64,000 bases of DNA from IMG/VR virus record IMGVR_UViG_3300025133_008097, positions 1 to 64,000 of that record, one strand, 5' to 3'. This stretch comes from a virus. The number at the start of each line of letters is the position of its first letter. Within the stretch, counting starts at the first letter, position 1. The notes below the pieces were generated by a model, which made no database searches, was not told the origin of the DNA, and saw nothing but the letters and a program-made list of their open reading frames with translations. Shown here in pieces: positions 1 to 64,000 of the stretch. Made by a program: the position numbers and the translations under genes.

Positions 1-26
1 AACCGGTTATTTCAACTAAATACTGT

Positions 27-611
27 ATGAATGATTACTTTAAATTAGGCCTTATGGTCATTATTTATGTTTGTCTTATTGCATTTAGTATATGCTCTCT
101 AGCTACTCCCTCGGGGGCGAGCGACTATGTGAGTAATCATATCCGCATCCCGGCCGTACATAACGCACCCCCGAAAGTGGGTACGTGGTTTAGGACCCCT
201 ACAGTGATAGTGTGCGAGCATGCTCCGATCACCAATGCTCAAATCAACAGTGCTACAGCCTTTTGGGAGAGTCTCGGGTATCGGTTTTATACCACTCAAT
301 ATAAACACGACCCCCTTAATAAATGCCTCTCGGGAACTCCAGAAGGTTATATCCTTGTACGTCTCGTTTCAACAGACATTAAACTAGAGGAGTCGGCGCT
401 GGCCCAAACACATTTTTTTGTCGACAATGATACCGGCGAAATAGACTGGGCTGTAATTTATATGCGAAATGACATAAGGAAGACAGTATTGGAGCATGAA
501 TTGGGACATGCCTTAGGATTCTTGCACTATAATAAAATTAATCATCTTATGAATGAAAAGTGGACCATGGGCGGTTGGGACAAGAACGGACTAGAAAACA
601 AGCGACGATAG
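27..611 (+). CDS. Exported metzincin-like zinc metalloprotease
   Basis: A 194-residue protein with a hydrophobic N-terminal segment (about residues 7-26) that can act as signal peptide or membrane anchor, followed by a small catalytic domain. The zinc site HELGHALGFLH (H157, E158, H161, H167) is the extended HExxHxxGxxH pattern of metzincins, and M175 in NHLMN fits the Met-turn. The domain is about as short as a minimal matrixin/archaemetzincin core. Its predicted place is the envelope or outside. It could act on cell-surface or virion proteins, but no substrate can be inferred. The first 26 bases of the window hold no recognisable promoter. The motif is clear; the physiological role is unknown. 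Confidence 0.75.
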   Translation: MNDYFKLGLMVIIYVCLIAFSICSLATPSGASDYVSNHIRIPAVHNAPPKVGTWFRTPTVIVCEHAPITNAQINSATAFWESLGYRFYTTQYKHDPLNKCLSGTPEGYILVRLVSTDIKLEESALAQTHFFVDNDTGEIDWAVIYMRNDIRKTVLEHELGHALGFLHYNKINHLMNEKWTMGGWDKNGLENKRR

Positions 612-787
612 GTGATTTGGTAATCTGTGTGGACCCTGCGCGCAAAGATATCCATGGACATAATCGTAGATTTGTTGGATTAGTGCTTGACAAATCCATC
701 ACAGTCTATAAAATACAAGTAGTAGATACGGCCGAGATATTTTACTGGCCCGAAGATGCCACCTATTTATGGAAGGAAATAAAATGA
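560..787 (+). CDS. Small hypothetical protein (GDLV-type)
   Basis: Up to 75 residues. The likely folded part begins at IGDLVICVDP and ends in a tryptophan-rich tail; many small phage proteins begin with a similar 'GDLV' beta-strand followed by a Gly-rich turn, but no function is assigned. From the ATG at 560 it would overlap the protease gene by 52 bases and begin with a charged stretch that looks like read-through of the other frame. The true start may be a rare codon near 608 (ATA overlapping the protease TAG) or the TTG at 617. The stop is followed closely by the next gene. Confidence 0.5.
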   Translation: MDHGRLGQERTRKQATIGDLVICVDPARKDIHGHNRRFVGLVLDKSITVYKIQVVDTAEIFYWPEDATYLWKEIK

Positions 788-1032
788 AGACAGAACAAGG
801 AACAAAAGAGACTCATCAGGATGGCCCATCATGGAAGATTGTTGCCAGATACCCAACATATGATGAAGCCGATCAGAAGCGCCTCGAATTGGCCATAGAA
901 CAAGATATGCAAGTGAAGGTTCACTGGCAAGGAAAGGCGTCAAGTCGATATTATGCGGTTAAGGCGCGCCAAGATCCGGAGAAGGCGCCACCCAAGCGCA
1001 CTAAGAATTCCCAAAAAGGAAAAAGGAAATGA
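784..1032 (+). CDS. Small basic hypothetical protein
   Basis: 82 residues starting at ATG 784, which has a good GGAAGG Shine-Dalgarno upstream; the ATG at 769 lies inside the preceding gene and has no such site. The central part (WKIVARYPTYDEADQKR) resembles small alpha/beta phage proteins. The C-terminal 20 residues are almost all Lys, Arg and Pro, suggesting nucleic-acid contact. It overlaps the next gene by four bases (ATGA), so it is part of the same transcript. Function not recognised. Confidence 0.55.
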   Translation: MKTEQGTKETHQDGPSWKIVARYPTYDEADQKRLELAIEQDMQVKVHWQGKASSRYYAVKARQDPEKAPPKRTKNSQKGKRK

Positions 1033-1331
1033 CTTTTCGAATCACTTCATATAGTGATCTTGGTGCCAGGGAACTCGACGGATCCCCCGAAAGCCATGAC
1101 ACAATAAAGAACACCGTCCCGGCCGGCTGGATATGGTTCGGGGGGCTTATATTCGATATTCGCACTGATGCGACGTCGTGTATAAATCTATATAAAGAGC
1201 ACGTTCCTACTTGCGATCGCGGCGCCTGTGCCTTTAGAACAGAAGCTCCAGAAATGAAGGTTATAAAAAGAGGAGGATCTTCAGATCCCCACTTTTTAAT
1301 TATCACGAGGCCTGTGGCTGTTGAGTCGTGA
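1029..1331 (+). CDS. Hypothetical protein
   Basis: A 100-residue protein starting at ATG 1029, overlapping the previous stop by four bases. It carries three Cys (in SCINLY, PTCDRG and GACAFR), a Trp-rich hydrophobic centre and a short hydrophobic C-terminus (FLIITRPVAV). I recognise no family. The tight coupling to its neighbours on both sides supports a real gene. A long reverse-strand frame overlaps it but has no support. Confidence 0.5.
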   Translation: MTFRITSYSDLGARELDGSPESHDTIKNTVPAGWIWFGGLIFDIRTDATSCINLYKEHVPTCDRGACAFRTEAPEMKVIKRGGSSDPHFLIITRPVAVES

Positions 1332-1870
1332 TGCGTACCGAAACTCGGCGCCAACGCTATGATAAAAAACTTAAAACTGCCAAGAAGTATCCGATTAGTC
1401 TCTGCGCTATCAATTTCCGCGTTGATGATAATCTTGGGTATTTGGTTAGGAGTGCTGCTTGCTTTGGCGCAGAGCGGCTTTATGTGGTTGGACACGTTCC
1501 TGAGCGCAGCCGCATAAAGGCTCCCTCTGGGAGTTTGATTGATTATGTCGAAATTGTCTCGTTTGCCACACCACGAGATTTCGTGGACTACGCGCAAGAA
1601 GAAGAAATTCAAATCGTCGCTGCAGAGTTGGTGGAAGAAGCAACACCCCTGGCTTCTTATGCTTTCGATTTTGATCGCCACGTGTGTTTGGTGGTGGGTA
1701 ACGAAGAATCAGGAGTTCCCGCTGAAATAATTTCTCATTCTGCTGTAATATATATAGAAATGCCGGGCATCGGGTATTGTTTAAATACTGCTCAAACAGG
1801 TAACCTTGTGTTATATGAAGCAGTGAGACAATACCAGAAGGTAATGTCTATAGCATCTCCAGTAAACTAG
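1331..1870 (+). CDS. SPOUT (TrmH/SpoU) family RNA 2'-O-methyltransferase
   Basis: 179 residues with the three SpoU motifs in order: DNLGYLVRSA (motif 1, conserved N and R), CLVVGNEESGVP (motif 2) and IEMPGIGYCLNTAQ with a following ALYE-like NLVLYEA (motif 3), which together form the trefoil-knot SAM site. The family methylates ribose 2'-OH of tRNA or rRNA. The protein is close to the minimal size of TrmL/TrmH and lacks the extra N-terminal RNA-binding domain of RlmB. The ATG at 1331 overlaps the TGA of the previous gene; a GTG lies at 1328. A phage tRNA gene lies 0.7 kb downstream, so tRNA is a reasonable substrate, by inference only. Confidence 0.85.
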   Translation: MRTETRRQRYDKKLKTAKKYPISLCAINFRVDDNLGYLVRSAACFGAERLYVVGHVPERSRIKAPSGSLIDYVEIVSFATPRDFVDYAQEEEIQIVAAELVEEATPLASYAFDFDRHVCLVVGNEESGVPAEIISHSAVIYIEMPGIGYCLNTAQTGNLVLYEAVRQYQKVMSIASPVN

Positions 1871-1895
1871 TTAAAAGACAAGGACTTATATAGCT

Positions 1896-2105
1896 ATGTC
1901 AGACGATCAAAGAAAAAAAATACCAGCTTTCTTAAAAACCGTTTATCTTTCCAATCGAGAAATACGTTTAATTTTGGCCGGCTTGTATTCTTTGGGAATG
2001 TCGGAAGAAGAGGTACAAAGCACTTTGTGGAAAAAGCTTTTGTTTGAGAAGCTGCACAAAAAAGTTCGGCGCCGCCGAAAGACTGATTCCAATGATTCGC
2101 GATGA
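1896..2105 (+). CDS. Small basic hypothetical protein
   Basis: 69 residues, mostly predicted helical, with an acidic SEEEVQ turn followed by a strongly basic tail (KLHKKVRRRRK). AAGGA precedes the ATG at a workable distance. The gene overlaps the next by 14 bases. The basic tail suggests binding to nucleic acid; no family recognised. Confidence 0.5.
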   Translation: MSDDQRKKIPAFLKTVYLSNREIRLILAGLYSLGMSEEEVQSTLWKKLLFEKLHKKVRRRRKTDSNDSR

Positions 2106-2304
2106 GATAATTTTAAAAGCAGCCATACAGTTTGACCCCGAATGGGACTATGACTTTCGCAAAGGAACCTTGGGTCTAACTTTATATGTTCATGCTGATT
2201 GTAAGGAAAAAGCCCATCTTATAAGAAAAACGATCCCCGGAGATTTTGAAGGATACCCAGTGATTGTAACCTATAATGCCGGTAACTGGTATGATAATCC
2301 CTGA
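2092..2304 (+). CDS. Small hypothetical protein
   Basis: 70 residues from ATG 2092 (MIRDEIILKAAIQF). An earlier in-frame ATG at 2044 would extend deep into the preceding gene and is less likely. The fold looks alpha/beta with a repeated strand pattern; no motif is recognised. Its last codons and stop lie inside a GC-rich inverted repeat (2278-2314). Confidence 0.5.
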   Translation: MIRDEIILKAAIQFDPEWDYDFRKGTLGLTLYVHADCKEKAHLIRKTIPGDFEGYPVIVTYNAGNWYDNP

Positions 2305-2314
2305 GGTTACCGGC
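2278..2314 (+). terminator. Perfect 9-bp inverted repeat around a stop codon
   Basis: GCCGGTAAC at 2278-2286 is exactly complementary to GTTACCGGC at 2306-2314, giving a 9-bp stem with a 19-base loop that contains the TGA stop at 2302-2304. No run of T follows directly, so it is not a standard intrinsic terminator. An RNA-processing, stability or attenuation hairpin is as likely. Confidence 0.4.
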
Positions 2315-2326
2315 TAGATATTATCT

Positions 2327-2590
2327 ATGACTATTGAATTAGTGTTGTTCATTTCTGTGGTTGGTATATTGTTTAATATGATCAGTTTATGGGCTATCAC
2401 CCGTGTAAAAAACGTTCAGATAGAAGTTTTTCGTCGCGCGTGGACGCGCCTAAATTATTTAGAAGTGGGAATGTCTTACCATGGTTTAATTCCGATGCCT
2501 TGGGAAGTAGAAGAGATAGATGATATCGTTAATGAAATAAAAGCTTTTAAACAAGAAGGAAATGTTGTATACTTACAAAAAGAAGAGTAG
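2327..2590 (+). CDS. Small membrane-anchored hypothetical protein
   Basis: 87 residues. Residues about 3-24 form one hydrophobic membrane helix (MTIELVLFISVVGILFNM), followed by a basic then acidic cytoplasmic domain, so it is probably an N-out or N-in single-pass inner-membrane protein. No known motif. It sits between the inverted repeat at 2278-2314 and the tRNA gene, and its final codons contain a candidate -10 box for the tRNA. Confidence 0.5.
   Translation: MTIELVLFISVVGILFNMISLWAITRVKNVQIEVFRRAWTRLNYLEVGMSYHGLIPMPWEVEEIDDIVNEIKAFKQEGNVVYLQKEE
2545..2573 (+). promoter_or_regulatory. Candidate promoter for tRNA-Asn
   Basis: TATACT at 2568-2573 lies 17 bases before the tRNA 5' end. The same -10 hexamer is seen in the promoters at 18873 and 21557. 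The -35 element 17 bases upstream (TTTTAA) is poor, so support rests on the -10 and the position. Confidence 0.3.
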
Positions 2591-2666
2591 TGCGGTGTAG
2601 CTCAGTTGGTAGAGCGGCTGACTGTTAATCAGCTAGCCGCTGGTTCGAGTCCAGCCACCGCAGCCA
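2591..2666 (+). tRNA. tRNA-Asn (anticodon GUU), CCA encoded
   Basis: A complete cloverleaf can be folded by hand. The acceptor stem is TGCGGTG (2591-2597) with CACCGCA (2656-2662), the D stem GCTC/GAGC, the anticodon stem GCTGA/TCAGC with loop CTGTTAA and anticodon GTT at 2624-2626. The T stem is GCTGG/CCAGC with loop TTCGAGT. T8, A9 and the discriminator G2663 are in place and CCA is encoded at 2664-2666. It is the only tRNA in the window. Phage tRNAs commonly supplement host supply for codons the phage uses more often or replace tRNAs cut by host defences. Confidence 0.97.
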
Positions 2667-2689
2667 TTTTATATATTAAGGAAAAAAGA

Positions 2690-2956
2690 ATGTCTGATAA
2701 TGAAACAGAAACCCGGATAGCGTCACAACTCTTGCGGGCAGCACTAGCTCAATTTGATGCTGAACGGCATAATGCCTTAGCCACATTGGACCTCTATCTT
2801 CATAGAAGCACTGCAATTGGAGACCATCCAAATGTGGTGGAGGAGGTAATAAAAGCAACCAGGGATCTGGCTGCTGCAGAAGAGTCTATCGAGGCTTTAG
2901 AAAGAAACTTTCTTTCCAATACCTCCCCCTTTCCGGACTCCGCCGATGCCGAATAG
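2690..2956 (+). CDS. Small acidic helical hypothetical protein
   Basis: 88 residues from ATG 2690, which has AAGGAAAAAAGA upstream; the longer in-frame version would start inside the tRNA and is rejected. The sequence is Ala/Glu-rich and predicted almost all helical with heptad-like spacing (TRDLAAAEESIEALERNF), so a coiled coil is likely. It ends in an 11-base overlap with the next gene. No family recognised. Confidence 0.55.
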   Translation: MSDNETETRIASQLLRAALAQFDAERHNALATLDLYLHRSTAIGDHPNVVEEVIKATRDLAAAEESIEALERNFLSNTSPFPDSADAE

Positions 2957-3464
2957 AACACCCTATACAACCATTTGTGTGTCTGGGGGTTTCGACCCTG
3001 TACATATTGGACACCTACGCATGATGGAAGAAGCCGCACAGCACGGTAATTTAATTGTTATTGTAAACTCTGATAAGTGGCTGATGAGAAAAAAGGGCTA
3101 TATTTTTATGCCCTTTAAAGAAAGATGTGAAATCCTGCAGGGTTTCGGCTGTGTATCTGATACAACCTATGTGGACGATACGGATGATAGTGTTTGCGAA
3201 GCGCTTAAGCGCTTGAAGCCCGACTATTTTGCCAACGGGGGTGATCGTAAAACAGACAATACGCCAGAAATGACAGTTTGTAATGAATTGGGGATCGAGT
3301 TGGTGTGGAATGTGGGCGGCGGCAAAATTCAAAGCTCTTCTACTTTAGTCAGTGACTCGGGCCTGCTTATCCAAACCGTGAAGGAAATTGACGGCATTGA
3401 TGTAACTCCGAGTAGGGTGGACATTGTCTCGGGAGGAGATGTGGCCAAGAACGGTGAGTATTAG
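2946..3464 (+). CDS. HIGH-family nucleotidylyltransferase (cytidylyl/adenylyl-like)
   Basis: 172 residues with the nucleotidyltransferase signature GGFDPVHIGH (H20, H23 of HxGH), a Lys/Arg-rich middle (KWLMRKKGY), and a C-terminal IQSSS that takes the place of the ISTT/S-type loop contacting the triphosphate. This is the fold of glycerol-3-phosphate cytidylyltransferase and of the RfaE/HldE adenylyltransferase domain. It should transfer CMP or AMP from CTP/ATP to a phosphorylated small molecule. Given the large sugar cluster downstream, activation of a sugar or polyol phosphate is the likeliest role, but NAD- or phospholipid-related substrates are not excluded. It starts inside the last codons of the previous gene. 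Confidence 0.8.
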   Translation: MPNRTPYTTICVSGGFDPVHIGHLRMMEEAAQHGNLIVIVNSDKWLMRKKGYIFMPFKERCEILQGFGCVSDTTYVDDTDDSVCEALKRLKPDYFANGGDRKTDNTPEMTVCNELGIELVWNVGGGKIQSSSTLVSDSGLLIQTVKEIDGIDVTPSRVDIVSGGDVAKNGEY

Positions 3465-3470
3465 CACCAG

Positions 3471-3496
3471 GGCCCTACTTATTTATAGACAGGGCC
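3471..3496 (+). promoter_or_regulatory. Hairpin covering the ribosome binding site of the PIN-PhoH gene
   Basis: GGCCCT (3471-3476) can pair with AGGGCC (3491-3496) around a 14-base AT-rich loop. The right arm holds AGGG, the only Shine-Dalgarno-like sequence for the ATG at 3500. Pairing would hide it and could act as translational control. Confidence 0.35.
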
Positions 3497-3499
3497 TAT

Positions 3500-4816
3500 A
3501 TGAGTCGTAAAAAAATATATGTATTAGATACTAGTGTTTATTTAACTAATGCCGAGTGTCTCTATGCCTTTAAAAACCATGATATTCACGTGCCTCTTAA
3601 GGTATTCGAGGAAATAGATAAACACAAGAAGCGTCAAGATGCCGTTGGTGCCCAGGCACGCAAAATCATACGTATTTGGGATGAGCTAAGAGCCTCAGGA
3701 TCTCTAGATAAGGGAGTCAGGATTCGAAAGGGTCTTGGGATTATTAAATCGATTAGTGCTGCGGGCCTCACCGCCGCTGACCTCCCTCGTGATTTGGACA
3801 TTAAGGTTCCCGATCACCTAATCATCGCAACCGCACTTAAAGCCCAGCGCGAAGGCACCCCCAAAGTAATCTTGGTTTCGCGCGATATCAATATGCGTGT
3901 GATTGCAGATGCAGTCGGACTTAATTCCGAAGACTTTCAAAGCAATCAAATTGTTGATCATAGTGAAAACATCTTTGAGGGCTGCACCACAGTATTGGTA
4001 GATGATCAAATCATTGATCGGTTTTATGAGAAGCAAAGCGTCTACCTAGAAGAGCCGGGCCTGTTTCCTAATCAATACGTAATGATGGTTTCCAATGCTA
4101 ACGCAAAAAAGACAGCGCTTGGAAAATATATCAACAAGGCAACCCCCTTGCGTCAGTTACTAAAGAGTCAAAAAATCTGGGGCATTAAGCCTCGCAACAA
4201 AGAACAACAATTTCTTATGGATGCTTTGATGGACCCCGCGGTGCAAATAGTAACCGTTATCGGCAAAGCAGGTAGCGGTAAGACGATCTGTGCGATCGCG
4301 GCAGGGCTTGAGCAGACCATCGACGAGGTGAAACAGGAATACACTCGCGTAATCGTCTCACGACCCGTACAGCCGCTTGGAAAGGACATAGGCTTCCTCC
4401 CGGGAACCATGGAGGAGAAGATGTCACCTTGGCTAATGCCTATCCAGGACAATCTCCAATTTTTGATGGGAAATGATAAAATAACTCTTGACATTTATAT
4501 GCAAAAGGGTACAATAGAGATAGAAGCATTGACTTACATTCGTGGTCGCTCAATCTCAAATGCCTTTATCATAATTGATGAGGCACAAAACTTGACAACT
4601 CACGAATTAAAGACTATAATAACAAGAGTGGGTGAAGGAACGAAAATTGTGTTGACCGGTGACGTAGAACAAATTGATAATGTTTATATCGATGCGACGT
4701 CTAACGGCTTAACACATGCTGTAGAAAAGTTCAAGAAGTTTGAGCTAGCCTCACACGTTACCTTACACAAGGGTGAGAGATCTAAAGTCGCCACCTTCGC
4801 CGCACAGAATTTGTGA
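3500..4816 (+). CDS. phoH: PIN domain-PhoH ATPase fusion (PhoH2 type)
   Basis: 438 residues. Residues about 5-150 form a PIN-type ribonuclease domain with the expected acidic residues (D in YVLDTSVY, E in VFEEIDKH, D in SRDINMRV). From about residue 225 there is a PhoH P-loop domain with Walker A GKAGSGKT (about 255-262), the PVQPLGKDIGFLPG segment and Walker B FIIIDEAQN (about 357-365) followed by TGDVEQID. PhoH2 proteins of bacteria are described as RNA helicase/RNase enzymes. PhoH genes are very common in marine phages, usually without the PIN part, so the full fusion is notable. Role in the phage cycle is not established; RNA turnover is a fair inference. The start is partly sequestered by a hairpin. 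Confidence 0.93.
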   Translation: MSRKKIYVLDTSVYLTNAECLYAFKNHDIHVPLKVFEEIDKHKKRQDAVGAQARKIIRIWDELRASGSLDKGVRIRKGLGIIKSISAAGLTAADLPRDLDIKVPDHLIIATALKAQREGTPKVILVSRDINMRVIADAVGLNSEDFQSNQIVDHSENIFEGCTTVLVDDQIIDRFYEKQSVYLEEPGLFPNQYVMMVSNANAKKTALGKYINKATPLRQLLKSQKIWGIKPRNKEQQFLMDALMDPAVQIVTVIGKAGSGKTICAIAAGLEQTIDEVKQEYTRVIVSRPVQPLGKDIGFLPGTMEEKMSPWLMPIQDNLQFLMGNDKITLDIYMQKGTIEIEALTYIRGRSISNAFIIIDEAQNLTTHELKTIITRVGEGTKIVLTGDVEQIDNVYIDATSNGLTHAVEKFKKFELASHVTLHKGERSKVATFAAQNL

Positions 4817-4823
4817 GAGAAAA

Positions 4824-5072
4824 ATGGAAAAAGTAGAAAAAAATCCCGATCTCGTTATTCCCATTAAGAGCACCAACGCTCTTAAGGAATTGATCGTGGA
4901 GTATGTGGGAGAGAAACTGCAACCAGAAAATGATGAAGTTACTGTTGAGATGATTATAGATGTCTTCAGTACAGATTTTCCCGAATTTTTAATGCCTATC
5001 GCGGAAGAAAATTATATACGCGGATATGAGCAAGCACTTGATGATGTAGAGAAAACGATCCCGGGGAAGTAA
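4824..5072 (+). CDS. Small acidic hypothetical protein
   Basis: 82 residues from ATG 4824 (upstream GAGAGAAAA). The longer frame starting at 4773 lies within phoH and is rejected. The protein is acidic (many Glu and Asp), with two amphipathic helices and the segment YIRGYEQALDDVEK near the C-terminus. The stop overlaps the next start by one base (TAATG). No family recognised. Confidence 0.55.
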   Translation: MEKVEKNPDLVIPIKSTNALKELIVEYVGEKLQPENDEVTVEMIIDVFSTDFPEFLMPIAEENYIRGYEQALDDVEKTIPGK

Positions 5073-5689
5073 TGGAATATTACATTTATAATATTCCTCT
5101 TTTTTTGTTGGGCGACTCACCACCATCCGTCGACATTCCCTCTTTTTGTAAAGAGGTAGAAGAGTTGATACCAGAGCCACTTCTGCGCAACGTTGATGTT
5201 GTGTATGTAGGGAAATTCCAGGAAATGCAGAATCGAAATGCAGCTTATAGTAATGGTGCAATATATATTACCGGGGATGAACCGACTGTTCACGATATGG
5301 TCGAAGATTTCGTTCACGAAACTGCGCACTCACTAGAGATTGATAGTGGGTGGGATATATATGATGACAAGCTACACCAAGAATTTTTAGGCAAACGCCG
5401 GCGCCTTCGTAGTATACTAGAAGCGGAGGGATTTGATCTAAGTCCCCAACTATACGAATTTACCGAGTATAATAAAAAATTTGATCACTTTTTGGCCAAT
5501 ACTGTAGGTTATCCCCTTTTGGTGAACCTTACAATGGGCCTTTTTGCATCTCCTTATGGAGCAACATCACTTCAAGAGTATTTTGCTAATGGTTTTGAGA
5601 AATACTTTTTGGATGGTCCAGAAGTTATCCGCCAGATTAGTCCAGTGCTTTACACTAAGATAGAAACAGTTTTAAATGACAACACGTGA
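5072..5689 (+). CDS. Putative gluzincin-type zinc metallopeptidase
   Basis: 205 residues with a zinc motif HETAH (H82, E83, H86) and, about 80 residues later, SLQEYFANGFEKYF, where E169 or E176 could be the third ligand. This spacing and the 'EYFA..F' helix resemble the catalytic module of anthrax lethal-factor-like (ATLF) peptidases and related toxins. There is no signal peptide, so it probably acts in the host cytoplasm. Overlapping starts and stops with both neighbours place it in the same transcript as phoH and the nuclease. A host-protein-cleaving role is an inference. It differs in class from the metzincin at the left end of the window. Confidence 0.6.
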   Translation: MEYYIYNIPLFLLGDSPPSVDIPSFCKEVEELIPEPLLRNVDVVYVGKFQEMQNRNAAYSNGAIYITGDEPTVHDMVEDFVHETAHSLEIDSGWDIYDDKLHQEFLGKRRRLRSILEAEGFDLSPQLYEFTEYNKKFDHFLANTVGYPLLVNLTMGLFASPYGATSLQEYFANGFEKYFLDGPEVIRQISPVLYTKIETVLNDNT

Positions 5690-6455
5690 ACACATATCAT
5701 ATTCCGAACTAAAAGATTGGACAACATGTCCACATTATCACAAAAAAGCGTGGGTGGAAAGAGTCGCGACTTTTGAGGGCAATGAGTATACGGCCTTTGG
5801 AACTGCTATTCACGATGTCTGCGAAAAGAAGCTCCTAAAAGAAGAGATCGACGAAGCCGAGATGTTCCAGATCGGTTTTAATAAAAAACTCCAAGAGCTA
5901 ATGGAAAAAAATATCGAGGTAAATGGAACAAATGTTGAACAAATGCGAACAGCAGGACCTGCAATACTGGCCCAAGTAGAAGATGCTCTAGGGGACTACT
6001 TTGGTGATTACGAGGTATTCTCTTCGGAGGAAATGCTTTATGTACCCATTGAAAATTTCAATATCAACTTCAAAGGATTTGTGGATGCGGTTGTGAAGGT
6101 GGGAGACACTTATCACTTATTTGACTGGAAAACCTGCTCGTGGGGCTGGGATTCTCGCCGGAAGAGCCAAAAGATGGTAACATATCAGCTAACTTTGTAT
6201 AAACATTTCTTCTGTCAAAAGCACCAAATTGACCCTCAAAAGGTTGAAACTCACTTTGCATTGTTAAAAAGAACGGCCAAAAAAGACCGTGTAGAGATAT
6301 TTAGAGTAACGAGCGGTCCAAAGAAAACTGAAAACGCTCTTAAACTTCTCTATCAAGCAATCTATAATATCACTAAAAGATTTAGCATCAAGAATAGGCT
6401 GAATTGTCATAAACCCTATCCTTGCAAATTGCTTAATACCGAACATTGCCCATAA
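5676..6455 (+). CDS. PD-(D/E)XK nuclease, RecB/Cas4-like
   Basis: 259 residues. The order of elements is that of RecB-family exonucleases: N-terminal YSELKDWTTCPHYHKK (C18), GTAIHDVCE with the conserved motif-I His, FKGFVDAVVK (acidic metal ligand), LFDWKTCSW (the D-x-K catalytic pair), and YQLTLYKHFF (QxxxY motif). Three further Cys near the end (C244, C250, C258) with C18 could hold a 4Fe-4S cluster as in Cas4 and AddB, though their spacing is wider than usual. Probable role: DNA end processing in phage recombination or host DNA breakdown. It starts 14 bases before the end of the peptidase gene. Confidence 0.8.
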   Translation: MTTREHISYSELKDWTTCPHYHKKAWVERVATFEGNEYTAFGTAIHDVCEKKLLKEEIDEAEMFQIGFNKKLQELMEKNIEVNGTNVEQMRTAGPAILAQVEDALGDYFGDYEVFSSEEMLYVPIENFNINFKGFVDAVVKVGDTYHLFDWKTCSWGWDSRRKSQKMVTYQLTLYKHFFCQKHQIDPQKVETHFALLKRTAKKDRVEIFRVTSGPKKTENALKLLYQAIYNITKRFSIKNRLNCHKPYPCKLLNTEHCP

Positions 6456-6464
6456 GGAACTAAA

Positions 6465-7727
6465 ATGTCTGATAAAATCAAGATTTTCACTATTAGTGAT
6501 CATCCTCTTTCACCTTCTGGGGTGGGTACCCAAACTCGATATATTATCGAAGGCCTGCTCAAGACAGGTAAATATCAAGTGGTATCTTTTGGGGGAGCCA
6601 TCACACATCCAGACCACACACCACAGAAAACTGAATTGTGGGGGGAAGACTGGATTATTTGGCCCGTCGACGGCTATGGAACACCAGATCAAGTCCGAGC
6701 AATGATCAGCCAACAGAAACCGGATATTTTGTGGTTTATGACAGACCCCCGGTTTTATGAGTGGCTTTGGAGCATTGAAAATGAAATCCGCGCGCAAGTA
6801 CCGATGGTGTACTATCATGTGTGGGACAACTACCCCTATCCAAATTTTAATGGGCGGTATTATCGGTCCAACGATCATGTCGCGTGCATCTCTACTCTTA
6901 CACACGACATCCTCCAGAATGTAGCACCCACAGTTGACAGTAGTTATATCCCACACGCAGTGGATACTGACATTTTCAAAAAGTTTGAATCTCAAGAAGA
7001 GATCGAAACATTCCGACAAGAGCGCATGGGCCCAGAGGCCTCCAAAAAGTTTCTCTTTTTCTGGAACAATCGCAACGCCCGCCGCAAACAGTCGGGTAGC
7101 CTTATCTATTGGTTTAAAGCATTCCTTGATAAAGTGGGCCACGATAAAGCGGCCCTTATTATGCATACGGACCCCAAAGATCACAACGGTCAAGACCTAG
7201 AACACATTATTGGTGAACTAGGCCTTGTTGACGGGGAAGTCTTGTTCTCGAAAGAGAAGTTGGAAGCTCCCGATCTTGCAGCTGTCTATAATATGATCGA
7301 TTGCACCATTAATATATCAGATGCCGAAGGGTTTGGCCTCGCCACCCTGGAGGCTATGTCGTGCGAAAAGCCCATCATTGTAAACCTCACAGGAGGAATG
7401 AAAGACCAGATTACTGATGGTAAAACGGTTTTTGGTGTTGGTATTGAGCCCGTGTCCAAGGCAGTCATCGGCTCACAGAATGTGCCTTATATTTATGAAG
7501 ACAGACTATCAGAGGAGTCAGTTGTTAACGCGATGCTGGAAATGTATAACAAAACACCAGATGAGCGCGCTGAAATTGGCCGCTTAGCCCGAGAATATGT
7601 AGAAAACAAATTTAATTTGGAAGACTATGTTGAACGATGGGACACTCTACTCATGAGTATTCACGAGGACAAGGGATCTTGGACAACACGACAGAATTAT
7701 AAATCTTATGACGTAGGAGTCTTTTAA
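6465..7727 (+). CDS. Glycosyltransferase, GT4 type
   Basis: 420 residues with a two-Rossmann GT-B layout. The N-terminal Gly loop (LSPSGVGTQTRYI) marks the acceptor half. The C-terminal half has the donor-site signature NISDAEGFGLATLEAMSC followed by KPIIVNLTGG, matching the E-x7-E motif of GT4 retaining enzymes. It should move a sugar from a nucleotide donor to a lipid, polysaccharide or protein acceptor. It is the first of six consecutive glycosyltransferase-like genes, follows the nuclease after nine bases with AAGGA in front, and its last base is shared with the next start. Confidence 0.88.
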   Translation: MSDKIKIFTISDHPLSPSGVGTQTRYIIEGLLKTGKYQVVSFGGAITHPDHTPQKTELWGEDWIIWPVDGYGTPDQVRAMISQQKPDILWFMTDPRFYEWLWSIENEIRAQVPMVYYHVWDNYPYPNFNGRYYRSNDHVACISTLTHDILQNVAPTVDSSYIPHAVDTDIFKKFESQEEIETFRQERMGPEASKKFLFFWNNRNARRKQSGSLIYWFKAFLDKVGHDKAALIMHTDPKDHNGQDLEHIIGELGLVDGEVLFSKEKLEAPDLAAVYNMIDCTINISDAEGFGLATLEAMSCEKPIIVNLTGGMKDQITDGKTVFGVGIEPVSKAVIGSQNVPYIYEDRLSEESVVNAMLEMYNKTPDERAEIGRLAREYVENKFNLEDYVERWDTLLMSIHEDKGSWTTRQNYKSYDVGVF

Positions 7728-8998
7728 TGAAAAAAAGAATTGTCGTTAAAGCACCGGCCCTATCTAGGTCGGGTTATGGAGAACAGGCCCGTTTTGCTCT
7801 CCGCGCTCTTCGCTCTAGAGAAGATATTTTTGATATCTATTTGATAAACATTAGTTGGGGCAAGACCGGAATGCTGTCTAACTATGATGAGGAACGCCTT
7901 TGGCTAGACTCTCTTGTACTGAAGACAACGCAATATATGCAAATTTGTCAACAGCAACAACAACCTCCTCAGTTTGATATATCTCTTCAGATTACTATTC
8001 CCAACGAGTTTGAAAAAATAGCTCCGGTTAATATTGGGTACACAGCTGGGATTGAAACCTCGAAAATAGCTCCTCACTGGATCGACAAAATCAACGGAAT
8101 AGCAGATAGTGTTATCACCATTTCTAACCATTCTAAGAAAGTTATGGAACAAACCTCATATGATTTTCCGGAACAAGGAGTTACCAACTTTCGTATTCAG
8201 AAGCCCATTGAGGTCGTAAACTATTCTTTTAAAGAAATAGAGGCTGACCCAAATGGTTTGGACATCCCCTTTGAAACAACAAAAAACTTTTTGTGTGTCT
8301 CTCAATGGGGCCCCCGCAAGAATATGGAAAACACTATTCGTTGGTTTTTAGATGAATTCTACGACGACAGTGATGTTGGCTTAGTTCTAAAAACGAATAC
8401 GGCAAACGAGAGCATTATGGATCGGGAACACACTGGCGCCCGTTTAAAAAATCTTATTCGTGACTTTCCCGATCGGAAGTGTAAGATCTATTTGGTCCAT
8501 GGACAACTGTCTGAGGAACAATTAACGTGGTTGTACCGGCACCCCACTATGAAGGCCTTAATTAATATTGGCCACGGCGAAGGCTTCGGGCTGCCACTAT
8601 TCGAAGCAGCATACAATGGCCTTCCCTTAGTGACTGTAACTTGGTCGGGCCAGATGGACTTTATTTGCCGGCCAAATAAAAAAGGCAAGATGGTGCCACG
8701 CGTCGTAAAGGTAGACTATGATCTTAAGCAGGTGCAGCCAGAGGCTCACTGGGAGGGAGTGGTTCAGGCGGACTCTATGTGGGCGTTTGCTAAGAAAGCC
8801 TCTTACAAACGAGCATTGCGAGATGTTGTTAATAAGGAGATTCATTACAAGAATCAAGCTGAGTCATTAAGGAAGTATATCCTCAAGAACTTCAAGGAAG
8901 AGGATGCGTATGCTAAATTTGTCTCCTATGTGGTTGACGAGGAAGAGTTTAATGTTGAGAGTTGGCTAGACGGTCTGGATCTAGAAGTACATGATTAG
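7727..8998 (+). CDS. Glycosyltransferase, GT4 type
   Basis: 423 residues with N-terminal LSRSGYGEQARFAL, equivalent to the Gly-rich loop in the preceding enzyme, and C-terminal INIGHGEGFGLPLFEAAYNGLP, the E-x7-E donor-nucleotide motif. A short Gln-rich run (QQQQQPPQ) lies near residue 75. The C-terminal 60 residues are charged and helical. Order and coupling (ATG overlapping the previous stop) suggest it acts in the same glycan as the GT4 upstream, with which it may share ancestry. Confidence 0.87.
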   Translation: MKKRIVVKAPALSRSGYGEQARFALRALRSREDIFDIYLINISWGKTGMLSNYDEERLWLDSLVLKTTQYMQICQQQQQPPQFDISLQITIPNEFEKIAPVNIGYTAGIETSKIAPHWIDKINGIADSVITISNHSKKVMEQTSYDFPEQGVTNFRIQKPIEVVNYSFKEIEADPNGLDIPFETTKNFLCVSQWGPRKNMENTIRWFLDEFYDDSDVGLVLKTNTANESIMDREHTGARLKNLIRDFPDRKCKIYLVHGQLSEEQLTWLYRHPTMKALINIGHGEGFGLPLFEAAYNGLPLVTVTWSGQMDFICRPNKKGKMVPRVVKVDYDLKQVQPEAHWEGVVQADSMWAFAKKASYKRALRDVVNKEIHYKNQAESLRKYILKNFKEEDAYAKFVSYVVDEEEFNVESWLDGLDLEVHD

Positions 8999-9000
8999 AA

Positions 9001-9837
9001 ATGATTGTTTTTATAGCCGACTTTTTTGTTGACGAGATTCTCGGCGGAGGCGAACTCAATAATCATGAATTAATCGAGCTTCTTCGCGCCAAGGGCCACA
9101 ACGTAAAAACAATCAAGAGTGATCGTGTCACCCCCTCTTATCTAAAAAAGATTAATGCATCTCTGTTTATAGTAGGGAATTTCATCGGCTTGTCCGAGGA
9201 ATCTAAAAACGAATTAAAGAGCAAAAATTATGTCATTTATGAACACGATCATAAATACCTGAGATCTCGAAATCCGGCCCACTACAACGATTTTACAGCT
9301 CCGGGCGAAGAACTTGTGAATGTGGAGTTTTATGAGAAAGCGCTACGCATTTTTTGCCAAAGCGATTTCCACCAGAGTATTATCCATCGCAACCTAAAGA
9401 CAGATAATATCATTAGTGTTGGGGGCAACCTGTGGAGCGTCGAATCACTAGATCTCCTAGAGTGCCTGTCGTTGGCTCAGAAAAAGGACGGCTGTTCTAT
9501 CCTGAGTTCATCTATCCCGCATAAGAATACGCGGGAAGCGGTTGGCTACTGTGAAATAAAAAATCTAGATTATGATCTTTGCGCAAGCAACGATTATGAA
9601 TCATTCCTTGAACAGCTTAGTAAGAACGAAACCTTGGTATTCTTTCCTCAGACTCCGGAGACACTTTCGCGCATAGTGGTAGAAAGCCGTATGATGGGAA
9701 TGCGCGTTATCACCAACCGTTTGGTGGGAGCTACCCAAGAGAAGTGGTTTAAGCTAAAGGGAAAAGATTTAATCGATGTGATGCGCGGTAGAAGGCATAG
9801 TATCCCCCAGATGGTTTTGGAGTGCATTACTCAGTGA
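9001..9837 (+). CDS. Glycosyltransferase-like protein (GT-B, short)
   Basis: 278 residues, shorter than the two GT4 enzymes before it. It has a Gly-rich N-terminal loop (DEILGGGELNNHEL), and near the end FPQTPETLSRIVVESRMMGM, which keeps the second Glu of the E-x7-E donor motif while the first is replaced. A family 4 fold with a reduced donor site is the best reading. It may transfer an uncommon sugar or be a non-catalytic partner. Only two bases separate it from the preceding stop. Confidence 0.65.
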   Translation: MIVFIADFFVDEILGGGELNNHELIELLRAKGHNVKTIKSDRVTPSYLKKINASLFIVGNFIGLSEESKNELKSKNYVIYEHDHKYLRSRNPAHYNDFTAPGEELVNVEFYEKALRIFCQSDFHQSIIHRNLKTDNIISVGGNLWSVESLDLLECLSLAQKKDGCSILSSSIPHKNTREAVGYCEIKNLDYDLCASNDYESFLEQLSKNETLVFFPQTPETLSRIVVESRMMGMRVITNRLVGATQEKWFKLKGKDLIDVMRGRRHSIPQMVLECITQ

Positions 9838-10757
9838 AAATATTATTAACCGTTAATCGAACGCTCACCAATGGACGAGATACCTGGCTTGATGGCGCCA
9901 CGTGGAATTTATATGCACCACTGAAAGATTTAGGTCATGACGTATATTTTTATGATACAGTAAATCCCGAAGAACGTAACTTTACGAAGGTAGTGGATTC
10001 TTTTAAACCAGATTTAATTTTTTGTTGTCTTACAAACGATCAACAAATCGCGCCATTTGAACCATGGGACGATCTGGTAAAATACACAGATTCTGGATTA
10101 GTGAAAACGTTTAATTGGTTTTGTGACGATACCTGGCGTTTTGAAAACTTCTCAAAGAGTGCGTGTCATTGTTTTACGGCTTGTTCTACCCCGGAAAGAG
10201 CTTATTTAGAGAGATTTAAAATAGAGGCTAACTATAGAAATATTATTTTAGGCTTGTGGCACTCCAATATAAATTTTTTTCCCTCCCATCCGGTGCAAAA
10301 GAAATATGATGTTCTGTTTTGTGGGCATCTTAATCGCGATCGCATAAACTATATTAATTATTTACAAGAAATGGGAATAGAGGTTACCCATTTTCACGGC
10401 CTCGGCCACGAAGAAATGCTTAAATGTTTGGCAGAGTCTCGAATTGGAATTAATTTTAGTAAAAACTTTAATGGGGGTGTGCCCACTCTCCAAATGAAGG
10501 GCCGGATGTTTGAGGTCCCCGGGGCACAATCTTTGCTGCTTACCGAAAATGCTCCGGGCTTAGAAGAGCATTATATTATAGATAAAGAAATTGTGACGTT
10601 TGAGGGCCCTCAAGAGATGTACGAAAAAACTCGTGTTCTTCTAAAAAATCCTCACATAATTGAATCTATTACCGGCCGCGGCTACCAGAGGTTTATTAAA
10701 GATCACGAATCGCACATTCGCTTGGCCCACGTATTGCAAGAAATCGAGGCCCTATGA
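9834..10757 (+). CDS. CgeB-like glycosyltransferase
   Basis: 307 residues starting at GTG 9834, which overlaps the previous TGA; GGAG lies about 12 bases upstream. The more upstream GTG (9822) has no room for a ribosome site. The sequence has the layout of the CgeB/'glycosyl transferase family 1' group: a Rossmann N-half with FKPDLIFCCL, then KYDVLFCGHLNRDRINYI and a donor half with GVPTLQMKGRMFEVPGAQ and LTENAPGLEEHY. Members are found in spore-coat, maturation and phage glycan clusters. The gene is visibly AT-richer than the NeuB gene downstream, which hints at a different origin. Confidence 0.75.
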   Translation: MKILLTVNRTLTNGRDTWLDGATWNLYAPLKDLGHDVYFYDTVNPEERNFTKVVDSFKPDLIFCCLTNDQQIAPFEPWDDLVKYTDSGLVKTFNWFCDDTWRFENFSKSACHCFTACSTPERAYLERFKIEANYRNIILGLWHSNINFFPSHPVQKKYDVLFCGHLNRDRINYINYLQEMGIEVTHFHGLGHEEMLKCLAESRIGINFSKNFNGGVPTLQMKGRMFEVPGAQSLLLTENAPGLEEHYIIDKEIVTFEGPQEMYEKTRVLLKNPHIIESITGRGYQRFIKDHESHIRLAHVLQEIEAL

Positions 10758-11671
10758 GAATTTATGTGCGCGATACGTGGACGCATGCCGGCGCACCCAT
10801 TTATAAGGGTTTTGCCGCCGCCTGGCATAAAATAGGATATGAAGTCATCGGCTATGACAAAGTCGAAGAAATAAGCGACTCCGGACCCTATGAAATAATG
10901 TGTAATGATTATTTGCTAGCACCCTTTACCGAGCTTCCCCGAGCAATTACTCAAGCCCGAAAAGTTTATTTATATGTGCAGCCTACTAACTTTCCGATGC
11001 CGTGGGGTGGCCACCCTAACTTTATTTCTTTAATTAAAGACAGCCCCTTAATTGAGCAATTAAACAACATGAAGAATGTTGCGCTGTGGAACTGGGGAGA
11101 TATGAATCCCCAGCTCAGGCAACAACAATTTCCAGAGTGGAAAAAGATAAATCAAGTTGTTTTAGCGTTTGATTCTATCTCTTACAAGCCGATTATAGAT
11201 CCAGCATATGAGTATGACGTCTGTTTTGTGGGTGGCTGGGCTGACAACGGATTTAATGAAAAAAGACAGATTATGATGGAACATTTTAATGTGCTCATGA
11301 AGACTGGCTTAAAATGTGGAGTGTTTATCAACAAAGGACTCACTCACGAACAAGAGAATCTGGTGCTGTATAACAGCAAAGTAGCTTTGAACATTCATGA
11401 TTCGTACCAGCGAATCCTGGGCAACGACTCAAATGAAAGAACTTTTAAATCTTTAGGCTTGACGGGCGCTCTTGTATGTGATAACATAAGACAAATAAGT
11501 GGTATGTTTCCTGATCTTCCGCTGTATAGCTCACCGGCAGAAATGGTAGAACAAATTCACTCTTATTTAGAAAATGAGAAATTGTTGAAAGAGACAAAGG
11601 ATCATTATCGCCAACTTGTAGCCGACGAACACACTTACGTCAATCGAGTAAAACAGATGAGAGAATTATGA
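10754..11671 (+). CDS. CgeB-like glycosyltransferase
   Basis: 305 residues with the same organisation as the preceding gene: an N-terminal MRIYVRDTWTHAGAPIYKGF loop, the central YDVCFVGGWADNGF that matches the 'YDVLFCGHL' step, and a C-terminal ERTFKSLGLTGALVCDN that corresponds to 'GRMFEVPGAQSLLLTEN'. The two are probably distant paralogues. It overlaps both neighbours by four bases (ATGA), so translation is coupled. Substrate unknown. Confidence 0.72.
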   Translation: MRIYVRDTWTHAGAPIYKGFAAAWHKIGYEVIGYDKVEEISDSGPYEIMCNDYLLAPFTELPRAITQARKVYLYVQPTNFPMPWGGHPNFISLIKDSPLIEQLNNMKNVALWNWGDMNPQLRQQQFPEWKKINQVVLAFDSISYKPIIDPAYEYDVCFVGGWADNGFNEKRQIMMEHFNVLMKTGLKCGVFINKGLTHEQENLVLYNSKVALNIHDSYQRILGNDSNERTFKSLGLTGALVCDNIRQISGMFPDLPLYSSPAEMVEQIHSYLENEKLLKETKDHYRQLVADEHTYVNRVKQMREL

Positions 11672-11961
11672 TAATTTTTATTGACATCGATGAAACTATA
11701 TGCGATACTCCGGAGAATAGAGATTACACCTTGTCGGTGCCAATCCAAGAAAATATCGAGAAGGCGAACAAACTATACGAGGAAGGACACACAATCGTAT
11801 ACTGGACCGCCAGAGGGAGTGTCTCTGGGAGAGACCTTACTGAGCTAACAAACCAGCAAATTAAGGACTGGGGAGCAAAGTGTCATGAAGTGCGTCTGGG
11901 GAAGCCCTATTACGATCTTTTTATTGACGACAAGAATATGAACACAAAGGACTGGAAATGA
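11668..11961 (+). CDS. HAD-superfamily phosphatase, capsule-biosynthesis type
   Basis: A 97-residue minimal HAD domain: DIDETI (D6 nucleophile, D8 acid/base), YWTARG (motif II Thr), GKPYYDLFIDDK (motif III Lys and motif IV Asp pair). No cap domain, so it should act on an exposed or large phosphoester. Very similar small HADs occur in polysaccharide clusters, where they remove phosphate from sugar phosphates or act with nucleotidyltransferases. It lies between a glycosyltransferase pair and a GT2 gene with four-base overlaps on both sides. Confidence 0.82.
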   Translation: MIIFIDIDETICDTPENRDYTLSVPIQENIEKANKLYEEGHTIVYWTARGSVSGRDLTELTNQQIKDWGAKCHEVRLGKPYYDLFIDDKNMNTKDWK

Positions 11962-12695
11962 GAATCGTACTGGTTGTGCCTGCATACAACTCGATGAAAT
12001 ATATCGAACAATGTATGGAGAGCGTATTAAATCAAAGTTATGACGACTACTATGTGCACGCGTACGACAATGAGAGTACGGACGGCACGTATGAGTACCT
12101 CTTAGAACTAGAAAAACAGCACGATCATTTGAAGGTCTCTCAACTGCCCAATATTCATCCGAACTCTTACCGCGAAGCTTTCGACGCCGGGTTTGAGAAT
12201 ACAGAGGCGGATTGCCTAACCTTCGTATCGACCGATGATTACTTAGATAAAGATTATGTTGCTAAGTGTATGAAGATTATGTCTCACGATCCCGAACGCA
12301 TCAAATGTATGCAGAGCGGTATTGTGGGAGTCCAGAATAGTATGCAGGTTAATAAGCAGATTCATCTTTACAAGAGTATGAATGAGTTTAAACAACAATG
12401 TATGACGCGCAGCCCCGTAAACACACCCACTGTTGTCTACAATATCAGCATCTATCCTCAAATTCAGGCAGCCCGGGAAGCACACGCTGCAGCCGGCCTG
12501 ATGGATGTGGGTGTTGGGGATTATGATATGTGGTGCGGACTAGCGGATCGAGGAATCTTTATTTACCCAGTGGATGCTTGCCTAGGTTATTACTATAGAT
12601 GGCACTCAGAACAGTGCACATGGCAGGTACACCAATATACAACCAATTATGATGAAATAGTTCGGTCCTATTGGAAAAAGAAGTGGACATTGTGA
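11958..12695 (+). CDS. Glycosyltransferase family 2
   Basis: 245 residues with the GT-A start IVLVVPAYNSMKYIEQCMES, the nucleotide-contact DNESTDGTYEYL, and a metal-binding STDDYLDKDYV in the DxD position. C-terminal WCGLADRGIFIYPVD and YYRWHSEQCTW fit the acceptor-side ED/W region. An inverting transferase of a surface or decoration glycan is expected. It is the last gene of the transferase run; its final codons overlap the -35 region of the next promoter. Confidence 0.88.
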   Translation: MRIVLVVPAYNSMKYIEQCMESVLNQSYDDYYVHAYDNESTDGTYEYLLELEKQHDHLKVSQLPNIHPNSYREAFDAGFENTEADCLTFVSTDDYLDKDYVAKCMKIMSHDPERIKCMQSGIVGVQNSMQVNKQIHLYKSMNEFKQQCMTRSPVNTPTVVYNISIYPQIQAAREAHAAAGLMDVGVGDYDMWCGLADRGIFIYPVDACLGYYYRWHSEQCTWQVHQYTTNYDEIVRSYWKKKWTL

Positions 12696-12711
12696 TATCG
12701 TGTGTTATAAT
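12684..12711 (+). promoter_or_regulatory. Strong sigma70-like promoter before the NeuB fusion gene
   Basis: TGGACA (12684-12689), 16-base spacer, then a perfect TATAAT (12706-12711) with an extended -10 TG one base upstream (12703-12704). Transcription should start near 12718, leaving a short leader that holds GGGGAA and the ATG at 12732. Confidence 0.75.
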
Positions 12712-12731
12712 AGCAGTGTAGGGGAAACATA

Positions 12732-14231
12732 ATGACAAGAAGAAAATTATTCGTTTTTGAAATGGCGAACAATCACATGGGAGACGTCGAGCACGGCTTG
12801 CGTCTTATCCGAGAATTTGGAGCAGTTAAGGATAAATTCCCAGAATTTGACTTTGCCCTCAAATTTCAGTTTCGGAATATGGATACCTTTATTCATCCCG
12901 ACTATCGCGACAGGATGGATCTCAAATATGTGAAGCGATTCTCCGAAACGCGCCTTTCTCGAACCCAGTTTTTGAAATTAAAGCTGGAGGCTGAGAACTT
13001 GGGATTTATCCCCATGTGCACCGGCTTTGATGAAGACAGCGTCGATCGAATAGAAGAAATGGGATTTCCCATCATTAAGATTGCTAGCTGTTCCTTTACT
13101 GACTGGCCTCTTCTAAATAAAATCGCGGCAACAGATTTGCCCATTATTGCATCAACAGCCGGTTCCACTCTCAAGGAAATTGACAATGTAGTCGCCTTTT
13201 TCACTAATCGCGAAAAAGACCTTACAATCATGCACTGCGTGGGGGAATACCCGACAAAGACCACAAACCTTCAGCTTAATCAGCTGCGTTTGTTCTCAGA
13301 GCGGTACCCTAACGTGCGTGTAGGATACTCAACTCATGAGGACCCCAATGATCCTAATATTGTCCCCCTAGCAATTGCGATGGGAGCAGAGGTGTTTGAG
13401 AAACACGTAGGCGTCCCGACGGAGCAATATGCACTGAACGCCTATTCGGCTACACCAGAACAAGCGCAGAGGTGGCTAGAGTCCGCAAGGCGCGCCTTCG
13501 CAACGTGTGGAGATGTCCGGGGTAGGCCAGGGGCCTCCAAGAGCGAATTGGCCGATCTACGGCGCTTTAAGCGCGGCGTCTTTGTTGCCCGCGATATCAC
13601 TGCGGGGGAACGAGTAACACGTGAGGACGTATTTTATGCCTTCCCTTGTGGAGAAGGTCAAGTGTTGGCCAACGACATGTCTAAGTACACCGAGTTCGTG
13701 GCCACCACAGACTACAAAACAAACGACGCAGTAATGTTTGAAACAACCCGGGAAACCAAGCTACGCCAGAAAGTGTGGGACATTGTTCAGGATGTAAAAA
13801 GCCTGTTTAAGGACGGCAACGTTGTTATCCCAGGTAAAGCCGAGTTGGAAATTTCTCATCATTACGGAATAGACAAGTTTCGAGAGTTTGGTATTACAAT
13901 GGTTACGGTCGTAAATCGTGAATACTGCAAGAAATTAATTGCCGTCCTTCCAAAACAGTATCATCCAGAACAATATCATCTGCAGAAAGAAGAAACATTT
14001 TTGATTCTTTTTGGCGAATTGGAGTTGACATTGGATGGCGAAACCACTATATTAAAGACAGGCGATGTGGTAACTGTGAAACCAGAAGTGCGACATGCTT
14101 TTACAACAACGACGGGTGCAATAATTGAAGAGATTTCTTCTACTCATATCGTGAATGATTCGTTCTACACAGACGAAACGATCATAGATAACAAGAATCG
14201 AAAAACAATATTGCAACATTGGTTGAATTAG
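12732..14231 (+). CDS. neuB: NeuB-type sialic acid synthase with SAF and cupin domains
   Basis: 499 residues in three parts. Residues 1-265 are a NeuB barrel: EMANNHMGD, LKFQFR, IIKIASCSF, STAGSTLKEID, HCVGEYPTKTTN, VGYSTHEDPN and FEKHVGV are the family signposts. Residues about 275-340 are the SAF (antifreeze-like) lid, KRGVFVARDITAGERVTRED. Residues about 375-499 are a single-domain cupin with HPEQYHLQKEETFLIL and DVVTVKPEVRHAF. NeuB enzymes condense phosphoenolpyruvate with an N-acetyl sugar to make a nonulosonic acid (sialic, legionaminic or pseudaminic type). NeuB proteins are usually near 340-350 residues, so the cupin is an addition, perhaps a sugar-binding or isomerase module. Its DNA looks AT-richer than the NeuB part. 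No CMP-sialate synthetase was recognised nearby. Confidence 0.88.
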   Translation: MTRRKLFVFEMANNHMGDVEHGLRLIREFGAVKDKFPEFDFALKFQFRNMDTFIHPDYRDRMDLKYVKRFSETRLSRTQFLKLKLEAENLGFIPMCTGFDEDSVDRIEEMGFPIIKIASCSFTDWPLLNKIAATDLPIIASTAGSTLKEIDNVVAFFTNREKDLTIMHCVGEYPTKTTNLQLNQLRLFSERYPNVRVGYSTHEDPNDPNIVPLAIAMGAEVFEKHVGVPTEQYALNAYSATPEQAQRWLESARRAFATCGDVRGRPGASKSELADLRRFKRGVFVARDITAGERVTREDVFYAFPCGEGQVLANDMSKYTEFVATTDYKTNDAVMFETTRETKLRQKVWDIVQDVKSLFKDGNVVIPGKAELEISHHYGIDKFREFGITMVTVVNREYCKKLIAVLPKQYHPEQYHLQKEETFLILFGELELTLDGETTILKTGDVVTVKPEVRHAFTTTTGAIIEEISSTHIVNDSFYTDETIIDNKNRKTILQHWLN

Positions 14232-14239
14232 GAGAAGAT

Positions 14240-14446
14240 ATGAGCCAACCAGATAAGAGTAAAAAAGTGGTAAGCCAAATTGGCTATGATGATGCTGATG
14301 TAGAGCCGTTTACCAACAACTATCAGAGCTTGTATAGGGATTTGTTAGAAGAAAATCGGCTTCTTAAAGCTGAATTAGAAAAATATCAGGACGCCATAAA
14401 AGAGCTTTATGGCATTATACCAGAGGAGGACGACATCTATGAGTGA
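14240..14446 (+). CDS. Small coiled-coil hypothetical protein
   Basis: 68 residues from ATG 14240 with GGAGAAG upstream. The second half is a heptad-patterned acidic helix (RDLLEENRLLKAELEKY), a clear short coiled coil that probably dimerises. It overlaps the FKBP gene by eight bases. Function not recognised. Confidence 0.55.
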   Translation: MSQPDKSKKVVSQIGYDDADVEPFTNNYQSLYRDLLEENRLLKAELEKYQDAIKELYGIIPEEDDIYE

Positions 14447-14897
14447 AAAAATAACGACAGATAGCGGATTAGTAATGGCCACCCTAATAGAAGGAACTGG
14501 CGATACTCCATCTACTGGAGATAAAGTATTGATACATTATGAAATTTGGGTTGGAGAGGGAGTAACCACTTCCGAATATAATTCTGAGACCAATACCTAT
14601 AGTGACAGTATTCATGATAGTACTTATGATGAAAGAAATCCTTTTCACGGCCCAATAGAGGTGGTAATTGGCCGGCCAACACCGGATGATGATATCTATA
14701 CAATGGGAGATTCTATTCAAGGCATAGATGAAGCACTGGTGACGATGAAAGAGGGAGGAAAGAAGGAGCTTTTTATTCCGGCTTCACTAGCTTACGGAGA
14801 TTTGGGAGCCAGTAGTTTTCATACGTTCCACGGCTATCGCACCCCTCCCAGCACCCCTCTCAGGTGTCATATTGAGTTGGTAGAGATAAAGAAGTAA
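14439..14897 (+). CDS. FKBP-type peptidyl-prolyl isomerase
   Basis: 152 residues from ATG 14439 (GAGGAGG upstream). The FKBP core is present: GDKVLIHYEIWV, PIEVVIG, IQGIDEALVTMKEGGKKELFIPASLAYGD, then PPSTPLRCHIELVEI. A roughly 30-residue insertion rich in Ser, Thr and Tyr (EYNSETNTYSDSIHD) sits where the usual 'DG..FDSS' loop is. The enzyme would speed proline isomerisation or act as a folding helper in the cytoplasm, as there is no signal peptide. An FKBP inside a phage glycan cluster is uncommon. It may help fold the large virion proteins. Confidence 0.88.
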   Translation: MSEKITTDSGLVMATLIEGTGDTPSTGDKVLIHYEIWVGEGVTTSEYNSETNTYSDSIHDSTYDERNPFHGPIEVVIGRPTPDDDIYTMGDSIQGIDEALVTMKEGGKKELFIPASLAYGDLGASSFHTFHGYRTPPSTPLRCHIELVEIKK

Positions 14898-14899
14898 AA

Positions 14900-16813
14900 A
14901 TGACGAAGCGCCGAGCGCCAGGGTCAATGCAGAAAGCACCAAAGGACTCCCCCACTTTCGGGCCAGATTCCGTGGCTGAGGTAATTCCTCTTGACTTTGA
15001 TATCAAAAGTTTCACTCAGCCCAATCAAAAGATTTCTGATTATGTGATGGACTTTGTTGCTAAGCGTGGGGTTAAAGATGTCTTCTTGATCCCTGGCGGC
15101 GGATGCATCCACTTGGTGGATTCATTGGGTCGCCACCCCGATCTTAATTATATTTGTAATTTGCACGAGCAGGCTAGCGGCGTCGCCGCCGAAGCTTATG
15201 CTCAATACACAAATAACCTCGGCGTTGCTCTGGTTACCACCGGTCCCGGAAGTACAAATATTGTTACAGCAGTTGCGGCCGCGTGGCTAGACTCCACCCC
15301 TCTGATGATAATTTCAGGCCAAGTCCAAAAACGAGATATGGTAAATGGCCGCGGCACCCGGCAGATTGGGTTTCAAGAAATTCAGTCCACCGAGTTGGTA
15401 AAAGAAATCACTAAATATGCAGCTGTGGTAGATGACCCCAAATACATCAGATATCATTTTGAGAGGGCCTTTCACGAAGTCACCTCAGGGCGCCCGGGCC
15501 CAGTTTGGCTGGATATCCCCCTCGACATTCAAGCAGCGGAAATAGATATTAATGCGCTTCTCGGTTATTCTCCAATAATGGAGGCTCCTAAAATTGAAGA
15601 GGAGACCATTGATGCAATCATCGATGAGATAAATATTGCGGCGCGCCCAGTATTGCTCGTGGGTAACGGGGTCAGACTTTCTAAGTGCGAAAAACAGATG
15701 AACGAACTCGTCGATGCACTAAAGATCCCAGTCCTCACCACCTGGAAAGCCATTGACTTTTTTGGCGAAGACCACGAATGTTTTGCCGGCCGTCCCGGAA
15801 TCGCCGGCCAGCGAGGGGCCAATTTTACACAGCAAAATGCAGATTTGATCATTACGATCGGGGCGCGCCTAGACCATGGCCAAACAGCGTACCAACCCCA
15901 GAACTTCGCGCGCGGCGCAGTAAAAGTCATTGTTGACATCGACCCCTTCGAGATCCGCAAAATGGGAGAAGTGGAATACCCGATCTATGCTGACGCTCGC
16001 GAGTTCATTGCGAAGCTCCTTGCACGACGCTCCCAGATTAATAACGACAATAGCGACTGGCTGGAGACAGCCAAAGAGTGGCAGGAGGAATATCCGGTTG
16101 TTTTGGACGAGTATTGGGCCCCCGGCGGTCTTGTTAATAATTACGTATTTGTGGATGTTCTGTCTGAGTTGATGAAACCTACCGACTTGCTTATTCCTGG
16201 CTCGTCCGGAGCGTGCAGCGAAGTTACTATGCAGGCTTTTAAAGTAAAAGACGGAATGAGGATATTCAATAGTGAGGGCCTTGGGCCAATGGGGTTTGGA
16301 ATCGCGGCAAGCATGGGAGGCTGTATTGCTAGCGGCCGAAAGCACACTATTTGCGTCGATGGCGACGGCGGCTTCTTTATGAATGTTCAGGAACTGGAAG
16401 TAGTCCGCAGAGAGAAGCTACCCATTAAATTTTTTGTATTAAATAACGATGGCTATGTTTCCATTCGAAATACTCAAAATAAGCATTTCGGAGGACGTCA
16501 GGTTGCTTCGGGCCCGGAGAGCGGGTGTACACTACCGGATATTAAAAAGACGGCAGCCTGTTATGGTATTAAGTATTATTGTATTGATAGTCATGATGAG
16601 CTTCGTAAAAAGATGAAGTTGGTGCTGAATTATAAGGGCCCCGCAATTTGTGAAGTTAAGATGCCTCCCACGCAGGAGACGGCCCCTCGTACTGCTGCTT
16701 ATAAAAAGAAGGACGGCTCATTCGCCTCACGACCAATGGAAGATATGTATCCGTTTTTAGACCGCGATGAGCTAGCAGAAAATATGTTCATCGAGATCTT
16801 AGAGGATGAATAG
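14900..16813 (+). CDS. Thiamine-diphosphate enzyme, acetolactate-synthase-like (possible YerE-type)
   Basis: 637 residues with the three domains of the acetohydroxyacid-synthase family. The catalytic Glu is E90 in NLHEQASG; the central domain has PVLLVGNGV; the ThDP site has GDGGFF (488-493) and, 27 residues after its first Gly, NND (515-517). Family members carry two-carbon units from pyruvate. In this context (RfbH, SDRs, 4,6-dehydratase, C-methyltransferase) the best parallel is YerE, which adds an acetyl group to C4 of a 3,6-dideoxy-4-ketosugar in yersiniose synthesis. Branched-chain amino-acid synthesis is less likely, as no regulatory subunit or ilv gene is present. Substrate remains inferred. 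It has an N-terminal 40-residue extension and overlaps the next gene by eight bases. Confidence 0.85.
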   Translation: MTKRRAPGSMQKAPKDSPTFGPDSVAEVIPLDFDIKSFTQPNQKISDYVMDFVAKRGVKDVFLIPGGGCIHLVDSLGRHPDLNYICNLHEQASGVAAEAYAQYTNNLGVALVTTGPGSTNIVTAVAAAWLDSTPLMIISGQVQKRDMVNGRGTRQIGFQEIQSTELVKEITKYAAVVDDPKYIRYHFERAFHEVTSGRPGPVWLDIPLDIQAAEIDINALLGYSPIMEAPKIEEETIDAIIDEINIAARPVLLVGNGVRLSKCEKQMNELVDALKIPVLTTWKAIDFFGEDHECFAGRPGIAGQRGANFTQQNADLIITIGARLDHGQTAYQPQNFARGAVKVIVDIDPFEIRKMGEVEYPIYADAREFIAKLLARRSQINNDNSDWLETAKEWQEEYPVVLDEYWAPGGLVNNYVFVDVLSELMKPTDLLIPGSSGACSEVTMQAFKVKDGMRIFNSEGLGPMGFGIAASMGGCIASGRKHTICVDGDGGFFMNVQELEVVRREKLPIKFFVLNNDGYVSIRNTQNKHFGGRQVASGPESGCTLPDIKKTAACYGIKYYCIDSHDELRKKMKLVLNYKGPAICEVKMPPTQETAPRTAAYKKKDGSFASRPMEDMYPFLDRDELAENMFIEILEDE

Positions 16814-17687
16814 GGTACTCATCACCGGTGGATCGGGTTTTATTGCTCAAAGCTTATTGGGGGCCCTCCGCGGCGACTGGACAGTCATTTGTGCGGGCAG
16901 ACGCCAATTAGACCTCCTAGACAGCGAAAAAGTCTACAATTTCATCAAAAATGGCCAATTTGACGTTGTAATACATACAGCAAACTATGACGCTGCACCC
17001 TCTTTTACTACTAAAGATAAGAACAAAGTCCTCGAACAGAACCTTACAATGTTCTATAATCTTGCTCGATGTAGCGAGTTCTTCGGGAAAATGCTCTATT
17101 TTGGCTCCGGAGCAGAGTTCAGTCGCCCGCATTGGGTTCCGATGATGTCGGAAGACTACTTCGATACACATGTTCCTACAGATCAATACGGATTATCAAA
17201 GTATATTATGACTAAATATGCCGAAAAATCTAACAATATCTATAATTTACGTTTGTTTGCTATAACTGGGGGCGCCGATGACTGGAGATATCGCTTCGTT
17301 TCCCTGGCTTGCTGCAAGGCGCTCTTTGATATGCCCATTACATTCAGACAAAACATCTTTTTTGACTTTTTATACATCAAAGATTTGATAAATATTGTTA
17401 AATGGTTTATGGTGAACTCGCCGCGCCACCATGTCTACAACACCTGCAGAGGAGAAGTCCACAGTTACCGGTGGATTGCTGAAAAAATATGCCAATTTGC
17501 TGGTAAAAACCTGGAAATTCGCAGCGACGTTCCTGGTTTGATGTCCGAATATAGTGGAGACAACTCTCGCCTACTCGAAGAATTAACAGATTATAAGTTT
17601 GTGCCCATGGAAGAAAGCATACAAGAGATGCTGTTGCATCTTCAACAGAATAAAGATTCCATTACACCCGAAACTTTTGCGTACTGA
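16806..17687 (+). CDS. Extended SDR, NAD-dependent sugar epimerase/reductase
   Basis: 293 residues. N-terminal LITGGSGFIAQSL is the TGxxGxxG cofactor loop; FGSGAEF gives the Ser region and YGLSKYIMTKY provides the YxxxK catalytic pair. C-terminal FFDFLYIKDLINIVKW and YNTCRGEVHSYRWIA are typical for nucleotide-sugar SDRs. It could reduce or epimerise a 4-keto or acetyl side chain, as YerF does after YerE. Adjacent position and eight-base overlap with the ThDP gene support a shared pathway. Exact reaction unknown. Confidence 0.8.
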   Translation: MNRVLITGGSGFIAQSLLGALRGDWTVICAGRRQLDLLDSEKVYNFIKNGQFDVVIHTANYDAAPSFTTKDKNKVLEQNLTMFYNLARCSEFFGKMLYFGSGAEFSRPHWVPMMSEDYFDTHVPTDQYGLSKYIMTKYAEKSNNIYNLRLFAITGGADDWRYRFVSLACCKALFDMPITFRQNIFFDFLYIKDLINIVKWFMVNSPRHHVYNTCRGEVHSYRWIAEKICQFAGKNLEIRSDVPGLMSEYSGDNSRLLEELTDYKFVPMEESIQEMLLHLQQNKDSITPETFAY

Positions 17688-17707
17688 GGAACAAGGAGAA
17701 ATAAAAA

Positions 17708-18841
17708 ATGCCTATAACTAACTGCCGCGTTTGCGCCGGCCCCTTTTTCAAGGAGGCGCTCTTAACCTTTACTAATATGCCTAAAGCTGCGCAGCATCTG
17801 CCCACCCTAGCCGATCTTATCAACGACAAAGGCATCGATTTGGAGGTATGTCAGTGCCAAAAGTGCGGCCTGGTGCAATTAACAAATGACCCAGTCCCCT
17901 ATTATAAGGATGTGATAAGAGCCGCGGCATTCTCGGGAGAAATGAAAGCTTTTAGGGAAGATCAATTTAAAGACTTTGTACACCAGTATAGTCTCCAGGA
18001 TAAAAAGGTAATTGAAATTGGAACCGGAAAAGGGGAATATCTTTCTTTAATGAAAGACGCCGGCGCCAAAGCGTACGGAATTGAGCACGCCCAGGAGTCG
18101 GTAGATGAATGTCTCTCTGCGGGACTGCAAGTGACAAAGGAATATATTAATCACTGGGGCTACCGTTTGCGTGATGCGCCATTTGATGCTTTTTTCATTC
18201 TCAACTTCTTTGAACATATTCCAGATCCTAATGCAACTCTATCCTCACTTCACTTAAATTTGGCAGATGATGGACTCGGGCTCATCGAAGTCCCCAATTT
18301 TGATATGATCTTGAAGAACAATCTTTTTACAGAGTTTATCGGAGACCATCTTTTCTATTTTACTAAAGAGACGCTGGCTTACGTTCTAGAAAAGAATGGC
18401 TTCGAGGTATTGGAGTGTAAGGAGATCTGGTATGATTATATTATTTCGGCCACTGTAAGAAAGAGGCAGAAGACTGATGTTAGCAGCTTTGATACTCAGC
18501 GCCAGAAGCTACAAGAAGAGATAGATGCTTATACAACGCGCCATAATAGGGTGGCTGTGTGGGGCGCGGGCCACCAGGCGCTAGCAGTCTTATCCCTTCT
18601 CGATCTTGAGGACAAAGTTGAGTACGTTGTCGACTCTGCCCCATTCAAACAGGGTAAGTACACGCCAGCCACCCACATTCCTATTTTTCCTCCGGATACT
18701 TTAAATGTTGAGTCCGTCGATGCAGTCATAATCATGGCGGCTAGCTATTCGGATGGGGTCGCAAAGAAGCTGCGAGATCGTTTTGATCCTACAATAGAAG
18801 TGGCAATTTTACGCGATCACGGTCTCGAACACATAAAATAA
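17708..18841 (+). CDS. Sugar C-methyltransferase, zinc-finger/SAM/C-terminal domain type
   Basis: 377 residues in the layout of deoxysugar C-methyltransferases (TylC3/NovU group). An N-terminal zinc-binding module has CRVCAG and, later, CQCQKCGLVQL. The central SAM domain has VIEIGTGKGEYL and ILNFFEHIPDP. The C-terminal Rossmann-like domain has VAVWGAGHQALAV and AVIIMAASYSDGV. These enzymes add a methyl to C3 or C5 of NDP-4-ketosugars, making branched sugars. Preceded by AAGGAG. It ends next to the promoter region at 18850. Confidence 0.85.
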   Translation: MPITNCRVCAGPFFKEALLTFTNMPKAAQHLPTLADLINDKGIDLEVCQCQKCGLVQLTNDPVPYYKDVIRAAAFSGEMKAFREDQFKDFVHQYSLQDKKVIEIGTGKGEYLSLMKDAGAKAYGIEHAQESVDECLSAGLQVTKEYINHWGYRLRDAPFDAFFILNFFEHIPDPNATLSSLHLNLADDGLGLIEVPNFDMILKNNLFTEFIGDHLFYFTKETLAYVLEKNGFEVLECKEIWYDYIISATVRKRQKTDVSSFDTQRQKLQEEIDAYTTRHNRVAVWGAGHQALAVLSLLDLEDKVEYVVDSAPFKQGKYTPATHIPIFPPDTLNVESVDAVIIMAASYSDGVAKKLRDRFDPTIEVAILRDHGLEHIK

Positions 18842-18849
18842 TTTTTATT

Positions 18850-18878
18850 TTGTGCTTTTAGGGAAACTAGTGTATACT
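18850..18878 (+). promoter_or_regulatory. Sigma70-like promoter of the Fe-S block
   Basis: TTGTGC (18850-18855), a 17-base spacer and TATACT (18873-18878). An AT-only inverted repeat (AAAATAA/TTATTTT, 18835-18851) overlaps the -35 and the end of the preceding gene. Start of RNA is expected near 18885. Confidence 0.65.
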
Positions 18879-18896
18879 TAGACGTGGAAGCAAACA

Positions 18897-18913
18897 TATG
18901 TATGATATACATA
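18897..18913 (+). promoter_or_regulatory. Candidate operator for the ribbon-helix-helix protein
   Basis: TATGTAT-GAT-ATACATA is a perfect 7-bp inverted repeat with a 3-base centre. It lies just after the expected transcription start and immediately before GGGAG, the ribosome site of the RHH gene. Autoregulation by the encoded protein is the natural inference. Confidence 0.5.
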
Positions 18914-18923
18914 GGGAGTAAAT

Positions 18924-19160
18924 ATGAGCAAGCGAAAACCATATACCTTTACATTGAACGAAGAAGCAATGTCTTGGTTTAAAGAATACTCTAAGAAAAC
19001 TGATCGTTCGATGTCGAGTATTCTCAACTCACATATCTTGTCTTTGAAAGAAGAGCACGAAACTCGTTTTATCGGTGGGCCTGAAGTCGGTGTACGAGAA
19101 GATTTTCGTGCACGTCCTTATCCACCCAACAGCCTCATTGTAGATTTATTAGGAACCTAG
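18924..19160 (+). CDS. Ribbon-helix-helix DNA-binding protein
   Basis: 78 residues. The first 45 fit an RHH unit: a short strand YTFTLNEE, helix AMSWFKEYSKKTD, the RSMSSI turn and a second helix (LNSHILSLKEEH). The C-terminal part (EDFRARPYPPNSLIVD) is extended. RHH proteins bind DNA as dimers of dimers and often repress their own promoters. It is the first gene after the promoter at 18850 and a palindrome sits at its leader. It probably controls the iron-sulfur block, as an early-to-late switch or in response to the host; no ligand site is visible. Confidence 0.65.
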   Translation: MSKRKPYTFTLNEEAMSWFKEYSKKTDRSMSSILNSHILSLKEEHETRFIGGPEVGVREDFRARPYPPNSLIVDLLGT

Positions 19161-19163
19161 ATA

Positions 19164-19517
19164 ATGGCAAAGAAGAATCAAGAGTTTGTATCAGATGTAA
19201 CAGGTGAAGTGTGGCACAAGATTAACTGGAAGAAGTGGGATAAAATCATTGACCACGTAGGAGTTATGGTAGAGTCACACAATAGTCCAGGAAAAAATGG
19301 TACAACCGCCGTTCTTAACGAGGGCGACGAAGTATTTATAGACGATATCCGCGGCCGAATTAATCCTCAGTACCGTGCTGCCGATCCCACCGGAAAGATC
19401 TGGTTCATTCCGATCAGCAAGGTGAAGGTAATAGAAGGCTCTGGTCCAGGCGAGGGCACCAAATATGACCGCGGCTATCGCGGCGGCGTAAGAATTAAGG
19501 AGAACGACAATGGCTAA
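19164..19517 (+). CDS. Hypothetical protein next to radical SAM enzyme
   Basis: 117 residues, Trp- and Lys-rich at the N-terminus (WHKINWKKWDKIIDHVG), beta-rich in the middle (GDEVFIDDIRGRINPQYRAADP), with a Gly-rich basic C-terminus ending GGVRIKENDNG. Not recognised. It overlaps the radical SAM gene by eight bases, so the two may work together as adaptor and enzyme, or as modified protein and enzyme; there is no Cys-rich or repeat core typical of peptide precursors. Confidence 0.5.
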   Translation: MAKKNQEFVSDVTGEVWHKINWKKWDKIIDHVGVMVESHNSPGKNGTTAVLNEGDEVFIDDIRGRINPQYRAADPTGKIWFIPISKVKVIEGSGPGEGTKYDRGYRGGVRIKENDNG

Positions 19518-20811
19518 TTCACATATGAAGATGTTTCAATCCCCCCTAGAGGGCAACCCTTTAGACGAGGCTGTCGACAAAACTGTCGCCTTCGACATGA
19601 GGAACACCACCATTAAGGACGAAAAAGATCGCCAACACTGGCTAAAGGGGTATAAGCCAGCAGTGTACGAAAAGATGGCAAAATACCCAGAAAAGATCGC
19701 CAACGGCGAAAGCATCGCGATTATTCAGTTTCAATATGACTATCTGTGCAATATGGATTGCGAGCATTGCTGCATTGATAAGTTCTATGTTCCTAAAGCT
19801 TGGGAGGCCGCATCCGGCCGGCGCAAGTTTGAACTAGATGACGTACGTGAATTGTCACGACAGGCTGATGAGATGGGTCTCGCAAACTTTGTTATTACTG
19901 GCGGCGAGCCTCTTATCATGAAAGAGTTCGATGAACTTATTGAGGCTATTGACCCCTCTAAGTTTTACCTCGTTAGTGACTCAAATGGCTGGAACCTAGA
20001 CTACAAGCGCGCTGCTCATCTTAAAAAGATCGGTCTAGACAAAGTCCAGCTTAGCTTAGATGGAATCACCGCGGAAGCTCACGATACTTTCCGCCGAAAG
20101 CCCGGCGCCTTCGATCGCGCAATGCGCGCAATTGACGCTTGTAAAGAAGCGGGCTTGCACATTATTTTATCCACTGTAATTTGGAAGGATCGAATCTACA
20201 CAGACGAATGGGTTCAGTTTTTAGACTTCGCAAAAGAGAAGCAAGTTGGAACTTACATTGTATACGCAAAGCCCGTTGGCGCCTACGAGGGCCAGACGGA
20301 TGCGATGATGACAGAGAAGGAAGGAAAGATCCTTCAGAAATTCGAGGAAGAATACGACATCTTTACTCATATGACCCCTTCATATGGCCGTGACATCGGC
20401 TGCATCGCTGTGAAGAGAATGATTCCCATCTCTCGTTATGGAGATGTAATGCCCTGCCCTTACCAGCATGTATCTCTCGGAAATTTCTTTGAGGAGCCTT
20501 TAGCGGATATTATTAATCGGGGTCTTAACATTAAGTGGTTTGATCCGAAGAAGAATATGCCCTGCATTTGTGGGGTTGATAAAGGATTCATTAAGAATGT
20601 TATCTCCCAGACTTATGGAGATAACGAGGTGCCGGTAAGATACGACCGCGTATTTACTGACGATGATTTTCTTGACAAAGGCAATATGGGTGATGTACAA
20701 TTAGGAAGTGGATGCGGTCAAGAGGTGGACACCTGGAAGAACGCTCCTCTAATCACCCTGCGCGGGAAGAAGATGAAAGATCACAACTTTGTTGACGACA
20801 CGGGAGCATAA
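19510..20811 (+). CDS. Radical SAM enzyme with SPASM-like C-terminus
   Basis: 433 residues. CNMDCEHC (C80, C84, C87) is the CxxxCxxC site for the SAM-binding 4Fe-4S cluster; GGEP (131-134) contacts SAM; LVSDSNGW and VQLSLDG are the following barrel strands. The end carries further Cys in DIGCIAV, VMPCPYQH and MPCICGV, plus one in GSGCGQ, as in SPASM or twitch auxiliary-cluster domains. Such enzymes modify peptides, proteins or small molecules by radical chemistry. It is directly upstream of the phage iscA and iscU genes, which could supply its clusters. Substrate unknown; protein modification or a sugar step are both open. Confidence 0.85.
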   Translation: MANSHMKMFQSPLEGNPLDEAVDKTVAFDMRNTTIKDEKDRQHWLKGYKPAVYEKMAKYPEKIANGESIAIIQFQYDYLCNMDCEHCCIDKFYVPKAWEAASGRRKFELDDVRELSRQADEMGLANFVITGGEPLIMKEFDELIEAIDPSKFYLVSDSNGWNLDYKRAAHLKKIGLDKVQLSLDGITAEAHDTFRRKPGAFDRAMRAIDACKEAGLHIILSTVIWKDRIYTDEWVQFLDFAKEKQVGTYIVYAKPVGAYEGQTDAMMTEKEGKILQKFEEEYDIFTHMTPSYGRDIGCIAVKRMIPISRYGDVMPCPYQHVSLGNFFEEPLADIINRGLNIKWFDPKKNMPCICGVDKGFIKNVISQTYGDNEVPVRYDRVFTDDDFLDKGNMGDVQLGSGCGQEVDTWKNAPLITLRGKKMKDHNFVDDTGA

Positions 20812-20816
20812 GATAA

Positions 20817-21125
20817 ATGATTACATTCACAGAAGCAGCCGTGACTCATCTTAAGGGCGCCCTAGAAGAAGGGGACATAATAAGGGTCGCCGTAAAGGGC
20901 GGCGGATGCTCTGGAATGTCATATTCATTGAGTGTAGAAGACGAGTTCGACGAGGAGGATATTCTTATTGAATATGACGATGTAAAGGTTTATGTAGACC
21001 CTCACAGCTCATTTATTTTAAATGACACGACGGTAGACTATGTGGTGACGTTACAACAGCAAGGATTTAGTTTTAATAATCCCAATGCGAATACTACTTG
21101 TGGATGCGGGTCTTCCTTTAGTTAA
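20817..21125 (+). CDS. iscA: A-type iron-sulfur carrier (IscA/ErpA family)
   Basis: 102 residues with the three conserved Cys of the family: C31 in KGGGCSGMSY and C95/C97 in the C-terminal CGCGSSF. The size equals bacterial IscA/ErpA. Such proteins receive clusters from IscU-type scaffolds and deliver 4Fe-4S clusters to apo-enzymes. HesB/IscA-like genes are known from aquatic phages. Here it sits five bases after the radical SAM gene and just before IscU, so it is likely made with its clients. Confidence 0.93.
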   Translation: MITFTEAAVTHLKGALEEGDIIRVAVKGGGCSGMSYSLSVEDEFDEEDILIEYDDVKVYVDPHSSFILNDTTVDYVVTLQQQGFSFNNPNANTTCGCGSSFS

Positions 21126-21158
21126 GTACTGGTACTATATACAGAAAAGGAGCCCACC

Positions 21159-21548
21159 ATGGCCTATACAAAAAAAGTAATTGATCACTTCGAAAACCCA
21201 CGCAATGTGGGATCAATGGATAAAAATGATAATAGTGTTGGAACCGGCATTGTGGGTGCACCCGAATGTGGCGATGTCATGAAGCTCCAAATTAAAGTGG
21301 ACGACGACAACTGCATATGTGATGCAAAGTTTAAAACCTTTGGTTGTGGGTCAGCGATTGCTGCATCGTCGCTTGCTACGGAATGGATCAAGGGGAAGAC
21401 CCTGAAAGAAGCTGCTGAAATTGATAATATGCAGATTGTAGAGGAGCTATCTCTACCCCCCGTTAAAATTCACTGTTCTGTATTGGCAGAGGAAGCTATT
21501 AAAGCAGCCATTGAAAATTTAGAAAGTAAAGCTGGACAGAAAGAATAA
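21159..21548 (+). CDS. iscU: Iron-sulfur cluster scaffold IscU
   Basis: 129 residues. All scaffold residues are present at the numbering I recall for E. coli IscU: C37, D39, C63, H105 and C106, plus LPPVK at 99-103, the HscA chaperone contact. Long stretches such as VIDHFENPRNVGS, GAPECGDVMKLQIKV and PPVKIHCSVLAE are nearly the same as in proteobacteria. IscU assembles 2Fe-2S clusters with IscS as sulfur donor. No cysteine desulfurase, HscA or HscB is encoded here, so host partners must be used. AAGGAG lies upstream; the following gene has its own promoter. Confidence 0.96.
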   Translation: MAYTKKVIDHFENPRNVGSMDKNDNSVGTGIVGAPECGDVMKLQIKVDDDNCICDAKFKTFGCGSAIAASSLATEWIKGKTLKEAAEIDNMQIVEELSLPPVKIHCSVLAEEAIKAAIENLESKAGQKE

Positions 21549-21562
21549 ACTTTGATATACTA
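21533..21562 (+). promoter_or_regulatory. Sigma70-like promoter before the RfbH-type gene
   Basis: TGGACA (21533-21538), 18-base spacer, TATACT (21557-21562). The -35 equals that of the NeuB promoter at 12684. It overlaps the end of iscU. Transcription would start near 21570 and drive the 3-dehydrase, ferredoxin and dehydratase genes. Confidence 0.55.
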
Positions 21563-21587
21563 TCAATAAGATGGGAATAGCAGATAT

Positions 21588-22946
21588 ATGAGTGATAAAA
21601 AACAACAAATTTTAGATCTAGTTAAAGAATACATTCTTGAAAAGAGACAATCGGAGTCTTGGACTCCCGGGGAAGACTGGGTTTCGTACTCCGGGCCCAT
21701 TTTCGACGAGAACGAATATGTAGCCGCCTTCGAGAGTCTCCTCACAGAGTGGCTCATCTTCGGAAAGAAGGGTCGTGAATTCGAATTGGAGTTCGCACAA
21801 CACCTCGGAAAAGATGCCGGCATTCTTACCAACTCGGGCTCCTCGGCTAATTTGCTAGCAGTTAGTGCTCTTAAGTCTCGTAAATGGTTTAATCTCAAAC
21901 CTGGCGCCAAATTTATCACCCCGGTGGTTTGTTTTCCGACCACCATCAACCCTCTCATCCAAAATGGTTTCGAACCAGTATTTGTGGATGTGACGATTCC
22001 AGATTTGAATTTAGATCTGGATCAAGTAGAGAGAGTTCTGGAAGAAGACCCAGAGATTAAAGGAATTATGTTCGCTCATGTATTGGGTAATCCTCCTGAT
22101 ATGGATCGCTTAATGTTCCTGGTTAAAAAATATGATTTAATTTTTGTAGAAGATGCCTGCGATGCATTGGGCTCTTATTATGATGGTAAAAAGCTTGGCT
22201 CTTTTGGTACAATCTCTACTTGCTCCTTTTTCCCCGCCCACCATATGACAATGGGAGAGGGCGGCTTTGTAGCCACTGACAGCAGCGTGAAACGTATGGT
22301 TCTTGCTAGTTATCGTGACTGGGGGAGGGCTTGCTATTGCAATACTGCCAAGCCCGGCTCTGTAACCAGCGGCACTGCCTGCGGAGATCGATTTAAGAAT
22401 TGGCTACCAGGAATGCCTACTACAACTTTTGATCATCGCTATGTTTTTGATGAAATAGGGTATAATTTGAAGCCATTAGATTTGGCTGCTGCAATGGGCT
22501 TGGAACAAATTAAGAAACTTCCAATGCTTGATGCATCTCGACGAAAGAATTTTGATCGCCTGAAGGAAATTTTTGCACCCTATGAGGAGTATTTTCATCT
22601 ACCAGAGGCCACCGAGAAGGCGGACCCCTGTTGGTTTGGGTTCCTTCTTACTATCCGCGATGGTGCTAATTTTGGTCGTCATGATTTAGTGAACTTTTTA
22701 GAGAGCAAAAAAATTCAAACTCGTTCCTATTTTAGTGGTCTCGTACTGGCTCATCCCGGGTATATACATCTTGCGGGTCCTTACGGAAATTTAGAAGAGA
22801 CCTTCCCGGTGGCCGCTAAAGTGACTCATGATAGTTTCTTTTTGGGCACCTTCCACGGGCTCACCACTGAGAAGTTGGACTACATAGAGGCCAGTGTGAA
22901 AGAGTTCTTTGATCGCCCAGCCGGACTGACGATATTGGAGAATTAG
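21588..22946 (+). CDS. rfbH: RfbH/AscC-type sugar 3-dehydrase (PMP and 2Fe-2S dependent)
   Basis: 452 residues of the DegT/DnrJ/EryC1 fold. The PLP-linking Lys of aminotransferases is replaced by His in SFFPAHHMTMGEGG (H218), a hallmark of CDP-6-deoxy-4-keto-glucose 3-dehydrase (E1). The E1 cluster ligands also appear: C191 (EDACD), C249 and C251 (ACYC), and C265 (TACGDRF). The first three keep the known spacing (57 and 1 residues between), while the last gap is 13 instead of 7 because of a six-residue insertion. The enzyme removes the C3 hydroxyl of an NDP-4-keto-6-deoxyhexose to make a 3,6-dideoxysugar and needs reducing electrons. A ferredoxin gene follows after one base. The nucleotide (CDP or other) cannot be read from the sequence. 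Confidence 0.85.
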   Translation: MSDKKQQILDLVKEYILEKRQSESWTPGEDWVSYSGPIFDENEYVAAFESLLTEWLIFGKKGREFELEFAQHLGKDAGILTNSGSSANLLAVSALKSRKWFNLKPGAKFITPVVCFPTTINPLIQNGFEPVFVDVTIPDLNLDLDQVERVLEEDPEIKGIMFAHVLGNPPDMDRLMFLVKKYDLIFVEDACDALGSYYDGKKLGSFGTISTCSFFPAHHMTMGEGGFVATDSSVKRMVLASYRDWGRACYCNTAKPGSVTSGTACGDRFKNWLPGMPTTTFDHRYVFDEIGYNLKPLDLAAAMGLEQIKKLPMLDASRRKNFDRLKEIFAPYEEYFHLPEATEKADPCWFGFLLTIRDGANFGRHDLVNFLESKKIQTRSYFSGLVLAHPGYIHLAGPYGNLEETFPVAAKVTHDSFFLGTFHGLTTEKLDYIEASVKEFFDRPAGLTILEN

Positions 22947-22947
22947 G

Positions 22948-23244
22948 ATGGCCTTTATTATCGTAGAGCCCTGCGTGGGAACCTGTGACACCGCCTGTGT
23001 TGATGCATGTCCAGTGGATTGTATTCATGGTCCCATCGATATCGTTGGCGCCGGCGCAGAGGTCACCGCCCCCGGATTTAACCCCACAGGTCTGCAGCTA
23101 TATATTGACCCAGAAGAGTGTATTGATTGTGCAGCTTGTGAGCCAGAGTGCCCGGTAGAAGCCATTTATGACGAGACCAGCGTCCCCGCTAAGTGGGATT
23201 CTTTCATAGATAAGAATTATAATTTCTTTGGACGTAACCGGTGA
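22948..23244 (+). CDS. Seven-iron-type ferredoxin
   Basis: 98 residues. Cys at 9, 17, 21, 25 and 58, 61, 64, 68 follow the C-x7-C-x3-C and C-x2-C-x2-C-x3-CP spacing of FdxA/Azotobacter FdI-type 3Fe-4S plus 4Fe-4S ferredoxins, with one extra Cys at 13. The loop between the two halves is longer than in FdxA, with a Gly/Pro-rich stretch (about 30-50). It transfers electrons at low potential. Only one base separates it from the RfbH-type gene, so electron supply to that 3-dehydrase is the leading idea. Supplying radical SAM enzymes is the alternative. It overlaps the next gene by four bases. Confidence 0.92.
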   Translation: MAFIIVEPCVGTCDTACVDACPVDCIHGPIDIVGAGAEVTAPGFNPTGLQLYIDPEECIDCAACEPECPVEAIYDETSVPAKWDSFIDKNYNFFGRNR

Positions 23245-24191
23245 AAATTGTTTATATTACCGGATGCCTAGGGTTTATGGCATCCTATGCGGTGAGGAGA
23301 GCGCTAGCGCGCGGCTGGAAAGTCCGCGGCGTGGACAAACTTACCTATGCCGCTAATCCCACCCTACTAGAAGAATTCTACCAGCATCCTAATTTTGAGT
23401 TTGAGGAAACTGACATCAAGGATCTTGAGCGTCTTTATGATTGCGACTACGTCATTAATTATGCGGCAGAGTCTCATGTAGGAAATAGTATTGTTAATAG
23501 TGATGAGTTCATGGATAGCAATATCTTAGGAGTCCGGAATTTACTTGATTTGGTGAGGTTTAAACCAATCAACTGTAATGATCGACCCACCTTTTTCCAT
23601 ATTAGTACCGACGAAGTGTACGGAGATATTGACGCCGGCGTACACACCGAACACGACCTTCTCAAGCCAAGCAACCCCTACTCGGCAGCTAAAGCCGCCG
23701 GCGATATGTTAATTCACGCGTGGGCGCGCACCTATGGAATTCAGTATATTATCCTCCGACCTACAAACAATTATGGCATCGGCCAATATCCCGAGAAGCT
23801 CGTCCCTCTAGCAATAAAAAATTTGTTAAGAGAAAAGAAAGTAAGACTTCACGATAAAGGCGAACCAGTTCGAAACTGGCTGCATGCTGATGATACAGCC
23901 GCGGCCGTGATGGCTATTATAGATTCTGGTACAGTTAACCAAATTTATAATGTAGCTGGAGGGTTTGAGCAGTCAAACAAAGAGACGGTGCGTAAGATTA
24001 TATCGGCTTACCACGGTCCCGATGCCCAATGGGACGACTATGTAGATTTTTCGGTAGTCCGACCAGGACAGGATGTGCGATATGCGCTTGATGACTCAAA
24101 GCTGCGGGCATTAGGCTGGGCCCCCACAAAAAATTTTGATGAAGAAATACCCAAAATTGTGGAATACTATAAAAACCATTTTATTTGGTAG
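23241..24191 (+). CDS. NDP-hexose 4,6-dehydratase, RmlB-like
   Basis: 316 residues from GTG 23241, overlapping the ferredoxin stop. Key segments: YITGCLGFMAS (NAD loop), VDKLTYAAN, ISTDEVYGD (Thr-Asp-Glu catalytic set), YSAAKAAGDM (YxxxK), RPTNNYGIGQYPEKLVPLAI and GEPVRNWLHADD. These match dTDP-glucose 4,6-dehydratases. The product, a 4-keto-6-deoxy sugar, is what an RfbH-type enzyme uses, and the adjacency suggests a direct relay. No thymidylyl- or cytidylyl-hexose synthetase was found, so the activated sugar must come from the host or another part of the phage. Confidence 0.88.
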   Translation: MKIVYITGCLGFMASYAVRRALARGWKVRGVDKLTYAANPTLLEEFYQHPNFEFEETDIKDLERLYDCDYVINYAAESHVGNSIVNSDEFMDSNILGVRNLLDLVRFKPINCNDRPTFFHISTDEVYGDIDAGVHTEHDLLKPSNPYSAAKAAGDMLIHAWARTYGIQYIILRPTNNYGIGQYPEKLVPLAIKNLLREKKVRLHDKGEPVRNWLHADDTAAAVMAIIDSGTVNQIYNVAGGFEQSNKETVRKIISAYHGPDAQWDDYVDFSVVRPGQDVRYALDDSKLRALGWAPTKNFDEEIPKIVEYYKNHFIW

Positions 24192-24236
24192 CGCCAGCGC
24201 TGCGTACTTATGACGTATCTATAAAGAGGACTTTCC

Positions 24237-26033
24237 ATGAAAATATTACTAACGTGCGCTACGATTGATGAATTTCATCGAATTGAGAACGCACATGATA
24301 GCCACTATCCCCTTGGATTAGGGTATCTCCACTCTTACCTAGAGAGCTTAGATCGAGGCTATGAAGTGCTGACTCGGTTTCTGAATAATGTTACAAAAGA
24401 AAAATGTATGGAAACCCTCGCCAAAGATCTGGAAGAATTTAAACCAGATATAGTAGGGATCTCGATGATGACCCATAGTCGCGTCGGTGCCTTCCGCCTT
24501 ATAAAATATCTAGAAGAAAAACACCCTCAGGTTAAAATTGTTATCGGAGGTATGCACGTGAGCGTGATGTATCGCCAACTAACAGAGCATTATAGAAATG
24601 TAGTGTGCGCTATCGGCGAAGGCGAGATAACACTGGGTGAACTGGTTCAGTGTTGGGACGAGGAAGGAGACCTTAATAACGTCGCCGGAATTGCTTTTTA
24701 CGACCACAAGAAAGAAGAAGTGGTGACCACCGAAGAACGCGGCCTAATTGATGACCTTGATATCTTGCCCTTTCCTAAACACGAACTGTTTTTGTGGGAA
24801 GGAAAGACAATTGCCGGGCTTCTCACAAGTCGCGGCTGCCCCTATAAATGCAATTTTTGTGTCCTCGACGCAGCCTCTCGCCGTAAGGTTCGATGCCGAT
24901 CAGCAAAGAATATCGTCGACGAGGTAGAGCAGATACTCGAACGTCACCCTACTGTTAATACTGTATGGATTCACGATGATGCGTTCATGATTATCAAGGA
25001 TAGAACAATTGAGTTTTGCGAAGAAGTCATTCGCCGCGGCATAAAAACGCAGTTTATTTGTAGCGCCCGGTTTCGCCCTATTTCGCGCGAGGTCGTCATG
25101 CTGATGAGAGATGCTGGGTTTATCCAGGTTATGTTTGGTTTAGAGTCGGGCTCGGAACCCGTTATGAAGTTGATGAAAAAAGGCCTCACCCAGAAAGCAG
25201 TGCGTCATGCGATGAAGCTGTTTGCGGAGACTGGGATTAAACCTACTGCCTTTTTAATTTCTGGCTTGCCGGGAGAGACTCATGAGACAGTCGCTGAAAC
25301 AATCGATTTCGTTCAAGAACTTCAGTATCTCCATTATCTTTATTATGATGACATCGGTGTGGCTAGCATTTATCCGGGTACCGAGTTATTTACTTTAGCC
25401 AAAGAAGCGAAGATGGAGGTCCCCGGTTATGGGATTATCGATGACGAATTCTGGCTTACTGGCTTGGATGTTCCATTTTATGAGGTGGACCATAAATACG
25501 AGCAGCTGCTTGAATGGAAAGAACAAATCCGAGATGCAGTATCTCTCGATCGGATATTAAAAAATCCAGATACATTTTTGCAACAAAGAAAACTAATACC
25601 TCACATTATTCAGTATGCATGGCGGTTTAATCTTAACGGCATAGTTTCTGAGGTAATGAAAATTCTCAATAATAACCAGAATTTAACGTTAAGCATGCTG
25701 CGGAGCCTCTTTTTAGGAGAGACTCGAACAAAAGAACTTCAGTCGGTTCATACAGCTTTTGAAAAAGGGCTTATTAAAACACTTTTGTCGCAAATGGACA
25801 TTGGGGCCCAAAAAGACTTCATTGTAAAACATACCGAACAAGTTAAGAAAGATAAAGAAACAGTTGCGCGCTGGGTTGCCATTCAAGAAAAAGAGCAATC
25901 CGGAGTCGAGGGCAAAAACTCCACGCATGCGGCAGCAGTAGTTACTAAGGATGGAACAATGATTGCGCCGTTTGTCGACGATGGCTTTGATGATGAACGA
26001 AAGCGAAAGAGAGCCTTTAACATCATTCAATAA
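24237..26033 (+). CDS. Cobalamin-binding radical SAM enzyme
   Basis: 598 residues. The first 150 form a B12-binding Rossmann domain (KPDIVGISMMTHSRVGAF, KIVIGGMHVSV, AIGEGE). The radical SAM site is CPYKCNFC (C201, C205, C208), followed by IHDDAFMI, MFGLESGSEPVMKLM and LISGLPGET. The C-terminal 180 residues are helical and charged. These class B enzymes methylate unactivated carbons or perform ring and sugar rearrangements; the family is common in glycan and antibiotic clusters. A 45-base gap precedes it with AAGAGGA near the ATG. It needs both B12 and a 4Fe-4S cluster. The substrate is not evident. Confidence 0.88.
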   Translation: MKILLTCATIDEFHRIENAHDSHYPLGLGYLHSYLESLDRGYEVLTRFLNNVTKEKCMETLAKDLEEFKPDIVGISMMTHSRVGAFRLIKYLEEKHPQVKIVIGGMHVSVMYRQLTEHYRNVVCAIGEGEITLGELVQCWDEEGDLNNVAGIAFYDHKKEEVVTTEERGLIDDLDILPFPKHELFLWEGKTIAGLLTSRGCPYKCNFCVLDAASRRKVRCRSAKNIVDEVEQILERHPTVNTVWIHDDAFMIIKDRTIEFCEEVIRRGIKTQFICSARFRPISREVVMLMRDAGFIQVMFGLESGSEPVMKLMKKGLTQKAVRHAMKLFAETGIKPTAFLISGLPGETHETVAETIDFVQELQYLHYLYYDDIGVASIYPGTELFTLAKEAKMEVPGYGIIDDEFWLTGLDVPFYEVDHKYEQLLEWKEQIRDAVSLDRILKNPDTFLQQRKLIPHIIQYAWRFNLNGIVSEVMKILNNNQNLTLSMLRSLFLGETRTKELQSVHTAFEKGLIKTLLSQMDIGAQKDFIVKHTEQVKKDKETVARWVAIQEKEQSGVEGKNSTHAAAVVTKDGTMIAPFVDDGFDDERKRKRAFNIIQ

Positions 26034-26050
26034 TGATGTAAAATGTATCT

Positions 26051-26944
26051 ATGACAGTACTAGTCACCGGTGGGAGCGGCTTCATTGGGCGCAGACTTGA
26101 GAGATATCGTCCAGATTGGGTATATCTTTCGTCGACTGATTGCGACCTCCTTGACCGTTCCGCGGTTGATAAAATGTATGCAGATATACAGCCCGAGGCT
26201 GTTGTACACCTTGCTGGTCGAGTCGGCGGAATCAAAGACAACTCTTCCAATCAGGTAGAGTTCTTCGAACAAAACGTAGTGATGAATTTAAACGTCGTCG
26301 CCGGCGCTTACCAAGCAGGTGTTCCGCGACTCCTGGGAGCATTAAGTACCTGCGCCTTCCCCGATGTAGTTTCTCAGTATCCGTTTACTGAAGATGAGAT
26401 ATTTGACGGACCGTGCGCAACCACAAATTTTGCGTATGGATATTCTAAACGATTATTGCATGCACTAATACTAGCTTATCGAAGTCAGCATAAAGTAGAT
26501 TATAGCACGTTCAGCCCCTCTAACGTGTATGGCCCCGGTGATCATTTTGACACCGATACTTCTCACTTTGTTCCCGCTCTCATTAGCAAAGCCGCCAAAC
26601 TAAAAGACGGAGATACTCTAGAGCTGTGGGGAACCGGAGCGCCGCTCCGCCAGCAGCTATATGTGGAGGATCTTTGTCAAATTATCCCTCTATTATTAAC
26701 ACACCATCACAGCGATGACCCGATTATTGTGGCACCCAACGAAAATTTAAGTATTGACGAGATGGCAAAAATTTTAATTTCTCATTTAAACATTGATGTG
26801 AAAATTGTTTATAATAATCAATTAGATGGGCAGCATCGTAAAGATGGTGCCAACGCTTTGCTGCTTCAAACAATTGGAGACTATAACTTTACTTCATTTG
26901 ACAGCGGCATAAAACAGACTTATAATTGGTATCAACCCTTTTAG
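26051..26944 (+). CDS. fcl: GDP-L-fucose synthase-like epimerase/reductase
   Basis: 297 residues, SDR fold with VTGGSGFIGRRL and HLAGRVGGIKDN (the GFS-type VGGI). The active-site set of GDP-fucose synthase is all there: Cys in LSTCAFP, Tyr and Lys in YGYSKR, and His in TSHFVPAL. GPGDHFD and RQQLYVEDL also fit the family. It would epimerise and reduce GDP-4-keto-6-deoxymannose to GDP-L-fucose or a close sugar. The GDP-mannose 4,6-dehydratase that makes its substrate is encoded 0.8 kb downstream. It is about 20 residues shorter than the E. coli protein. Confidence 0.87.
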   Translation: MTVLVTGGSGFIGRRLERYRPDWVYLSSTDCDLLDRSAVDKMYADIQPEAVVHLAGRVGGIKDNSSNQVEFFEQNVVMNLNVVAGAYQAGVPRLLGALSTCAFPDVVSQYPFTEDEIFDGPCATTNFAYGYSKRLLHALILAYRSQHKVDYSTFSPSNVYGPGDHFDTDTSHFVPALISKAAKLKDGDTLELWGTGAPLRQQLYVEDLCQIIPLLLTHHHSDDPIIVAPNENLSIDEMAKILISHLNIDVKIVYNNQLDGQHRKDGANALLLQTIGDYNFTSFDSGIKQTYNWYQPF

Positions 26945-26952
26945 GTATTAGA

Positions 26953-27756
26953 ATGGATTGTTCAAAACTAGAGGACAACGTACGCGCTTATTTGTTGAGC
27001 TATCCAAAGAGCGGCAATAGTTGGCTGCGATATATAATTGAATATACGACAGGCATACCCACGATCTATGAAGGTCATATGCGCGCGGACAAGATAGCGT
27101 CGATAAATGCTGCCGCCTTTGGTCTACTTAAAACTCTGGATGCCCCCAGTATTGATTATCCGGTGAGTTCTCAGCCTAGGATCGCCTGGCGAGAAGAGAG
27201 AATGAATTACGATCAAGGTCTTATATTAAAAAAGCATACCTCCAGAGATATCGCATCCCACCCAGAACTTGATCCTCCTCCAATTAAGCCCGAGACCAAA
27301 TTAATATTGTTAGTCAGAGATCCTCGCGACGCCATCGTGCGCCACAATATGCACGAGGCTTGGGAACAGTTTGCAAAAAATGTTAAATATTTTAGTGAAT
27401 GGCCGAGCGACAAACTGTTAATATATTATGAAGCACTTCTTAAATATCCGGAACATAGCATTCGCGAAGTTAGCCTGTTTTTAAATGAAAAGCCGGAGGA
27501 CAAGATAGTTGAGCAATTTATGAAAGACTATGATAAGCATGTCGAGTTATCCGCCTCTACCTATAGAACATATGGGGCAAAGTCCAACCGGCGGGCCTAT
27601 GAGACACAATCGATCAATGCGCCAAATTTTGGAATCGGCCACCATCACCACAATGCCAAGCACGCCGGCGAAAGAAATAAGAAACTAAGGGGAATATGCG
27701 ACGACCCGCAAGTTGCCGAGATATTACGGCCATATTTAGAGGATAAGGAATGGTAA
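26953..27756 (+). CDS. PAPS-dependent sulfotransferase
   Basis: 267 residues from ATG 26953; earlier in-frame starts lie inside the preceding gene. [13 protein letters not shown] is the 5'-phosphosulfate loop and [12 protein letters not shown] the 3'-phosphate-binding element with Arg and Asp. The end contains a His-rich stretch ([17 protein letters not shown]). The enzyme should move sulfate from PAPS to a hydroxyl of a sugar or lipid. PAPS must come from the host. Position between the two GDP-fucose genes suggests a sulfated fucose-like residue. It overlaps the next start by one base. Confidence 0.87.
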
Positions 27757-28736
27757 TGAAAACAGCATTAGTAACAGGTATCACAGGACAAGACGGCTCT
27801 TATTTAGCCGAGCTTCTGTTATCTAAAGGATATAAAGTGATAGGCGTCAAGAGGCGCACCTCCCTGATAACCACCGATCGTATAGATACGATATTTGAAA
27901 ATTCCAACTTGATATTGGAATATGGCAACCTCCATGATGCAGGCTGTTTTTGGAAGCTTTTAAACAAATATAAGCCTGATGAAATCTATAATCTGGGAGC
28001 ACAGTCACACGTTCGCGTCTCCTTTGATGTCCCCGAGGAGACAGTCGACTCGATCGTTATGGGAACTTTGCGCTTGATGAATGCTTATAAGGAGCTTTGC
28101 CCCGAAGCGAAATTCTATCAGGCGTCATCGTCTGAGATGTACGGCGATAATCTGAACGTTCCCTTTGATGAGGAATCCCTTTTACAGCCAGCGTCGCCCT
28201 ATGCTTGCGCGAAGGTCTTTGCTCACCACCTAGTAAGAAACTACCGCGAGGCTTATGGACTCCAAGCATCGAGCGGGATCTTGTTTAATCATGAATCCCC
28301 CCGTCGCGGCGAAACGTTTGTTACAAGAAAAATTACAATGGCGGCAGCCCGAATCAAACTTGGCCTACAAGAGCACTTACACCTAGGTAATCTAGATGCA
28401 AAGCGCGACTGGGGCTATGCTGGCGACTATGTCGAAGCGATGTGGCGTATGCTGCAGCAAGACAAGCCAGATGATTTTGTCATCGCCACAGGACATTCCT
28501 ATACCGTGCGAGAATTTTTGCATTATGTATTTGAATACGCGGGTTTAAATGATATTGATAAGTATGTTAAGATAGACCCACGACTATTTAGGCCACACGA
28601 AGTTCCCTATCTGCTGGGAGACCCATCCAAAGCAAAAGAAAAGTTGGGGTGGGAGCCTAAAGTCGATTTTAGAGGATTGGCAGAAATGATGTATGATGCC
28701 GATTACGACTTTATTAAAAATACGGAGGTAAAATGA
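27756..28736 (+). CDS. gmd: GDP-mannose 4,6-dehydratase
   Basis: 326 residues from ATG 27756 overlapping the previous stop (TAATG); a second ATG at 27750 is also possible. Family marks: [56 protein letters not shown] (YxxxK), [40 protein letters not shown]. It converts GDP-mannose to GDP-4-keto-6-deoxymannose, the substrate for the fucose synthase upstream. GDP-mannose would be taken from host metabolism. It is the most confidently assigned of the sugar enzymes here. Confidence 0.95.
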
Positions 28737-28906
28737 AAAAGTCTACAACGAAAAAGGCGCCTGCTGCGCAGGCCCTAAAAGAAAGTCATGTCCGAGAGGT
28801 CGTCGACCAAATGCTACGAGATGCTTTAAGCTCCTTTAGTCGCGATATGGAAGGCCATCTCAAAGATATTGATGCACGAATCAAGAACCTGGAGAAGCGG
28901 CCGTAA
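28733..28906 (+). CDS. Very small Lys-rich helical protein
   Basis: 57 residues, from ATG 28733 with a strong GGAGG five bases upstream. A Lys/Ala-rich N-terminus ([18 protein letters not shown]) is followed by a helical, amphipathic part ending [11 protein letters not shown]. Overlaps of four bases with gmd and one base with the next gene support it as real. No family recognised. Confidence 0.6.
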
Positions 28907-29118
28907 TGAAGCTATCTACTCAAGCTATGGGGGCGCTTATGATGGCCCTTCAAAAGTCTTTGTTGGAGCAGAGCGACATTGTGCCGCTTTTAAAAGAGAT
29001 GAATTTCCAGGTCAACCCTGAGGATTCAAGTCAAAGTACTTTAGTTATTACTAATCCACCTGTAATAAAACTAGAGGATACCATTCTGGCGGACGTAGTT
29101 GGTTCGTTAGAGGTATAA
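28906..29118 (+). CDS. Small hypothetical protein
   Basis: 70 residues, starting within the stop of the preceding gene (TAATG). Met-rich helical N-terminus (TQAMGALMMALQKSL), then NFQVNPEDSSQSTLVITNPPVI. Not recognised. Its short, uninterrupted coupling to neighbours is the main support. Confidence 0.55.
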   Translation: MKLSTQAMGALMMALQKSLLEQSDIVPLLKEMNFQVNPEDSSQSTLVITNPPVIKLEDTILADVVGSLEV

Positions 29119-29122
29119 TATA

Positions 29123-29374
29123 TTGCCACGCTATGAATACCACTGTGGCAATTGTGAGCTAGACAGCACAATCCAGCACCTATCTAGCGAAACAGTGGAA
29201 GAATGTCCAGAGTGTCACTACGAGGGGGCACTCTGTAAAAAATTATCCAAATTTAGAACTTCGCCTGACTCCAAATGGGTGAAGAAAAAGATTGGTGAAA
29301 CTACCGAGCAGTTTATTAAGGATGCTAGGGAAGAATTAAAACAGCAGAAAGATGATCTAGACGATAAACGATGA
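29123..29374 (+). CDS. FmdB-type zinc ribbon protein
   Basis: 83 residues with a TTG start (29123) preceded by GAGG. MPRYEYHCGNCELD and EECPECHYEG form the two CxxC knuckles of the FmdB putative regulatory zinc ribbon, which starts with the conserved 'MPxYEYxC'. The second half is a charged helix. FmdB-like proteins are small, of unclear role, and common in phages. It overlaps the next gene by four bases. Confidence 0.75.
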   Translation: MPRYEYHCGNCELDSTIQHLSSETVEECPECHYEGALCKKLSKFRTSPDSKWVKKKIGETTEQFIKDAREELKQQKDDLDDKR

Positions 29375-29700
29375 GTTTAATTATAGCACTTGTAATCTCG
29401 CTACTTCTCAATATTTTATTGGGATGGTACTTGGTACGCCTACTGATTAAATTTATGTTTATATCGGAAAATCATGCTGACTTATTTTTAACGCTGAAAT
29501 CATTTGAAGTGTTTACCCGATCACTTTATAGTATGGAAATGTTCCATGGCGAGCCAGTGATTCAAGATCTTATTCACAGAACGCAAGTTGTGCTAGAAGA
29601 GTCAGAGCGATTCCGTAGCATTTTTGAATATACCCTCGATTATGAATTAGAGGAAGAACTAGATGACATCACAAAAACGGCCGAAGAAGAAACGCAATAA
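29371..29700 (+). CDS. Small membrane protein
   Basis: 109 residues with one hydrophobic helix at residues about 3-27 (LIIALVISLLLNILLGW) and a cytoplasmic, acidic helical tail (LEEELDDITKTAEEETQ). No recognised family. The gene overlaps the sigma factor gene by 38 bases, which ties their translation. Confidence 0.55.
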   Translation: MSLIIALVISLLLNILLGWYLVRLLIKFMFISENHADLFLTLKSFEVFTRSLYSMEMFHGEPVIQDLIHRTQVVLEESERFRSIFEYTLDYELEEELDDITKTAEEETQ

Positions 29701-30364
29701 AAATTATTATTTTACAAAAGTTCACGAAGACGCAATTATCAAATATGCGGCAACGGAGGACAGAGAACTTCGAACGAAGTTGTATATTGAATACATCCAG
29801 CCCGCATTTGATCAAATGGTCGACAAGATCATTTACACCTATCGCTTTACAAGTTTGCCAAATATTCATTCCTTAAAAGATGAATGTAAAATTTGGCTTA
29901 CTACTATCCTTAACAAGTATGATCCCAACAAGGGATCAAAAGCGTTTTCTTATTTTTCTGTGGTAACCAAAAATTGGTTTATTCACAAAGTTAAAAAAAC
30001 TCAAAAACGAAATCGCACTGAAGTTTATCTAGAAGACGTTGTTAACGAACTAGAACAAGATTTAATATCGCAAGAGCCTACCTACGAGAGTCGTCGGCAG
30101 GATATCGAGTTCTGGTCCTCTTTTGGCACCGAGATGAACACATGGGACTCCTTTATGCTTAAGGAAAATGAAAAGAAAGTGCTAATGGCTGTCCGCATTC
30201 TTTTAGATTCCGCCGATACAATTGAAATTTTTAATAAAAAAGCTATTTATTTATACCTGAGGGAGATTACTGGCCTCAACACGAAACAGGTTGTTAACAA
30301 CTTAAATAAATTAAGAAAGCGATATAGGATATTTAAAGAGAAATGGCAAAACGGCGAAATTTAA
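29663..30364 (+). CDS. gp55: T4 gp55-type late sigma factor
   Basis: 233 residues. The stretch LKDECKIWLTTILNKYDPNKGSKAF followed by YFSVVTKNWFIHKVKK matches the sigma-2-like region of T4 gp55 and its cyanophage relatives. The N-terminus is strongly basic (QKRPKKKRNKN) and the C-terminal half helical, with a possible DNA-contact helix KQVVNNLNKLRKRY. gp55 redirects host RNA polymerase to late promoters together with a coactivator and the sliding clamp. It is somewhat longer than T4 gp55. It stands immediately before the structural genes it is expected to turn on. Confidence 0.85.
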   Translation: MTSQKRPKKKRNKNYYFTKVHEDAIIKYAATEDRELRTKLYIEYIQPAFDQMVDKIIYTYRFTSLPNIHSLKDECKIWLTTILNKYDPNKGSKAFSYFSVVTKNWFIHKVKKTQKRNRTEVYLEDVVNELEQDLISQEPTYESRRQDIEFWSSFGTEMNTWDSFMLKENEKKVLMAVRILLDSADTIEIFNKKAIYLYLREITGLNTKQVVNNLNKLRKRYRIFKEKWQNGEI

Positions 30365-30645
30365 ATTTGGATGATTATATAGAGGAGACCACGACCAATA
30401 TTCGGGAGGATCGCGCCATGGCCAAATCATTGCTTATGGATGCGATAAGTGATATGAAAGTCTCCGATTCGGCTCGCAAGGAGCTGGGATCCATTGCCGC
30501 CAAATATGTAGAAAACCTTCAGCGCTCAAACGAGCAGATGGTCAAGCTAGCTGCCCTCCTTCAGAAACAAAAAACTGAACACTTTGGGTTGAGCGCAGAC
30601 GATAAAGAACAAATATTTGATTTGTTAAATGAACAAGAGGAGTAG
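30343..30645 (+). CDS. Small helical protein after the late sigma factor
   Basis: 100 residues, overlapping the sigma gene by 22 bases. All-helical, with a basic start (MAKRRNLNLDDYIEE) and a hydrophobic-acidic end (EQIFDLLNEQEE). T4 gp33 and gp55 end in short hydrophobic-acidic clamp-binding tails, so a late-transcription accessory role is conceivable from size, place and ending, but I see no clear sequence match. Treated as hypothetical. Confidence 0.5.
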   Translation: MAKRRNLNLDDYIEETTTNIREDRAMAKSLLMDAISDMKVSDSARKELGSIAAKYVENLQRSNEQMVKLAALLQKQKTEHFGLSADDKEQIFDLLNEQEE

Positions 30646-30647
30646 AG

Positions 30648-32027
30648 ATGTCGGACGTTTCCACTGAGACCTTCACAATTAAAAATGTTAACTGCGAGTT
30701 TCTTCTGTGTTGTCCTACTGTGCTGGACTCTGCTCTCGGCAATCGTCGATTATTTAATGCCACGAGGGGTCTTTCTCATGCAATGCGTGGAATTAATTAT
30801 GTTCGTCGGGCGATAATGCCTAATCCAGTCCCGGGGATAGTGGTCGGGTATCAAACCACCGCATCTCCTATAATTCAAAATCCTGCCGATGCGGCGCGCT
30901 ATATGGCAGCCCAACGACCGAACTTCGAGGCGTTCAACTTTATCTATAAGGTGTACCAGCCTTGCCTATACGGCACATCGGACGGATCCCTCCTACCCAA
31001 AGATTTCGAATCTGATCGGGAAGAAATCTTTAAAAGGAAGGTGGGAGCCATGAAAGACATTACTGTTTCCTTGAGTGCTAATTCAGTGCAAGGAGCAATT
31101 CCGCCCGGCACCTATGTGAAAGTAAAATATGAAGATATCCGCCGCGCCAAAAATCCTCAGATAATAGAGATAGGTGAAAAGATTTTTGATATTGCCCTAG
31201 CGCAAGGGCCGCCTCCAGGCAATCCTTTTATTTTGGGCGGCCCTTATGGAGCGGCCGGAACCGTTGGTTCCACTGGCGCAGTTGAAGGAACACCGTTTGT
31301 TACAGAACAGGCACCTAATAATCCGGATGTGAAGGGAGACGACACGGGCCCGATTATTGGCCTAGGTCGATATTCTTCTGGCGTACGCAATGATAATCTT
31401 AAGATTCTTGAGCGCTATATGGAACAATATGGAGTTACCAATAGATACGTGAAGATTGCTATTTTGGGGGTGGTTTCAAAAGAATCGGGCCTAAAGCCCC
31501 AATCAGAGTATGGATGGTCGAACGCATCCGTTGAGCGCTCGCGGAAATTCTTTGGCGGCCGCGTAAAGATGTTCAACGATACTGAACTTAAAGCACTAAT
31601 GCAAGATGATGTTCTGTGGTTTAGTCACATCTATGGGCCCAAGTTTTTCGGTCCTGGATCAAGAGGTTCTTGGGCGGACCATACGGGCGAAAGAGATGGC
31701 TACAATTACCGCGGCCGCGGCTTCAATCAGATCACTTTTAAAGCAAGTTATAGAAAATATGGCAGACTCGCAGGCCTCGATTTGGTAGGAAACCCGGACC
31801 TACTTAATGATCCAGAGCATGCAGCCAATGCTGCAGTGGCATTTTTAGTTAATGGACTTAAGAATCCGAAATCACCGGTGAAAGAGGATATCAATAATGT
31901 TTCGAGTCAGCGCGACGCCAATATCGTCGTCGCCCGCGCAAATGCTGGATGGGGGAAATCCCTCACAAACACTTCTGTGCAAGGTGCCATTAGCGCCACC
32001 AACAAAGCGAGCCACTTGTTTGTGTAA
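30648..32027 (+). CDS. Virion-associated lysozyme, GH19-type C-terminal domain
   Basis: 459 residues. The N-terminal about 190 residues have no known hydrolase motif (FTIKNVNCEFLLCC; PPGTYVKVKYEDIRRA) and look like a virion-attachment or OB-type domain. A Gly/Pro-rich linker covers about 190-240. The C-terminal domain has VVSKESGLKPQSEYGW with the probable catalytic Glu near 278, and GYNYRGRGFNQITFKASY plus AGLDLVGNPDLL, which are marks of GH19 chitinase/lysozyme enzymes. It should cut peptidoglycan during entry, like the tail lysozyme of T4 gp5. The first gene of the baseplate block. Confidence 0.82.
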   Translation: MSDVSTETFTIKNVNCEFLLCCPTVLDSALGNRRLFNATRGLSHAMRGINYVRRAIMPNPVPGIVVGYQTTASPIIQNPADAARYMAAQRPNFEAFNFIYKVYQPCLYGTSDGSLLPKDFESDREEIFKRKVGAMKDITVSLSANSVQGAIPPGTYVKVKYEDIRRAKNPQIIEIGEKIFDIALAQGPPPGNPFILGGPYGAAGTVGSTGAVEGTPFVTEQAPNNPDVKGDDTGPIIGLGRYSSGVRNDNLKILERYMEQYGVTNRYVKIAILGVVSKESGLKPQSEYGWSNASVERSRKFFGGRVKMFNDTELKALMQDDVLWFSHIYGPKFFGPGSRGSWADHTGERDGYNYRGRGFNQITFKASYRKYGRLAGLDLVGNPDLLNDPEHAANAAVAFLVNGLKNPKSPVKEDINNVSSQRDANIVVARANAGWGKSLTNTSVQGAISATNKASHLFV

Positions 32028-32041
32028 GGAAAGGAGTTGTT

Positions 32042-33013
32042 ATGGCGATTAATGATGCATATGATGCCGATGTCTTAAACGACGTAGAAAGACAGCACTA
32101 TGATGCTTTGGATGATATCGGTAAAGCTCGGTTTATTGGAGTAGGGTACCAGGGACGTAAACTTTATGATTGTCCCAAATACGATGTAACGCAGGACGAC
32201 AAAGTCATTCAGAATGGTAATTCCTTTATTGTTCTTGGATACGACCGGCCACACTCTCGGGCGAGTGGATTCGGCGCAACGGGTAACAAGTGTTCGTCGA
32301 TGGATATTGTGGTGGGGAGACTAGGGTACCAGGCCCGTTCTCATACACCTCTGGGCAAGGAAAAAATAGTAAGTCCTAACTTTAAAAAGGACGCTGCCCG
32401 TATTTATATTAGTCAACGAGCGGCTGTTGATGATATCAAGTATTTTGGTTTGGCCAAAGGAACCGTGGGTAATGTAAAAATGGGCGCCCCCCGATCAACG
32501 ATCGCTCTCAAGGCCGACACTTTACGTTTCATTGCTCGGGAAAATATTAAGTTTGTTACCAAGACAGACAAAAAGAACTCTCAAGGAGGAAAGCTTGCTA
32601 ATGCGTGGCAGGGGCAGTACGGCATAGACCTGATCGCAATGAATGATGACTCGGATATGCAACCCATGGTTAAGGGAAACAACCTAAGAGAATGTTTGAG
32701 CGAGATGATGGATCACATCAACGAACTCCGTGACAAACTGGTAACAGTGTTGGACTATCAGCGTAACTTAACCCAAACGCTTCTTACCCACACACATCGT
32801 ACAATGTTTTACGGGTTAACCTCAGCTCCCGACTTTGAACAACTGATGCCCAAAGGTATTGAGTCAATGCTGAATACGGCCATGAATGTTGAGATCCCTG
32901 CAATGTCGGACGACCTTATGAAGTCAACAGAAATTGTTAAAAACTATTTATGTGCACCCGGCGGAATGCGCCACCGAAAATATATCTTGAGTAAATATAA
33001 CAATACGAATTAA
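32042..33013 (+). CDS. Virion structural protein, probably baseplate
   Basis: 323 residues with an acidic start, a beta-rich centre (APRSTIALKADTLRFIAREN) and MQPMVKGNNLRECLSEMMDH before a helical stretch that ends in a His-rich turn (LLTHTHRTMFYG). Comparable segments occur in phage virion proteins near the tail spike or hub. Location between the lysozyme and a giant structural gene supports a baseplate-hub or spike role. Preceded by GGAAAGGAG. Confidence 0.6.
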   Translation: MAINDAYDADVLNDVERQHYDALDDIGKARFIGVGYQGRKLYDCPKYDVTQDDKVIQNGNSFIVLGYDRPHSRASGFGATGNKCSSMDIVVGRLGYQARSHTPLGKEKIVSPNFKKDAARIYISQRAAVDDIKYFGLAKGTVGNVKMGAPRSTIALKADTLRFIARENIKFVTKTDKKNSQGGKLANAWQGQYGIDLIAMNDDSDMQPMVKGNNLRECLSEMMDHINELRDKLVTVLDYQRNLTQTLLTHTHRTMFYGLTSAPDFEQLMPKGIESMLNTAMNVEIPAMSDDLMKSTEIVKNYLCAPGGMRHRKYILSKYNNTN

Positions 33014-33015
33014 TT

Positions 33016-36000
33016 ATGGCGACCACATCCTCTAAAGGCAATACTCTCGATTTTGACAGCATCAATGTATTTAAGAAATTTTCTTCTTATATGCCTTGGT
33101 ATGATAGCACTGGGGGTCACTATTCTGTTATTGTGCAGCCGGCTGCCATAGAATCCACAATAGAATTAGATGATACCGCGGCCCTCAAGGAGCAAGCAAT
33201 AGATGCTTTTATAGAATTCTACTTGCCAGAGTTCTATCCTTTTCTATATGAAAACGGCACCGGGAGTGACTTTTTAGCTACTTATACCACCATCCGATCA
33301 GAAATTTCGGACAGCTTAGTGTTCGTTAAAAATAGTGCGACTGAATCACCTTTTCCTAGTACCACAAAGTTTTTGTTTAGTACCACCTCTGGTGAAATTA
33401 ATTTTAAGCTGATTCGCTTGGGACTCTTGTCCCATGGGATGACACAAGAAGAGACCACCGCCAATATACAATCCATTGCTCGCGAGCTTCTGGTAACACG
33501 CGCCCGAAATCGAGACTGTCCTGACGATTTCGATAGTGGCCTCCCCTCATACAGTTCGGGGCTGCCATCTTTTGCTACGGCACGCACTTATTTTAACAAC
33601 CAACAAGGAATCTCCGCCTCCCCTGGTACTGCGACTCAAATGTCTTTGGGAACACTTACCGAGATTATAAATGATCTCCAAATCGCACTACGATCATATG
33701 AGCAGCAGGTTAACATGTTCCCAGCACCACTTCGGATTCCCTTAAGTTTGCCGGCAATTAGATCGGACCTTAAGCGACTTCTGGGGACATTAAAAATATA
33801 TATAACGAAAGACATTAACCTCTCGGGCTATGTTGTCTCTCCCTTTGGAGACGATGATACTTTACGACTAGAGTGGGATCCCCAACAGCAGATTCAATCT
33901 ATAAGCTATGAGATTGACATGGGAGATGATGCGGTGGAAGAACCTCTGAAGATAGGGCTCTTCTCTTTAGTGAAATATGGTGCGGCTACAAAAGATCGGT
34001 GGCTAATGGCAACCATAGCTAATCAATATGCGATTCGAGAAGACTTTAGATCTAATAACACCGCATTGGGCCCAGGCCTGCCCTCGTTTCTTGAGTTTGT
34101 GGAAAACACCTACAGGGACCTCTTGGTCGACCCTTCTGCAAACCCAAGCGCCGGGGAAACAGCTATCAATTTCACCGGCCCCCCCATTCCTGGCGTCAAC
34201 GCGGACTTATATAGTAAGGTTTTCAACGGCCGCGACCCAGATAGTCCCATCGATCTTGCCAACCCCTCAGCTTTGGCAGAAAAGATTAGTACCTTTATGA
34301 CCTCCGAAGAGGTAGGGAAGATTCAGGCCGCCCTCCAAAACCCGGTGCTCCTAACTGCCATGTATAATGATTCTAAGTCGAAATCTTATACGACGAATTT
34401 TCCTCTTCCGGAAATTATTGACGAGGTAATAGAACTTATTAACGCTGCTCAAGGGATAAGTGTCCAAACTGAAGAGAGGAGAAGGATCAAAGAAGAAATC
34501 TCAGCGATAGAATCTGAAATCACTTATTATGAAGAAAATGTCATCACGCTTTTTAATGATGGAACTATGGGGGGCACAGAAGATGACCTCGCTGCGTACG
34601 CCGATCTAAAAGTAGATCTACAAAATGCCCGTAATAGACTATCAAAAGCCAAACAAGGCGGGTCATCTGCAGCAACTTCCACACCAGGCGGCGGGACGTG
34701 CGAAGGGTCTGAATGTGCCGAGGGTATTGTTGATCGGGTTTTGTCGTTATTAGGCCTCGCTGATTTAATTGCAGAGGCGCTTATTTGTACAACGATGGGA
34801 ACAACCTTTTCCCTGGAGCGAATCAACCAAGCAATCGATCTAGGATTTAGTATTAAGGATTTCGTGGAAGATTACGGTTCTCCTGAGCTACCGCGTCCCA
34901 TGCTTATAATGCCGGATATGCCGTCTATTAATATTTCATTTTCGATCACTGGGGACCCTCCTCTCTGGAAACAGATCCGCGATATAATACTTCAGACATT
35001 GGCCGAAGTAGCCTTTGATATTATTAAAGGCATTGCTGAACTTATCAAGCACAACTGCGATAACTTATTGAATCGTCCCGAAAACGAGGGTGAGATAGAT
35101 TTAGCGAGTGCTGTGGCAAACAATCCTGTAGGTGGCAGCGCGGGGAATGGTCTTGACCCAACCTCACAAGACTTGGTTGACGAGGCCTTTGCCGCACACG
35201 GATTTGATCAAAATACAGGCTACGCTTATTTAAGTGCAATCGGCAGCCGGCTGACTCCTTTAGAGATATGTCGACTGTTCCACTCCCCTGATGCTGTCTC
35301 AGATGAGACCATCGAGAAAATTCGTTTAAGCAATCTTGAATTCGACGAAGAGAACATCCGAGCAATGCAAAGTCGAAACGAGATTCTAGGGTTCTTCCAG
35401 AGCATGGCCCAGATTGCGGATGTGTTTCAAATTTGCAATGACATTATTAATAATGTGGACATACGAGCTTCTTTTGAAAACTATTGTTTATCTTGCGACG
35501 ACATAGCATCCTTGGCCGATCAGGCCAGCATCCAGAAGCTCGCCGACTTCCTAAACGGCGACGGCATTCCAGTAGACGTCCCAGAGATTGATTTCTTGTG
35601 CCCCGAGAATGACAAGTTCGTGCCCAATCCGATTGTGAGTAGGGTAATACCTCAAGTGTATAACACTCTGATTGAGAATGTTAAGATGCAGTTTGTATAT
35701 TCGTTGGAAGCAGCCCGAGTTACTCTTTTGGAGCCCTTTGTTTCGGTTAATGAAAACCCAACCCTGCAGGCAGCCATAGGTGCGATTCCTCCCAAGATGC
35801 GACCACCAACCCCTCCCGCTATCGACCCAGCCTTCTTATCTATTTTGGTAGACCTTCTAAACACATTATCTAACGCTCAAATACAGATAGATCCAGATAT
35901 ATGTCCGGATGTAAACGTGGCAAAGTTTGGAGTCGACGTTGACGACTTCTTACCAATGTTGGGGGATTTAGCCGATATTTTGAACAATGCTTTGTCGATC

Positions 36001-39000
36001 CATGGAGGAACCATATCCGATGTGCAAACCAAACTGACAGAGATTCAGGATACTTTTGATAATTCCAGCGCCAATTCTATTCCCTATGTTACTTACGTTT
36101 TTCCCAAAGCTTTTAAGCGCGCTTGGGCCTCGAAGTCCCGGCAAGCTGTACCAGATTATCTAGATATAGATGGAACCGGCGATGCCAGCCGCAACGGCCG
36201 CTGGGCTGTTCGAACAAAATATCCCTATACGCCCGGCAATCCTTTGATTGGAAACCCCGGGAGCGCGACAACATATAAGTCCAACCTGAGAAATGACCGT
36301 CATTCGTCGGCCCTAGGCCGCCTCCAAATGAGATATTTCTTTCAAAACGACATGGGCTCTCTCTCAAATGAGTCCATAGCAATCCGATTTTCTTCTAATG
36401 ACGATATTGGACACGGGCGCCCCATAGTGCAGCTGCGCTACCCCGCCGGGCTTCTTGAGGGCGTCAGCGCTGCTGGTTACATCGAGATAGAATCCCCGGA
36501 TGAATCTTTTTCGCCCTTCTATCCCGCAGCCGGGGGGAGTGCTGGGACCAATCAGGCAGCCATTGATAGTAAATTGTCAGGAATGGGAACCGGCCCAGCC
36601 TTTAATCCCTATGCTTTTAATTTTACATATCCTCTCCTTCGGCAGCTGCAAACTCTAACTCCTGGTGCGATGAAGTGGCAGGACAGAAAGTATCTTGAGG
36701 ATAAACTACAAAAACAGGTATACCCCACAGCACTTAACGGTTTAATAGAGCGTACCTTTGATTATATTTATACTCGCGGTATTTTTAATATGCCGAAGCT
36801 GATGGCACTTAACCTCTTTAAAGATAACTCAAATTGCCGGCCCACCGATGTGGGAGACCTTCTCGACGTCCGCGGAATTATTGATCAAGGAAAGAAAAAT
36901 TTTAGACAGTCAGCTTGCCGAGATCCTGGCACCACACAAGAAAGAGTAAGTGACGCCTTAAAATTGTCACTTATAAATTTACTCATTCAGGTCCATATCG
37001 TTGAATTTTTAGTTAAAAACATTTTTGTTTTTGGAGCATTTAATTTTGGCGAGATTATGGATAAGTCAATTCTCAGAACCATGATGTTTAAGACCGTCGT
37101 CGCTCAGGTTGAAGATCAGTTAACTGCCGGCCGCCCCGACTTAAAAGATTTTATTTATGATCATTTTGCTATCGTAATGGAACGCAGTTCTTTGGGCCCC
37201 GATGCAGGATACCCGGCGCGCCAAGACGACGGGATTGCTCACTCTTATGCTCGCCCCCGATCGGCGGACCCGGACCTAAAAGATGGTGCTGATATTTCAT
37301 CTGTGGATTTTTCTAAGCTTGTGAACTTTTTGGTAGCGGAAAGAATCAATCATACGCTTGAAGAGTGTGGAGAAACTGTTAACACGCTTCAGTCAATTAA
37401 TAACGTGCTTAAGGGCGCCGGCGCGAACGAAGCCTGGGAGGATGTTTTTATTAAAGATATTATAGGTGTACGCGAGTGCCCATATGGTCGTACTTCTAAA
37501 TCCGAGAATGGTAGGATCTTTTTAAGCAAATATGTATGGTGGGACAGTATTTCTAATTGGAGTGATTTAGGAGCGTGCACGGTTGATATTCCATGGAATA
37601 AATTTTCGGACGATCCTACCGTGGAGAACAGTGTTCGCTTGGCGGAAAGAAATGCCTGGGACGCCGGCCACTCCGCTCTAGTCTCCGGTCTGGGGAACGG
37701 TGTGAGTCAAGAGATTATAGACGGCGCCGTCGAAAATTATATAATTAATCATGGCCCGCGCCCCTCTTCAATCACTAAGCGGCGCATTGGCTCCTTGCGA
37801 GAGATACTGGGGGATGCTAACGGTGGTGCAATGCCTATTGAAACTCCGCGAGCTATTGATTTTGTAGATCTTATGGAAGGGATTACGGGCCCTCGCCCAG
37901 TATTTGAGGGCCTCGCCTATGGTTATAAATTGATATTTAATTATCCCTATGAAGATTCCGATTATGCGGGTGGTGCAAATTTCGATTATGATCAAGATAA
38001 TAGCTTTTTTATAGAATCGTTTAAGACAACAGGCGACTCTAGAGATATAATGCGCCTCGCAATGCAAGTGCAGAAAAAGGGAGCCACTGGGGCTCAGGGA
38101 GAAGAGATGAATGCTATTCTCGATTCGGTCCAATCGGATATGATGCCCCAATCAGGCGCCAACAACGCAGGGTCCCAAGTACTAGGCGAACTGCTCACAA
38201 TTGAAATGAATTCTGTCGGGACTCTCAATGCAAATACAATTGCTGATGTTATTCTTGCTGGAAACTGGGAGCCTCCCCCCGGAATGGTCTCCACTGGAGG
38301 TAGTATAGAAGATAACGTAGATGCCGGCCTTTTCCAGGTCGAAGTAGATACTCACCCCCCAACAAACCCTTGGTCAGAAGATGTTAATGCGACTACTGCG
38401 TACTCTGTTATGCAGAACTTCAATAATCACTCAACAGATCGCTATCTAGAAACAATAAAGACCCATCCGGAGTTTTCGCGGTTCATGAACCAGACATTTA
38501 ATCCGGAACTTATTATGATGGTCCCCCTTCTTTATAATTTTGGTTTGACAAGTCACTTCTTCCCCGGCATCGAGAGAGACTTTCAGACCACTAAAAACGT
38601 TATTCTTAAGTTATTTGAAACAGTTGGAAACACTAATAAAACTCCTTCGATTATTCAACGGAATGCGGCCGACCGCCTAACCGATAGTTTTGGTTCATCA
38701 GGAATGAGCGATATGGATGAGAACATCCGCGAATATATCTTGAAAGCTTTAGCTTTGGCTCCCATCAAAATTTTGAAGGGTGTCGTCGAGTTAACCGACC
38801 CGCACGTGGCTATTTCTAAAATCATTAGAGATATCACCGGCCAGGCCTTTCTTCTAGTCTCGAATGCGATCGATACGGGAATCAGCCAGACGGCGGCCGG
38901 GATCACACCTTCCCCCGCCGATCCGGCATCGAGCATGCTAAAGGGAGTCCTAGAAAAGATGTCAGGAGAAGACTTGCTTGCCCTTGGTTTGTGCGGACTT

Positions 39001-39279
39001 AGTTCGCTTAATGCCCAGGCTGCCGCGGCCCTTCCCGATCCCCCCGGCCCTCTAGAGGCGCCCCTGCTAGGCCCTCGTCTTACTCTCGACGGCGTGGACT
39101 TTACCGGCTCGATCGCGGGAATGTTGATGATGCCGCCCGGGCCCATGGGACTTATCTATTTGCTTATCATGATCCTAGAGGGCTTGGGAGACGATCTGGA
39201 CGCCGCGGCAGAAGGTGGTACTACTAGCGCCGACCGCCAAAGCAATGTATCGGACGGTCAAACTCCAAATGTTTGTTAA
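33016..39279 (+). CDS. Giant virion protein (2,087 residues)
   Basis: No firm family match. A long coiled-coil-like segment lies near residues 475-545 (ERRRIKEEISAIESEITYY). Then comes GGGTCEGSECAEG, a Cys pair near 560, and a hydrophobic part (DRVLSLLGLADLIAEALI). Many segments are Asn/Asp/Pro-rich as in beta-structured tail proteins. Near the end a hydrophobic helix (GMLMMPPGPMGLIYLLIMIL) is followed by an acidic tail. It stands between hub-type genes and gp25, where T4 has baseplate components; no T4 counterpart of this length is known to me. A tape-measure role is possible but not supported by a mostly helical repeat pattern. It ends in a hairpin with a T run. Confidence 0.6.
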   Translation: MATTSSKGNTLDFDSINVFKKFSSYMPWYDSTGGHYSVIVQPAAIESTIELDDTAALKEQAIDAFIEFYLPEFYPFLYENGTGSDFLATYTTIRSEISDSLVFVKNSATESPFPSTTKFLFSTTSGEINFKLIRLGLLSHGMTQEETTANIQSIARELLVTRARNRDCPDDFDSGLPSYSSGLPSFATARTYFNNQQGISASPGTATQMSLGTLTEIINDLQIALRSYEQQVNMFPAPLRIPLSLPAIRSDLKRLLGTLKIYITKDINLSGYVVSPFGDDDTLRLEWDPQQQIQSISYEIDMGDDAVEEPLKIGLFSLVKYGAATKDRWLMATIANQYAIREDFRSNNTALGPGLPSFLEFVENTYRDLLVDPSANPSAGETAINFTGPPIPGVNADLYSKVFNGRDPDSPIDLANPSALAEKISTFMTSEEVGKIQAALQNPVLLTAMYNDSKSKSYTTNFPLPEIIDEVIELINAAQGISVQTEERRRIKEEISAIESEITYYEENVITLFNDGTMGGTEDDLAAYADLKVDLQNARNRLSKAKQGGSSAATSTPGGGTCEGSECAEGIVDRVLSLLGLADLIAEALICTTMGTTFSLERINQAIDLGFSIKDFVEDYGSPELPRPMLIMPDMPSINISFSITGDPPLWKQIRDIILQTLAEVAFDIIKGIAELIKHNCDNLLNRPENEGEIDLASAVANNPVGGSAGNGLDPTSQDLVDEAFAAHGFDQNTGYAYLSAIGSRLTPLEICRLFHSPDAVSDETIEKIRLSNLEFDEENIRAMQSRNEILGFFQSMAQIADVFQICNDIINNVDIRASFENYCLSCDDIASLADQASIQKLADFLNGDGIPVDVPEIDFLCPENDKFVPNPIVSRVIPQVYNTLIENVKMQFVYSLEAARVTLLEPFVSVNENPTLQAAIGAIPPKMRPPTPPAIDPAFLSILVDLLNTLSNAQIQIDPDICPDVNVAKFGVDVDDFLPMLGDLADILNNALSIHGGTISDVQTKLTEIQDTFDNSSANSIPYVTYVFPKAFKRAWASKSRQAVPDYLDIDGTGDASRNGRWAVRTKYPYTPGNPLIGNPGSATTYKSNLRNDRHSSALGRLQMRYFFQNDMGSLSNESIAIRFSSNDDIGHGRPIVQLRYPAGLLEGVSAAGYIEIESPDESFSPFYPAAGGSAGTNQAAIDSKLSGMGTGPAFNPYAFNFTYPLLRQLQTLTPGAMKWQDRKYLEDKLQKQVYPTALNGLIERTFDYIYTRGIFNMPKLMALNLFKDNSNCRPTDVGDLLDVRGIIDQGKKNFRQSACRDPGTTQERVSDALKLSLINLLIQVHIVEFLVKNIFVFGAFNFGEIMDKSILRTMMFKTVVAQVEDQLTAGRPDLKDFIYDHFAIVMERSSLGPDAGYPARQDDGIAHSYARPRSADPDLKDGADISSVDFSKLVNFLVAERINHTLEECGETVNTLQSINNVLKGAGANEAWEDVFIKDIIGVRECPYGRTSKSENGRIFLSKYVWWDSISNWSDLGACTVDIPWNKFSDDPTVENSVRLAERNAWDAGHSALVSGLGNGVSQEIIDGAVENYIINHGPRPSSITKRRIGSLREILGDANGGAMPIETPRAIDFVDLMEGITGPRPVFEGLAYGYKLIFNYPYEDSDYAGGANFDYDQDNSFFIESFKTTGDSRDIMRLAMQVQKKGATGAQGEEMNAILDSVQSDMMPQSGANNAGSQVLGELLTIEMNSVGTLNANTIADVILAGNWEPPPGMVSTGGSIEDNVDAGLFQVEVDTHPPTNPWSEDVNATTAYSVMQNFNNHSTDRYLETIKTHPEFSRFMNQTFNPELIMMVPLLYNFGLTSHFFPGIERDFQTTKNVILKLFETVGNTNKTPSIIQRNAADRLTDSFGSSGMSDMDENIREYILKALALAPIKILKGVVELTDPHVAISKIIRDITGQAFLLVSNAIDTGISQTAAGITPSPADPASSMLKGVLEKMSGEDLLALGLCGLSSLNAQAAAALPDPPGPLEAPLLGPRLTLDGVDFTGSIAGMLMMPPGPMGLIYLLIMILEGLGDDLDAAAEGGTTSADRQSNVSDGQTPNVC

Positions 39280-39293
39280 AAAAACATTTTTTT
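39267..39293 (+). terminator. AT-rich hairpin with T run after the giant gene
   Basis: AAATGTTT (39267-39274) pairs with AAACATTT (39282-39289), giving an 8-bp stem with a 7-base loop. The T run continues to 39293. The stop codon lies in the loop region. The stem has only one G-C pair, so termination would be weak or partial. Confidence 0.4.
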
Positions 39294-39316
39294 GATATTT
39301 ATTAGGAGGGCTCATT

Positions 39317-39700
39317 ATGTCATCTGGACTTGCACCACGATTACCTGTTACTACTAGTAGATTTGATTTGATACAAGATTATGAAGCCCTCGTGGCTCAA
39401 AATCTTAAAATGCTTATTCTTACCAACCCGGGAGAAAGGATCATGGATATTAATTTTGGGGTGGGAATGCGTAAGTATTTGTTTGAGATGAACGATGATA
39501 CAACATATGCCTCGATCGCTAGCAAAATCAGGAGCCAGGTCACCCGGTATCTCTCTTTTGTGGAGATCCTTAAAATTGAATTCAACACACGCGAAGATAA
39601 CCCGGATTTGTATCCTCACACCGTGCGCGCAACTATAACTTTTAAGATTGTGCCGCTGCAAGTGACAAGCTTGCTGCAAATTGATACAAATACGAACTAA
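39317..39700 (+). CDS. gp25: T4 gp25-like baseplate wedge protein
   Basis: 127 residues of the GPW/gp25 family. TNPGERIMDINFGVGMRKYLFE is the conserved core and TYASIASKIRSQVTRYL the following helix. This protein sits at the junction of baseplate wedge and sheath and has structural similarity to the start of the contractile sheath. GGAGGG is directly upstream. Its presence shows the phage has a contractile tail. Confidence 0.92.
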   Translation: MSSGLAPRLPVTTSRFDLIQDYEALVAQNLKMLILTNPGERIMDINFGVGMRKYLFEMNDDTTYASIASKIRSQVTRYLSFVEILKIEFNTREDNPDLYPHTVRATITFKIVPLQVTSLLQIDTNTN

Positions 39701-39718
39701 TTATGGGGAGGTAGATAC

Positions 39719-41509
39719 ATGGCTAAGAAGTTACAAGCAATTAATTACACCAGTAGAGACTTCGCCACAATTCGGCGAGATCTTGAAAATTTTACAAAAA
39801 GATACTATTCTAATACCTATAAAGATTTTAATGAGGCGAGCTTCGGATCCCTAATGTTAGATACTGTTGCCTACATTGGCGACATCCTATCCTTCTACGT
39901 AGACTATCAGGCCAACGAAAGTTTTCTAGAAACAGCTATTGAATACAATAATGTGGTGCGCCTATGTCGCCAACTAGGGTTTAAGCTTAACCCAAACCCC
40001 TCTTCCTATGGTGTAGTAACACTATATATCAAAGTTCCAGCGTCGGTGAGCACAATGGGCCCTGATCTTAATTATGTCCCAACACTTCAAGCCGGCTCAG
40101 AATTTTCGTCCGAGGCGGGGGGATTTTATACTCTTCTAGACGACGTCGATTTTAAGAAACAACAGAATCAGATCGTTGTTAGTGACGCAACCACTGCTGG
40201 GGCCCCCACGCATTTTGTAATCCGCGCCCAGGGCCGAGCCACAAGTGGACGAGTCGGCAGAGATAAGTTTACTATAGGCGATTTCGAAAGGTTCCGACGC
40301 CTTCCATTGTCGATTTCTAAAGTCAACAACATCGTGAGTGTGTACGACCTCGCCGGCCATCGCTACTACGAGGTTGACCACTTATCGCAAAATATCATAT
40401 ATAAGGCCGTCCGCAATACAACTGCCACTAGGGCAACCGTACCCAATATCCTTAAGCCCTTCCCGGTCCCGCGCCGATTCACGGTAGATTTCGTCGATGG
40501 ACAAACTGTACTGCAGTTTGGATATGGTTCAGATTCTCAGTTAACGTCGGACGCTGTTACAAATCCAGCCAATCTTATGCTGGACATGACTGGCCGCGAC
40601 TATGTGACCGATGTGGGATTTGACCCCAACAATTTGATGAATACCGACAAGTTCGGTATCGCACCATCCAATACGGAACTAATCGTGGCGTATCGATATA
40701 ACACTACGACTGATGTGAACGCTCCTGTTAATTCTATTACCAAGGTCAATCGTCCCAAGCTTGTATTCGAACGCGAGAGTGTTCTCGATAGTAAGAAGAG
40801 AGGAGGCGTAGTTACTTCTGTTCAGGTTGTGAATGAAGAACAGTTTGTTGGGAGCGTCTCTCTGCCTAATTCTGAGGAGATTAAACAACGAGCGTACGGT
40901 TTTTTCGCGACACAGAACCGTGCCGTGACAGCGGAAGATTACAAATCCATTTGTTATGCAATGCCAGCGAAGTTTGGTTCGATCAAGAGAGTGTCAATCG
41001 CCCGCGACTTTGATGCTTTTAAAAGAAACTTAAATTTATACGTTATATCTGAGAATATGAGTGGGAAGTTAACCATTCCGAATGCCACCTTGAAGAATAA
41101 TCTTAAAAATTGGATCTCACAGTATAAAATGATTAATGATACTGTTGATATATTGAATGCAAAAATTGTTAATTTTGGAATTGAATTTGAAATATCAATT
41201 GATTTAAGTGCGAACAAATTTAATGTTCTTAATTTGGCCAGCAGAGCCTTGGGCAAAAAGTTTGGCCAAACATATGATATTGGTGAACCCATTCTTATCT
41301 CAGATGTTAATAGAGTCTTGAACAAGGTCGAAGGTATATTGGACGTAGTCAGCGTAAAAATTGTAGAAAAGAGTGGTACCACATACGGAGGAGACTCTTA
41401 TGATTTTAATGCCAATCGAAGCGCCGATTCTCGCCGAATTTTAGCGCAAGAAAATGTTATTTTTGAACTTAAGTTCCCCGGGAACGACATTAAGGGGAGC
41501 GTTATCTAA
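39719..41509 (+). CDS. gp6: T4 gp6-like baseplate wedge protein (baseplate J family)
   Basis: 596 residues. The N-terminus YTSRDFATIRRDLENF and SLMLDTVAYIGDILSFYVDY, followed by FLETAIEYNNVVRLCRQLG, is typical of T4 gp6/baseplate J. The region NRAVTAEDYKSICYAMPAKFG is the second conserved block. gp6 dimers form the ring around the hub. 18 bases separate it from gp25, with GGGGAGG in front, and the next gene starts in its last base. Confidence 0.92.
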   Translation: MAKKLQAINYTSRDFATIRRDLENFTKRYYSNTYKDFNEASFGSLMLDTVAYIGDILSFYVDYQANESFLETAIEYNNVVRLCRQLGFKLNPNPSSYGVVTLYIKVPASVSTMGPDLNYVPTLQAGSEFSSEAGGFYTLLDDVDFKKQQNQIVVSDATTAGAPTHFVIRAQGRATSGRVGRDKFTIGDFERFRRLPLSISKVNNIVSVYDLAGHRYYEVDHLSQNIIYKAVRNTTATRATVPNILKPFPVPRRFTVDFVDGQTVLQFGYGSDSQLTSDAVTNPANLMLDMTGRDYVTDVGFDPNNLMNTDKFGIAPSNTELIVAYRYNTTTDVNAPVNSITKVNRPKLVFERESVLDSKKRGGVVTSVQVVNEEQFVGSVSLPNSEEIKQRAYGFFATQNRAVTAEDYKSICYAMPAKFGSIKRVSIARDFDAFKRNLNLYVISENMSGKLTIPNATLKNNLKNWISQYKMINDTVDILNAKIVNFGIEFEISIDLSANKFNVLNLASRALGKKFGQTYDIGEPILISDVNRVLNKVEGILDVVSVKIVEKSGTTYGGDSYDFNANRSADSRRILAQENVIFELKFPGNDIKGSVI

Positions 41510-43038
41510 TGGCTTTTAAAAGATATACGGCGAGTGCTGACACGACTCTCACCAACGCATTCGAAGCTAACCTGACTACACGCGGCACTGGATCTAATAT
41601 GGGCTACGCTGATTCAGTAGAGGTTTTTTCCATCTACGGGCAGACGTCTAGCTCGGCAAACGGACAGAGCCAAGAACTCTCACGCACATTGATAAAGTTT
41701 CCCATAGACTCTATTAGCACTGACCGCTCTGCCGGCAACATTCCTGGCAGCGGCAGTGTTACTTTTTATTTAAAGATGTTTAATGCCAAGCATCCGTGGA
41801 CATTGCCTCAAGATTTTACTTTAGTAGTCGCCCCCGTTTCTTCTTCTTGGATCGAAGGCACCGGCTTGGATATGGATGACTATTCCGATCTTGGAAAATC
41901 TAATTGGTTTTCTGCTTCGACAAATACTTCTTGGACCCACCGCGGCGGTGATTACCGTACCGGATCATCAGGCCCCGTGTATAAGCAAACTTTTTCATTA
42001 GGGTATGAAGATTTAGATATCGATGTAACCCATGTTGTAGAGAGGTGGATGCAAACCTCTGGGACGACTCTCCACTTTGATAATTATGGATTTGGAGTGA
42101 TGCTCACTTCGAGCCAAGAAGCCTATGCCGCGGCAGCTACCACTAACGGCGTCATAGAGAATACCGGCGGCGCAGCGCAATCTTATTATACGAAGAAGTT
42201 TTTTGCCCGATCCAGCGAGTTTTTCTATCGACGTCCGCGCATTGAGGCTCGGTGGGACTCTCGGGTTCAAGATGACAGAGGAGCTTTCTATTATAGCAGT
42301 TCCGTCGCCCCCGGTGTCGATAATCTCAATACGCTCTATCTCTATAATTATGTGCGAGGCCGGCTCACTAATATTCCGGGAGTAGGTCTTGGAACTCTAT
42401 ATGTTTCTTTGTTTTCCGGAAACGCGGCCAACACACTTCCTGCCGGGAATGCAATGGTGTTACATAATAGCGCTACCGTTGTAACGGGCGGTTATGTGAG
42501 TGCGGGGATTTATTCGGCATCGCTGTGCATGACATCTTCGTCTGCCGGCGCACCAACCAAACTGTTTGATGTGTGGGCTTCGTTGCCTACAGGGTCAACG
42601 CAGTACAAGACGGGCTCTGTCATTACTAGTACTTTTAAATCATTTGAGGGCGCCCCCACATTTGATCGTGTCACCTCTATGAAAGAGTTGCGATCTTCGT
42701 ATAGCCCCAATCAAACGACTCGTTTTAGGACATTCGTGCGAGATCGTAATTGGAGTCCCACGATTTATACTGTGGCCACCCGCAACAACCCCACAGAGGT
42801 AATCGAGAGCGCATCCTATAAAGTTGTCCGGATGGCCGATAACCTAGAAGTAATTCCTTATGGTACTGGCAGTGATTATGCGACTTATTTATCATTTGAT
42901 GTAACCGGGAATTACTTTGATTTAGATATGAGGAACCTTGAAGAGGGATATATGTATGGAATTAAACTTGCCTACTATAATGATAGTATTGGCAGCTGGA
43001 TAGAACAGCCCGAAACCTTCAAATTTAGAGTTGAATAG
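41509..43038 (+). CDS. Tail protein with DNRLRE-type beta domain
   Basis: 509 residues. ASADTTLTNAFEANLTTRG and the following SRTLIKFPIDSI resemble the DNRLRE/carbohydrate-binding-like jelly-roll domain, with DLDIDVTHVVERWM as the later strand. The rest is beta-rich with Tyr/Ser repeats (YYSSSVAPGVDNLNTLYLYNY). It likely forms an outer part of the baseplate or tail fibre, where it may bind glycans. Adjacent to gp6 and the LamG giant protein. Confidence 0.7.
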   Translation: MAFKRYTASADTTLTNAFEANLTTRGTGSNMGYADSVEVFSIYGQTSSSANGQSQELSRTLIKFPIDSISTDRSAGNIPGSGSVTFYLKMFNAKHPWTLPQDFTLVVAPVSSSWIEGTGLDMDDYSDLGKSNWFSASTNTSWTHRGGDYRTGSSGPVYKQTFSLGYEDLDIDVTHVVERWMQTSGTTLHFDNYGFGVMLTSSQEAYAAAATTNGVIENTGGAAQSYYTKKFFARSSEFFYRRPRIEARWDSRVQDDRGAFYYSSSVAPGVDNLNTLYLYNYVRGRLTNIPGVGLGTLYVSLFSGNAANTLPAGNAMVLHNSATVVTGGYVSAGIYSASLCMTSSSAGAPTKLFDVWASLPTGSTQYKTGSVITSTFKSFEGAPTFDRVTSMKELRSSYSPNQTTRFRTFVRDRNWSPTIYTVATRNNPTEVIESASYKVVRMADNLEVIPYGTGSDYATYLSFDVTGNYFDLDMRNLEEGYMYGIKLAYYNDSIGSWIEQPETFKFRVE

Positions 43039-43048
43039 TATTTAGGAT

Positions 43049-46000
43049 ATGAGCTTTAAAAATTTATTTGACAAAGCGGAAGCGCGGACAACCTTAGCCA
43101 ACCAGTCAGCACAAGAGGTTGGCTCGGCTATTGAGTCCGAAGCGTTTCAGACACAGGACATCATCAAGGAGGAGAGATTCATCCCCGCGGTGGACTATTC
43201 TTCGGCGTCTAGCTTTGCTCGGTACGGCTCAGCCGAGATGTACTATCGAGATTCCATAGATCGTATTATTCAACAGTACCCTTACGACGGATCACTACGA
43301 GAGAGACTCCAGTGGGAGAATGATTCTACTGAAATCGACCTTTATTTATATGACAATCTATATCCTCGTTCGACCGGCTATATTTTGTTATCCGCCGATG
43401 GATGGGGCGCCCAAACATCAGCGGCCGACGGCTACGGTCTCCCGACATCCCCAGAATATATTTATCTGAAGGGTGGCCCCCACGCCAACCCCAACGGTAT
43501 GGAGAAACTACATCTTCAGTTTACTGGGTCCAATTACTACGATACTGGGTCCAATAGGGGATCCAACCTTAAATACGACCTTTCTGGCTCCGGCGTTACC
43601 GTGGAATTTTGGATGAAAAAAGACGCGTGGACAGGCAACACTACCAAAGAGGTAGTTCTCGATGTTTGGAATGGAAATACGATAGGGAATGGTGATTACG
43701 GCCGCCTTCGCGTGGCCCTAGATTCGGCCGCAGATGGTGGCGCGCCATTTCTAGTCACTCTCAAATCAGGCTCAAAGGGCGTCATCGATCAATCAGTAGG
43801 CAGCTCTGTAACGGTGGCTGACGAGGCCTGGCACCATTACGCTCTTACTTTCATGTCTTCCGAGACCGGAATCGACACGCGGCTTTATGTTGATGGGAAT
43901 CTAAACCAGAAAACGAAGCTCGGCTCTGACGCGCTCAATCAAGTCACGGGAGCATTACAAGGAAATATCGGTGCCTTAGTGACGACGACAGCGGGAGGTG
44001 GAGCGCAATATGCAGGAAAACTCTCGGCTTCCCTCGACGAGTTTAGGTATTGGAAGACGAAACGCACCGGCAGAGACGTCGGTCGCTTCTGGTTTACGCA
44101 AGTGGGTGGGGGCACGAACGATGACCCGATGCCGTTCGAAGATACCACAGTAACTGCCAATACTGATTTAGGCGTTTACTATAAGTTTAATGAGGGCATT
44201 ACTGGAGTTACCGCGACCGATTCTAACATTTTAGATTATTCCGGGCGAGTCACCAACGGTGCCTGGACGGGCTACTCTAGTAGTTCTCGTAATACAGGCT
44301 CGGCCATTATTTCATCCAGCGCGGCAATAAAGGAGTTCCAAGATCCAATTATCTATCCTTTTCATCCTGAGGTTGCCAGCTTACGCACAAGCCTAATTCA
44401 ATCTGGTTCGGAGCATGATGCGGATAACACCGCTATGATGTACAGTACCATACCCAGTTGGATCACTGAAGATGATTTCGAAAGTGGTGAACACGTCCGG
44501 AAACTCACACAGATTCTGTCTAGCTATTTTGATACCTTGCATCTTCAGGCCGAGTCGCTTAATAAATTAAAAGATATCGATTATGTTAGTGGGTCCAATA
44601 AGCCTACTGTTTATGGACACAGGCTTCTCTCCTCACACGGGCTTGTTACTCCCGATTTATTTGTAGACGCGAGCGTGTTGGAGAAACTGGGAGACAGGAG
44701 CGAAGATAGAGTTTTTGAAAAATCCCTATCCGAACTTAAAAATCTTATTTATCAAAACATTTATAACAACTTAAGTTATATCTATAAGTCAAAGGGCACG
44801 GAGAAGGCGTTTAGAAATCTTATTCGCGCTTTTGGAGTGGATGATGACCTGATAAAGATCAACATGTATGCCAACAATGTTGAATTTGATTTCACCACCA
44901 ATCGAAAAAACAAGGCAATAGCTAAGAAGTATGTTAATTTTAACACCATTTCCAATAGTGATGCTAGCGTTTTTCAGTTACGAAACCCGGGCGACACAGC
45001 CAACACGACAGGGTTTATATCCTCTAGTACGAATCTTACCGGCGGATATGCCGTTACTCTAGAGAGTGAGGTCTACTTTCCTAAAAAGTTTAGTCGCAGC
45101 GATGATTGGTATACCGATACCAACATCATTTCCTCATCCTTGTTTGGCGTCCACGCTACAACAACACAGCCGACCGATACTCCTGGCTCCGAACCAGCAC
45201 AGACGGATACCACTATCCCGGTAGACAACGCGACCAACTTTCAGGTGTATGCTGTTCGAGATAGCGTGGATTCTCCAAATATTCAGTTTATATTAACTGG
45301 CTCGGATGGAGGCTATGTGCCCCGGCTCACAAGCTCTTTGTTCTTGGATGTGTATAATAACAATCAGTGGAACGTGGCCGTAAAGATTAGGCCTCAACGA
45401 TATCCTTGGGTAGCTCAAGTTAGCGACGCTAGTAATGCCGGTTACTTTGTTGAGTTCGAAGGAGTCCACGTCGAAGCGGGGATTATTCTCAATAGCTTTA
45501 ATGTTACGGGCACCATCGCCGGCGGCGTCTCAGGCCTCCCAGCATTTATGAGCGGCTCCCGCCGTGTGTTCTTGGGCTCTAACAAAACCAACGTTACCGG
45601 AGCAACCCTTCAGCGAAGCGACACCAAGATAGGGTCATGTAGGCTCTGGCTCGATAACCTTACCACTGAAGAGATGCAAGCGCATGCTCTAGATCCTCAA
45701 AACTATGGTCGAACTAATTCCGGGATGTATGCCTTCCCGTTCCAGTCTTCTGCTAGTTACGGAGATATTCCGGCCTGTGATACTCTTCTGTTGAATTGGA
45801 ATTTTAACCAAAATACTGGATCAAATGCGGACGGAGGGTTTAGGGTTGCTGATCTTTCCTCCGGATCGGCCTCTCGATCGGGCAGTGCGGGATGGCTTAG
45901 TAACCTTCTTTATATGCAGCACCCTGGCTCCGGCTCGGAGTTCGAGGCATCGAGCACTTCTGTCACAGATAAAGATTTTGTAATAACGTCAAAACAAAAT

Positions 46001-49000
46001 CTACCAGAGGCCCTAGAGTCTTCCGATATGATTACTGTTTTGTCACAACAAGATGATGTTGAATTCACGATCGACTCGCGTCCAACCAATTACTTCTTAG
46101 CTTTCGAGAAGAGCATGCAACAAGCGATCTCAGAAGAGATGATAAATTATTTTGCTTCGTTAAGTGATCTGAATACCCTTATTGGCGCGCCAGTTAATCT
46201 ATATAGGCCCCACTATAAAGGTCTTAATTTTGTTAAACAACAGTTTTTTGAAACCGTCTCAAATGACGAGATCGATTTTGAGAAGTTCTTTGAATATTAT
46301 AAATGGATCGATGATGCATTAAGTACTTTCTTGGCTCAATTGGCTCCCGTATCTTTGGACTTTGATCCTAACATTCGTACTCTAATTGAGAGTCATATCC
46401 TTGAAAGAAGTAAATATCAACATAAGTTCCCCTTCCTGGCCAAGTCAGAACCTGATATATCTGGAACGATTGGGACAATCGCCTCTCCCATAACGGTCAA
46501 CTCTATTATTAATGACGCCCAGGGGACTGGTATTGAATCAGCCCACGCGCCCACGAAGCGAGTCACCGGGATGCCGAACACTTCACTGCTTAATAGTTGG
46601 AAGTATGATCATGCGCCTCTCCCCACGGCTTCTTGGGTCGACGGCGCTCGCCCACAGCAGGACGCAGGCTCTTTGGCCTGGTGGCAAAACCGTGCCGTAC
46701 GAGGTGGTGACGCCGAACTCATGGTTTTAAATGCCACCGGAGGCATGCCTTCTGGTGCTTTGGCTGACCGCCAGGTCCTCCTTAACGCGATCAAGGCCTC
46801 CAACAGTCGCACCCTTAACCGCCCCTATAAATTCAGCGGCGGAGGCTCTGTGGTCCTTGGAGGCGTCGCACAGCACATCAATAAGCGCAAAGACTTTGTG
46901 TATGATGCGACAACTCCCATGGGCCCCGTCGTCGGAACCTCTAGCGTACCACAGAATATTATGGTCGCCGTCTCCGGAGATGTTGAGCAACTTATTAACA
47001 CCAGCGATGTTTACTTCCCTTCCCAGAAGAGCCGCCTTGGATTCGGTATAAATCCTTCCATTAATATTGGCAACACTTCATCGGTTCAGTTTTATAGTGA
47101 TTATCCCATTGTGGGCGACGGCGCCACCCTTGCGCCCTTCAGCCTCTACAGCTCTTCAATTGATGATGAGCTAGCAACCGAAATGAGCGCCTTTACGGGT
47201 AGTACTATCATTACGAATATGCACGCTGATTTAGCCTCAACACGGACGGATATTCCGATGCAGGGCCCCTTTACAGAGAAATTTGTGGGCGGCCGAGAGC
47301 ATCGCCACATTCGTCTTAATGAATTTAGTTCAAAGAATCCGGCCTTTAATGGCCTAGACACTAGAGAAAATCGCCCGGAAGGTTTCCGGGTGATGATGGG
47401 CTACGAGTTAACCGGCGCAACGGGAACTACGAGTCCTTGGAAGTCGACCCCCGGGCGCCTACAAGTCGTAGGCCCTCAGTATCCCGAAATAGATACGGCC
47501 GCAGGAATATCCAATCTTTCTGATAGACCCAAAGCTAATCTTTCGCGGGTGGAATATGCCAAGCGCCCCGTAAACATCAAGAACATCAAGATGACAACCG
47601 GCTCCCTAAGCCAGTCTATGTCTGGCACAATCGATCATAATAGAATTGGTAACTACTCCAAGAACTATGAGGTTATTCAAACTGCTGGTCGTTCTCAAAA
47701 CGATCCATTCTTCCAAGATCAGTCGTTCGATTTTGCTCTTTATCCCGAGACCCTTGCAACAAGAGGCCGATTTCCGTTGGAAAACCCGCGCCATGGCGCC
47801 CTTTATTTCGCGGACGGTACTAATTCTACATACGCGGACGGCACGTTGGTCGGCTCTGGTACTTTCTTGGATACAATTATGGGAGGCGCCGAAGCGGCCC
47901 TCAAGCCGCATGCAGTCTCGATGTGGATATATGCGGACTCGTCAGGAACCGATGATAATATATTCTTTAGTGTGGCTGAAAACGCCGTTTCGACCGGCCG
48001 CTACTTTCGAATCTTCAACGTCCAGAGTGATCCTTATCTGTACGCCTGGCTAGGGACCGATGCCGTCTGCCAAAGCACGACTGGCCAATTTCAACAGGAT
48101 GCGTGGAATCATATTGCTTTTGTTACATCTGGTGGCGTCGACCATGGCGGAGACCTCAGTACGTATTGGTATATCAATGGAGTTGATGCCACGAATTCCT
48201 CCACGGCAGGAACCCCTAAGGCCATCACCGCGGACCAGAAGATGTGGTTGGGAGTCTATGGGTACAACATGGCCTACGACTTTTACCCGGGTTATGTATG
48301 TGATTTTGCTATTTGGGAGGCTTGTTTATCCCCAGACAACGTACAAGAAATATATAATAAGGGACGACGTTGGGATTTAGAGTCCAGCACCATCTCTAAT
48401 CAGCTAGCACTCTGGTCTTCCTTTGGCTCTTCGAATCTCAGTTCTGATTGGCGCCGCAATCCAAACGGCAACAGCCCTGCTGGTTTTAATGGCGGCAAGT
48501 ATGGGGGAGGCAACAACACTTGGCGAGTCGGCGGTAGTGAAGAATACCGAGAGTTGAGTGGCGCACTGAACCTTATGTGGACCGGCGGCCAGACACAAGT
48601 CCTTAGTGGCAACCTAGATTATGCTATCCCCGCGCGCACCGGTTCGGACTCCAATCAATCTATCATCGTTAATCGCTTTAATGCGCCCGGCGGCTGGGAT
48701 GTTTCATCTCAGGGTTATATGGACCCCGCGCATGAAGAGTATTCTGTTTATAACGCGTTGCCGTTCAGAAATCGCCATGTGATTAATTATGGCGTATCCG
48801 GAAGTGCCAGTGCGCCTCCCTCGGGCTCCACTATCATCGTTCAGGATCAGATCGATCGCCCCCGGGGCTTAGATCAGCTCTGGACGCTCCACACGGGCCG
48901 CTACGGCGCCGACGCTGCCTTCGGAGAGGTAACGCTCGCAGAGGTCCAGCAGAACGCCAACCTGACCGTTACAAAGCCCTCCTTCCATAAGATTCAGAGG

Positions 49001-52000
49001 AACGCGAAGAAGCGCGTCGTTATTACGGGCTCCTTCGTTGCTCCCCCCGCCGCAACAGATCAGCCTCTTTCCACCGGATCGAGTTATGACAATCTTTTTG
49101 TGCAGCACCCAGTTCCCCGCGCAGATAGGAATTACGCCTGGATAACAGCATCGATGTTTCCTCATGCTGCCTTTTATGGGTACGACCAAAAGGTTTTGCC
49201 CTTTAGTGGTTCCACCAAAGTTTATGAGTTAGCAAGAGCAATTGTTACAGGCCCCAGCGGCTCGTCCGGGTCTTCTTATGTAACCGCCTCGTACCCGTTT
49301 GGCACCGGCTCAGACGTAGACAAGTCCACTTATGCACCGTCCGTTGAGCCTCCCTATACCACGTTGTATGTAAGTGGTAATATCAACTTCGCCGGCTTCG
49401 CGTATGATGAATATGCTACCCGCTATGTTAATTTAGAGACTCATACCTTAGAGCCTCCGATATATATGCCCAACAATCACTCCTATTTGATGTCAGGAAG
49501 TGGTGAGGATGCTTTTGCGGAAACCTCTCTTTATAAAGCAGGAGGCCCGGGCGCTTGGAGAGAAATGGGCGCACGTAACGGAACAACCCTCCCCTCCAGC
49601 AACGCTGCCTTTACCGTGGCTTGGTGGCAAAAATTTGATTTGACAGGAAGTACGGGAATCGTGAACCAGGATGACGACCCTGGCGCCGACCTAGATTATA
49701 TGACTCCATGGCAATGGACAAACCGATGGGGCACATCTTCGAGGCGTAGATTTTGGTTCAAGTGGTATGGAGGTCTGGCCGTACCCTATTTCTTTATAGA
49801 TGGACCGTACGCTTCGCTGGGTGTCGGCGACGGAGAAATTCGGCCCACCAGCGCCATCAACTACTTGCGCTCGGGCCTATGGTATCATCTCGCTGCTACC
49901 TTTGATGGTATCGACCCCGACGGCGCCAATACCGAAGATCATATGAAAATATATATTAATGGCCGCGCCATAACAACAACAGTGGAAGAGGAATTGAAGG
50001 CGCCCTATGGTATTGATGGCCCCCTTTGGATTGGCGGGTCCAGACATAACTGCCACCCCTTTGTAGGAAATTTAGATGAAATGCAGGTCTATAATCGCGA
50101 CCTGTCGGCCCCTGAGATCCGAGATCTCTTTGAGCGCGCCGGCACAAACTTCTTTGGCGCCCCAAACCTCAAAGACAGTATGATGTCATGGTGGAGATTC
50201 GGCACCACTCCTGGCGACAGTGTCTCCGTAATCCAAGACACGATTAGGAATAATGACGCCATACAGTACTATACTAGTGGCGTAGTCTCAATTTCGGATG
50301 CCGTCCCCGCCTCTGGATCCGATGGCGCGCAGGGGAATTTGGACGTTTCCGTGGTGACTCCCACGGGCCCTGGTTCATATAATGCTAGCGCCTCCTATGG
50401 TCTGTATGCTATCACCGGCGCATTTTGGAGTAATTCATCTATCACTTTCAATCAGACAATGCTAAACCTTAACGGGCCATATCAGCATCCCAGCTGGAAG
50501 CAGATTCGCACAGGCGAACACCCCGTCGCTCGAAAGATGAGAGAAACTAATCGCATCTCGGTATCTGATCGGCCGCCTATGGTTGCAATATATCGCGCTG
50601 GCGCTGCTGATCCAATTAATGTCGTCCGCGCGAAGAAACCTCAGGGATTTACCGATTATGTTGAATCGCCGGTCGTCAGTCGTTATAAGCCACTGGTAGC
50701 GGCCTTTGAGGACTTATCTGAAAGTCCAGTCCCCGGCACCCGCGTTCAAATGAAGGTGGCGTGGGGAAACAATATTACTTATTTTACCCATAATGGGCTC
50801 AATAGCCGCCTCAACTTAGAAGTGGATCCCGCCGAAGAACAGGCGTATAACGGCGTCCGACAATTCATCAATAGCGAGAGTGAGAATCTGGGGGCCTATG
50901 TCTCTTACGGAGAACAAATATATCCAGCTGAAGCGAATGCATACAGGCAACAAGTGCGCTCGCGACTACATTATAAAATCGACAATATATGGGCCAACAA
51001 CAGAGCTGATCGGACATATCCTGTGACAAATTCACAGGGGTATTGGGACAATATCGGCCGCGCCCAAGATGGTGGGCCTGAGTCCCCTTGGCCACTTGAC
51101 ACTCCTATGTATATTACGTCTACTACATCATCGACCGGGTATCGTCCGAGCTATGTTACGGCCTTCTCTTTCCTCAACTCCGGAGGCGGCTTCGTTCGAT
51201 CTACCGCTTCTGTTTTTCTTTCAGGAGGCCTGGGCCCCGATGGCATCTCCTTCTATGGCGGCTTTAGTAACACCGGAATGCTACCCGGGAATTTTGCATC
51301 GAATATGCATAATTCCGTTGGTAGTGGAACTGGCTCCGGCGGCGGCGAGCTTCAAAACACTTATAATTTCTGGATGAGAAAGCCCGGGCCAACAGCGCGC
51401 GTAGCCGGCACCACGGACTCCCTAGGCGGCTGGATGACTGGCACCCTCCACCCAGCCGCCTCTTATATCCGTCCTATTCTCGAAGTCGGCCGCGCCGTCG
51501 TTCCCGGCGAAGCTGCCGAACTCGGTGGTCGCCGATTTGCCGCGTCCCTACAAGTCGGCTTTCACCCATGGGTGGCACCACAACAGAGCGGTCTTTCCCC
51601 GTACCGCCCCTATGATGAATATGCTCAGAACTTGCGTACTGCTGGTAAGGAGTACAGCATCGTCCCGGAATTTAGAATTAGCGAACATTTGGAAAACTAT
51701 TTTGGTTCGACCAGAAAAGAGCGCGCCACAAATGGCTTTTTATCCAGATTAACAAATCTTATAGAATTAACAGGTGCGACGGCGGCCGCAGACTCTAACG
51801 CCCGATTTTATAAGACCTACAGTAACAGTGATTTCTTAGAATTGTTTAAGATTGTGGATGAAGACTTCCGCGAAGAGCGAAAACCTTCTCGTTCCCGATC
51901 AGAAGACGACCCCGAAGCTCCAACTCTTCGCTCTCTGGACCTCCAACGCCATGGCACAACCCTTAAGGCATCCGCTTTCCTTTCCTTCTTGCCTTATAAG

Positions 52001-54700
52001 GGCTTCTATCCTGTAGAACGAACTGTTGCATTGGCTTCTTATTTTTCGCAATCGATGGGAACGTTTTTGCCGGCAACTCGCAGCGCCCCTGGCGTAGATG
52101 TGGACGGAAACACCACGGTCCCCGTTCGCGATGGTGTCTCGGCTCCCTGTTCCACCGCTAATGAGACATTATCTAAGATTCTACTGCAACCTCTGTTCGC
52201 CCCGGGCATCTTGTTTAACACTATCAAGTCTGGCATCGCGGTGAGTAACTATGTTATCCGCAACACTGCATCCGACCCCGGCCGAGATCGCCCTGCTTCG
52301 CTTTTTAATGTGGCTCCCAGCGCCGCCGGACATCATCGATACAGCCCGCTCCAACACACCGCAATGAACTCTTATTGGAATTGGACCAATTACTTCGCTA
52401 ATCCCATTTCGGTGCCATATCGTTACGGACACCTCACTCCAATAGATGATTATCACGAGTATAATTTTAACAGCTCCGCATCGATTCAGTCGTCATCCGT
52501 TTGTTCCGCGTCCTTTTTTCCTTTAAACTTGGGAACGAGTGCCTCAGCCGGAGCCTTTGCGGTCCAGGCCATCGGCATCGTCCCGCCCTCTGGCTCCAAT
52601 ACAACTGCATCAGCTGCTATTTGGCCAACTAATCGCTCGGGGTTTTATCTGCATAAGCTGCCTTTTGAGGCAATCCGACGCCCTCAGGATTATCTTTCGG
52701 CCCGTGGCCTCGCCGGCAGAGCATCACTGCACCGACCCCCGAAGTGGCAATACGGAGTGTTGCTGGGGACCGGTAGCTCGGACGCAGGTAACAACCCAGC
52801 AGTAGGCCTCGGTTCGGGTTGGTTGTATGACGAGGGTTGCGCAAGCTTCTCCTCTAGTATGGCAATGAGCGTTTACTTTAATGGAGTACTCGCCAATGAC
52901 AATCAGAACAAGATTCGCTGGCCTGGACAAATGAGCAGCCCGCTTTACGAACTGGCCATTGACAATTTCTTGTGTGAGACACTAAACTTCTTCCAAGATG
53001 GTCTAACAAGTTTCGTGTCAGCAGAGGAGACGGAGTTTAACCCAGTTAAGAAAAATCACTATTATGGCATGAGGGTGAATCTATATCGTACTACCGATGA
53101 TGAAGGTAATCCAAATTTTGGTATGTATAGTCGGGCCAGTGCATTTGGCGCGCCCCTTAAGGCCTCGGGTTCCCGCGGCGGAAACATTACTTATTCTCAT
53201 TTAACGCCCCCATACTACAATGGAGGAGCAACCGCAGATATCATTTATAAAGCCAGCTATAGCGATCGTCCGGCCCTGCAGGACATTATCTCACAGGTGG
53301 TTATTGAATACAATCGAGACGTCGAAACAAACTTAGTGGCCGGGACGTTTGGTTCAGATGGCCCGAATGGTTATCTAAGCAGCTCTTATATTGGCAACGT
53401 TACCGGTGCACTTCACACCGATTATGTTCACAATCAGATGCAAATTAGTGCCAGTGTTAATTTGTTGGATAAGATCTTGGCCGTCCCTGCAGGTCCGGGC
53501 GCAACAGCCAAGCCTCGATGGCTCATCCAATCTAAATTTGAAACCCCGGTTCTCAACTTTTATGATACCCCCTCACTGCCACATGGTACCTCTTCAATGG
53601 GAGACGCCGGAGGCCAGAGCGGAGTAGGGTGTATTAATGTGACTTCATCAACCGCCCCATTCCAAATTCGCGGGATGTGGCACCAGTACGGCCAAATACC
53701 AAGTGGCTCAGAAGGACTATTTTTGGGGGTTCAAGATCTTCCGACGAAATACTCATCATCTTATTATAGCGGCTCGATTGAACTCAAGTCTCTCAGATCG
53801 GTGGTAGGGTTTCAAAACGCCGGCGACCAAAGAGTTGGTCAACTAGCAGAAGCAAAAACTGTTAGAGAAGCAGTTATATGTGTGCCCTTTACTGTTAAGA
53901 ACAACCGGCGCCAATTTTTTAGTCTTCCTCCAACTCGAATGCTACACCGCGCCCGAGCATTCGCAACGCGTTCCCGGAACCGCCAAATCCCGGCACAACG
54001 AAGTTCTCGCTTCGATAGCCTAAGGAACAGAGCCGCAGTCTCTGCCCAGAAGTGGGATCAATATGGTGATGCATATGATAGGCAGCTTTCTATTTTAACA
54101 AGTTATGTGTTGCCCCCAACCTTGGACTTTTTTACCAACCCAAGTGTGCGCCCAGTTTATTTTACTGCTTTTGAATTTAGCGACACCTTTAGCCAAAAAG
54201 ATCTTCAAAACATGTGGCAAAATCTACCGCCGGAGAGCAACCAGAAATTTAAAAAATTGGAAAGCTCAGTTCATATTTCAGAATTTTGGACAAGCCGATT
54301 CTTTGGCCCGGAGAACGGCGGCAATGTTCAGTGGATGGTTTTCAAGGTTAAACAAAGGGCTGCAAAAGATTATGATATTTTCTCCAAACAGGGGCTCACG
54401 CAGGACACTCCTATCACTTCGCCGTCGATTCGATCGCCATATACGTTCAACTGGCCTTATGATTATTTCTCCTTAGTTGAACTACTTAAAATTGATGAAA
54501 ATATGGAATATGTTTCGGGAGAACTTCAAGATAGCATAGGGGCCTGGGAAGAAATGCCCCCTCAGCCACTACTTGGTGCATCCCCCGATGAGCCGCGGTC
54601 GGCTAGAGGAAGCCGAGAGGGCGAAGCTAGCGCCGGTGAAGAGGTCGCGCTCCTTAATGAAGAGGCCTCCGAAGGCACATCCCGACGACGGAGAAAGTAG
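43049..54700 (+). CDS. Giant tail/adhesin protein (3,883 residues) with LamG-like domains
   Basis: One unbroken frame of 11.65 kb. Three concanavalin/LamG-like domains are visible. The first, near 150-395, has GVTVEFWMKK, WHHYALTF and LDEFRYWKTK. The second, near 1580-1780, has VSMWIYADSS, WNHIAFVTSG and CDFAIWEACL. The third, near 2160-2375, has FTVAWWQKFD, WYHLAATFDG and LDEMQVYNRD. A weaker fourth lies near 665-885 (VTLESEVYFP, WNVAVKIRP, CRLWLDNLT). Around 590-620 NLSYIYKSKGTEKAFRNL is like a conserved phage tail segment. The last 60 residues are Glu/Ser/Arg-rich. LamG folds bind glycans or proteins, so host-surface contact is likely. Much of the inside looks GC-richer than the flanking genes. 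Confidence 0.8.
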   Translation: MSFKNLFDKAEARTTLANQSAQEVGSAIESEAFQTQDIIKEERFIPAVDYSSASSFARYGSAEMYYRDSIDRIIQQYPYDGSLRERLQWENDSTEIDLYLYDNLYPRSTGYILLSADGWGAQTSAADGYGLPTSPEYIYLKGGPHANPNGMEKLHLQFTGSNYYDTGSNRGSNLKYDLSGSGVTVEFWMKKDAWTGNTTKEVVLDVWNGNTIGNGDYGRLRVALDSAADGGAPFLVTLKSGSKGVIDQSVGSSVTVADEAWHHYALTFMSSETGIDTRLYVDGNLNQKTKLGSDALNQVTGALQGNIGALVTTTAGGGAQYAGKLSASLDEFRYWKTKRTGRDVGRFWFTQVGGGTNDDPMPFEDTTVTANTDLGVYYKFNEGITGVTATDSNILDYSGRVTNGAWTGYSSSSRNTGSAIISSSAAIKEFQDPIIYPFHPEVASLRTSLIQSGSEHDADNTAMMYSTIPSWITEDDFESGEHVRKLTQILSSYFDTLHLQAESLNKLKDIDYVSGSNKPTVYGHRLLSSHGLVTPDLFVDASVLEKLGDRSEDRVFEKSLSELKNLIYQNIYNNLSYIYKSKGTEKAFRNLIRAFGVDDDLIKINMYANNVEFDFTTNRKNKAIAKKYVNFNTISNSDASVFQLRNPGDTANTTGFISSSTNLTGGYAVTLESEVYFPKKFSRSDDWYTDTNIISSSLFGVHATTTQPTDTPGSEPAQTDTTIPVDNATNFQVYAVRDSVDSPNIQFILTGSDGGYVPRLTSSLFLDVYNNNQWNVAVKIRPQRYPWVAQVSDASNAGYFVEFEGVHVEAGIILNSFNVTGTIAGGVSGLPAFMSGSRRVFLGSNKTNVTGATLQRSDTKIGSCRLWLDNLTTEEMQAHALDPQNYGRTNSGMYAFPFQSSASYGDIPACDTLLLNWNFNQNTGSNADGGFRVADLSSGSASRSGSAGWLSNLLYMQHPGSGSEFEASSTSVTDKDFVITSKQNLPEALESSDMITVLSQQDDVEFTIDSRPTNYFLAFEKSMQQAISEEMINYFASLSDLNTLIGAPVNLYRPHYKGLNFVKQQFFETVSNDEIDFEKFFEYYKWIDDALSTFLAQLAPVSLDFDPNIRTLIESHILERSKYQHKFPFLAKSEPDISGTIGTIASPITVNSIINDAQGTGIESAHAPTKRVTGMPNTSLLNSWKYDHAPLPTASWVDGARPQQDAGSLAWWQNRAVRGGDAELMVLNATGGMPSGALADRQVLLNAIKASNSRTLNRPYKFSGGGSVVLGGVAQHINKRKDFVYDATTPMGPVVGTSSVPQNIMVAVSGDVEQLINTSDVYFPSQKSRLGFGINPSINIGNTSSVQFYSDYPIVGDGATLAPFSLYSSSIDDELATEMSAFTGSTIITNMHADLASTRTDIPMQGPFTEKFVGGREHRHIRLNEFSSKNPAFNGLDTRENRPEGFRVMMGYELTGATGTTSPWKSTPGRLQVVGPQYPEIDTAAGISNLSDRPKANLSRVEYAKRPVNIKNIKMTTGSLSQSMSGTIDHNRIGNYSKNYEVIQTAGRSQNDPFFQDQSFDFALYPETLATRGRFPLENPRHGALYFADGTNSTYADGTLVGSGTFLDTIMGGAEAALKPHAVSMWIYADSSGTDDNIFFSVAENAVSTGRYFRIFNVQSDPYLYAWLGTDAVCQSTTGQFQQDAWNHIAFVTSGGVDHGGDLSTYWYINGVDATNSSTAGTPKAITADQKMWLGVYGYNMAYDFYPGYVCDFAIWEACLSPDNVQEIYNKGRRWDLESSTISNQLALWSSFGSSNLSSDWRRNPNGNSPAGFNGGKYGGGNNTWRVGGSEEYRELSGALNLMWTGGQTQVLSGNLDYAIPARTGSDSNQSIIVNRFNAPGGWDVSSQGYMDPAHEEYSVYNALPFRNRHVINYGVSGSASAPPSGSTIIVQDQIDRPRGLDQLWTLHTGRYGADAAFGEVTLAEVQQNANLTVTKPSFHKIQRNAKKRVVITGSFVAPPAATDQPLSTGSSYDNLFVQHPVPRADRNYAWITASMFPHAAFYGYDQKVLPFSGSTKVYELARAIVTGPSGSSGSSYVTASYPFGTGSDVDKSTYAPSVEPPYTTLYVSGNINFAGFAYDEYATRYVNLETHTLEPPIYMPNNHSYLMSGSGEDAFAETSLYKAGGPGAWREMGARNGTTLPSSNAAFTVAWWQKFDLTGSTGIVNQDDDPGADLDYMTPWQWTNRWGTSSRRRFWFKWYGGLAVPYFFIDGPYASLGVGDGEIRPTSAINYLRSGLWYHLAATFDGIDPDGANTEDHMKIYINGRAITTTVEEELKAPYGIDGPLWIGGSRHNCHPFVGNLDEMQVYNRDLSAPEIRDLFERAGTNFFGAPNLKDSMMSWWRFGTTPGDSVSVIQDTIRNNDAIQYYTSGVVSISDAVPASGSDGAQGNLDVSVVTPTGPGSYNASASYGLYAITGAFWSNSSITFNQTMLNLNGPYQHPSWKQIRTGEHPVARKMRETNRISVSDRPPMVAIYRAGAADPINVVRAKKPQGFTDYVESPVVSRYKPLVAAFEDLSESPVPGTRVQMKVAWGNNITYFTHNGLNSRLNLEVDPAEEQAYNGVRQFINSESENLGAYVSYGEQIYPAEANAYRQQVRSRLHYKIDNIWANNRADRTYPVTNSQGYWDNIGRAQDGGPESPWPLDTPMYITSTTSSTGYRPSYVTAFSFLNSGGGFVRSTASVFLSGGLGPDGISFYGGFSNTGMLPGNFASNMHNSVGSGTGSGGGELQNTYNFWMRKPGPTARVAGTTDSLGGWMTGTLHPAASYIRPILEVGRAVVPGEAAELGGRRFAASLQVGFHPWVAPQQSGLSPYRPYDEYAQNLRTAGKEYSIVPEFRISEHLENYFGSTRKERATNGFLSRLTNLIELTGATAAADSNARFYKTYSNSDFLELFKIVDEDFREERKPSRSRSEDDPEAPTLRSLDLQRHGTTLKASAFLSFLPYKGFYPVERTVALASYFSQSMGTFLPATRSAPGVDVDGNTTVPVRDGVSAPCSTANETLSKILLQPLFAPGILFNTIKSGIAVSNYVIRNTASDPGRDRPASLFNVAPSAAGHHRYSPLQHTAMNSYWNWTNYFANPISVPYRYGHLTPIDDYHEYNFNSSASIQSSSVCSASFFPLNLGTSASAGAFAVQAIGIVPPSGSNTTASAAIWPTNRSGFYLHKLPFEAIRRPQDYLSARGLAGRASLHRPPKWQYGVLLGTGSSDAGNNPAVGLGSGWLYDEGCASFSSSMAMSVYFNGVLANDNQNKIRWPGQMSSPLYELAIDNFLCETLNFFQDGLTSFVSAEETEFNPVKKNHYYGMRVNLYRTTDDEGNPNFGMYSRASAFGAPLKASGSRGGNITYSHLTPPYYNGGATADIIYKASYSDRPALQDIISQVVIEYNRDVETNLVAGTFGSDGPNGYLSSSYIGNVTGALHTDYVHNQMQISASVNLLDKILAVPAGPGATAKPRWLIQSKFETPVLNFYDTPSLPHGTSSMGDAGGQSGVGCINVTSSTAPFQIRGMWHQYGQIPSGSEGLFLGVQDLPTKYSSSYYSGSIELKSLRSVVGFQNAGDQRVGQLAEAKTVREAVICVPFTVKNNRRQFFSLPPTRMLHRARAFATRSRNRQIPAQRSSRFDSLRNRAAVSAQKWDQYGDAYDRQLSILTSYVLPPTLDFFTNPSVRPVYFTAFEFSDTFSQKDLQNMWQNLPPESNQKFKKLESSVHISEFWTSRFFGPENGGNVQWMVFKVKQRAAKDYDIFSKQGLTQDTPITSPSIRSPYTFNWPYDYFSLVELLKIDENMEYVSGELQDSIGAWEEMPPQPLLGASPDEPRSARGSREGEASAGEEVALLNEEASEGTSRRRRK

Positions 54701-54709
54701 AGGCATAAG

Positions 54710-55747
54710 ATGGAGTTTTTCAATAAAAAAGAAGACGTCCTAGATGTTCAACTCACCGAGTATGGAAAATACCTCTTATCTCAGGGGAGGATGAAGCCGG
54801 CCTATTATGCTTTTTTTGACGATGAGGTGTTATATGATCTCTCGGCTAGTGGAGACCAGAACGAAGCGCAGAAAGATGTAGATCGAAGAATCCGCTATGA
54901 AACTCCTAATTTACGACCGCAAAGTAATACAACGGGAGTGGAAACCCGCGTAAGGCAATTTCAAAAAGCAGTACAAAAGAATGCCAACAAGAAGGCGCTA
55001 ACAGTCAATTCTATCGACTTTGCCGATGCTTTCGAAAACGTTCCCCACTTTGATCAGAAGTTTTTTGTGGCCACAGACCCCTTAGGAAGCAGTGATCTCA
55101 AGTCGACGTATGACCCGGCATGGGGAGTAAACCTTCTTCATAACGAGATATCTTCTAGCACCGATTATTATACTGTTAATTTAACGAGTAGTGCAGCAAC
55201 GTTGAATAACGGCGTGATTAAGGAAATCCCTCAGATCAATATTACGTTGGACTATAAGACTTTTTATACAAAGAACACCATGGCCGGCCCAGACTTTGAG
55301 ATTCTAGCTTCTTTGAATGCAGAAGGAATTAATTTAGCGTTGGAAAAAAATTATATCTTAATAGACGTCCAAGAGCACAATACAAATTATGAAAAAGAAA
55401 ATTTTTATATAGAGGTATTTGAGTCGGGAAGCGATGATATGCTTAAGCAGATGTGCTTTACTAAAGGGTTTAAAAAGCCAGACGCCGATAGTGCAGACAG
55501 TTATCTAGATCTTAGCACAGATTGGGAAATCCCCGGACCATCGATTACTCGCCAGTTCTGTATCGACGAAAATACTATTAACAATAATGGTCCTACTTGT
55601 CAAGATCCTTATGGCGACAGCTCGGCTGGCTTCGCCGCCACGCGCGGTGGCGGTGGCGACGACGATCAACGCTTTGAAATTGAGACCGGCCCGCAGATCT
55701 ATTCTACTGAAGAGGATAGTACCAAGGATGAGGAGCCCTGCGACTAA
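54710..55747 (+). CDS. Virion protein with LTxxG...DDExxY N-terminal module
   Basis: 345 residues. Residues 1-45 contain VLDVQLTEYGKYLLSQG and FFDDEVLYDL. The same spaced pattern starts the gene at 62792, so the two share an attachment or assembly module. The rest is mixed, with an acidic, Gly-rich C-terminus (RGGGGDDDQRF; STKDEEPCD) and a Cys pair. Its place between giant tail genes suggests a structural or assembly part. It begins nine bases after the LamG gene. Confidence 0.65.
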   Translation: MEFFNKKEDVLDVQLTEYGKYLLSQGRMKPAYYAFFDDEVLYDLSASGDQNEAQKDVDRRIRYETPNLRPQSNTTGVETRVRQFQKAVQKNANKKALTVNSIDFADAFENVPHFDQKFFVATDPLGSSDLKSTYDPAWGVNLLHNEISSSTDYYTVNLTSSAATLNNGVIKEIPQINITLDYKTFYTKNTMAGPDFEILASLNAEGINLALEKNYILIDVQEHNTNYEKENFYIEVFESGSDDMLKQMCFTKGFKKPDADSADSYLDLSTDWEIPGPSITRQFCIDENTINNNGPTCQDPYGDSSAGFAATRGGGGDDDQRFEIETGPQIYSTEEDSTKDEEPCD

Positions 55748-58728
55748 TGGGAAATATTTCATCCACAATATTTAATAATCCGTTACCCGCGGTATTGGTA
55801 AAAGAGGTTCTGCTAAGAGGGGATCAAACCAACCGAGCGATAACGAAGATAGATATCAAGCTCACACTTCAAAATATGAAGCTGGAAGATGGTGAACCGT
55901 TTTCTTTGTTTGTCGCTCTGGTAACCGACCGAGATGCATTAGCAGCGCTGCAAAAGAATCCGTCAGCTCTTCAATATGAAATATCTACACCGAACTCCCC
56001 AAGTGTAAAAACCGGTCGTATGCTGAAGAAATATATTGGCGTAGAAGACTTTTTCGTAGATAAAAAAATAAGACACCTACTCAATACTCGCGATGGCGCC
56101 GGCGTGACCACCAAAGAAATTTCAGTTGGGATGGATATTTTTGCCACCCAAAACCAAGATCTGTGGATTTATTGCATCCCCTATCAATCAAGTAAGGGAG
56201 CCGATGATAAGGTCAAACAAGTTATCGGCAAGCACAGATTCCAATTCGGCGCGCATGTAGTCGAGCCCATATTTGCGGGAGGCGCCCCCCCCACAACCAC
56301 ATATTTGTATACACTAGCCCAAGGAGGTAGACATTTCGGCCAGAAAGGCGACGTGTGGCCCGGAGCGGTTACTTTTCATAAGAACTCTTATTATGTCAAA
56401 CCTGTTTTCCGCGCACTTGGCCCCAAGCTCAAACGATCCCAGGTAAGTAATCAAAAAATTAAAGATCTTAGAGTGCTAGAAATTATTGATGGCCTCGATT
56501 TAGATAATTTTGTATTTAACACCAATAATATTAATCGCAGTAATGTTAAAAAATATGAGAAAGTAAAGGGCCTCTTGGGGAAGAAATATTTTTCTCCATT
56601 CCAGTATTGTCGCGACAGCAAGGGTGCCTTTAAGCTATTTTTAGGGATGGACTACAACACTTACATTCAGGATAATGCGCGCCTGGCGAATCTATTTGCC
56701 AACAAGGGATCTCTTAAGTCCTGTTTTACGATAAACGAAGTATCGGTTTATCGGGAAAGGAAAAATGAAATTTCTGAGGGGAGCAAACTGACCGCACAAC
56801 CGATTGCCCCATCTTCGGACTTCTTCGTCGAGCCGCCTAAGTTTGTTGGGGATTTGAGTTCTGCAGTAGCGACAATTGATATGGGTTTAGGCGATTTCTT
56901 AAATTTTGTTATTACAGACAAAGCGATGAAGAAGGAAGAAATATCTAATTTTGAATATACCATTACTTTTGAATTTGTAGATTCAACTGCTCAAGCTGTT
57001 AAAAATATTGTTGATAGATTAGAAATGATCTTCACTGAATTCCAATCATTTATGTCTAAGTTTGAGGGCCTCGGAAAAAAGAATTACGATATAGAAGAAT
57101 ATTTGAGAGTAAATGCTGACACTATTAAGTCGGACGACTCATGGGTTCGCTTAATTGATGAATTTTTGGCTTCAATTTTATTTATATTTGGGCCCGAGAC
57201 TTTCGGAAACGAGACCCCTCTCGTATGGAAAAAAAATCTAACAACCATGATAAATCCAATGTGTGCCACAGACGAAACTTTTCGGGAATTTACCGAGACC
57301 ATAAAAGGATATATTGGAGATCTGCGTAATATTGTGTCTCTCCCTGTCGTGGGCAGAAGCGATAAAAAGTTTAGTACTCGGTCCAAAGTAGCTCAAACCC
57401 AAGAGATGGTCCGGAAGATTAAGTATACGTATAAATCTCAGAAGGTTAAAAAAACCACGGATGCGGACGTTGGCTTTGATTACTTGGGTATAGCTAAGTT
57501 TTTAAAGGAGAGTGGCACTGGCCTCTCGGGGATTGAGCTTGATGATTTTGAAAAAAGAATGAACTTAGAGATCAATAAGTATAAGGTAGCCAATCCTAAT
57601 GTCACCTCTATTAATAGGTATGGGTTCTTATCTCCTTATCGCATATACACTCCCTACGAAACTCAGGATACCTTTGGGGACCACCTAGAGCTAGCCGATG
57701 GTCTTATAATTTTAGAAAATAATAAGAATCCCTCTATTTCACAGTTCATAGCTGATGGATCCCCGCAGGAAGTAGATCTTAAAATCTCCACGATGATGTC
57801 GATTCTGGGCACCAGCGGCATTTATATGGAGCCATTATTTACTGGACTGACAGAGCATGTCGCCGCTAAGCTGTCACTAAGAGACGAAGAACAATCTGAT
57901 TCTGATGATTATTTTGATGTAGACGCCTTTACTCTAGAAGGCCAAAGTGCAGAAGACCACGTTAGTGGCAGTAGCGGTGTTAGATTTAGAGATCTCCAAG
58001 GCCAAAAAAGTAAGATGTTGATGTTAGAATCCGACTTAGCCGAGAAAATGGTCGATGGTATCGCTCAGAATTTTACTGATTTTAAACTTCTTCCAAGACC
58101 CGGATCGGCGGGCTCCTTGGCGCATGCGCGGATACATCAAAACCTTGAAGAGTTTAGGGATACTAACTCATTTGAAAGAGACATTTTTTATAATTCTTTG
58201 AAAAAGATAGAAACATTGACGGGATATTTTAACGATAATATTCGTCGTCCTAAATGGGAAGTCCTAACCGCAGGCCAGCTTGCGCAGCTTAAAGAGACTG
58301 ACAGATCAATACTTTGTCGTTTGTCGCCGTGCCCTCCGGTAACGAGTGCTCCCACTCGTTATAATCTGGGTGCTTATAACCATTTATTTGTTTTGGGCGA
58401 CGGCTTTGCCGGCCAGAAACAAATGCGCGCTAACTATCTTAAAAGGTATAAGGGCTACCTCACTCGAATGACAGCTCTTAACCAGAGTGTCGCAGCCAAC
58501 ATTGCTCGCCCCGAAGCAAACTATGGACCAGAATATTATGTTGCGTCCGCGCCGTCATCCGCGGCCAATAAGGGAGTCGGGAAAAAAGTAGAAAAGGATA
58601 AAAAGGCTGCCTCTAAGAAAGGAAAAACATCTAAGCTCACACAACGAAGGGCACAATCAATGGCGGCACTTGAAAACACAGACGCAGCTAAGAACACCGG
58701 CAAAAAAGGTCGTCGAGGAGGATATTAA
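55747..58728 (+). CDS. Virion structural protein (993 residues)
   Basis: Starts in the last base of the previous stop. Beta-rich first third (VLVKEVLLRGDQTNRAITKIDIKL), helical middle (AVKNIVDRLEMIFTEFQSFMSKF), and a C-terminal tail of about 60 residues that is strongly basic (KKVEKDKKAASKKGKTSKLTQ). The basic tail may bind DNA or acidic partner proteins. No known family. The central hydrophobic stretch (FLASILFIFGPETFG) is too short to call a membrane segment. Confidence 0.6.
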   Translation: MGNISSTIFNNPLPAVLVKEVLLRGDQTNRAITKIDIKLTLQNMKLEDGEPFSLFVALVTDRDALAALQKNPSALQYEISTPNSPSVKTGRMLKKYIGVEDFFVDKKIRHLLNTRDGAGVTTKEISVGMDIFATQNQDLWIYCIPYQSSKGADDKVKQVIGKHRFQFGAHVVEPIFAGGAPPTTTYLYTLAQGGRHFGQKGDVWPGAVTFHKNSYYVKPVFRALGPKLKRSQVSNQKIKDLRVLEIIDGLDLDNFVFNTNNINRSNVKKYEKVKGLLGKKYFSPFQYCRDSKGAFKLFLGMDYNTYIQDNARLANLFANKGSLKSCFTINEVSVYRERKNEISEGSKLTAQPIAPSSDFFVEPPKFVGDLSSAVATIDMGLGDFLNFVITDKAMKKEEISNFEYTITFEFVDSTAQAVKNIVDRLEMIFTEFQSFMSKFEGLGKKNYDIEEYLRVNADTIKSDDSWVRLIDEFLASILFIFGPETFGNETPLVWKKNLTTMINPMCATDETFREFTETIKGYIGDLRNIVSLPVVGRSDKKFSTRSKVAQTQEMVRKIKYTYKSQKVKKTTDADVGFDYLGIAKFLKESGTGLSGIELDDFEKRMNLEINKYKVANPNVTSINRYGFLSPYRIYTPYETQDTFGDHLELADGLIILENNKNPSISQFIADGSPQEVDLKISTMMSILGTSGIYMEPLFTGLTEHVAAKLSLRDEEQSDSDDYFDVDAFTLEGQSAEDHVSGSSGVRFRDLQGQKSKMLMLESDLAEKMVDGIAQNFTDFKLLPRPGSAGSLAHARIHQNLEEFRDTNSFERDIFYNSLKKIETLTGYFNDNIRRPKWEVLTAGQLAQLKETDRSILCRLSPCPPVTSAPTRYNLGAYNHLFVLGDGFAGQKQMRANYLKRYKGYLTRMTALNQSVAANIARPEANYGPEYYVASAPSSAANKGVGKKVEKDKKAASKKGKTSKLTQRRAQSMAALENTDAAKNTGKKGRRGGY

Positions 58729-58730
58729 TT

Positions 58731-61421
58731 ATGGGGGCATATTCTAACTTCTCTTTATTAGTTGAAGAGGACAACATAGGCATCAAACTAAGAGCATCCA
58801 AGAAACAATCGCCTTACTTTTTACATCCTCTGGTGCGCAATAGGTGGGGCACAAAAGACCTCCTCCGCGGCGCCCAAGGATATTATTTTGCCAAAGGGAG
58901 CTATAAGGGGCAGCCGCGGCTATTTGATTTTGTTAATCACCCATGGTACGGCCCCCGTATTAATCGCCCTCTGCAAGTTCCTGGCGGAGGAAGGTTTACT
59001 GATTCATATTTTACACTGTATGCCAACGACACGCCCTGGAATCAGGCGCCCACCAAAAAAGTGAAGAGTCAACTTGAAGATTATCTCTCAAAGCCTCAAA
59101 CGTCTGCACGAAAGGGTGATCCAAACTTTTATCAGTATTTGGCAGGAAATATTAGTGAGACGACATACTATAAGAGTAAACAACAGCCTATAGTTTCGCC
59201 CCTCTTAAAATTAGATACAAACTTTACCGATCACCATACGCACTACTATTATCCGCCCACCTCCAAAAGAGTGCTAGAAAAAAGTGATTATAATTTACAA
59301 GTAAATTCTTATTATAATTTTTATCTTGATACCTCTCCTCCCTATGAAACGGTAACGTCCAACGCCGGCGCCGGCGCAGAACTAGTGCTCCCCAATTTGT
59401 ACATGCTGGAATCTGACATACATAACACCGCTAGTGTAAACTACAGCGAGCAACTTACTTTAAACAATGCTAGTAATTTTTATGATGGACCGCAACTGGA
59501 TGTGTGGTTCTTAAAGCAAAACCAAACGAGTGCTGAGGGTAGCCAGTCGTATTATCAGCAGTTTTCTGAGACGCTAGGGCAATTGAACCGCTCTGGAGCC
59601 ATAAAAAAGGTCAAAGGGGCGTTTAAAAGAAAGTTTCGAAATGTTGTAGTTCTCTATCCTGATCTGGATATACTTAAAAAGTACATCATCAGGGATGACA
59701 AGGGCACACCAGGCGATACATCTGACGATGTGAAATCTACTTCTTTTTGTCCTTTTTATAATGAAGTTGTTGTTGGCTTTGACAAGAACGATGTTTTGGG
59801 GATTGGGGGTAAGCCTGGAGCACAGTCCTTTTTTACTTCGTTGTTTGCCTCCAAACTTGGCGCCGATGAGGTAAGAAGCTTTATAGTGATCCTACAATTG
59901 TATATCGTGGAGATGATGAGCGCCGGAAAGGTCGACCGCTTTCGGGGACAAAAATGGAGTCGGGAAGTAATTTCTCCCACCGGCGCCTGGCGCGCCTCCT
60001 TAACCAAGCTCGATGATAAGAGTGATGTGGTCTTTAAAATGCATGAGTTCCTCTATCGGTTAAGAAATAAGGAGTTGGACTATTTGTTGGATGTTTATAA
60101 TAAGTCTAAAGAAGAGGCGTCTCCAAATTCAAATTATACTATTCTGCGAGAGTGGGAAAAGGGAGGAGAGCTATTTCAGCTAAATATAAAAGATGCGATT
60201 AAAGTTGCAAACAGTGATGAGTTTGAAGAACTTCTAGAAGATAGAAAAAGAAATCTTGTTCAAGTATATAGGAATGCCGCAGCCCCCAGTGAGACGCTAA
60301 TGTATCTCATTGAAAAAAGAGTAAAGCCCACGGCAAAAGGTCTTCACGGCCCTCTTCTGCAGACAATGATTCTTTCAAAGGATGTTGTTTTTAGTGAACT
60401 GTTAAGATATATTGATACCCAAGTTAAATATGGAATAAGATATAAATATGAAATAAAACAAGTACGGGTAGTATTCGGAAATGAATATAGCTATGATAGT
60501 GTGGGCTTTGACTTCGGCCCCTCTAGGACAGGGGAAGGTCGTGCCGTAGGAAACGCTCTAGGATTTTATAAGCCGCCCGGGAACGCAACGGTTAACAACG
60601 AAGCTCCGAGTCTGCAATATGCATATCAGACACGCGGCAATCCTCAACGACGAGGAAAGTCTCAAGCAGGGAATTTTATATTTAGTCTTCCGAAGGCCAC
60701 GGTACAAAAATTAAAAAAGGAAAAGGTGTTGCCATCCTCTGTAAAAGGCGGAGTTACTTCTCCTGCAATTCAATACTATCGGGCAATACAAAAGGGAGTA
60801 GCCGATTTTTCTGGCTTGGTGGTAGAGCTGCATGCCGGCACCACCGCGAACAGCGGAATGACTGCACACACCATAGAGATCCCGTCAGACCTACAAGGCT
60901 CGTCGCGAAGGCTAACCAAGGCATTCAATGCCGACGACGAGCCTAATACTAACGCCAGTCCAATGCCCAATTACAAATATGCAATCGATCTTTTAAGTGG
61001 CGATGCTGTGGGAAGCCAGACAGAATTAGACCAAACAGTTAGAGAAATAGAGATTTATTTCCGAGGCATTATAGAGAGAAATGACCGCCAAAAGGTTAAC
61101 AAACTCTTGGAGTCTATGAGGAATATCCGCGATAATTTTGCACAGCCATTACCGGGGACACCCTCAGTGGTGGTAAGTGATGTTAGGTTTAATGCAGCCA
61201 CCACAATATATAATATGGTAGACAACAAGGTGCGAGACTTACTGAGTGTTGTTCCATCGGAGTCAGATATGAAAGAGGTGCCGACTCGCATGCCCCCCAT
61301 CCTGAAAGAGATTTTGGAGTCGGAGGGCGACGATCCGGCACAGCAAAGATCTATGGCCACCACATTTGGGGGCCCTAGAGGAAATAAGCGCAATACTCGG
61401 ATGAAGTTGAGGAAGATGTAA
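58731..61421 (+). CDS. Virion structural protein (896 residues)
   Basis: Two bases after the preceding gene. The start (YSNFSLLVEEDNIGIKLRASK) is followed by Tyr/Pro-rich sections (HHTHYYYPPTSKRVLEK), a charged helical centre (EFEELLEDRKRNLVQVYRNA), and a basic end (GNKRNTRMKLRKM). The basic C-terminus resembles that of the gene before it, so both may contact the same partner. Function unknown; tail or baseplate component by context. Confidence 0.6.
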   Translation: MGAYSNFSLLVEEDNIGIKLRASKKQSPYFLHPLVRNRWGTKDLLRGAQGYYFAKGSYKGQPRLFDFVNHPWYGPRINRPLQVPGGGRFTDSYFTLYANDTPWNQAPTKKVKSQLEDYLSKPQTSARKGDPNFYQYLAGNISETTYYKSKQQPIVSPLLKLDTNFTDHHTHYYYPPTSKRVLEKSDYNLQVNSYYNFYLDTSPPYETVTSNAGAGAELVLPNLYMLESDIHNTASVNYSEQLTLNNASNFYDGPQLDVWFLKQNQTSAEGSQSYYQQFSETLGQLNRSGAIKKVKGAFKRKFRNVVVLYPDLDILKKYIIRDDKGTPGDTSDDVKSTSFCPFYNEVVVGFDKNDVLGIGGKPGAQSFFTSLFASKLGADEVRSFIVILQLYIVEMMSAGKVDRFRGQKWSREVISPTGAWRASLTKLDDKSDVVFKMHEFLYRLRNKELDYLLDVYNKSKEEASPNSNYTILREWEKGGELFQLNIKDAIKVANSDEFEELLEDRKRNLVQVYRNAAAPSETLMYLIEKRVKPTAKGLHGPLLQTMILSKDVVFSELLRYIDTQVKYGIRYKYEIKQVRVVFGNEYSYDSVGFDFGPSRTGEGRAVGNALGFYKPPGNATVNNEAPSLQYAYQTRGNPQRRGKSQAGNFIFSLPKATVQKLKKEKVLPSSVKGGVTSPAIQYYRAIQKGVADFSGLVVELHAGTTANSGMTAHTIEIPSDLQGSSRRLTKAFNADDEPNTNASPMPNYKYAIDLLSGDAVGSQTELDQTVREIEIYFRGIIERNDRQKVNKLLESMRNIRDNFAQPLPGTPSVVVSDVRFNAATTIYNMVDNKVRDLLSVVPSESDMKEVPTRMPPILKEILESEGDDPAQQRSMATTFGGPRGNKRNTRMKLRKM

Positions 61422-61424
61422 AAT

Positions 61425-62747
61425 ATGGCAATCAAATCAATTAATTGGTGGCTAGACATCGAAGAGTATGAGGGAAATGCTCTGGCCAACTCCTTTTCTG
61501 CAGGCCCAATCGTAAGATCTTGGGACGAAACAAATGCGGCAGATCCTCAGAAGTTCATGACAATTCAGGAACTGGTCGATGAGATAAATGAATTGTTTGT
61601 GCACGCCTGGGACGAGGGCAATGGCGACACTCAAAACCTATATGAAGTTATTCCCACCTTGGTTTCCACTAGCGAGACTGTGCAAGGCAGCACCGCCGGG
61701 CAAGCTACCATTCGGTTTGAGTTTATTCGGAAGTATCCCATTTATGCCCCCGGCGCCGCGGCCCAGAAAACATTTAAAATAGCTCTAGAGAGCGGCCCTC
61801 ACGGAGCTGCCACGCTGCAGCCCCAATCCCCTAAGCTTCCCGCTGCTAGAGTAGCATATACCAACGAAGAAAGCGTGCAAGGACTCACGCTCCCCTATTG
61901 GTCTGAGAATACCGTAATAACAGATAAACCTCCTATCGCTCCTGATGTGGTTTTTGTACCCTTCTTGGGAGTGAGCAATAAGATTTTATTGTTGCTTGAT
62001 GGCAATATGGGAGACTTGAATCTGAAGCCCATAATAATAAAGGATACTGATAGCTCTTTTATGGTCGAGGAACTTTTTTCCCAACTTAAATTGTCTGTAC
62101 CCCAATCTGATGTGCGCAATTATGTAAAAACTAAAGATGTTGAACTAAACTATCGCAGCGACGATCCTATAAGAAGCTATCAAATCTTTAGACTGCGGAA
62201 AAAGCCCACTTCATACGAGGACTTTAATACCCCTAGAAACCCGATCGCGACAATCTCGGAAGTCATAGCGCCCAACAAACCATCTACACCAGCGACACAC
62301 TTAAGCACCATCCGGCCCAACACTAAATATTATTATTGTGTGAGAGGGATCGATATCCATAATAACATTTCTAACCCTACAGAGGTGTTTGAAGTAGAAA
62401 TGGTGGACAATAATGGTCAAATTTTTTATACTATGAAGACCTACGATATGGTTCCTGCACCCCCGGATAACTGCACCATGACGGGCCGGCGCTTCATTTA
62501 TATTGCACCGGCACCACAACAGGCGGTCTTCGACAGAGAGACATTTATGAGTTCGAACGCTATAAAAGATAAACCAGAGAATATAAAAATAACTGATTTA
62601 CCGCCGGAAAATGTGTTAGGATATCTACCAGAAGATGCTTCACCGGTGTGGGATAAAAAATTCAAGGTTAGAGTAACCAGCTCAAAAACTGGTAAGAAAT
62701 TTGATTTGAACATTACTGTTAAAAACAGTGGAGTTAATAATCCATAG
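61425..62747 (+). CDS. Virion protein with fibronectin III-like segment
   Basis: 440 residues. Near 245-330 the pattern SYQIFRLRKKPTSYEDF, then LSTIRPNTKYYYCVRGIDIHNNIS, fits a fibronectin type III-like strand order (the 'L.P.T.Y.Y.V.A.D' core). Such domains are common on phage tail surfaces. The N-terminus has two Trp-rich helices (INWWLDIEEYEGNALAN). Three bases separate it from the preceding gene. Beyond structural, no role can be stated. Confidence 0.6.
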   Translation: MAIKSINWWLDIEEYEGNALANSFSAGPIVRSWDETNAADPQKFMTIQELVDEINELFVHAWDEGNGDTQNLYEVIPTLVSTSETVQGSTAGQATIRFEFIRKYPIYAPGAAAQKTFKIALESGPHGAATLQPQSPKLPAARVAYTNEESVQGLTLPYWSENTVITDKPPIAPDVVFVPFLGVSNKILLLLDGNMGDLNLKPIIIKDTDSSFMVEELFSQLKLSVPQSDVRNYVKTKDVELNYRSDDPIRSYQIFRLRKKPTSYEDFNTPRNPIATISEVIAPNKPSTPATHLSTIRPNTKYYYCVRGIDIHNNISNPTEVFEVEMVDNNGQIFYTMKTYDMVPAPPDNCTMTGRRFIYIAPAPQQAVFDRETFMSSNAIKDKPENIKITDLPPENVLGYLPEDASPVWDKKFKVRVTSSKTGKKFDLNITVKNSGVNNP

Positions 62748-62791
62748 GAATAATTGCTATTTTGTAACTATTTAAGAGGAGAGGAAAAAAT

Positions 62792-63745
62792 ATGGGATTC
62801 TTGCAAAACGATGGCGACATCATCTTAGATGCCGTCTTAACTGATACCGGAAGGATGAGGCTCGCCAAAGGCGATGGGAGCTTCAAAATTTCTAAGTTCG
62901 CCTTGGGCGACGACGAAATTAATTATAGCTTGTATGATAAGAACAACACTAGCGGTTCGGCATACTATGATTTAACAATTTTACAAACGCCAGTGTTGGA
63001 GGCATTTACGAACAATACCTCAACCATGAAGTCGAAATTAGTTTCAATTAATAGAAATGATATTTTATATCTTCCTGTGTTGGAACTTTATACTACTGCA
63101 GGGAAGGGTTCTGCTAAGAATGCGAACGGCACCTTCAATGTCGCTGTTGATAAAAACACCGTGGATACTCTCGTGACGCCAGGTACCGGTATCCTAAATG
63201 GATTTAAGCCCAACGATGATGCTTCCCGAATAGAAGTCCACCAGGGGCTCGATACAACCGAACTCTCCAACGAAGAGCCTCTCTCTCGTGACTTGGTCGA
63301 GGTTGCCTACATTGTTGAAATTGACAATAGGTTTGGAGCTATTTTTCCACCGCCTGGCGGAGTCTCTAGTAATGTGCTAGAAACAGACACCCAAAGCCCT
63401 GCGGCAACACCATCATTTATTGATGATGATAACATTGCGTCTTATTATTTTACTTTACGCAACACCAATGGCTTTGTATCTAACCTAGGCGGCACCGAAG
63501 ACTCCTCCATCGCCGGTCCCCGCGGCACAAAACTAGGATTGAGAATTATGTCGAGTCTCGAATTGCGAACCAGTGACTATTTGTTTACCCAGCTTGGTAC
63601 ACTAGCAACATCGGCTCTCACCAACGATGCCGGGACGAATCTCAGTTCCGCCAATTATCGATTCATTGACACAAGCGTTCGTATAACGGGCGTTAACACA
63701 GGGTATAGGATTGACATTCCAGTTCGGTTTGTAAGATCGGTATAG
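62792..63745 (+). CDS. Virion protein with LTxxG...DDExxY N-terminal module
   Basis: 317 residues, after a 44-base gap with GAGGAGAGG in front of the ATG. N-terminus IILDAVLTDTGRMRLAKG and KFALGDDEINYSLYD repeats the pattern of the gene at 54710. Proteins with this start are seen in large marine phages next to tail genes. The C-terminal part is beta-rich, with Asn/Thr/Gly segments (RNTNGFVSNLGGTED) and ends in a short strand (TGYRIDIPVRFVRSV). A tail or fibre component is likely. Confidence 0.65.
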   Translation: MGFLQNDGDIILDAVLTDTGRMRLAKGDGSFKISKFALGDDEINYSLYDKNNTSGSAYYDLTILQTPVLEAFTNNTSTMKSKLVSINRNDILYLPVLELYTTAGKGSAKNANGTFNVAVDKNTVDTLVTPGTGILNGFKPNDDASRIEVHQGLDTTELSNEEPLSRDLVEVAYIVEIDNRFGAIFPPPGGVSSNVLETDTQSPAATPSFIDDDNIASYYFTLRNTNGFVSNLGGTEDSSIAGPRGTKLGLRIMSSLELRTSDYLFTQLGTLATSALTNDAGTNLSSANYRFIDTSVRITGVNTGYRIDIPVRFVRSV

Positions 63746-63760
63746 GAAGAAGGATAAACC

Positions 63761-64000
63761 ATGGCCACCACATTTAAATCTCTACGTTCGAAAGACGTTG
63801 TTTCCACTCGGACGATGCTTCACGAAGCGATCCCGGTTACGGGAACGATTGTTTCCGGAACGTACAATGATCTAAACATCAAAAACTATGCTCACGGAAT
63901 ATTCCAGTCAGTTTTTGATTACCCATACTTAAGTTCGTCGGCGAATCATATTTTTGATATCACCGCTGGCTACTCGAATGGCTCCGCGTGTTCTGCCTCG
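63761..64000 (+). CDS. Virion protein, partial at the window end
   Basis: 80 codons are visible from ATG 63761 (AAGAAGGA upstream) without a stop, so the gene runs past the window. The start ATTFKSLRSKDVVSTRTMLH and NYAHGIFQSVFDYPYL resemble the N-termini of conserved tail or baseplate proteins that I recall from large marine phages. Too short for a firm call. Confidence 0.6.
   Translation, partial: MATTFKSLRSKDVVSTRTMLHEAIPVTGTIVSGTYNDLNIKNYAHGIFQSVFDYPYLSSSANHIFDITAGYSNGSACSAS

Follow-up and report, generated by a model that had tools for sequence, protein, structure and literature searches.

A putative E1/RfbH-type dehydrase with an enlarged cluster loop in a marine T4-like virus, and its candidate sugar pathway

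One described system close to the protein reported here is E1 of Yersinia pseudotuberculosis (AscC/DdhC/RfbH; CDP-6-deoxy-L-threo-D-glycero-4-hexulose 3-dehydrase; structures 3bb8 and 3bcx), which has the same full-length fold, a histidine in place of the PLP lysine and a four-cysteine site. To our knowledge, the E1 cluster motif has one fixed spacing. SpnQ works with ferredoxin or flavodoxin instead of E3, according to PMC8987622, and YerE attaches a two-carbon unit to CDP-3,6-dideoxy-4-keto-glucose, the E1 product, according to PMC12247030. The latter, a review, states that ketone-accepting split-gene transketolases have been put forward from gene clusters only (13 putative sequences, every one of them from Streptomycetes), and reports none of them as characterized in vitro. 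In marine viruses, rfbH is already among the named genes (PMC10653327, PMC11295528), and RfbH and IscU genes are so named across PMC10653327, PMC11295528, PMC5332604 and PMC9038755. Among the matches listed, no title or abstract opening in the open-licence literature mentioned the loop of a phage E1 or the pairing of such an E1 with branching enzymes.

Here we examined a window of 64,000 nucleotides, which is the whole stretch of DNA analysed, from one IMG/VR virus record (IMGVR_UViG_3300025133_008097). The source record is a 116.8-kb virus with a T4-type terminase, portal gp20, capsid gp23 and a baseplate wedge protein, and the carrier is a marine T4-like virus. The features under study are listed in Table 1. 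In the structural half of the window two ORFs are very long, at 3883 aa (43049-54700) and 2087 aa (33016-39279), and a PHROG search with the 2087-aa ORF gave no match.

Table 1 Features of the E1 gene cluster in the window
Feature	Position	Strand	Remark
YerE-like thiamine-diphosphate carboligase (acetolactate-synthase family)	14900..16813	+	candidate C2-branching enzyme
Extended SDR (epimerase/reductase)	16806..17687	+	candidate ketoreductase
Sugar C-methyltransferase-like	17708..18841	+	zinc-binding, methyltransferase and C-terminal domains
117-aa protein	19164..19517	+	overlaps radical-SAM gene by 8 bases
Radical SAM/SPASM enzyme	19510..20811	+	
A-type Fe-S carrier (IscA/SufA/ErpA family)	20817..21125	+	Cys31/95/97
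IscU-type Fe-S scaffold	21159..21548	+	Cys37/63/106 and Asp39
E1/RfbH-type NDP-4-keto-6-deoxyhexose 3-dehydrase	21588..22946	+	ATG start, stop codon included; 452 aa; His218; C191, C249, C251, C265
Enlarged cluster loop with flanking cysteines	22338..22382	+	codons 251-265; computed from ORF start
7-Fe (FdxA-type) ferredoxin	22948..23244	+	98 aa; candidate electron donor
RmlB-like NDP-glucose 4,6-dehydratase	23241..24191	+	closest to dTDP-glucose type; expected maker of E1 substrate
B12-binding radical SAM enzyme	24237..26033	+	

The E1/RfbH-type protein and its cluster loop

Judged by its sequence, the 452-aa ORF belongs to the E1/RfbH family on the defining features that we tested, apart from the exact last spacing of its cysteine motif. 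It scored 456.4 bits against NCBIfam NF011936 'RfbH', which is above the curated cut-off of 423, and with phmmer its residues 3-442, near full length, aligned with Yersinia E1 3bcx (E 1.9e-99), the second Yersinia E1 match being 3bb8, the H220K mutant. The protein scored 336.6 bits to E1 vs 170.1 bits to ColD, and its predicted model matched 3bb8 with a VIA-align Z of 53.1 and an rmsd of 1.8 over 415 residues. The family assignment of the original prediction, an RfbH-type dehydrase, is therefore confirmed by the profile, the alignment and the fold of the model.

The cysteines of the whole ORF are at positions 115, 191, 212, 249, 251, 265 and 348, and His218 is followed by His219. In the phmmer alignment C191, C249, C251, C265 and H218 face their E1 counterparts, with His218 opposite E1 His220, so that the histidine does occupy the position of the PLP lysine as had been proposed. 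The four cysteines and the histidine were intact in 138/138 aligned E1 loci (with the best 80 of 91 from the viral scan). We take the equivalents of the four cysteines to be the 2Fe-2S ligands in E1. The gaps that had been predicted were read again from the ORF as C191-x57-C249-x1-C251-x13-C265, which departs from the exact spacing C-x57-C-x1-C-x7-C in its last gap, and the insertion indeed adjoins the four-cysteine site, with 6 additional residues between the final two cysteines compared with Yersinia E1. Since E1 homologs elsewhere have last gaps of 10, 11 or 12, and first gaps of 60-62 also occur, we take the exact cysteine spacing to be typical of the E1/RfbH family and not defining for it. 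Loop length varies across the family (7, 10, 11, 12 and 13 residues).

The loop comprises residues 252-264, at 13 aa compared with the usual last gap of 7, and the loop-13 sequences share the consensus C-N-[TS]-x-K-P-G-[ND]-V-T-x-G-T-A-C, in which P256, G257 and T263 were invariant across 61 non-redundant rows. An artefact or frameshift as the source of the long loop was ruled out, as the loop is kept in these 61 rows. The distribution of the loop was followed in viral contigs by a pattern-based protein scan for E1 relatives (91 found, best 80 of 91 kept), and in prokaryotes by the same scan on one genome per species across 84,980 species, which reached close relatives alone and gave 14 loci. 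Two protein searches at E <= 1e-85 were added: one of the 385 genomes of the class of a Maricaulis bin, at which 21 genomes matched and all 23 matches were taken as loci, and the other of the 198 genomes of the phylum of an Elusimicrobia bin, at which 75 genomes matched and the best 20 of 76 matches were taken. The last gap was 13 in 73/81 viral loci and 11 in the other 8/81 (with the best 80 of 91 from the viral scan), the 73 including the window's own sequence twice (L001 and L081). Among the 57 loci from the genome collections (best 20 of 76 in the second search), 49 had a gap of 7 and five a gap of 13, while gaps of 10, 11 and 12 occurred in a single locus each.

The five loop-13 rows from genome bins (L082, L083, L084, L096 and L117) represent 3 contigs in 2 bins, as L096 is the same place as L082, and L117 the same as L084. 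The ORF lists of L082 and L083 contain glycosyltransferase-like proteins, a split transketolase, an SDR, E1 and RmlB, ordered as in phage contigs; a neighbour scan showed that the neighbours of L084 match those of L082 and L083; and in the tree L082 adjoins the viral L004. We take L082, L083 and L084 to be phage contigs inside bins, going by gene order and the tree, with a Pfam scan covering four L082 proteins. The three were binned as Maricaulis and Thaumarchaeota, they resemble phage glycan clusters, and the bins may be contaminated.

In the 52 clearly cellular E1s examined (best 20 of 76 in the second search), the gap was 7 in 49, and 10, 11 or 12 in the others; a 13-residue loop was found in none of these 52 (with the same best 20 of 76). 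Comparison with named records showed a loop of 11 in two cyanophages, one marine virus and a 642-kb uncultured phage, and of 7 in two Streptomyces and one Sphingomonas plasmid RfbH (L313, which was below the match limit, H1 and H6-H8 were left out). An E1 tree was then built by a quick method from 115 non-redundant rows with the loop columns removed; the rows taken out beforehand were L001, L081, L096, L117, L002 and L067, together with any whose identity to a retained row reached 95%. All 61 loop-13 rows of the 115 fell on one side of a single branch (SH-aLRT 98), with one label change on the tree, and apart from two phage-like contigs from metagenome bins all members of this clade are viral. 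Because the loop-13 rows form one branch with its own consensus of invariant residues, we regard the insertion as a fixed, clade-specific and apparently once-gained character of a marine phage clade. It is neither unique to the window nor ordinary in bacteria. The idea that the insertion might be specific to viruses thus stands only in part: the clearly cellular E1s have gaps of 7 (49/52), 10, 11 or 12 and not 13, but the loop is shared beyond the window and is not general to viruses, and a length of 13 as 'virus-specific in general' was rejected since the cyanophage and giant-phage E1s have 11. A virus clade with another loop length and its own conserved sequence allows the choice of donor to be tested independently of loop length.

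In an AlphaFold2 model of the window E1 the pLDDT was 93.7 overall but about 70 in the loop, whose two blocks had values of 69 and 72. A bacterial control E1 with a 7-residue loop (L090) reached only 46 in block 261-270, below the window loop, at an alignment depth of 32 rows vs 74 rows for the window E1. As the control is even lower, the low loop pLDDT is not evidence against C265.

Gene neighbourhood, substrate supply and electron donor

Upstream of E1 lie several glycosyltransferase-like genes and genes for a NeuB-like protein, the thiamine enzyme, an SDR, the C-methyltransferase, the radical SAM/SPASM enzyme, the A-type carrier and IscU; downstream lie the 7-Fe ferredoxin, the RmlB-like dehydratase, the B12-radical SAM enzyme, a second SDR, a sulfotransferase-like protein and a GDP-mannose dehydratase. 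In relatives, E1 is often preceded at about 815 bases by an SDR homolog. The NeuB-like synthase (12732-14231) has a C-terminal cupin domain and suggests a nonulosonate-type sugar too, and a FKBP-type peptidyl-prolyl isomerase-like gene (14409-14897) stands directly before the YerE-like gene.

An RmlB-like homolog (at least 43% identity) was present in 69/75 loop-13 E1 loci, and in 45 it is the gene that immediately follows E1; in the window the ferredoxin gene sits between the two. The window dehydratase shares 38-39% identity with two dTDP-type RfbB proteins of Streptomyces vs 22% with one CDP-type RfbG. A nucleotidyltransferase (NTP_transferase) was detected in 0/35 viral records, and therefore NDP-glucose would come from the host; viral records may be fragments, so that such absences are weak. 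In the control bacterial plasmid locus, an annotated FAD-binding oxidoreductase, rfbF, rfbG and rfbH occur together.

One base separates the E1 stop codon from the ferredoxin gene, which overlaps the RmlB-like gene by 4 bases. Cysteines 9, 17, 21, 58, 61, 64 and 68 of the ferredoxin align in two stretches with the solved 7-Fe ferredoxin 1bc6, and the 3Fe and 4Fe cysteine pattern is present. The assignment of these cysteines to the 3Fe or the 4Fe cluster presumably follows that of Azotobacter FdI. Among the E1 loci scanned, the window alone has a 7-Fe ferredoxin directly behind E1, and in 50 E1-bearing records this ferredoxin was found only in the window's virus, the one other match being a short and weak 24-residue stretch in a 392-codon frame. 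These records, which also serve for the thiamine enzymes below, are G000 and those of 49 of the 75 loop-13 loci, with L065, L007, L008 and L009 left out. Relatives of the window ferredoxin in other viral contigs (127 found, best 80 of 127 kept) lie in varied places, and some close ones of these 80 lie beside a baseplate-like gene. Because the gene is confined to the window among the 50 records and its relatives lie in varied places, the ferredoxin may have another role. In L206, L207, L210-L212, L214 and L218, IscU, a 7-Fe ferredoxin and an A-type carrier occur in a row; in L206 this IscU-ferredoxin-IscA block comes after a gene for a family A DNA polymerase, and the cluster recurs at that place in L207.

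As for E3, a protein with Fer2, FAD and NAD domains, Fer2 was found in 0/35 viral records, the window's included, records that may be fragments. NAD_binding_1 was present in 2/47 viral records (L035 and L037, near copies), the window's not among them, and flavodoxin in 0/47; these records too may be fragments, which makes the absence of flavodoxin weak. The 47-record scans omitted the records of L002, L011 and L064, and as a positive control NAD_binding_1 was recovered in the control plasmid with the rfbFGH cluster. A FAD/NAD-binding reductase without Fer2 lies about 25 kb from E1 in the record of L035 (L314:1459-2244), with a like match in the L037 record. From the E3 and flavodoxin scans and the ferredoxin gene behind E1, we therefore infer that E1 receives its electrons from a ferredoxin-type supply, the phage's own ferredoxin being the likely donor in the window.

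The Fe-S genes before E1 include an IscU with three cysteines and Asp39, which scored 211.0 bits against TIGR01999 (cut-off 192.4). Upstream of E1 in L010 and L011, IscU stands between two genes for A-type carriers. A scan with the SPASM enzyme gave 7 loci, one being the window's own record; the enzyme is 79-97% conserved in the six other viral contigs and is better conserved than E1 among the few phages that have it, and in the window the 117-aa ORF precedes the SPASM gene.

Alternation of two thiamine enzymes

The best solved relative of the window thiamine enzyme is 8rph at 383 bits, vs 279.8 bits for the best acetolactate synthase, and 8rph is described as JanthE, a YerE-like, ketone-accepting enzyme (PMC12188165). 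Many relatives lack this enzyme and carry a miniature split transketolase. In L082 it is encoded at 3247-3888 and 3872-4348 (213 and 158 aa), with Pfam matches to the transketolase N-terminal and pyrimidine-binding domains, and its N-part matches a split-chain transketolase in the PDB.

In whole records the YerE-like enzyme was found in 18/50, the split transketolase in 21/50, both in 0/50 and neither in 11/50, including records of 183 kb and 118 kb. The probability of no overlap was 1.9e-6 (hypergeometric), or 2.1e-6 by Fisher's test with two near copies removed, both of which ignore kinship. Within about 10 kb of E1 in the 75 loci, the YerE-like enzyme alone was seen in 23, the transketolase alone in 30, neither in 21 and both in one (L067, outside the 50-record set). 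One stop codon interrupts the transketolase match in the records of L017, L021, L040 and L058 and the YerE-like match in that of L034, and L035 and L037 show weak transketolase matches (37%, E about 1e-16).

On the E1 tree we counted at least 10 switches between the YerE-like enzyme and the transketolase over 38 labelled rows, so the two thiamine enzymes have been exchanged often. In a 46-row version, which adds eight labels from the neighbour scan, there were 12 switches, vs a mean of 15 and a minimum of 11 in 200 shuffles. For the switch tree L071, L054 and L064 were represented by L048, L050 and L063, into which they had been merged as near-identical rows, and L037 was left out. Such an alternation is what alternative enzymes at one step would give.

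Proposed route, its alternatives and known systems

We consider it rather probable that, as a whole, a phage E1 is reduced via ferredoxin and its product branched by a thiamine enzyme, for a surface glycan; the fold, family, key residues, clade, gene order and the division between the two thiamine enzymes are established by the results above, and the occupancy of the cluster, the substrate nucleotide, the electron donor, the product and its purpose are what we infer in this proposal. The RmlB-like dehydratase would make an NDP-4-keto-6-deoxyhexose, from which E1 would remove the C3 hydroxyl, using PMP as cofactor, His218 as acid/base and one 2Fe-2S cluster on C191, C249, C251 and C265. The 3,4-hexoseen intermediate would then be reduced with ferredoxin electrons and no dedicated E3, the donor probably being the 7-Fe ferredoxin behind E1 in the window virus and a host ferredoxin in relatives. 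The 4-keto-3,6-dideoxy product would be branched at C4, by the YerE-like enzyme here and by the split transketolase in many relatives, after which reduction by an SDR may yield the branched sugar, for use in a surface glycan directed by the phage. The 13-residue loop would have been gained once in the virus lineage and would still supply the fourth cysteine. The C-methyltransferase at 17708 might have the same intermediate as its substrate, and the two radical SAM enzymes in the cluster could be clients of the ferredoxin.

A different role for the loop, which puts the original prediction in more specific form, namely that it alters the cluster potential or docking so that a small ferredoxin and not E3 reduces E1, appears unlikely to us. 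It would be in keeping with a loop of constant length 13 in which P, G and T never vary, unlike a freely drifting one, with the clade's searched records being free of E3-like domains apart from two exceptions, and with the ferredoxin gene directly behind the window E1. On the other hand, two Streptomyces RfbH proteins, from dTDP loci with a 2,3-dehydratase, have 7 residues although the source on SpnQ has it using ferredoxin or flavodoxin (PMC8987622), and the persistent 11-residue cyanophage type indicates that other lengths are tolerated. On our reading these two proteins are SpnQ-like, as judged by their neighbours, SpnQ itself being outside the alignment; since such relatives keep 7, ferredoxin use would seem to need no long loop. 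That the enlarged loop disables the cluster and leaves a ColD-like, electron-free enzyme is very improbable: the model fold is also close to ColD (Z 48.2 to 3b8x), but the four cysteines are invariant in the aligned rows, which is unexpected if the cluster were lost, and the sequence match to E1 is far better in bits than that to ColD. Cluster loss of the ColD type was thus rejected, the four conserved cysteines being at odds with ColD's absent Fe-S site.

Radical SAM enzymes require reduced Fe-S donors, and it is quite possible, though somewhat short of an even chance, that IscA, IscU and the ferredoxin serve the SPASM and B12-radical SAM enzymes, E1 being merely inserted among them and fed with host electrons. 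Five relatives (L002, L010, L011, L013 and L047) have the SPASM enzyme, IscA, IscU and E1 but no ferredoxin; of these, L002 is apparently L047 in shortened form, and L010, L011 and L013 become a single row at the 95% level. The viral contigs with IscU-ferredoxin-IscA blocks listed above show no E1 among the flanking genes displayed, and Fe-S assembly with many radical SAM genes is in print for marine phages (PMC5332604). Yet E1 has its own need of electrons and a 2Fe-2S cluster, and the ferredoxin gene is tightly set between E1 and the gene of the dehydratase presumed to make its substrate. We find it rather doubtful that the pathway ends in a 3,6-dideoxy, trideoxy or amino sugar lacking the C4 branch, with the thiamine enzyme acting elsewhere, for example on a precursor linked to the NeuB-like gene. 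That gene is present at 12732-14231, 11/50 records have neither thiamine enzyme, and E1, ColD and SpnQ also lead to unbranched sugars (see PMC8987622); against this, the two thiamine enzymes alternate and are rarely together (0/50 records, one exception in 75 loci), and the best solved relative of the window enzyme is YerE-like and ketone-accepting.

The reading we prefer is still that of a ferredoxin-reduced E1 with a branched product. Its widest form, in which a marine T4-like phage lineage has its own dTDP-based route to C4-branched 3,6-dideoxy sugars, with a ferredoxin-reduced loop-13 E1 and a YerE-like enzyme and a miniature split transketolase that repeatedly took each other's place, is put forward tentatively, at a little less than even odds. 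The larger point is the alternation of the YerE-like enzyme and the split transketolase in E1-bearing phages. Phages that swap both enzymes around the same E1 offer comparative support and compact enzymes, such as that of L082. If the proposal is true, these phages would offer a natural set of cases for testing whether split transketolases branch keto sugars, an idea as yet unproven, and the branch added by the split transketolase would be hydroxyacetyl rather than acetyl.

Compared with Yersinia E1, the window protein has a last gap of 13 instead of 7, the neighbouring dehydratase is dTDP-like, and the virus records searched lack a Fer2-type E3 and a nucleotidyltransferase match. With SpnQ-type enzymes (dTDP-4-keto-2,6-dideoxyglucose 3-dehydrases; here the two Streptomyces plasmid rfbH loci beside rfbB) the locus shares the dTDP-type partner, and, as in the window, no E3 is annotated in the stretch of those loci that was seen; they differ in having a 7-residue loop and a 2,3-dehydratase, for which the scanned window genes gave no match. 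The yersiniose A pathway combines E1 with YerE, and the window likewise has E1, a YerE-like carboligase and an SDR in one cluster, but its dehydratase is of the dTDP and not the CDP type, the cluster is phage-carried, and a split transketolase replaces YerE in many relatives. The RfbH of cyanophages and a giant phage (S-H68, RN05-S, LR756502) and of Marine virus AG-345-D19 is phage-borne too, lying in S-H68 and RN05-S among annotated glycan genes, yet these homologs have an 11-residue loop, V-G-x-x-N-x-x-x-x-G-x-C, and are about 39-40% identical. ColD (GDP-4-keto-6-deoxymannose 3-dehydratase) has the same fold and histidine substitution as the window E1 and is described as having no Fe-S cluster (PMC8987622), whereas the window protein keeps the four cysteines.
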